Source: a virus. Taken from it: a stretch of 25,382 nt of DNA. The position numbers were made by a program, and so were the translations under genes. Location: IMG/VR virus record IMGVR_UViG_3300028287_000027, positions 1 through 25,382 of that record; one strand, 5' to 3'. The notes beneath the pieces were generated by a model that was given only the letters and a program-made list of their open reading frames with translations, was not told where the DNA came from and did no database searches. Below are positions 1-25,382 of this stretch, piece after piece. Numbering within the stretch: position 1 is the first letter of the stretch; every line of letters starts with the position of its first letter.

Positions 1-344
1 CCAACTACATTAGCACTAACATGCAGACAGTAACGGGGAGGACGGGGCAACCTCTCTTTAGCCAAAGACAATCAACTTCTGGCCTAGACCAAGTTGCTGG
101 AACAATCAATGTTTACAACCCTGACGTCAACGTACCGTTCAACATTGCAGCCCGTCACGGCTCTACGTTCATCAACGGCGCTCACGAGGGTACACTCCTG
201 GTAGCCAACACAACCCCTACGATTCTCCCTGACTTGACAGCTACTGACTTAGAACTTGGTAACGTCTTCATGGGTACAATCGGACAGTTCCGTATGTGGG
301 ATGAAGACATCACAGACGCTGGTATTACGGAGGCATCAACATGA
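1..344 (+). CDS. C-terminal end of a phage tail/fibre protein with LamG-like domain (5' partial)
   Basis: The reading frame is open from the left edge (first full codon at position 3), so the ATG at 21 is probably internal. About 113 residues are visible. The composition and the ending (GNVFMGTIGQFRMWDEDITD) resemble the last strands of a concanavalin A/LamG-type beta-sandwich, where a turn containing I/G-x-hydrophobic-W-x-D precedes the terminus. The same kind of ending (GIINQVAIWNTDQT) closes the 1219-residue adhesin at 1073-4732, so the two are probably related receptor- or glycan-binding virion proteins. The stop codon overlaps the next start as ATGA, which suggests translational coupling. 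LamG-like folds bind sugars in many adhesins; that role here is inference, and the truncation prevents any statement about the N-terminal part. Confidence 0.6.
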   Translation, partial: NYISTNMQTVTGRTGQPLFSQRQSTSGLDQVAGTINVYNPDVNVPFNIAARHGSTFINGAHEGTLLVANTTPTILPDLTATDLELGNVFMGTIGQFRMWDEDITDAGITEAST

Positions 345-649
345 ACGACTTCTACATTAAGCTAGCAAACGAAGCTGCTATGCCTTTAGTACTGTCTCAC
401 TTCTACAACGAAGAGGGTGAGTTAGTAACTAACACAGCAGACTACGCTATAGATGTCATAGGTACTATCTATGGGACCACAGGTGTTACTCTTACAAATG
501 CTGATGGCATGGACTATCCAGAGACAGTAGCAGTAACAGGTTGGCACTTAAACATTCGTTTACTTAACGACACAGAACGTACCATTGTTGAATCAATAGA
601 CGAATTCTATGGAGTTACTCCGGTTACCCCAAATAGGGTGTGGCTATAA
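341..649 (+). CDS. Small phage protein of unknown function
   Basis: A 102-residue protein that starts within the stop of the preceding gene (ATGA overlap) and has a strong GGAGG ribosome binding site at 329-333, seven bases before the ATG. I do not recognise a family. It has no signal peptide, no membrane segment and no cysteine; it is acidic and predicted to be mixed beta structure (alternating short hydrophobic stretches such as YAIDVIGTIYG and HLNIRLL). Position between two LamG-bearing virion genes suggests a structural or assembly role in the tail, but nothing in the sequence proves it. It is the last gene before a spacer with a hairpin terminator, so it closes a transcription segment. 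Confidence 0.6.
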   Translation: MNDFYIKLANEAAMPLVLSHFYNEEGELVTNTADYAIDVIGTIYGTTGVTLTNADGMDYPETVAVTGWHLNIRLLNDTERTIVESIDEFYGVTPVTPNRVWL

Positions 650-727
650 CTCAAACAGACACTACAGAACTGATAGTCGCGCTTCTTGTCCTTCAAGGCT
701 AACTATACTGTCTATAACAAACTATCG

Positions 728-757
728 CAGTGAACCCCACGGGGTTTGCTGTTTCTC
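728..757 (+). terminator. Rho-independent-like terminator after 341-649
   Basis: Bases 728-738 (CAGTGAACCCC) pair with 741-751 (GGGGTTTGCTG), including two G-T wobbles, around a very tight turn; closing fewer pairs gives a CACG-type tetraloop. A short T-rich tail (TTTCT) follows. The rest of the 133-nt spacer 650-782 has no gene; upstream of the hairpin I see only weak short inverted repeats. The ribosome binding site of the next gene (AAGGA, 772-776) follows. Confidence 0.55.
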
Positions 758-782
758 CTAACAAATAACCCAAGGACTAATT

Positions 783-1073
783 ATGGCTAATTATGCAACA
801 AAGTTCGCTACAAGCGACAACACTTTTACAGGTGGCTATACTTCTTTGGAAGTCAATGGCAACTACAACGACGACTCTAAAATCGGACGGGGCGTTGTAC
901 AAATTCACATTACAACAGGCACCGTAGACCTTCAAGCAAAGCTTACAAGTGCTGGCCCTTGGACTACTATTAAGAACTACACAGCAAGCACTATTGAAGA
1001 AGTAGTAATAGCCCCTTACTTTCGGGTTGTTGTTAGTGACTCAGCTGAATGCTTCTACGCAGAGCATAGCTAA
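783..1073 (+). CDS. Small beta-rich phage protein of unknown function
   Basis: A 96-residue protein with AAGGA at 772-776, six bases before the start. It overlaps the large adhesin by one base (TAATG at 1071-1075), a layout that favours reinitiation, so the two products are likely made together. The sequence is predicted to be almost entirely beta strand: short alternating hydrophobic stretches (GVVQIHITTGTVDLQAKL) followed by APYFRVVV and a short acidic tail. No membrane segment or signal peptide is present. The pattern of a residue-wise value followed by 'sAGPWTTIKNYT' looks like the small beta-sandwich proteins found next to phage fibre or decoration genes, but I cannot name the family. 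A fibre-associated or capping role is inference from context. Confidence 0.6.
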   Translation: MANYATKFATSDNTFTGGYTSLEVNGNYNDDSKIGRGVVQIHITTGTVDLQAKLTSAGPWTTIKNYTASTIEEVVIAPYFRVVVSDSAECFYAEHS

Positions 1074-4000
1074 TGTCAGAAAATGTATTCTCAAATATGA
1101 TTCCTAGCACTGGTGGTGGTGGTATTACTGGTACTGGTCTAACAACAGACCAACAGGAATTCCTATCCCACTGGAACTACGATGAAAACACTCGTCGGCT
1201 TACCTCTACTAAAGCTATTGAAACAACACTTAACTCACTTTACCTTGGTGAACAGCACAAGATGTCTTCTGGTTCAGAGAACATTTACTTCACTAACCTA
1301 TCAAGTGACATTAACTTCTTCCCTATGTGGGGTGGTCTTAAAGACCAGTCTATAACAACTAACAGAGACAGCACAGGGTTCATCCCTCCAAGTGGTCGCG
1401 TCTATACTGACATGTTCTCCTTGCCTCTCGGTGGCGCACCAGACCCTCTGACCTCTGTTGGTTATGCTGGTAACAACTACTTTGGTATCAACATATCTGG
1501 TTTAGGTATTACTACAGTAGCGGCTGAACAAATTGATGCTGACGTAAGACTAGAATACCGCATTACAATTAACGGTCGTCAGGTATACATGCAAGAACTT
1601 CCTCGTTCTGCGGCAAGGTCTTCAGCGGGTGCTGTAATCTATCCGGGTGACGTTATTGAGTGGTTCTTTGACCACCCTGTAGACGTTCGTGCTGGTACTA
1701 CACTATTTGCTGAAATACATAAAGTACGTAACTCAGACGATGTAGACTTAGGTATCTTCCAAGTTCGTCAAGGTGACATTGTAGACCCTAACACTGGTTT
1801 GCTACGCTACCAAGCAACAGTACACAACCGTTTGTTTGAAGACAAAGACCTAGAGCTAATCTCTCCTTACCTTAAGTATAAGGCTATGGACTTTAGTGTT
1901 GACTCTACAGGTACCTCTATTCTTCTTAAAGACTTGTCCCTAGCGGCTGGTTCACAGATGCTTATTCCTCATAACATTAACACAATACAAGCTATTGCTA
2001 ATGGTACTGAGATTAAGATTATGGTTAAAGATGGCGCTAAGATTCTTATTGAATCCCTGCCAGTCTCTGCTGTGAGTATCAACGGTTCTTTTGTGAACTC
2101 TGTATTGAATAACGCTGTAACAGAACTTAATAACTTGTTTACTAACACACAGAGCTTTGCTTCTCAGGGTAATCCTGTAACTGGCTTTACTCTAAGTGGC
2201 AATAACCTTACTTTGGCACTAGCAGACGCTACCTCTTACACTGTTGACGTAACTACACTAGGCGTAGATACTAACAAGTTTGTAGCTAGTGGTGCTTTAA
2301 ATGGCAACATTATTACCTTAACTATGGACGATGCTACTTCAGTATTTGTTGATGTAGCGGGACTAGCTGTTGACAACGATACTACAATAGTAAGTGGTTC
2401 AGTTTCTGGTAACACAATGAGCCTTACTACTAACTCTGGCTCTGTTATTACTGTAGATGTTACCTCTTTGGCCACAGGCTCAAGCACACAAGTAGTTAGC
2501 GGTGCTGTTGTAGGCACTAACCTTGTACTAACAATGGGTGATGCTTCAACTGTTACTATTGATGCTGCTAACATGATTAACGGCTCTACAATGAGTGCGG
2601 TTAATGACCAGTGGTACATTTCCTACGGCGCTAACGCTAACGAACCTGTCGCTTCAAACGCCATCAATACTACCCTAGTCGGTGGTACTGAGGTACGCTT
2701 ACAAGGTCCGTACTACTTTGGTCAAAAGCTACAACGTGGACAAGAGTTCAAGTTCAACATGGACACAGGTAATCAACTTCGTTTGGGTATCTGGGATGGT
2801 GCTGAAGTAGCAACTTCTTACACTGACCAATCAACCGCTGGTAACTGGAACACAGTGTTTAGCTATGCTAACGGCAATGGTAAGTTCACAAGCTCTACTA
2901 ACACAGACATAACAACCTACCACGCAAGTGGCTATACAGCTACTAACAACGCACCTATGTCTATTCGCTTTGGCAATGATGGACATCTGACTCTGATGGA
3001 CTTGTCGGGCGGTACTGAGGTTGTTGTCGGTAAGACGACTATTGCTTTAAGTGTCACTGAGTTCAACCTACAGTTTGGTGGATTCAACAACTCAACCTTC
3101 CCTAACGGTATTATCGACTCTACTTCTTTCCTTTGGGAAATTGTACACGATTTTGCTGGGACTGAAGCAGGTATTATCAACGGCATCCTAGACCACACAG
3201 TGCTTAAGTCTAACATCTCTATTCTCCCCGGTGAGAAGATTATGTTTATGCTTGATGAGGCAGGTACAGGCGACTTCTTCGGTACAGGTTATACAGCAGC
3301 TGCTACAGGTGTTGCTACAGCAGAAGAGCAGTTGGAACACACTTGGATTTACCAGAATAACGAAGCTATCGTATTTGATACTGCTGTTGGAGTTTCAGAT
3401 TGGAATGCAAATACAAACGCAACACACTCTGGTGGCGGGTATTTCTATAGTGCAAGCCTGAATCAATACAGAGATGGTGGTGCAGGTGCAATTGCGGGTA
3501 TGTTTAGCTTACGCTACACAACTGACAACACAATCACACTCTATGATGAAGACCGAAATGTAAAGATTGCTACACGCAAATCAGATGGTGACGGCACTAC
3601 CCCTCTACACCTCTTCTTTGGTGTTAAAGGCAACCGTGCTTACTACTCTATTCCAGAAATCTCTAAGCAGTCTATTACAGGCGGTTCACAACCTAACCTA
3701 ACGTTTGCTCCTGATGTTTCTGACCAGTCATTTACTGTTGAAGAGAACACAGCGTTTAACTTCCAGATAGCACTAGATGCTAACTCTGATATTGTTAACA
3801 TGTATGGCGAAAGTGATGCTCCAACTTGGGCAGTACTAAACCAAGTATCAGGACAGTTCATTGGTACTTCAGCTGCCTTCACAGGCTCTACTGACTCTTA
3901 TGTCATAGCTTGTAAAGCTGCTAACGCTATCGGTGGTATCACTAACTTTAACGTAACTATCAACGTAACACAAGCGACTTACACTAACTCTAAGTCTTTG

Positions 4001-4732
4001 ACTTTCGATGGTACAACAGAATGGCTTCAAGGCAACCCTATCAACATGACTGCTCTAGAACGAGCAACAAATGGTGACGGTAATGGTTGGACTATCTCTA
4101 TGTGGGTTAAACCAGATACGTCAAACACAAGTAATCAGACCTTACTAGTTTATGGTGCAGGTGATGATTACAATGGTGGAGCTATTACTCTAAAACAATC
4201 AGGTGGAACTACACTAGTACTAAACTACGGTACTGTTTATGATAACATCATACTGGTAGCCGCTAACTCATTTGTAAACAACACATGGCAACATGTAATG
4301 ATTACTTTTGATGGTGGAACTACTGGCGTTGACTTTAATCAATCTGGTGCTTACTATGGTAGGTTTAACATCTTTGTTGATGGAGTAGCTAAGTTTAAGA
4401 TTGGTGTTGCTACCAATGGTGGTTACGATGGTGCTATAAGTGGTGCTAACGCAAGCGACAACATCTATCGTATTGGTAGAGCGTCTAACGTACACAACAA
4501 CTACTATGACGGTATTATCAACCAAGTAGCTATTTGGAATACAGACCAAACTGCTAACGTGGCGACTATCTATAACAGCGGTGCTGCACAAGACTTAAGC
4601 CTTTTGGCTACAGCCCCTGCAAACTACTATGAGATAGAGTCCTCTGTAACAACTATAGCTGACATCGAAGGCTCTGCGCCTTTGACTGGTTATAACTTTG
4701 TTGCTGGTGATTTGGTAACAGACACACCATAA
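1073..4732 (+). CDS. Large multidomain tail adhesin (beta-repeats, duplicated lectin-like domain, Ig-like, LamG)
   Basis: A 1219-residue virion protein, probably a receptor-binding fibre or spike. Visible in order: a Gly-rich N-terminus (GGGGITGTG, near residue 15) and a beta-rich domain to about residue 300; a short helical segment near 350 (SVLNNAVTELNNL) that could trimerise; four tandem beta repeats of about 30-35 residues at 369-502, each of the form SG-x-hydrophobic-x-G-N-x-L-x-L-T followed by V-x-V-D; two divergent copies of a beta-sandwich at about 545-680 and 710-866; a cadherin/putative-Ig-like domain at about 876-964 (SFTVEENTAFNFQIAL); and a C-terminal LamG/concanavalin-like domain at about 975-1175 (SLTFDGTTEW, WTISMWVKP, WQHVMITFDGG). 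No enzyme motif is seen. The start overlaps the upstream stop by one base. LamG and putative-Ig domains are known sugar-binding and stalk modules, so host-surface glycan binding is likely but unproven. Confidence 0.8.
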   Translation: MSENVFSNMIPSTGGGGITGTGLTTDQQEFLSHWNYDENTRRLTSTKAIETTLNSLYLGEQHKMSSGSENIYFTNLSSDINFFPMWGGLKDQSITTNRDSTGFIPPSGRVYTDMFSLPLGGAPDPLTSVGYAGNNYFGINISGLGITTVAAEQIDADVRLEYRITINGRQVYMQELPRSAARSSAGAVIYPGDVIEWFFDHPVDVRAGTTLFAEIHKVRNSDDVDLGIFQVRQGDIVDPNTGLLRYQATVHNRLFEDKDLELISPYLKYKAMDFSVDSTGTSILLKDLSLAAGSQMLIPHNINTIQAIANGTEIKIMVKDGAKILIESLPVSAVSINGSFVNSVLNNAVTELNNLFTNTQSFASQGNPVTGFTLSGNNLTLALADATSYTVDVTTLGVDTNKFVASGALNGNIITLTMDDATSVFVDVAGLAVDNDTTIVSGSVSGNTMSLTTNSGSVITVDVTSLATGSSTQVVSGAVVGTNLVLTMGDASTVTIDAANMINGSTMSAVNDQWYISYGANANEPVASNAINTTLVGGTEVRLQGPYYFGQKLQRGQEFKFNMDTGNQLRLGIWDGAEVATSYTDQSTAGNWNTVFSYANGNGKFTSSTNTDITTYHASGYTATNNAPMSIRFGNDGHLTLMDLSGGTEVVVGKTTIALSVTEFNLQFGGFNNSTFPNGIIDSTSFLWEIVHDFAGTEAGIINGILDHTVLKSNISILPGEKIMFMLDEAGTGDFFGTGYTAAATGVATAEEQLEHTWIYQNNEAIVFDTAVGVSDWNANTNATHSGGGYFYSASLNQYRDGGAGAIAGMFSLRYTTDNTITLYDEDRNVKIATRKSDGDGTTPLHLFFGVKGNRAYYSIPEISKQSITGGSQPNLTFAPDVSDQSFTVEENTAFNFQIALDANSDIVNMYGESDAPTWAVLNQVSGQFIGTSAAFTGSTDSYVIACKAANAIGGITNFNVTINVTQATYTNSKSLTFDGTTEWLQGNPINMTALERATNGDGNGWTISMWVKPDTSNTSNQTLLVYGAGDDYNGGAITLKQSGGTTLVLNYGTVYDNIILVAANSFVNNTWQHVMITFDGGTTGVDFNQSGAYYGRFNIFVDGVAKFKIGVATNGGYDGAISGANASDNIYRIGRASNVHNNYYDGIINQVAIWNTDQTANVATIYNSGAAQDLSLLATAPANYYEIESSVTTIADIEGSAPLTGYNFVAGDLVTDTP

Positions 4733-4747
4733 CTAATATAAAAATTG

Positions 4748-4769
4748 CGTTCCCCCTCCGGGGGGAGCG
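4748..4769. terminator. GC-rich hairpin between adhesin and fibre operon
   Basis: CGTTCCCCC at 4748-4756 pairs with GGGGGAGCG at 4761-4769 (one wobble) around a TCCG tetraloop, fifteen bases after the adhesin stop. On the + strand no T-run follows (TACCCCTATAACC); on the - strand the hairpin is followed by AATTTTTAT. It could be a weak + strand terminator, a transcript-stabilising 3' hairpin, or a terminator for antisense transcription. Confidence 0.45.
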
Positions 4770-4821
4770 TACCCCTATAACCCTTATATGTCCAACTGAG
4801 GTTCGACAGAGGAGATAAAAA

Positions 4822-5274
4822 ATGGCAAGAACTCGAATTAATAGTAAGTCTAAGGATTTACTGAGTGACAACGGGTCTGTACTAGTATCCGTAATCGATG
4901 GTGAACAGATTCACCTAGACATAACCCTAAACTGGTTGACCAGCCTTTCAGGCTTTACAATCGTCTGTAAGATAGTAGAAGCAGACTCTTCTAACCTTAA
5001 CTGGCTTGAAGAAGAGATGCCTCTCACGGAAGTAGCTGGAGGGGTTATTACTAACCTCGTTATCCTAGATACCGACCCAACAGACAACACATTTAAAATC
5101 GTTATTCCAGAGAGCTTGGTTAATGCTTATGCAACTCAGCCTCTACCACACAAACCCTCCTTTGGTTGGATTGGTTTAGAAATCGCAGACACAGGTACAG
5201 GCTCCGCACAACAGATATGGAAACCTCTCCGTGGTCTCGTTGAAATCCTTTACAGCCCAACAGAGCAGGTATAA
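4822..5274 (+). CDS. Unknown phage protein upstream of the collagen-like fibre
   Basis: A 150-residue acidic protein with a good ribosome binding site (GAGGAG, about ten bases upstream) and two bases between its stop and the start of the fibre at 5277, so the pair is almost certainly co-translated. I do not recognise it with confidence. The content is beta-rich: a strand pattern HLDITLNWLTSLSGFTIVCKI is followed by an EADSSN loop and a second sheet ending IGLEIADTGTG. This pattern (a value over a charged-parameter set, then a 'WKPLRGLVEILYSP' ending) resembles baseplate or upper-fibre beta-sandwich proteins of the BppU type, which connect fibres to the tail, but the resemblance is loose. No transmembrane segment, signal peptide or catalytic motif is visible. 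An adaptor or connector for the 895-residue fibre is my inference. Confidence 0.6.
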   Translation: MARTRINSKSKDLLSDNGSVLVSVIDGEQIHLDITLNWLTSLSGFTIVCKIVEADSSNLNWLEEEMPLTEVAGGVITNLVILDTDPTDNTFKIVIPESLVNAYATQPLPHKPSFGWIGLEIADTGTGSAQQIWKPLRGLVEILYSPTEQV

Positions 5275-5276
5275 TC

Positions 5277-7964
5277 ATGTCTTATTCAACAACATTGTCC
5301 AAAAACGAAATTTCAATTAGCCTGTCTCGTACAGGTGGCCAAGGTACTAAAGGCGACACTGGTGTAACTGGCGAAAGCGCTTATCAGACAGCAGTAGACT
5401 TGGGTTTCGTAGGTACTGAAGCTGCATGGCTTCTTACGCTCGTTGGACCACAGGGTGCTGACTCTACTGTAGTAGGCCCAACAGGTCCAACAGGTCCAGA
5501 AGGTCCGACAGGTCCACAGGGTGCATCTGGTACTGGTACAGGTGACTTGCTTGCTGCTCAGAACTTAGCTGACGTAGCTAACGCTGCTACATCACGTACT
5601 AACCTAGGTTTAGGTGACGTTGCTACTACATCCATTACAGACTATGCTACAGCTGCGCAAGGTCTTCTTGCTGCCTCTGCTTTACAATCTGAAACATCAC
5701 ACGCTGATGTTCTTGTTGATGGTGAATTTGCTAGTGCTGGTCTAATGACTACTGACGGTTCTGGTGTTTACTCTATAACCGCTACTACTGACTTCGCAAC
5801 AGCTGCACAAGGTACTTTGGCAGACTCTGCCTTACAGACTTTGGCTCTTGGTGGTGTATCTGATGTAACAATCACAACACCTACTTCAGGTCAAGTTCTT
5901 AAGTATAATGGCTCTGCATGGGTTAACGATACTGACAACGAAGGAACTACTATTAGTTCTATCGATGACGTATCAGACGTAACAATCACTTCTGTTGCTT
6001 CAGGTGAACTTCTTGCTTGGAATGGCTCTGCTTGGGTTAACAACACCTTGGCTGAAGCTGGCGTGGCTACAGCTGCACAGGGTACTTTAGCTGATTCCGC
6101 TCTGCAGTCTTTCACAGAGACTAATGACCTTTCATCAGTAGTAACTTGGGCAGATGTCCCTAATGCGAATATCGTAGAAGGCGCTGTAACTCAGCACCAA
6201 GCCGCTTTGTCTATTACTGAATCACAAATTAGTGACTTTGGTACATACGAAACAGCCGATGCAACTATTCTTAAAGATGCCGATATCGGTGTAACAGTAG
6301 AAGCGTTTGACGCTACTATCTTGAAAGACGCTGACATTGGTGTTACCGTAGAAGCTTTCGATGCTACTATTCTTAAAGATGCTGATAAAGGCGTTGCTAA
6401 CGGTCTTGCTACTCTTGATAGTTCTGGTCTTGTCCCTTCAGCACAGCTTCCTAGCTATGTCGATGACGTTATAGAATTTGCTAACGCAGCATCCTTCCCA
6501 GCAACAGGTGAGACAGGTAAACTTTATGTTGACCTCTCAGATAACTCTGTACACCGTTGGAGTGGTTCTGCTTACATCGACATCACTGACTACTCAACAC
6601 CGGGTCACACCCACACAGCCTCTGAAGTAACAGACTTCTCAGAAGCCGTGGATGACCGTGTAGCAGCCTTGATAGTATCTAACGATGGTATGTCAGTAGT
6701 ATATGATGATGCTGCTAACACAATAGAACTAAATGCTGAACACGTAGCTATAACAGTAGTGAACAACACAGGTTCTTCTATTGCACAGGGTTCTGTAGTA
6801 TACCAAAGCGGTGTAGCAGGTCAACACCCAGAAGTGAGCCTAGCTGATAACTCTTCTGCTTCTACAATGCCAGCTTTAGGTGTACTCCACGAAACTATTG
6901 CTAACGGTGCCGAAGGTGAGTTGGTCATAGTAGGTCGTATTCAAGGTGTAATTAACACTAGTGCTTTCTCTGAAGGTGACGTCCTATGGGTCGGAACTTC
7001 TGGGGCGCTTACTGCTACTAAGCCTACAGGCGAAGGTTCTCTTTTGCAGAACATGGCTAGGGTAATAAAAGTACACGCATCCAACGGTTCTATTATGGTA
7101 TTGGGCGCTGGTCGTTCTGCAGCTGTATCTAACCTTAATGATGGTAACATCTTTATTGGTAATGCCTCTAACGAAGCAGTAACAGCAAGCCTAACAACAG
7201 AAGTACAAACAGTTGGTGATGCACGTTATTTAACTTTAACTGGTGGAACTCTGTCTGGTGACATTGATGGTAATGGCAACAAGATGCTCTTTGCTAACAT
7301 GTATGCAAACCTAGTTGACTTACCTAGTGCTACTACCTATCACGGTATGTTTGCTCACGTCCATGCAACAGGTAAAGGCTACTTCGCACACTCTGGTGCT
7401 TGGGTTGAACTTGCTAACGAAGCTGATAAACTAAACCTTTCTGGCGGTGCTATGACAGGTGCAATCACTACTAACTCTACCTTTGACGGTCGTGACGTAG
7501 CTACCGATGGTACTAAACTAGATGGTATTGCTACAGGTGCTAACCTCTACGTACACCCAACAGGTGATGGTAATAACCACATCCCAACAGGTGGTGCAGC
7601 TGACCAAGTCCTGACCTACTCCGCTTCTGGTGTAGCTGTTTGGGCTGATGCTGCTGGTGGTCTGGGTTCTCAAACTGCTACTCTAGCAACAGTAACAGAG
7701 ACGTCTATCGCTACGTTTGCTCATGCATCTTTCTCTGGTGTTAAAGCTTTCATTAGCGTAGTTGAAGGAACTGCTCGTCACGTAACTGAAATACTTATCA
7801 CACATGATGGTACAACGGCTTACGCTACAGAGTATGGTACAGTATCTACTGGTTCTTCTTTGGCTTCTTTTGATGTTGACATTAGTGGTTCTGATATTCG
7901 TATCTTAGCCACAGGTGCTGACGCTACTTCTAAGGTTTACTTAGTAACCTTTACAGCAATATAA
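5277..7964 (+). CDS. Collagen-like tail fibre protein
   Basis: An 895-residue fibre. Residues about 20-60 hold the widespread phage module GxSAYxxAVxxGFVGTEAxWL, here SAYQTAVDLGFVGTEAAWL. Residues 68-85 are a Gly-X-Y collagen-like stretch (GPTGPTGPEGPTGPQG), which forms a trimeric rod. Next come common fibre-shaft repeats: NLADVANAATSRTNLGLG, three ATAAQG-x-LA-x-SALQ units, two VTIT..SG-x-L-x-NGSAWVN units, and three 17-residue DATILKDAD units from residue 328. A small FPATGETGKLYV module lies at 407-438, an HTHTASEVTDF segment near 445, and a larger conserved domain (VLWVGTSGALTATKPTGEG) at about 493-618. The C-terminal 140 residues (TATLATVTETSIATF onward) form a beta-sandwich likely to be the tip. 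It probably mediates host attachment. It ends just before a strong terminator, and is co-translated with 4822-5274. Confidence 0.85.
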   Translation: MSYSTTLSKNEISISLSRTGGQGTKGDTGVTGESAYQTAVDLGFVGTEAAWLLTLVGPQGADSTVVGPTGPTGPEGPTGPQGASGTGTGDLLAAQNLADVANAATSRTNLGLGDVATTSITDYATAAQGLLAASALQSETSHADVLVDGEFASAGLMTTDGSGVYSITATTDFATAAQGTLADSALQTLALGGVSDVTITTPTSGQVLKYNGSAWVNDTDNEGTTISSIDDVSDVTITSVASGELLAWNGSAWVNNTLAEAGVATAAQGTLADSALQSFTETNDLSSVVTWADVPNANIVEGAVTQHQAALSITESQISDFGTYETADATILKDADIGVTVEAFDATILKDADIGVTVEAFDATILKDADKGVANGLATLDSSGLVPSAQLPSYVDDVIEFANAASFPATGETGKLYVDLSDNSVHRWSGSAYIDITDYSTPGHTHTASEVTDFSEAVDDRVAALIVSNDGMSVVYDDAANTIELNAEHVAITVVNNTGSSIAQGSVVYQSGVAGQHPEVSLADNSSASTMPALGVLHETIANGAEGELVIVGRIQGVINTSAFSEGDVLWVGTSGALTATKPTGEGSLLQNMARVIKVHASNGSIMVLGAGRSAAVSNLNDGNIFIGNASNEAVTASLTTEVQTVGDARYLTLTGGTLSGDIDGNGNKMLFANMYANLVDLPSATTYHGMFAHVHATGKGYFAHSGAWVELANEADKLNLSGGAMTGAITTNSTFDGRDVATDGTKLDGIATGANLYVHPTGDGNNHIPTGGAADQVLTYSASGVAVWADAAGGLGSQTATLATVTETSIATFAHASFSGVKAFISVVEGTARHVTEILITHDGTTAYATEYGTVSTGSSLASFDVDISGSDIRILATGADATSKVYLVTFTAI

Positions 7965-7970
7965 ACTACT

Positions 7971-7999
7971 AGGGAGGCTCCTACGGGGGGTCTCCTTTT
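7971..7999 (+). terminator. Rho-independent terminator after the collagen-like fibre
   Basis: GGAGGCTCC at 7973-7981 pairs with GGGGTCTCC at 7987-7995 (two wobbles) around a TACGG loop, directly followed by TTTT. It separates the fibre from the propeller genes. Confidence 0.8.
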
Positions 8000-8027
8000 A
8001 ACAATTTTAACGTAGGGAAAGTGAACT

Positions 8028-9971
8028 ATGTCAAATAATAAAGATTTTAAAGTAAAGAACGGTATTCAACCCACGGTCTATCACGAGACTTTGGGTACAG
8101 TTGTGTCTGGGAGTGTGGGGTATAGTTTAGCTTCTGCTAGTTATGATAGTGTCAGCTTCAGCGTAGCTGGTCAGGATGGTACTCCTTACGACATAATCTT
8201 CAACAATGACGGCACTAAAATGTATATAGTAGGCAACATAAATGACAGTGTTTACCAATACACTCTTTCTACAGCTTTTGATTTAAGCACAGCTTCCTAT
8301 GATAGTGTCAGCTTCAGTGTAACGGACCATATGGTTGTTCCTCGTAGCATAGCCTTCAACAACGATGGTAGTAAGATGTACACAGTTGGGAGTACTAATG
8401 ACAATGCTTACCAATACACTCTTTCTACAGCTTTTGACTTAAGCACAGCTTCATATGATAGTGTTAGCTTCAGTGTAGCTGGTCAGGAACTTGCTCCTAC
8501 TGGTATAAACTTCAGCAGTGATGGTACTAAGATGTATATTGTCGGGTATGATACCGATAGTGTGCATCAATACACTCTTTCTACAGCTTTTGATTTAAGT
8601 ACCGCTTCATATGATAGTGTCAGCTTCAGCGTAGCTGGTCAGGATACTGCTCCTTTCGGCCTAGTCTTCAACAGTGATGGTACTAAGATGTATATGGTAG
8701 GCTTCATAACTAAAAGTGTTTACCAATACAGTTTGTCTACAGGGTTTGACTTAAGTACCGCCTCTTATGACAGTGTTATCCTCAGTGTAAATAGTCAGGA
8801 CTCTAGTCCTGCAGGTATTGCCTTCAACACTGATGGCAGTAAGATGTATATAGTTGGGTATTCCGGCGACACAGTCTACCAATACTCCACAACCCTAACC
8901 ACAGCAGAACTAGACCTATCCACAGGTTCAGTCTTTGATTACACCCCAACGTCTGACGTACAGGTAACACTAACCAACCCTGCTGCTAGTGGGACATCTA
9001 GTGGTGCTACGTTGTTGTTGGATGGGGGTTCTTCTGCTGGATATGACTTAGGTAATGCTGCTTATAGTGGTGTTAGCTTTAGTGTAGCTAGTCAGGATGC
9101 TAATCCTTTAGGTATAGCCTTCAACAATGATGGCAGTAAGATGTATATGGTTGGGTTTTCCAGTGGCAGTGTATATCAATACACTCTTTCTACAGCTTTT
9201 GACTTAAGCACAGCTTCATATGACAGTGTTAGTTTTAGTGTAACTAGTCAGGATACTAGTCCTCAGTACATAGCCTTCAATAATGATGGTAGTAAGATGT
9301 ATATGTTAGGCGACACAAATAACAGTGTATATCAATACACTCTTTCTACAGCTTTTGATTTAAGTACAGCTTCATATGATAGTGTCAGCTTCAGTGTATC
9401 TGGTCAGGATACTTCTCCTGACAGCATAGCCTTCAACACTGATGGAACTAAGATGTATATGGTTGGGGTTTCCAGTGACAGTGTGCATCAATACACTCTT
9501 TCTACAGCTTTTAACTTAAGTACCGCTTCATATGACAGTGTCAGCTTTAGTGTAGCTAGTCAGGATACTGCTCCTTTCGGTATAGCCTTCAACAATGACG
9601 GCACGAAGATGTATATGGTTGGGAATCTTAGTGACAATGTATATCAATACAGCTTGTCCACAGCTTTTGACTTAAGTACAGCCTCATACGATAGTATTAG
9701 TTTTAGCGTAGCTGGGCAGGAGGCTATTCCTTTAGGCATAGACTTCAACAATAGTGGCACTAAGATGTATATGGTTGGGAACGGCAGCGACAGTGTATAT
9801 GAGTACTACACAGCTACACCAGCAACCATCACATACGATTCAGCCCTACAGTGGTCTGGCGGTACAGCACCTACAGCACCCGCTATCGGTGAAACAGACG
9901 TAATAACATTCAACACGACAGACGGTGGTACTACATACCAAGCCGTACAAGCTATAGATGGAGCTAAGTAA
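8028..9971 (+). CDS. Tail-associated protein with two five-repeat beta-propeller blocks (propeller protein 1)
   Basis: A 647-residue protein. The N-terminal 38 residues (KDFKVKNGI, then a Gly/Ser linker) are shared with the next two genes and probably attach it to the virion. Ten repeats of exactly 52 residues follow, in two blocks of five (residues 39-286 and 346-593). Each repeat reads YDSVSFSV, QDxxPxxIAFNNDGTKMYMVG, then VYQYTLSTAFDLSTAS: four short strands, as in a YVTN/WD-type propeller blade, with the DGTKMY turn invariant. After block one comes LDLSTGSVF...TNPAASG; after block two comes TITYDSALQW...TDGGTTYQ. These are the two halves of one C-terminal beta domain, contiguous in 11923-13053. 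Function is not known; a lectin-like or receptor-binding role is inferred from position among fibre genes and from five-bladed lectins such as tachylectin-2. The stop overlaps the next start (TAATG). Confidence 0.8.
   Translation: MSNNKDFKVKNGIQPTVYHETLGTVVSGSVGYSLASASYDSVSFSVAGQDGTPYDIIFNNDGTKMYIVGNINDSVYQYTLSTAFDLSTASYDSVSFSVTDHMVVPRSIAFNNDGSKMYTVGSTNDNAYQYTLSTAFDLSTASYDSVSFSVAGQELAPTGINFSSDGTKMYIVGYDTDSVHQYTLSTAFDLSTASYDSVSFSVAGQDTAPFGLVFNSDGTKMYMVGFITKSVYQYSLSTGFDLSTASYDSVILSVNSQDSSPAGIAFNTDGSKMYIVGYSGDTVYQYSTTLTTAELDLSTGSVFDYTPTSDVQVTLTNPAASGTSSGATLLLDGGSSAGYDLGNAAYSGVSFSVASQDANPLGIAFNNDGSKMYMVGFSSGSVYQYTLSTAFDLSTASYDSVSFSVTSQDTSPQYIAFNNDGSKMYMLGDTNNSVYQYTLSTAFDLSTASYDSVSFSVSGQDTSPDSIAFNTDGTKMYMVGVSSDSVHQYTLSTAFNLSTASYDSVSFSVASQDTAPFGIAFNNDGTKMYMVGNLSDNVYQYSLSTAFDLSTASYDSISFSVAGQEAIPLGIDFNNSGTKMYMVGNGSDSVYEYYTATPATITYDSALQWSGGTAPTAPAIGETDVITFNTTDGGTTYQAVQAIDGAK
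8142..8885 (+). repeat. Five-repeat propeller block 1A, 156-bp period
   Basis: Repeat starts at 8142, 8298, 8454, 8610 and 8766, exactly 156 bp apart with no indel; the fifth unit ends at its VYQY strand. DNA identity between units is high (shared segments such as ACACTCTTTCTACAGCTTTT). Confidence 0.9.
9063..9806 (+). repeat. Five-repeat propeller block 1B, 156-bp period
   Basis: Repeat starts at 9063, 9219, 9375, 9531 and 9687, again exactly 156 bp apart. The block lies between the two halves of the C-terminal beta domain. Confidence 0.9.
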
Positions 9972-11905
9972 TGGCTAATGATAAAGACTTCGTAGTGAAT
10001 GGCCCTGTCGTTGTAGGCAAGGACACTAAGGTTACAGTAGGTACTATTGGCTCTGGTCAAGAGGGGTACAACCTTGCTGGTGCTAGTTATGATAATGTTA
10101 GTTTTAGTGTAGCTGGTCAGGATACTGCTCCTTTTGGCTTCGCCTTCAACAATGATGGCACTAAAATGTATATGGTTGGCCCCCTTAGTGACAGTGTTTA
10201 CCAATACACTCTTTCTACAGCTTTTGACTTAAGCACAGCTTCCTATGATAGTGTCAGCTTCAGTGTAAATAGTCAGGACGCTAATCCTTCTGGCATAGCC
10301 TTTAACAATGTTGGCACTAAGATGTATATTGTTGGGTACGGCAACGATAGGGTATACCAATACAGCCTTTCCACTGCCTTTGATTTAAGCACAGCCTCAT
10401 ACGATAGCGTTAACTTATATGTAGTAAATCAGGATACTAGTCCTCGTGGCATAGCCTTTAACAATGTTGGCACTAAGATGTATATGGTTGGGACAGGCAA
10501 CAACAGGGTGCACCAATACAGCCTTTCCACTGCCTTTGATTTAAGCACAGCCTCATACGATAGCGTTTTCTTAAGTGTATCTGGTCAGGATGCTTCCCCT
10601 TACAGCATAGCCTTCAACGCTGATGGAACTAAGATGTATATGGTTGGGGCCACCAACGGCAGTGTTTACCAATACAGCCTTTCCACGGCTTTTGACCTGA
10701 GCACAGCCTCATATGACAGCGTTAGCTTCAGTGTATCTGGTCAGGATACTGCTCCTCTTGACATAGCCTTAAACACTGATGGCACTAAGATGTTTGTGTT
10801 AGGTAATATTAACGACTCCATCTACCAATACTCCACAACCCTAACCACAGCAGAACTAGACTTCTCCACAGGCAACTACTTCGATGACACACTAGCTGCT
10901 GATACGACATACACCTTTAGTAATGCAGGGGATGTGCAAGCGTTTCAGCTAGAGGTTACTGGTTATGTTATTATCACAAACAACTGGGATATTTCTACTG
11001 CATCCTACAGTCAGAACTTTAGTGTAGCGGCTCAAGAGACTAGCCCACGAGACCTCTTCTTCAAACCTGACGGCACTAAAATGTATATTACGGGAGAAAG
11101 TGGTGATGACGTAAACGAATATGACCTAAGCACAGCGTGGGATTTATCTACAGCTTCCTATAACCAGAACTTTAGTATATCGGCTCAAGATACTGGCCCA
11201 CAAGGTCTCTTCTTTAAGACTGACGGTACTAAGATGTATATTACTGGGAGTAGTTCAGATAGAGTACACGAGTACAACCTAAGCACCGCTTGGGATGTTT
11301 CTACTGCATCTATCCTTCAGAACTTTAGTGTTTCTTCTCAAGATACTTTCCCCCAAAGTATTTTCTTTAAGCCTGACGGTACTAAGATGTATATTGTTGG
11401 GTCCGCTGGCGTAGACGTGAACGAATACGATTTAAGCACGGCTTGGGATGTTTCTACTGCATCTTTCCTTCAGAACTTTAGTGTTTCTTCTCAAGATACT
11501 GGCCCAACAGGGGTATCCTTCAAGTCTGATGGTACTAAGATGTATATTGCTGGAGCTGTTGGTGATGACGTAAACGAATATGACCTAAGTACCGCTTGGG
11601 ATATATCTACAGCTTCTTATAATCAGAACTTTAGTGTAGCGGCTCAAGATACTGCTCCAACAGGGGTATCCTTCAAGCCTGATGGTACTAAGATGTATAT
11701 TGTTGGAGTTATTGGAGATGCCGTAAGTGAATACGACATTGGCTCATCCTCCGTCGCAACCCTCACATGGCCTAGCTCAATAGAGTGGGCTGGTGGTATA
11801 GCACCTGCTGCCCCTGCTAATGGTGAGACAGACGTATTTACATTCACGACTAACGATAGTGGAACAACATACACTGGTGTTAAGTCAATAGACAACGCAA
11901 GCTAA
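9971..11905 (+). CDS. Tail-associated protein with two dissimilar five-repeat propeller blocks (propeller protein 2)
   Basis: A 644-residue paralogue of the preceding gene, starting in its stop codon (TAATG). The N-terminus (KDFVVNGPVVVG) matches the presumed attachment segment of protein 1. Block one has five 52-residue repeats of the same type as protein 1 (LSTAFDLSTASYDSVSF); block two has five 51-residue repeats of a second type (FFKPDGTKMYITG, VNEYDLSTAWDVSTAS, QNFSV). So the protein is a chimera of the two repeat families. The C-terminal beta domain is again split: LDFSTGNYF...AFQLEVTG precedes block two, LTWPSSIEWAGG...GTTYTG follows it. No catalytic residues are evident. Function in glycan or receptor recognition is inference; I am confident of the repeat architecture and of a structural-module location. 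Confidence 0.8.
   Translation: MANDKDFVVNGPVVVGKDTKVTVGTIGSGQEGYNLAGASYDNVSFSVAGQDTAPFGFAFNNDGTKMYMVGPLSDSVYQYTLSTAFDLSTASYDSVSFSVNSQDANPSGIAFNNVGTKMYIVGYGNDRVYQYSLSTAFDLSTASYDSVNLYVVNQDTSPRGIAFNNVGTKMYMVGTGNNRVHQYSLSTAFDLSTASYDSVFLSVSGQDASPYSIAFNADGTKMYMVGATNGSVYQYSLSTAFDLSTASYDSVSFSVSGQDTAPLDIALNTDGTKMFVLGNINDSIYQYSTTLTTAELDFSTGNYFDDTLAADTTYTFSNAGDVQAFQLEVTGYVIITNNWDISTASYSQNFSVAAQETSPRDLFFKPDGTKMYITGESGDDVNEYDLSTAWDLSTASYNQNFSISAQDTGPQGLFFKTDGTKMYITGSSSDRVHEYNLSTAWDVSTASILQNFSVSSQDTFPQSIFFKPDGTKMYIVGSAGVDVNEYDLSTAWDVSTASFLQNFSVSSQDTGPTGVSFKSDGTKMYIAGAVGDDVNEYDLSTAWDISTASYNQNFSVAAQDTAPTGVSFKPDGTKMYIVGVIGDAVSEYDIGSSSVATLTWPSSIEWAGGIAPAAPANGETDVFTFTTNDSGTTYTGVKSIDNAS
10088..10831 (+). repeat. 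Five-repeat propeller block 2A, 156-bp period
   Basis: Repeat starts at 10088, 10244, 10400, 10556 and 10712, exactly 156 bp apart. Closest in sequence to the blocks of the gene at 8028. Confidence 0.9.
11006..11734 (+). repeat. Five-repeat propeller block 2B, 153-bp period
   Basis: Repeat starts at 11006, 11159, 11312, 11465 and 11618, exactly 153 bp apart. Second repeat type (FKPDGTKMYI, NEYDLSTAWD), closer to the gene at 11923 than to block 2A of its own gene. Confidence 0.9.
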
Positions 11906-11922
11906 TAGAGGAGAGTGAATCT

Positions 11923-13053
11923 ATGAAAGCTTTTAAAATTAAAAATGGCCTTAGTGCCACAAGGTATTTAGGAAGTAACGGTACTGGGACCATTGGTATT
12001 GTGGGGTATGATATCTCTGGTGCTAGTTATGATAGCGTTAGTTTTAGTGTACACCCTCAAGATACTAATCCAGTGGCAATCTTCTTTAAACCCGACGGCA
12101 CTAAAATGTATGTTCTTGGGCTAGGTGGAGACGATGTTAATGAATACAATTTAAGTACAGCTTGGGATATAACAACTTCAGTTTATTCTCAGTCATTTTC
12201 TGTATCTTCTCAAGAGACTTATCCACTCGCACTTTTCTTTAATCCCAATGGTACTAGGATGTATGTTGTGGGTAATTTAGGAAAAGACATAAATGCATAT
12301 AGGTTAACTACAGCTTGGGATGTATCTACAGCAGTTTACTTAGAAAACTTTTATGTAGGTAATAGAGAATCTAATCCAACAGGACTCTTTTTTAAACCTG
12401 ATGGTACTAAGATGTACATTACTGGCAATGGTGGGGATGAAGTAAACGAATTCAATCTAAGTACAGCTTGGGATATAACAACTTCAGTTTACTCTCAATT
12501 ATTTTCTGTATCTTCTCAAGAATCTTATGCAACATCAATATTTTTTAAATCTGACGGTTTAAGCATGTACATTACTGGCACTAATGGGCGTGAAGTAAAC
12601 GAATTCAGTCTAAGTACAGCTTGGGATATTTCTACAGCATCTTTCTCACAGCTCCTTGATGTATCTGCTCAAGATAATGAACCACAAGCGATATTCCTTA
12701 AACCTGACGGGACTAAGATGTTTATTGTTGGTGAGGTTAATAACTCTGTTTTCCAATACTCAACAGTATCATACACACAAACCCTAGACCTATCCACTGG
12801 TACTACATTCAGCCTCACCCCTAGCGGTGCAACTACTGTGTCGTTCACTAACCCACCAGCATCAGGTAATGCTATAGGTTTTTCTGTAGAGGTAGTGAAC
12901 ACAGGTGGTCGTACAATCACATGGCCTGACAGTGTGAAGTGGCATGAGGCTACGGCACCAACAGTTACAGCATCAAAAGAGTTGTATGCGTTTGTTACAA
13001 CAGATGGTGGTACAACGTATTATGGCAGGAAAGCCGCAGAGGAGATAGCGTAA
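11923..13053 (+). CDS. Tail-associated protein with one five-repeat propeller block (propeller protein 3)
   Basis: A 376-residue member of the same family with its own ribosome binding site (GAGGAGAG in the 17-nt gap). It is the simplest complete version: N-terminal FKIKNGLSATRYLG attachment-like segment, five repeats (residues about 36-279) of the FFKPDGTKMYITG / NEYNLSTAWD type, then an uninterrupted C-terminal beta domain (LDLSTGTTFSLTPSGATTV, TNPPASG, GGRTITWPDSVKW, TTDGGTTYYG). This contiguous domain is the reference that shows the split in the two larger paralogues. The stop overlaps the next start (TAATG). One propeller per protein suggests a trimeric or single-tip display, but that is not visible from sequence. 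Function unknown; a receptor- or glycan-binding accessory virion protein is the best inference. Confidence 0.8.
   Translation: MKAFKIKNGLSATRYLGSNGTGTIGIVGYDISGASYDSVSFSVHPQDTNPVAIFFKPDGTKMYVLGLGGDDVNEYNLSTAWDITTSVYSQSFSVSSQETYPLALFFNPNGTRMYVVGNLGKDINAYRLTTAWDVSTAVYLENFYVGNRESNPTGLFFKPDGTKMYITGNGGDEVNEFNLSTAWDITTSVYSQLFSVSSQESYATSIFFKSDGLSMYITGTNGREVNEFSLSTAWDISTASFSQLLDVSAQDNEPQAIFLKPDGTKMFIVGEVNNSVFQYSTVSYTQTLDLSTGTTFSLTPSGATTVSFTNPPASGNAIGFSVEVVNTGGRTITWPDSVKWHEATAPTVTASKELYAFVTTDGGTTYYGRKAAEEIA
12028..12759 (+). repeat. Five-repeat propeller block 3
   Basis: Repeat starts at 12028, 12184, 12337, 12490 and 12643 (one 156-bp spacing, then 153-bp spacings). Confidence 0.88.
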
Positions 13054-13883
13054 TGAGTAATATAGCAAGTATTATGGGTTTATTCGCTGGTGCGGAGGCA
13101 CCTATCCAGTGGATTAGTTATGATATTGACACCTTTACCGCCGAAACATCAGGTACATTAAGTACAGGTCAGTCAGGGACTGGTATTACTTTTAGTACAG
13201 ACGGTACTAAGTTTTACAGTGTTTATAGTGGTACCTACAGTGTCTATCAGTACTCTTGTTCTACTCCTTTTGACATATCAACAGTTTCTTATGACAATAA
13301 GTCGTTTACCTTAAACTCTGGCATAACGGAGTCAAACCCTGCGGGTATTCGGTTTGACCCCGAGGGCACTAAGATGTTCATAAGTGGAAGCAGTAATGAT
13401 GGTGTTCTTGAGTATGCGCTTTCTACCCCCTGGGATGTATCTACAGCTTCTTATACTGCATTCAAATCTATGACTTCTTCGGGTAATAACTTTACAGGTA
13501 TTCACTTCAAACCTGACGGGACTAAGATGTACCTAATGAACTCTACAGATGTTGCTGTGCAGTGGTCGCTATCTACTGCGTGGGATATCTCTACAGCTAC
13601 ATACGATAGCAAGAGTTTTCTTACTAATAGTCAAGACTCTGTAGCTACAGATTTATATCTAAGCTCTGACGGTTTAAAATTATATACCAACGGTATTACT
13701 GGGGATAATATTTACCAGTACAGCCTTTCTACTGCGTGGGATATTTCTACAGCATCTTACGACAGTATATCTTTTAGTTACAATGCTCAAGGTACGAACT
13801 CTTATAATCTTACTTTCCACCCGGATGGTAGTAAGTTTTACGTAGGGTTTAGTAATACTGTACATCAGTATACTGCAGCATAA
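13053..13883 (+). CDS. Minimal five-repeat propeller protein (propeller protein 4)
   Basis: A 276-residue protein that is almost only propeller. It lacks the KDFKVKNG N-terminus and the C-terminal beta domain of its three paralogues. After 22 residues (MSNIASIMGLFAGAEAPIQW) come five diverged repeats, spanning residues about 23-273, with the hallmarks DGTKFY, EGTKMF, DGTKMY, DGLKLY and DGSKFY and the linker LSTAWDISTAS; unit length varies from about 41 to 57 residues. The chain starts on a YDxxxF strand and ends on VHQY, fitting a closed propeller. It overlaps the preceding stop by one base and is followed by a chaperone-like gene. It might be a free tip, a decoration protein or a degenerate paralogue; the open frame and conserved turns argue against a pseudogene. 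Confidence 0.75.
   Translation: MSNIASIMGLFAGAEAPIQWISYDIDTFTAETSGTLSTGQSGTGITFSTDGTKFYSVYSGTYSVYQYSCSTPFDISTVSYDNKSFTLNSGITESNPAGIRFDPEGTKMFISGSSNDGVLEYALSTPWDVSTASYTAFKSMTSSGNNFTGIHFKPDGTKMYLMNSTDVAVQWSLSTAWDISTATYDSKSFLTNSQDSVATDLYLSSDGLKLYTNGITGDNIYQYSLSTAWDISTASYDSISFSYNAQGTNSYNLTFHPDGSKFYVGFSNTVHQYTAA
13119..13871 (+). repeat. Five-repeat propeller block 4 (diverged)
   Basis: Five units, each with a DG/EG-x-K-hydrophobic-aromatic turn and a YQY/LEY/VQW/HQY strand; spacing is irregular, unlike the other blocks. Confidence 0.75.
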
Positions 13884-13913
13884 AACACAATAGCATAACA
13901 AGGAGAACACAAC

Positions 13914-14483
13914 ATGTATGCTAAAATTAACGGTGGAACAGCAGAGAAGTTCCCGTATTCAGTAGGTCAACTCCGCAAGGATAACCCTAACGTATCTTTT
14001 CCTAAGAGCATCACACAAGGTGTTATGCAGAAGTATGGCATGGTTAGCGTACTAGAGGGGCCAAAACCTACTCCAGGGGTTTACCAGACAGTACAGCGCA
14101 ATGCTCTACCCACACGTCCTGTCATTGGTCAGTACACAGAAGATGATGCACCTATGCCTGACATGGTTGGTGAAGACATCATCGCTAGCCACTGGATGAT
14201 TGAGTACACAGCAGTAGATATGTTTGCTGATACAACTGACGAAGAAGGTAATGTCACAACTAAAGCTGAGCATGAGGCTGTATATCAGGTTACACTTGAT
14301 GCTAAAGCTGCTGAGTCTAATCGCAAGAAGCGTGATGAACTCATAGCAGCAACCGACTTCTACGCTCTCACAGACGTAGTAATGGATGCTAACATGACAG
14401 TATATCGTCAAGCTCTCCGTGATATCACTTCACACGCTAGTTGGCCTCACCTGTCTGATGCGGACTGGCCTGTCAAACCATAA
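13914..14483 (+). CDS. Tail-fibre assembly chaperone-like protein (Phage_tail_APC-type C-terminus)
   Basis: A 189-residue protein with AAGGAG eight bases before the start. The N-terminus (KINGGTAEKFPYSVGQLRKD) resembles a family common next to phage fibre genes. The C-terminal 50 residues match the tail assembly chaperone pattern: RDxLIAATDFYALTDV, then YRQALRDI and a closing WP-x-x-P. The same C-terminal signature is found in the gene at 21384. In known phages such proteins help fold or trimerise fibres and often are not in the final virion. Placement straight after the four propeller genes suggests it serves them or the collagen-like fibre. Which fibre is the client cannot be read from sequence. 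A hairpin lies after the stop. Confidence 0.7.
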   Translation: MYAKINGGTAEKFPYSVGQLRKDNPNVSFPKSITQGVMQKYGMVSVLEGPKPTPGVYQTVQRNALPTRPVIGQYTEDDAPMPDMVGEDIIASHWMIEYTAVDMFADTTDEEGNVTTKAEHEAVYQVTLDAKAAESNRKKRDELIAATDFYALTDVVMDANMTVYRQALRDITSHASWPHLSDADWPVKP

Positions 14484-14487
14484 TACA

Positions 14488-14514
14488 AATGCGGGGCTGT
14501 AATGGCCCTGCGTT
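14488..14514 (+). terminator. Hairpin after the chaperone-like gene
   Basis: AATGCGGGGC at 14488-14497 pairs with GCCCTGCGTT at 14505-14514 (two wobbles), loop TGTAATG. No T-run follows on the + strand (ATAATAAAAA), so it is a terminator or a 3'-end stabiliser of uncertain strength. Confidence 0.5.
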
Positions 14515-14524
14515 ATAATAAAAA

Positions 14525-14538
14525 GGGCGGAATAATGA
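14525..14538 (+). promoter_or_regulatory. Intergenic motif GGGCGGAATAATGA, copy 1
   Basis: One of three identical 14-mers, all intergenic and in the same orientation. Here the ATG at 14535-14537 opens an 11-codon minigene (MIPPPCNSNT, stop) whose TAA at 14565-14567 overlaps the AAGGA ribosome binding site of phoH. The CCGCC just downstream (14541-14545) can also pair with GGCGG. Promoter, processing site or leader-peptide start are all possible. Confidence 0.5.
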
Positions 14539-14576
14539 TACCGCCTCCCTGTAACTCAAACACTTAAGGAACCTTC

Positions 14577-15317
14577 ATGTCCAAAAAGCAATCACGTTAT
14601 TCGGTTAAACAGAACGCTAAAATGCCTAAGTATATGCGAGAAGAAGTAGAACGCAAGGCTAATAACGTTCACAAGCTGCCAACATCATTCCATCTTCTCC
14701 CTAAGAACGAGAAGCAAGATGACTTAATTAATGCTATTAAGGAGTGTCCAATTACGGTCACTATGGGTTGTGCAGGTACAGGAAAAACATATTGCAGTGC
14801 AGGGACCGTTGCTCAATTATTTATGAAGGGTAAATACAAAAAGATTGTATTGACAAGAGCTAACGTTCCAACAGGAAAATCACTGGGACACTTCCCCGGT
14901 ACTATAGAAGAAAAGATGACGCCTTGGCTTATGCCAATGTTAGAAGTCTTAACGAAGGCTTTTGGTAAAGGCAAGTATGAATACATGCTAACCAAAGGTG
15001 AAATTGAAATACAGCCCATCGAAACAATCCGTGGACGTTCTTATGAGGATGCGCTAGTCTTAGTTGATGAAGCACAGAACCTTTGTATGGACGAATTAAA
15101 GGCTATTACTACACGTTTAGGTCAGAACTCTAAGTTAGTACTTATGGGTGACCCTGCTCAGTCAGATGTTAAAGACGGTAGAGACTTGGTTAACTTTGCA
15201 CGTAAAGTGAATAACGCTGGTATTGATTTACCTGTAATTCAGTTTGGTGTAGAAGATATTGTTCGGAGCGATATTGTAGCCGACTTAGTAAGATTGTTTA
15301 TCGAAGAGGATATGTAA
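14577..15317 (+). CDS. phoH: PhoH-like P-loop ATPase
   Basis: A 246-residue protein of the phage PhoH family, close to the usual length. The Walker A motif GCAGTGKT is at residues 64-71 and Walker B ALVLVDEAQN at 159-168. Between them are family-typical segments VLTRANVPTG, the LGHFPG loop and PIETIRGRSYEDA, and after them LVLMGDPAQSD, a sensor-like motif. The preceding 60 residues are basic and contain no other domain. Host PhoH belongs to the phosphate regulon; in phages the role is unsettled, with RNA-related ATPase or helicase-like activity suggested. It is an unexpected tenant between structural genes. The ribosome binding site AAGGA lies at 14566-14570, overlapped by the stop of the minigene described above. 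Family assignment is certain; function is not. Confidence 0.93.
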   Translation: MSKKQSRYSVKQNAKMPKYMREEVERKANNVHKLPTSFHLLPKNEKQDDLINAIKECPITVTMGCAGTGKTYCSAGTVAQLFMKGKYKKIVLTRANVPTGKSLGHFPGTIEEKMTPWLMPMLEVLTKAFGKGKYEYMLTKGEIEIQPIETIRGRSYEDALVLVDEAQNLCMDELKAITTRLGQNSKLVLMGDPAQSDVKDGRDLVNFARKVNNAGIDLPVIQFGVEDIVRSDIVADLVRLFIEEDM

Positions 15318-15322
15318 AGATA

Positions 15323-15391
15323 CACAGAGAGTGACGTTAGGTGCGTTTGATGGGGGTACTCATCGAAGACCTCTTATCGTTGCTCTCTGTG
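15323..15391 (+). ncRNA. Rod-like 69-nt hairpin in the phoH/tail-tip spacer
   Basis: The spacer folds into one long stem. 15323-15336 pairs with 15378-15391 (14 pairs, two G-T), then after a T-T mismatch 15338-15341 pairs with 15373-15376. An internal loop separates this from an apical stem 15346-15354 / 15359-15367 (nine pairs, two G-T) with a GGTA loop. No T-run follows, so it is not a standard terminator. A competing helix exists: CTCTCT at 15383-15388 can pair with AGAGAG at 15404-15409, over the ribosome binding site of 15412. It may be an RNase III-type processing site, a translational switch or a small RNA. Confidence 0.6.
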
Positions 15392-15411
15392 CCACTCTGT
15401 AGGAGAGAGAA

Positions 15412-15867
15412 ATGTATTACACAGTAGAAGAGATAACCGTGGCAATGAACACGGCTAAGACTATAATTGACGAAAGAACCACGGGATTAGACACATACAC
15501 TCGTGGTGTAAATGATTGCTTTGCTCTCGCTGTAGAGTATACTAAAGCACTAACACAAAAAGAATCTCCCCTTAGTGATTTTAGTTATCGAGACTCCAGA
15601 GAGTTTCTAATTAAGATTAAGAAGGCAGGGTACAACGATGTTGCAACCCTAATGAATAAATGTGGTTATAAAATAGTCACAGGAACAAGACCCAAATATG
15701 GTGATATTGCTTTTGAATTCCTTCGAAATAACATAGGGACAGCGATGATAGCCTCTAATGGCTGTTGGGTTTCTACTTGCGAATTTAACACTGGAGTAAT
15801 TGAGAAAAGACCTATTAAGATAAAAGAGTCACTCAATGTACTAGGTAGACCTATTAAAAGGATTTAA
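15412..15867 (+). CDS. NlpC/P60-related (DUF6950-like) tail-tip protein
   Basis: A 151-residue protein. NDCFALAVEY with Cys36, then a helical stretch (SREFLIKIKKAGYNDVATLM), the PKYGDIAFEF strand at about 94-103, IGTAMIASNGCWVSTCE, and an ending of the form PIKIKESLNVLGRPI match the layout of the DUF6950-type relatives of NlpC/P60 peptidases found beside phage tail-tip genes. In active NlpC/P60 enzymes a His follows the G-D strand; here that region is NNIGTAMI with no His, so peptidase activity is doubtful. The ribosome binding site AGGAGAG (15401-15407) could be masked by the upstream RNA fold. The gene heads a tight tail-tip cluster (3-nt gap, then a 1-nt overlap and another 1-nt gap). A tail-tip component that touches the cell wall is inference. 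Confidence 0.55.
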   Translation: MYYTVEEITVAMNTAKTIIDERTTGLDTYTRGVNDCFALAVEYTKALTQKESPLSDFSYRDSREFLIKIKKAGYNDVATLMNKCGYKIVTGTRPKYGDIAFEFLRNNIGTAMIASNGCWVSTCEFNTGVIEKRPIKIKESLNVLGRPIKRI

Positions 15868-15870
15868 ACT

Positions 15871-16362
15871 ATGAAATACCAATTTGAAGGCCAAGATATT
15901 TTGGCACCGCTCACCATAGCGTCTAATGAACCTATGTTTGATGTTGATACAATATCGTTACAGAAACAAAGAGCATCTCAGAACGTACAACGTTGGGAAC
16001 TAAGTTTTGAAACAGCTAGTAATGATGTGACTGACTTACTTGCTGCTGTTGGCAACTTTGACACTGTTAAGACAATGCCTATGATACAGCTTCAGACTGT
16101 TAATGATAGACTGGGTACTGTTAACTTTCCTAAAGGTGCTTTTGTAACAGGAAGTAATGGTAAAGTATATATGGTCAAAGAGGATGCATCTAGTGTTCTA
16201 GCTAATAACCTATACCCCACCCCACCTTCTGGTTTAACATACTCTACTGTAGCCAACGCTGTAATCAGCTACTACAGAGATATTGATGACCTTCGTGGAG
16301 TAACTTTTCAAGACGGTATCCTTGCTAGCTCAGGTACAGTCACAATTATCGAGGCAATATAA
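15871..16362 (+). CDS. Putative tail-tip/distal tail protein
   Basis: A 163-residue protein without a family I can name with certainty. It is beta-rich: the opening (KYQFEGQDILAPLTIASNEP), a central WELSFETAS strand, then GKVYMVKEDAS and a final strand pair ending GTVTIIEAI. Such small beta proteins sit beside the DUF2163-like and J-like genes in siphoviruses and form the distal tail or hub ring, as the lambda M/L region does. The neighbours are diagnostic: NlpC-like gene three bases upstream and the hub-like gene at 16362 overlapping by one base (TAATG). No membrane segment or signal is present. The call rests on gene order more than on sequence motifs. Confidence 0.55.
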   Translation: MKYQFEGQDILAPLTIASNEPMFDVDTISLQKQRASQNVQRWELSFETASNDVTDLLAAVGNFDTVKTMPMIQLQTVNDRLGTVNFPKGAFVTGSNGKVYMVKEDASSVLANNLYPTPPSGLTYSTVANAVISYYRDIDDLRGVTFQDGILASSGTVTIIEAI

Positions 16363-16946
16363 TGAGAGTTTTTAGTAGTGTAGTAGAAGCTGTACTAGCT
16401 TCAGACAACATTAAATTTTTCTTCCTGATTAAGTTGAGCTTTAATTCTAACTACTACATCACCAGCCACGGGCAAGACATCTTCTTTGATGGCAATACCT
16501 ATAGTGCTAACGGTGGTTTGTTTGAGGTTGACTCACCTAAGTTCTCTTCTGTCATTGACAGAGAAGCTTACAGGATTGTTGTTATTGATAACCTGAATGC
16601 CATGAAGGCCGAAATTGAAAGTAATGTAGTTGGTAAACCTATTGAAGTAAAGTTAGGCTTCTTAGACACCGATGGTAGCCCCATCGTAACACCTGCCGAT
16701 GTTCTATCAGTCTATAAAGGGTATGTGGACTCCCCTACTATCACTAATGACTGGGACAAGAAGGTTGTTTCTTTTGAAGGCACCTCTGCGCTAGCAGACC
16801 TCGATATGGTAAACAGCTTTATAACATCTAGAGATGGTATGGACCAAAAGTCTTCGACTGACACATCCTTTGACCAGATTTACGAGAGCAGTGCTATTGA
16901 AATTAAATGGGGTAAACTTAACCAATCTAATGTAGTGGAGACGTAA
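16362..16946 (+). CDS. DUF2163-like tail hub protein
   Basis: A 194-residue protein resembling the DUF2163/tail-hub proteins encoded just before J-like proteins. Features in order: a helical N-terminus (VVEAVLASDNIKFFFLIKLSF), the strand-turn DIFFDGNTYSANGGLFEV, then SVIDREAYRIVVIDN, a GKPIEVKLGFLD strand, SVYKGYVDSPTI, VVSFEGTSALADLD and a terminal IKWGKL. The WG near the C-terminus and the fixed order of 'YKGYV' and 'LADLD' segments are what I base the call on. It overlaps the preceding gene by one base and lies one base before the J-like gene, whose platform it probably builds. Confident of tail-tip role, less of the exact family. Confidence 0.65.
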   Translation: MRVFSSVVEAVLASDNIKFFFLIKLSFNSNYYITSHGQDIFFDGNTYSANGGLFEVDSPKFSSVIDREAYRIVVIDNLNAMKAEIESNVVGKPIEVKLGFLDTDGSPIVTPADVLSVYKGYVDSPTITNDWDKKVVSFEGTSALADLDMVNSFITSRDGMDQKSSTDTSFDQIYESSAIEIKWGKLNQSNVVET

Positions 16947-16947
16947 T

Positions 16948-19900
16948 ATGGGTATTTCTATCTTACAAGCCGTTCTCTTTGTTGTATCGACAGCGTATCA
17001 AATTACGCAACAAAAGAAAATGAAAAAGAAAATGGAGGCCGAAGCGGATAAACGCCGGGGCTTCCGTACTACCGTTAGAGGTAGAGCTGAAACACTTCCT
17101 GTTATTTATGGTAAGCAGATGGTCGGTGGCATTGAAGTAAAGCATAAGGTTAGCAAAGACTACACCTATGCAGCCTCAGGGGCTAACGCAACCATCTTCG
17201 ACGAAAACCTCGGTACAACCGATGTAACAGGTACTAAGAGTGAGTTTCTTACGGTCCAGACAGCTCTCTGTCAAGATGGTATTGAGGGTGTTCAGTATGT
17301 CCATGTTGATGGCAAGTCCTATAACTTAGAAGAAGCAAAGTTTAAGCACAGAATTGTTATCAACAATAATGGTGGTTCCGCAGAACCCTTAGCAACAGCT
17401 AATGGTATTCCAAGCACTAATATATTTACTGGTACAGCTTTTGCTACTTCTGTGTATCGCCTTAACCGCGAAGAGCCAAACTATAATGGTATTCCTACTG
17501 CTGAATACTTTGTCAAAGGTCGTAAGGTGCGTGCAATCCTTAATAATGCAGGTACTTACTCTCTAAGTGGGACTTACACGTATTCTAACAACCCTGCTTT
17601 GTGTCTCTTAGACTATATGCTGAATGCAGACTTTGGTAAAGGTCTCTCAACTTCAGACATAGACCTAGAAAGTTTTTATAATGCTGCAACCATCTGTGAT
17701 ACTACGGTTCTAACTAATGCGGAAGCATTCGGTCGTATAAATAACTTTAAGCCTGTTCTAGACTTTGATACTCAGTCTGACTTCCCCGATGTAGGTGAAG
17801 AGTCAAATCTGTACCAAGCAGCAGACACAGGTAATCTGTTTAAATGGACCAACTCTACTGGTTTGTATTCATCGTATTCTGCTTCTTCCACTAGCAGAAA
17901 TGTAACTCTTTATGAGTGTAACATAGCTATTGACACAAGTAACAAGATACGTGACAACATAGAGACAATCCTACAGACTATGGGCTTGGCCGAATTAGTA
18001 TGGTCTTCTGAAGGTCAGTATAAACTGCTTCTAGAATACCCTGCAGATGAAACCGCACTTAACGCTTTGATTGACCCTACCCATCACTTTGATGAAGATA
18101 CAATTATACGTGATGATGTTGATATAAGCTGGACTCCTTTGTCAGAACGTTTTAACCATGTCACTGTACGTTATCTAAACGAACATGAGGACTTCAAAGA
18201 AGACTCTAAGTCTTGGCCTCCTAAGGGTGGCTCTGTTTATAGTACATATGAAAACGAAGACAACGGGCAACTATTAAGCTCAGATTTATTCTTCGAAGGA
18301 TGTTCAGACCCCTACCACGCCCTTGCTAAAGCGGAGCAGATGGTTAGACAGTCTAGAGATATGTACACCATATCTTTGACAGTTAGCAAACAAGGTCTTA
18401 CCTTAGAACCTGGTGACTTCTTTAGTGTTACATTAGACTCACAAGGACTGGACGGAGAAATATTCCGTGTAGAAAGCATTGAAGTATCAGAAGACCTAAC
18501 AGCTAAATTAACTGGTTATAAATTCTCCTCTGAATTTCTTGCTTGGAACGTAGCCGATAACGAAGCTTATACTACTATTGCTGGTGTTGATTCTAGAATT
18601 CCCGGCCCTGCTTCTATTACAGCTACCGACACTGGTTTTGTGAACCCTGATGGTATCTTTTCTTCCGCTGTAAAGCTTGAATGGCCCGCTTCAGATGATG
18701 CTTCGGTTCGTAATTATGAGATACAGTACAAGGTATCTACTGATGATACTTACAACTCTTACCGCACTAATCAACTTACTCATACCATAACAGGTTTGAA
18801 GACTGGTGAAGAGTATGACTTTCAAGTCAGAGCTATCAGCAACACTGGACAATATAGTGCCTTTGCTACTGTAATACATACTATCGGTGGTGATACTACT
18901 GTACCTGGACTACCTACACTCCTGACTGCTACAGGTAACTTTAAGTATATCTCTTTAGAATGGAATAACCCGGCTGATATTGATTTAGCCTTCGTTGAGA
19001 TTTATGAGAACACAGCTAACAGCACTACTGGTGGAACTAGGATTGCCACTACTCTTGGTAATACTTACACTAGGTCGGGCTTAGGTCTCGATGTAACTAA
19101 GTACTACTACGTACAAGCAGTAGATAACGCAGGTAACGTATCAGGTTTTAGTAACGTTGCTTCTGCAACTACAACTTACCTCGATGACCCTGACTTTGCT
19201 AACGGTGTTTACCAGATATTTAAGGACCAAGGTCTTTATGCTATTCAAGATTCTGCTGGTCTCCCCGCCTCTGGTAGTTTCACAGGTGAGAAAATATTTA
19301 ATACAAACGATGGTAAACTGTATCAATGGTCAGGTAGTGCTTGGGAACAAGTCGTTGGCGGTGCTGAGGACTTCAGTGACTTAGCGGGGTCTATTGCAGA
19401 TGCACAAATACCAGATGGCCTAATTGATACGCTAAAGTTAAGCGATGACGCCGTTACTAACGCTAAGATAGCTGTGAATGCAATCCAAGGTGACGTTATT
19501 GCCGCTGGAGCTATAACCAACACAAAGATTGGTACTGATGCTGTTACAACAGCTAAACTGGCTAACGAGGCTGTTACTGCTGCTGTAATTGCTGCAGGAG
19601 CTATAACTAACACAAAGATTGGTGCTAATGCTGTAACTACAGCGAAGCTGGCTAATGATGCTGTTACTGCTGATATAATTGCAGCGGGAGCTATAACTAA
19701 CACAAAGATTGGTGCTAATGCCGTAGATACCGCTAATATTGCCATAGGTGCAATTACAGCGACAGAGTTAGGTGTTGATGCTGTTACTTCTATCAAGATT
19801 CAAAACTCTGCCATTACATCAGCTAAAATAGGCAGTGATGCTGTTACGACATCAAAAATCGCAAATAATGCAATCACATCAGACTTAATTAACGCAAACG

Positions 19901-21387
19901 CTATTACTGAGACTAAGATTGCCTCAGATGCCATTACAACACCCAAGATTGCAGCGGGTGCAATCACTGCATCTGAAATAGCAGCGGGTTCAATTACGGC
20001 TAGCGAAATTGCAGCCAATACTATCTCAGCGGGTAATATCGCTGCTGGAGCTATCACTGCTTCTGAAATTGCATCAGGTGCAATCACAACGGGCAAGTTG
20101 GCAGCAGGTGCAGTTACAGCTAACGAGATTGCCGCAGATGCTATCACAACTGATAAGATTGATGCTGGGGCTGTAACTTCTGCAAAGATTATAGCAGGTG
20201 CAATTACTACAGAAAAGATTGAAGCAGGTGCTATTACTTCAACTGAGCTAGCTGCGAACTCTGTAACAGCTACTCAAATTGCAGCTAACAGCGTTACAGC
20301 CGCTGAAATTGCTGCTGGTACTATTACGTCAGCTGAAATTCTGGCTAATACAATTACCGCTGGTAACATTGAAGCAGGTGCTATTACTTCAACTGAGTTG
20401 GCTACAAATTCTGTAACAGCTACTCAAATTGCAGCTAATACTATTACAGCTTCTAAGATTGCTGCCGGTACTATTACTTCAGCTGAAATTCTAGCGAATA
20501 CAATTACCGCTGGTAACATTGAAGCGGGGACTATTACATCAGATGAGCTTTCAGCCAACTCTGTAACAGCTACTCAAATTGCAGCTAATACAATTACTGC
20601 TGGTAACATTGCAGCAGGGGCTATCACTTCAAGTGAAATCGCAGCAGATACGATTGCGGCAAGTAACATTGCAGCGGGGGCTATCACATCAGACGAGATT
20701 GCCGCCAATGCTATCACATCTGCAAAGATTGATGCTGGTGCTATTATTGCTGATAAGATTGCGGCTGGTACTATTACTGGTGACAAGATTGGTGCAAATG
20801 AAATTACCGGTAATGAAATTAGTGGTCAAACAATCACAGGTAACAATATTGTCGCCAACACCATTACAGGTGGCTTGCTGGCAACTTCTGGGATTATTAC
20901 TAACACAGCTCAGATTAGTAATGCTGTTATTGAAAGCGCTAACATCAAAAATGCAGCAGTTGATACTCTAAAAATTGCGGGTCGGGCAGTTACCATACCT
21001 ACGACAAGTGTGAACAACAACCTGTTACAATTTACAACTGCTTACCAAGACTACACAGTAGCAACTCTCACTTTTACATCTACAGGTGAAAGTGTTTTAA
21101 TTACTTGGTCATTTGTACTTGAGGAAACCACCGGCGAAATCGGCGTCAGGATGCCCTTCAAGTTATACAGAAATAACACCTTAATTTATAGACTTGAAGC
21201 TGGGTATAGTGGCCTAACTTATAGCCCCTATATTGTTTCTACAAACTTTTTTACTGGGTCGTATATGGATACGGGCAACAGCGCAGGGTCTGTCACCTAT
21301 AGGGTCGATATGCAACGGGCGCAGCTTAGTACTACAGCTACATATGCTACTGATAGGGTTATTACTGCATTGGAGGTAAAACGATGA
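16948..21387 (+). CDS. J-like tail-tip/host-specificity protein with decapeptide repeat shaft
   Basis: A 1479-residue central tail-tip protein. It opens with a hydrophobic helix (residues 2-18) and a Lys/Glu-rich helix (QKKMKKKMEAEADKRRG). The J-type body follows (RGRAETLPVIYGKQMVGG; ALCLLDYMLNADFGKG; LSERFNHVTVRYLNE) with an extra FPDVGEESNLYQ module at 279-311, then two fibronectin-III domains at about 552-650 and 652-743. A second such module (LPASGSFTGEKIF, GKLYQWSGSAW) lies at 772-806. Residues 834-1313 are 48 uninterrupted 10-residue repeats (GAITSTELAA-like), followed by three degenerate units and a C-terminal beta domain of about 150 residues, likely the contact tip. The repeats probably form a long thin shaft. 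The final ATGA overlaps the chaperone-like gene. Host recognition or DNA-ejection triggering is expected from the family. Confidence 0.88.
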   Translation: MGISILQAVLFVVSTAYQITQQKKMKKKMEAEADKRRGFRTTVRGRAETLPVIYGKQMVGGIEVKHKVSKDYTYAASGANATIFDENLGTTDVTGTKSEFLTVQTALCQDGIEGVQYVHVDGKSYNLEEAKFKHRIVINNNGGSAEPLATANGIPSTNIFTGTAFATSVYRLNREEPNYNGIPTAEYFVKGRKVRAILNNAGTYSLSGTYTYSNNPALCLLDYMLNADFGKGLSTSDIDLESFYNAATICDTTVLTNAEAFGRINNFKPVLDFDTQSDFPDVGEESNLYQAADTGNLFKWTNSTGLYSSYSASSTSRNVTLYECNIAIDTSNKIRDNIETILQTMGLAELVWSSEGQYKLLLEYPADETALNALIDPTHHFDEDTIIRDDVDISWTPLSERFNHVTVRYLNEHEDFKEDSKSWPPKGGSVYSTYENEDNGQLLSSDLFFEGCSDPYHALAKAEQMVRQSRDMYTISLTVSKQGLTLEPGDFFSVTLDSQGLDGEIFRVESIEVSEDLTAKLTGYKFSSEFLAWNVADNEAYTTIAGVDSRIPGPASITATDTGFVNPDGIFSSAVKLEWPASDDASVRNYEIQYKVSTDDTYNSYRTNQLTHTITGLKTGEEYDFQVRAISNTGQYSAFATVIHTIGGDTTVPGLPTLLTATGNFKYISLEWNNPADIDLAFVEIYENTANSTTGGTRIATTLGNTYTRSGLGLDVTKYYYVQAVDNAGNVSGFSNVASATTTYLDDPDFANGVYQIFKDQGLYAIQDSAGLPASGSFTGEKIFNTNDGKLYQWSGSAWEQVVGGAEDFSDLAGSIADAQIPDGLIDTLKLSDDAVTNAKIAVNAIQGDVIAAGAITNTKIGTDAVTTAKLANEAVTAAVIAAGAITNTKIGANAVTTAKLANDAVTADIIAAGAITNTKIGANAVDTANIAIGAITATELGVDAVTSIKIQNSAITSAKIGSDAVTTSKIANNAITSDLINANAITETKIASDAITTPKIAAGAITASEIAAGSITASEIAANTISAGNIAAGAITASEIASGAITTGKLAAGAVTANEIAADAITTDKIDAGAVTSAKIIAGAITTEKIEAGAITSTELAANSVTATQIAANSVTAAEIAAGTITSAEILANTITAGNIEAGAITSTELATNSVTATQIAANTITASKIAAGTITSAEILANTITAGNIEAGTITSDELSANSVTATQIAANTITAGNIAAGAITSSEIAADTIAASNIAAGAITSDEIAANAITSAKIDAGAIIADKIAAGTITGDKIGANEITGNEISGQTITGNNIVANTITGGLLATSGIITNTAQISNAVIESANIKNAAVDTLKIAGRAVTIPTTSVNNNLLQFTTAYQDYTVATLTFTSTGESVLITWSFVLEETTGEIGVRMPFKLYRNNTLIYRLEAGYSGLTYSPYIVSTNFFTGSYMDTGNSAGSVTYRVDMQRAQLSTTATYATDRVITALEVKR
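19447..20886 (+). repeat. 48 tandem 30-bp coding repeats
   Basis: Exactly 48 units of 30 bp without one indel (1440 bp), encoding x-A/T-I/V-T-x-x-x-I/L-x-x. Two higher-order patterns are visible: 90-bp units from 19507 (GAITNTKIG, AVTTAKLAN, AVTA-x-x-IAA) and 150-bp units at 20227-20376 and 20377-20526, with part of a third after 20527. Array growth by duplication of several units is the likely cause. Confidence 0.93.
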
Positions 21388-21794
21388 CTACTGTAACTAT
21401 TTACAAAACAGCAACTGGGCTTATTGACCGTACTATAACTGTTCAAGAAACTGACGTTGAAATGAACTGTCAAAGCGGCGAGGCTTGGATTGAAGGCGAG
21501 TATAGCCCGAATGAGTATATTATACAGAACGGGCAACCATACGGACTTCCAGAAAAACCTCTGTATCCAACAACCTTTGATTTAGCAACTTTAACTTGGG
21601 TTCAGGACAATGACAGGTTATGGGCTAAGCTTCGGTATGAAAGAAACTTAGAGTTGAAAAGTAGTGATTGGACGCAAGTACCCGATGCACAAGTTAATCA
21701 AGCTGCATGGGCTACTTATCGACAGGCTCTGAGAAACTTACCTAGTAACACAGTAGACCCTAAAACACCAGTGTGGCCAACGCCACCACAGTAA
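21384..21794 (+). CDS. Second tail-fibre assembly chaperone-like protein
   Basis: A 136-residue protein whose ATG overlaps the J-like stop (ATGA), with GGAGG in the end of that gene. The C-terminal half (LRYERNLELKSSDWTQVPDA, then YRQALRNL and VWPTPP) has the same signature as the C-terminus of 13914-14483 and of the Phage_tail_APC/fibre-assembly family. The N-terminal half is a different beta-rich domain (MTTVTIYKTATGLIDRTITV, then a GEAWIEGEYSPNEYII segment). Its tight coupling to the J-like gene suggests that the tail-tip shaft is its client, while the paralogue serves the propeller or fibre genes. This division is inference. Confidence 0.7.
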   Translation: MTTVTIYKTATGLIDRTITVQETDVEMNCQSGEAWIEGEYSPNEYIIQNGQPYGLPEKPLYPTTFDLATLTWVQDNDRLWAKLRYERNLELKSSDWTQVPDAQVNQAAWATYRQALRNLPSNTVDPKTPVWPTPPQ

Positions 21795-21806
21795 GGAGAA
21801 ATATTA

Positions 21807-22199
21807 ATGCTACAACTGATACCAGTTTTAGCTCCCATTGTTGGGGACTTGGTTAAGCGCCTTGTCCCCGATAGTGATAAAGCTAATCTAATTGAGAAAG
21901 AAGTTAAACTAGCACTATTAGAGCATACAGATAGTCTTGAAGCTATGCGTGGAAAGATTGTCTTAGCAGAAGCAAACTCAGGCAATTGGTTAACATCCGC
22001 TTGGCGTCCTCTGCTTATGATGGTCGTTGTACTTATCATTGCTTGTAACTATCTTTTATTCCCTATAATCCGTATTTTCTACCCTGAAATGATTACACTA
22101 GAATTACCTCAAGAGCTTTGGTCCCTGTTGACTATTGGCGTTGGCGGCTATGTAGTGGGCCGTTCGGGTGAGAAGATGATAGATAATTGGAAGCAATAA
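21807..22199 (+). CDS. Holin (GTA-type three-TM holin family)
   Basis: A 130-residue membrane protein. An amphipathic or membrane-associated N-terminus (residues 1-21, LIPVLAPIVGDLVKRLV) is followed by a charged helix (22-60), then SAWRPLLMMVVVLIIACNYL, a long hydrophobic stretch at about 64-92, and a second at about 103-118 (LWSLLTIGVGGYVVGRSG), ending in a short charged tail (EKMIDNWKQ). The WRP-hydrophobic and GVGGYVVGRSGEK motifs are typical of the GTA_holin_3TM group. It forms inner-membrane lesions that let the endolysin reach the cell wall. AAGGAG lies upstream, and the endolysin start is one base after the stop, making a two-gene lysis cassette. No spanin gene is visible in the window. 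Confidence 0.85.
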   Translation: MLQLIPVLAPIVGDLVKRLVPDSDKANLIEKEVKLALLEHTDSLEAMRGKIVLAEANSGNWLTSAWRPLLMMVVVLIIACNYLLFPIIRIFYPEMITLELPQELWSLLTIGVGGYVVGRSGEKMIDNWKQ

Positions 22200-22200
22200 A

Positions 22201-22746
22201 ATGAAGTTTACAAAACTACAAGACAAGTTAACAACAATGTTTAGTAAGGATGATAACACACCTAAGTACATGGCTAAGGCAAAACCTGTAGCCCGCTTCG
22301 AATGGAAGTTTGGCTCACGGTCTTTACAGAAGCTTCAGGGTGTAGAAGATGACTTAGTTCGTGTTTGTCATCTGGCTCTATCTTATAGCCCGGTTGACTT
22401 CGGAATCACTTGTGGTCTTCGTACTCAAGCTGAACAGAACCAACTACGTATACAAGGCAAGTCCCAAGCTAAACGTTCTCGTCATCAAGACGGAATGGCT
22501 ATAGACGTTGTTGCTTATGTAAACGGTAAGGTAAGTTGGGACATCCAAGACTACATTAAGATTGCTAATGCCTTTGCTCTGGCCTCTAAAGAACTAAATA
22601 TTAAAGTTCGTTGGGGTGGTGCTTGGACACACAATCTAGATAAGCACACAGGAACAGAAGCTCATAACGCCTATGTTTCATTGAGAAAATCACAGGGTCG
22701 TAAACCATTTATCGATGGGCCTCACTTCGAGTTGCCTAAAGAATAA
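22201..22746 (+). CDS. Endolysin, M15 (VanY-like) peptidase
   Basis: A 181-residue enzyme of the M15 peptidase family that includes the T5 L-alanyl-D-glutamate endolysin. The zinc ligands are visible: His95 and Asp102 in SRHQDGMAIDVV, and His175 in DGPHFEL near the C-terminus. RTQAEQNQLRIQGKSQA (78-94) precedes the first ligand, as is usual, and RWGGAWTHNLDKH (136-148) lies between. There is no signal peptide, so release depends on the holin. The N-terminal 50 residues are basic and not conserved in my recollection; an internal start is possible, though the spacing to the holin stop (1 nt) favours 22201. It cleaves the peptide part of peptidoglycan. Confidence in the family is high; the exact bond is not readable from sequence. 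Confidence 0.9.
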   Translation: MKFTKLQDKLTTMFSKDDNTPKYMAKAKPVARFEWKFGSRSLQKLQGVEDDLVRVCHLALSYSPVDFGITCGLRTQAEQNQLRIQGKSQAKRSRHQDGMAIDVVAYVNGKVSWDIQDYIKIANAFALASKELNIKVRWGGAWTHNLDKHTGTEAHNAYVSLRKSQGRKPFIDGPHFELPKE

Positions 22747-22749
22747 ATG

Positions 22750-22768
22750 GGGCGGAATAATGATATAA
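22750..22768 (+). promoter_or_regulatory. Intergenic motif GGGCGGAATAATGA copy 2, opening an ATG-ATA-TAA minigene
   Basis: The second copy (22750-22763) starts four bases after the endolysin stop. Its ATG at 22760-22762 is followed by ATA and TAA: a two-codon Met-Ile minigene, the same codons I recall for the lambda bar minigene. GGCGGA just upstream could act as a weak ribosome binding site. Whether it is translated is unknown. Confidence 0.45.
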
Positions 22769-22769
22769 C

Positions 22770-22796
22770 GAGGACAGACTAAGTCTGACAGTCCTC
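22770..22796 (+). other. Compound hairpin in the lysis/head spacer
   Basis: GAGGAC (22770-22775) pairs with GTCCTC (22791-22796), and AGAC (22776-22779) with GTCT (22783-22786), with loop TAA and a GACA bulge. No T-run follows. Confidence 0.55.
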
Positions 22797-22806
22797 TACT
22801 TCGAGG

Positions 22807-22836
22807 AGGCTCACTGGGATTAAACCCGGTGGGTCT
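22807..22836 (+). terminator. Hairpin in the lysis/head spacer, terminator-like
   Basis: AGGCTCACTGGG (22807-22818) pairs with CCCGGTGGGTCT (22825-22836), 12 pairs with three wobbles, loop ATTAAA. ACCCTTATTTATAT follows, so the T-tail is poor and displaced; it probably ends or trims the lysis transcript. Confidence 0.5.
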
Positions 22837-22861
22837 ACCCTTATTTATATAGGAAATAATA

Positions 22862-22875
22862 GGGCGGAATAATGA
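22862..22875 (+). promoter_or_regulatory. Intergenic motif GGGCGGAATAATGA, copy 3
   Basis: Third copy, 99 bp after copy 2. ATAGGG before the CGG and CCCTAT after it make a six-pair inverted repeat around the motif core (22859-22881). The ATG at 22872-22874 opens a seven-codon minigene (MTLWPP, stop). Function unknown. Confidence 0.5.
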
Positions 22876-22883
22876 CCCTATGG

Positions 22884-23008
22884 CCCCCTTAATATATATC
22901 TATAATTATATTTAAAGGTATATTATGTATTGTGTATCTTTTAATATAATAATACTAACTACAACAATAAAGGCATAGTGCCTATTAATCTAATAATGAG
23001 GTAATTAT
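22884..23008 (+). promoter_or_regulatory. AT-rich leader before the portal gene; possible promoter
   Basis: The stretch is strongly AT-rich and has no gene. TATAAT occurs at 22901-22906 and 22945-22950; no convincing -35 box sits at 16-18 bp, so any host-type promoter would be weak or need a phage factor, and in such AT-rich DNA the hexamers may be chance. A small hairpin, AGGCA-TAG-TGCCT (about 22971-22983), precedes the portal ribosome binding site (GAGG, 22998-23001). The spacer 22747-23008 as a whole is the largest non-coding region here. Confidence 0.4.
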
Positions 23009-24577
23009 ATGTCACTAGTTAAAACAGCTGCTAGTTCACATAAGCGTGGTGTAGAAACACCTTCAGCATCTTACCTGTCTCTAAAACCACTCTGGAAGAA
23101 ATCCCGTAGTGTTCTTCAAGGACAGGCTCATGCCAAAGCTCATGATGAATACATTGAACATGATTATGCTAACTTGCTTATCCCGTTCTCACCTAGCATG
23201 ACACAACAACAATATGACTTCTACAAAGCAGAATCAGAACTACCCGGTCTTACTACTCAGTATGCTCGTGTATTGATATCTGCTCTTCTACGTAAACCAT
23301 CTACACTTGAGTTACCTGATTCGTTACCTGAAGAAACCTATGACTGGCTTACTAAAGACTTTACTCTCGATGGTGCTTCTATGTTCAACTTCTTAGATGA
23401 AGCTATCTGGGAAGAACTACAAACCTCACGTTGTTGGGTGTATGTTGATTCTCCTGAAGTTTCAGAAGCTGAATTTGATATGATGACTCCTGAAGACCGT
23501 ATGAAGATATCCCCGTACCCTGTCGTTATGAAGGCAGAGAACGTAATTAACGTACAAATCAAACCACACCCAATTACACGAATTAAACAATTATCACGTT
23601 GGACTACACGTTATATCAGTGAAGAATATTCTGATGATAACCCTTGGCATCCTAACTTTGTTGATACTGTATGTGACCACTATCTTGATGAACAAGGTTT
23701 GCTGGTGCTGGACTACTATCAACGTAAAGACCCTAACCACTCAGTAGACTCCGTTAACGGCGAACTACGTCAAGAGTATGATGACTCAGTGGAATCAGGC
23801 TTTATTAAAGTTAACACAGTAACTCCGATGAAATTCGGTGAACGTCTAAACTCCATCCCTGCTTGGCCTTTGAATGGTCAGCTTCAACCTGTTGAGCCAG
23901 TACTCATGCCCTTGGTTGACCGTGAAGTATCACTCTACAACAAAGTATCTCGCCGCAACCACCTATTGTATGGTGCCGCAACTTATACTCCTGTTGTCCA
24001 GTCTGATATGACAGATGAAGAATTTGAAGAACTAGTAGGTGCAGGTCTTGGTACTTGGCTACGTGTTCGCAAAGACGAATCTATTACTGTACTTGAAACC
24101 CCCACAGGCGCACTTTCTGATATGGACAGAGCTATTACAGCTACCGTTGAAGAGATGGCTAAGATGGGTATCCGTATGTTGTCTCCAGAGCAAGCTGCTT
24201 CTGGTGTAGCGCTTGAGATTCGTAATGCTTCTCAAACAGCACAACTCGGAACGCTTAACGCTAAAATCTCTGGTACTATGCAAGAGATAATTGCGTTTAT
24301 GTTAAACTGGAAATATAACCTTGACCTTTCGGGTAATGATGTTATGTTCCAACTCTCAGCAGACTTCTCACCCATGGTTGGTGGTGAAGGTGCTATGCGT
24401 CTTATCTCTGAATGGTACCAGTCTGGTATTATCTCTCGTGAGACATTTGTTAATGTTGCTAAGTATAACGACTTCTTACCAGCTGACTACAATGATGAAG
24501 AAGCAATCCAAGAAATACAAACTGACCCTCTGGTAAACAAGACACCAGATGCAGACATAAACTTGGACGAAGAGTAA
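23009..24577 (+). CDS. Portal protein, DUF4055-like
   Basis: A 522-residue protein, in the normal size range for portals. It fits the DUF4055 portal type: LKPLWKKSRSVLQGQAHAKA near the N-terminus, then QYDFYKAESELPGLTTQYARV, a long alternating alpha/beta middle with SPYPVVMKAENVINVQ and RWTTRYISEEY, and IPAWPLNGQLQPVEPVLMPL, a characteristic segment before the helices DREVSLYNKVSRRNHLL. Near the C-terminus SPEQAASGVALEIRNASQTAQ is the long helical region expected in the portal crown or stem, followed by an acidic tail. Twelve copies would form the DNA gate at the capsid vertex. Start chosen at 23009 because of GAGG at 22998-23001. It starts the head module, unusually without a terminase directly upstream. 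Confidence 0.85.
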   Translation: MSLVKTAASSHKRGVETPSASYLSLKPLWKKSRSVLQGQAHAKAHDEYIEHDYANLLIPFSPSMTQQQYDFYKAESELPGLTTQYARVLISALLRKPSTLELPDSLPEETYDWLTKDFTLDGASMFNFLDEAIWEELQTSRCWVYVDSPEVSEAEFDMMTPEDRMKISPYPVVMKAENVINVQIKPHPITRIKQLSRWTTRYISEEYSDDNPWHPNFVDTVCDHYLDEQGLLVLDYYQRKDPNHSVDSVNGELRQEYDDSVESGFIKVNTVTPMKFGERLNSIPAWPLNGQLQPVEPVLMPLVDREVSLYNKVSRRNHLLYGAATYTPVVQSDMTDEEFEELVGAGLGTWLRVRKDESITVLETPTGALSDMDRAITATVEEMAKMGIRMLSPEQAASGVALEIRNASQTAQLGTLNAKISGTMQEIIAFMLNWKYNLDLSGNDVMFQLSADFSPMVGGEGAMRLISEWYQSGIISRETFVNVAKYNDFLPADYNDEEAIQEIQTDPLVNKTPDADINLDEE

Positions 24578-24578
24578 A

Positions 24579-24625
24579 CTATAAGACCTAGGCAAGTCTT
24601 TAAACTGCCTATCCACGAATTATAG
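24579..24625 (+). promoter_or_regulatory. Structured RNA (predicted H-type pseudoknot) between portal and minor head genes
   Basis: Stem 1: AAGAC (24583-24587) with GTCTT (24596-24600). Stem 2: TAGGCA (24589-24594) with TGCCTA (24606-24611). The stems interleave with connecting loops of 1, 1 and 5 nt, the geometry of a compact H-type pseudoknot. CTAT (24579-24582) and ATAG (24622-24625) close the element. Nested alternative: a six-pair outer stem with TAGGCA/TGCCTA inside. It lies two bases after the portal stop and just before GGAGGG (24630-24635), so control of translation of the next gene, or processing, is plausible. Confidence 0.5.
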
Positions 24626-24641
24626 TAATGGAGGGACAAAA

Positions 24642-25382
24642 ATGTCTATTAACGAAAAACTATTTGACAGGATTGTTGACCATGCTGGTGACGTCCGTCT
24701 ATATGAGAATGGTGTTCAAAAGGGAAACCGCACTATTATCAAGACCCACAGAAATAATCTAAGAGACCTCCTTAAAGGGGATATTCGAGCTGATGTGAAA
24801 CCAGAAGTAACTCGCTTTACTAAGGAACTCCAGTCTCACAATACGAAGAGTCTGTCAGAGTTCTCCAACTCACAGAAGGTCTTTCACAAGAACAACCTTG
24901 ATACAGAAATCAAGAAGTTCTATAGAACACAAAAGCCAAAGACAACAGCGCTTCTGGCAGAAATAACTGGACCACAGATTAAAGGTACTCGTACACTAAA
25001 AGGCAATATGAAGAATATTGGTTCTGGTGAGTTAGTACGTATTCAATCTAAAGTCAAAGGTGGCTTAGCTAAGGGTTTAACCCAAGATGAGATTATCCAA
25101 GATGTCATGAAGACAACTAAGATAACAGAACATCAAGCTAAAACACTAACAAGAACATCTATCACTACAACGCAGACTGATGCGATGAATCAAGTGATGA
25201 AAGCTAATGAAGAAGTCCTAGAAGGCTACATGTTTACTGCTATCCTAGATGGTAGAACAAGCCCTATCTGTACTCACCACAATGGCCAAGTGTATAAAGT
25301 TGATGACAAGCGTTTTCAACCCCCGTTACACTGGAACTGTCGTTCTACTATGGTACCTGTTGTGAAGTCCAAGGAAGACCTT
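24642..25382 (+). CDS. Minor head protein, Mu gpF-like (3' partial)
   Basis: An open frame of 247 codons runs off the right edge, with GGAGGG at 24630-24635 ahead of its ATG. The first half is helical and basic, with no motif I can name (KTHRNNLRDLLKGDI, KKFYRTQKPKTTALLAEITG). The second half shows the Phage_Mu_F-type pattern: TLTRTSITTTQTDAMNQVM, then ILDGRTSPICTHHNGQVY with a short linker, PPLHWNCRSTMVPV. The paired Cys and His positions (IC-x-HH, H-W-x-C-R) are the conserved ones. Such proteins sit beside portals and act in head morphogenesis, probably inside the capsid. It follows the portal as in most phages of this type. The C-terminal end lies outside the window, so fusions (for example to a toxin or peptidase) cannot be excluded. 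Confidence 0.85.
   Translation, partial: MSINEKLFDRIVDHAGDVRLYENGVQKGNRTIIKTHRNNLRDLLKGDIRADVKPEVTRFTKELQSHNTKSLSEFSNSQKVFHKNNLDTEIKKFYRTQKPKTTALLAEITGPQIKGTRTLKGNMKNIGSGELVRIQSKVKGGLAKGLTQDEIIQDVMKTTKITEHQAKTLTRTSITTTQTDAMNQVMKANEEVLEGYMFTAILDGRTSPICTHHNGQVYKVDDKRFQPPLHWNCRSTMVPVVKSKEDL

Follow-up and report, generated by a model that had tools for sequence, protein, structure and literature searches.

Predicted five-bladed propellers in four putative tail-fibre genes of a virus record, with relatives in marine phages and ocean bacteria

Results and discussion

Repeat blocks in four consecutive genes

The window, by which we mean the whole stretch of DNA analysed here, is a virus record of 25,382 bases. 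Four consecutive plus-strand genes carry 30 propeller units between them, grouped as 5+5, 5+5, 5 and 5. Gene 1 (8028..9971, 647 aa), which scores above the Pfam cut-offs for SGL and Lactonase, runs from a KDF-type N-terminus through a first propeller, a linker domain and a second propeller to a C-terminal fibre domain; its two five-bladed blocks, at 8124..8904 and 9045..9825, both have a period of 52 aa. Gene 2 (9971..11905, 644 aa) is 58% identical to gene 1 and has the same layout, with block 3 at 10070..10850 (five blades, period 52 aa) and block 4, of the WDISTASYSQNFSV subtype, at 10982..11753 (five blades, period 51 aa). Gene 3 (11923..13053, 376 aa) has a KxFKIKNGL N-terminus, a single five-bladed propeller (block 5, 12010..12778, period 51 aa) and a C-terminal fibre domain. 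Gene 4 (13053..13883, 276 aa) likewise holds a single five-bladed propeller (block 6, 13116..13880), and neither a KDF-type N-terminus nor a C-terminal fibre domain was found in it. A distant relative, gp58 of Maribacter phage Colly_1, is also 276 aa long and is flanked by two tail genes.

Unit anchors recur every 52 residues (156 bp) in blocks 1, 2 and 3 without exception, and every 51 residues (153 bp) in blocks 4 and 5; block 6 alone is irregular, at 54/51/51/52 residues. Where a gene has two blocks, the anchor gap from one to the next is 97-99 residues. As C-strand motif, blocks 1-3 have VYQY, whereas most units of blocks 4-5 have VNEY or a similar sequence. Our recount agrees with the initial annotation of this DNA that the four genes hold six blocks of five units, 30 in all. 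That annotation described four blocks of constant spacing and a mixed block 3, whereas we find five constant blocks, with block 6 as the irregular one. The pattern is not a chance one, since the units score well above propeller-profile cut-offs and the number five recurs in hundreds of relatives.

Outside the propellers, genes 1-3 have similar C-terminal domains, and in genes 2 and 3 this domain has matches among tail-fibre families. The domain of gene 3 (12779..13050) is common to phage tail-fibre proteins (phrog_9017, 7760 and 3904) and in tblastn matches tail-fibre genes of phAPEC8-like phages.

Genome setting and cultivated relatives

The propeller genes lie among tail genes. Upstream on the same strand is a tail-fibre gene (5277..7964; phrog_9729 tail fiber, E 1e-20) with a collagen-like stretch visible in its sequence, for which the Pfam Collagen match (E 0.47) is below cut-off. 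Directly downstream, also on the plus strand, is a tail assembly chaperone (13914..14483; PF16778, 44 bits against a cut-off of 26.6), followed further on by PhoH, a homologue of the central tail fibre J (16948-21387), a second chaperone, a holin, an endolysin and the portal. Taken together, a shared fibre domain and a neighbourhood of tail genes, the features by which we would recognise tail fibres, are both present, the domain being absent from gene 4. The PF16778 domain ends two different genes, one after the propeller genes (13914-14483) and one after the J-like gene (21384-21794), as if each fibre set came with its own chaperone. In the same cluster, 1073-4732 encodes another candidate adhesin, a protein of 1219 residues in which a Laminin_G_3 (concanavalin A-like lectin) domain lies close to the C-terminus.

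The gene order from PhoH to portal (14577-25382) is that of phage DSS3_VP1 (Naomviridae), in which terminase genes precede PhoH where the window carries the propeller cassette; this comparison indicates that the cassette occupies a variable position. Relatives of the portal come from phages of Roseobacter-group and SAR11 bacteria (the DSS3 host being taken from the phage name), so that the host is probably an alphaproteobacterium.

Propeller relatives occur in cultivated phages, where they are annotated as hypothetical. ICBM2 gp51 has one block of five and lies between chaperone genes, gp43 of the Roseobacter phage CRP-13 has three blocks of five, and CRP-738 gp33 has two blocks, one fifth blade scoring weakly. 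Publications describing ICBM2 and CRP-13 make no mention of propellers. Across the wider set of relatives described below, a chaperone-like open reading frame lies within 4 kb at 116 of 225 viral loci, as against none of 79 bacterial loci.

Predicted structure of a single block

From its sequence alone, gene 3 was modelled poorly by AF2, with a pLDDT of 44. With 113 relatives the mean pLDDT per ten residues rose to 93-99 over residues 31-280, and to about 98 over the blades, although the alignment rows were mainly excised five-unit blocks unable to show other counts. Gene 3 itself, however, has only five units. DSSP assigns an N-terminal strand (35-42), four successive A-B-C-D sets and a final A-B-C at 254-280, in the order D0-(ABCD)x4-ABC, with the N-terminal strand paired. 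Completion of the last blade by the first strand is the usual propeller arrangement. The gene 3 model is thus a ring of five four-stranded blades closed by the N-terminal strand, closure being judged from DSSP strand assignment and for this gene only. The initial annotation had taken each block for one complete five-bladed propeller, and both the unit counts and this closed, confidently modelled five-bladed prediction for 11923-13053 support that claim.

In fold searches, the top viral match was a separate public prediction for a protein of Lentibacter phage ICBM2 (TM 0.67/0.63). Next came proteins of marine phages, whose TM of about 0.66, normalised by query length, is close to the propeller share of the gene 3 chain. 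Matches in the PDB were mostly seven-bladed WD40/YVTN chains at TM about 0.4, which identifies no close solved fold, and no recognised five-bladed structure was seen among the best 50.

Blade number among relatives

A survey of homologues had been proposed as a check on the five-unit grouping. About 300 loci, all recruited through their similarity to the window, came from three viral-contig scans and a further scan that covered bacterial and archaeal genomes. We built a unit HMM on the 30 units of the window, iterated it once and applied it to all open frames; contig-truncated and duplicate arrays were dropped and a mean unit score of at least 50 was required. This replaced a strict regular expression for the joint motif, which undercounted blocks. 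Units were joined into an array when anchor gaps were at most 75 residues, a limit chosen, among four gap rules run in all, after the 97-99-residue between-block gaps of the window were known. Under limits of 53 or 60 residues some arrays were split, for example into 11+4, because between-block and within-block gaps lie near those limits; they resolved to multiples of five at 75.

Multiples of five dominate on both sides, in keeping with the initial annotation. After score filtering, 218 viral arrays have five units, 32 have ten and eight have 15, the four others having one, two, three and four units respectively; among bacterial genomes, 30 arrays have five units, one has ten and there are no others. 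With the score filter off, all exceptions (23 viral, 29 genomic) have 1-4 units; under the 75-residue rule, arrays with 6-9 or 11-14 units were not seen among the roughly 300 loci. Those short arrays that we inspected are accounted for by diverged blades or by interrupted frames. L163 and L141 each have a diverged fifth blade, recognisable by eye immediately beyond the units that scored, and the short array of L085 is spread over short frames. Several genomic short arrays sum to five once neighbouring fragments are joined (e.g. 2+3 or 1+4); L076 is too divergent for a reliable unit count. The several short frames that share the propeller array of L085 (4524-7470) reflect either sequencing error or a decaying gene. 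Synechococcus phage S-SKS1 has, from position 2647 of its locus (L307), a frame of 1601 residues with four scored units and a possible weak fifth, for which the public record carries no annotated gene.

The count of five is not one sequence tallied repeatedly, as clustering of the 414 unique blocks of five units at 50% identity gives 107 groups. Moreover, in one relative (L017) 15 units follow one another at a constant 52 residues, but the joint motif (LSTAFDLSTASY) is changed after the fifth and the tenth, which indicates that the five-unit grouping is encoded in the sequence even without a gap.

Block evolution and loop variability

Blades within a block share 0.49 identity, as against 0.50-0.52 with blades in other blocks of the same protein and about 0.41 between proteins. 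Since likeness within a block does not exceed that between blocks, whole-block duplication is favoured over amplification from one blade. Between the blocks of one protein, blades at the same position are 0.52 identical and those at different positions 0.50. Whole propellers also appear to come and go, as the initial annotation had suggested in proposing that their number varies from protein to protein. L038 has 15 units in three propellers, and its second and third propellers together with its tail align at 57% identity with L044, which has ten units in two; the difference is likely to be the gain or loss of a whole propeller. In protein pairs alike at both ends the number of propellers never differed, so such changes are unseen at close range.

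Variability is unevenly spread over the blade. Over 2,070 units, the D-A and B-C loops have the highest mean entropy (2.88 bits) and the A-B and C-D loops the lowest (1.34 bits), with p 5e-5 in a rank test across positions that are not fully independent. In a four-stranded blade, the D-A and B-C loops share one face.

Cellular relatives

SAR11 and other alphaproteobacterial genomes encode the same unit in proteins of about 700-830 residues. Each has at its N-terminus a stretch that by eye resembles a signal sequence, then a single block of five and lastly a C-terminal barrel. The four such proteins that were compared with Pfam, and a neighbour of one of them, match Autotransporter, at up to 119 bits. 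Propeller proteins often lie two or three in tandem (L259:4215-8760, L261:2440-7139 and many of L238-L304), each with one five-bladed propeller followed by a C-terminal domain; the few of these tested against Pfam are autotransporters, and the open-licence papers searched gave no description of such proteins. Neighbouring genes, among them those for carbamoyl-phosphate synthase and methionine sulfoxide reductase, indicate that the loci are chromosomal. A possible link to the SAR11 hypervariable-region-1 autotransporters (PMC2217521) was considered, but the neighbours of L259 and L261 did not reproduce their setting. A further relative, L236, is adhesin-like, with 2230 residues and DUF4347 and cadherin-like domains.

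A midpoint-rooted FastTree phylogeny of 153 blocks required 10 changes between phage and cell labels, compared with about 35 in shuffles. On this tree phage and cell blocks appear as largely separate groups, with some crossings.

Function of the propellers

We consider it probable that the products of the four genes are paralogous virion proteins of tail-fibre or adhesin type with one or two closed five-bladed propellers each, putatively host-binding fibres. The evidence supports a component of a tail fibre or adhesin; location at a tip is something we infer. The variable face formed by the D-A and B-C loops would bind a ligand on the host surface, probably a glycan or surface protein, and several propellers per fibre would provide avidity. 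Evolution would gain or drop whole propellers, we propose, because a propeller with another number of blades would not close. That the propellers bind a ligand is suggested by the combination of a variable face on a tail-fibre domain with the display of the same domain on cells. Against this reading are the lack of fibre domains in gene 4 and the closeness of the family to lactonase and SGL enzymes.

Other explanations must be weighed. The propellers could be tail spacers or decoration proteins that make no contact with the host, as might be expected from near-repetitive blades in multiple copies and from the similarity of gene 3 to phrog_19200, a 'virion structural protein'. However, the one-sided variability of the loops and the surface-adhesin setting in bacteria favour binding, and we regard a spacer role as improbable. 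That SGL and Lactonase are the top Pfam matches could instead point to lactonase, SGL or glycan-modifying enzymes mounted on the tail, but this is very unlikely: the similarity is limited to the repeat and does not extend to a whole enzyme, and blades that are nearly interchangeable with respect to position leave little scope for a unique catalytic set.

Arrays of ten and 15 units, and the seven-bladed 1l0q, might also indicate an open or larger structure such as a ten-bladed ring or a solenoid, with the number five an accident of genealogy. Yet isolated fives are by far the commonest arrays, the joint or gap changes after each fifth unit, and in the AF2 model five blades complete the ring, so we give such architectures hardly any credence. 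Host-binding fibres built from closed five-bladed units are thus our preferred explanation. A broader proposal, which we advance only tentatively and would not call probable, is that this is a widespread, undescribed five-bladed recognition module, derived from YVTN-type blades and fixed at five, common to marine phage tail fibres and to autotransporters of ocean bacteria, SAR11 among them; one of its faces would be hypervariable and serve for binding, and avidity would be tuned by gain or loss of whole propellers. A search of open-licence papers found no description of the repeat family in phages or SAR11.

A large family of near-alike blades locked at five provides a natural test of how blade number is controlled. 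If the variable face binds hosts, the fibres would offer a way of reading host range from sequence in marine phages that are abundant but uncultured, and the same module on SAR11 cells suggests a common surface-recognition domain on which both phages and bacteria draw.

Comparison with known propellers

SGL, Lactonase and YVTN families have six or seven blades, and YVTN blades are about 42 residues long; tachylectin-2 is a repetitive lectin with five. By sequence, the blades of the window belong with the YVTN/SMP-30/lactonase propellers and not with tachylectin. SGL matches genes 1 and 2 at 52.5 and 52.9 bits (cut-off 26.3), and Lactonase matches them at 41.4 and 50.3 bits and gene 3 at 32.7 (cut-off 21.7), gene 4 being under the cut-off; the nearest solved sequence relative is the archaeal surface-layer protein 1l0q (E 6.4e-15), a seven-bladed YVTN propeller. 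Despite this significant similarity, the window propellers differ from these families in having five blades, each 51-52 residues in length and with a C-D loop that is long and conserved, and five, not six or seven, is the number in all window blocks and in nearly all scored relative arrays. Tachylectin-2 shares the five blades and the repetitiveness but shows no sequence match, no tachylectin family appearing among the Pfam matches at E up to 1. Tachylectin has been assigned to the VCBS supercluster of propellers (PMC8023676), whereas the window family matches SGL, Lactonase and YVTN. Phage_RBD_prop (PF21311) was also considered and rejected, as gene 3 reached only 12.9 bits (E 0.085) against a cut-off of 23.7 and the other three genes gave no match to this Pfam family.

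The platform of the receptor-binding protein (Gp45) of Staphylococcus phage phi11 consists of five four-stranded blades in a ring closed by an N-terminal strand, and PRD1 P2 has a distorted five-bladed propeller (PMC4901313). Five-bladed propellers in phage receptor-binding proteins are thus already known from phi11 and PRD1 P2. From the interpretation first offered for this locus, closed five-bladed units and variation by whole propellers are retained, kinship with tachylectin-2 is unsupported, and the description as an unusual fold for a phage tip was too strong. The gene 3 model resembles the phi11 protein in its five four-stranded blades and closure by an N-terminal strand, whereas the phi11 protein has one propeller per chain and the window genes have up to two. 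The phi11 blades are not known to be near-identical repeats. Closely similar blades are found in highly repetitive, recently amplified beta-propellers, those that are globally repetitive favouring larger and varied blade numbers (PMC9218822); the window family has similar blades too, but is fixed at five.
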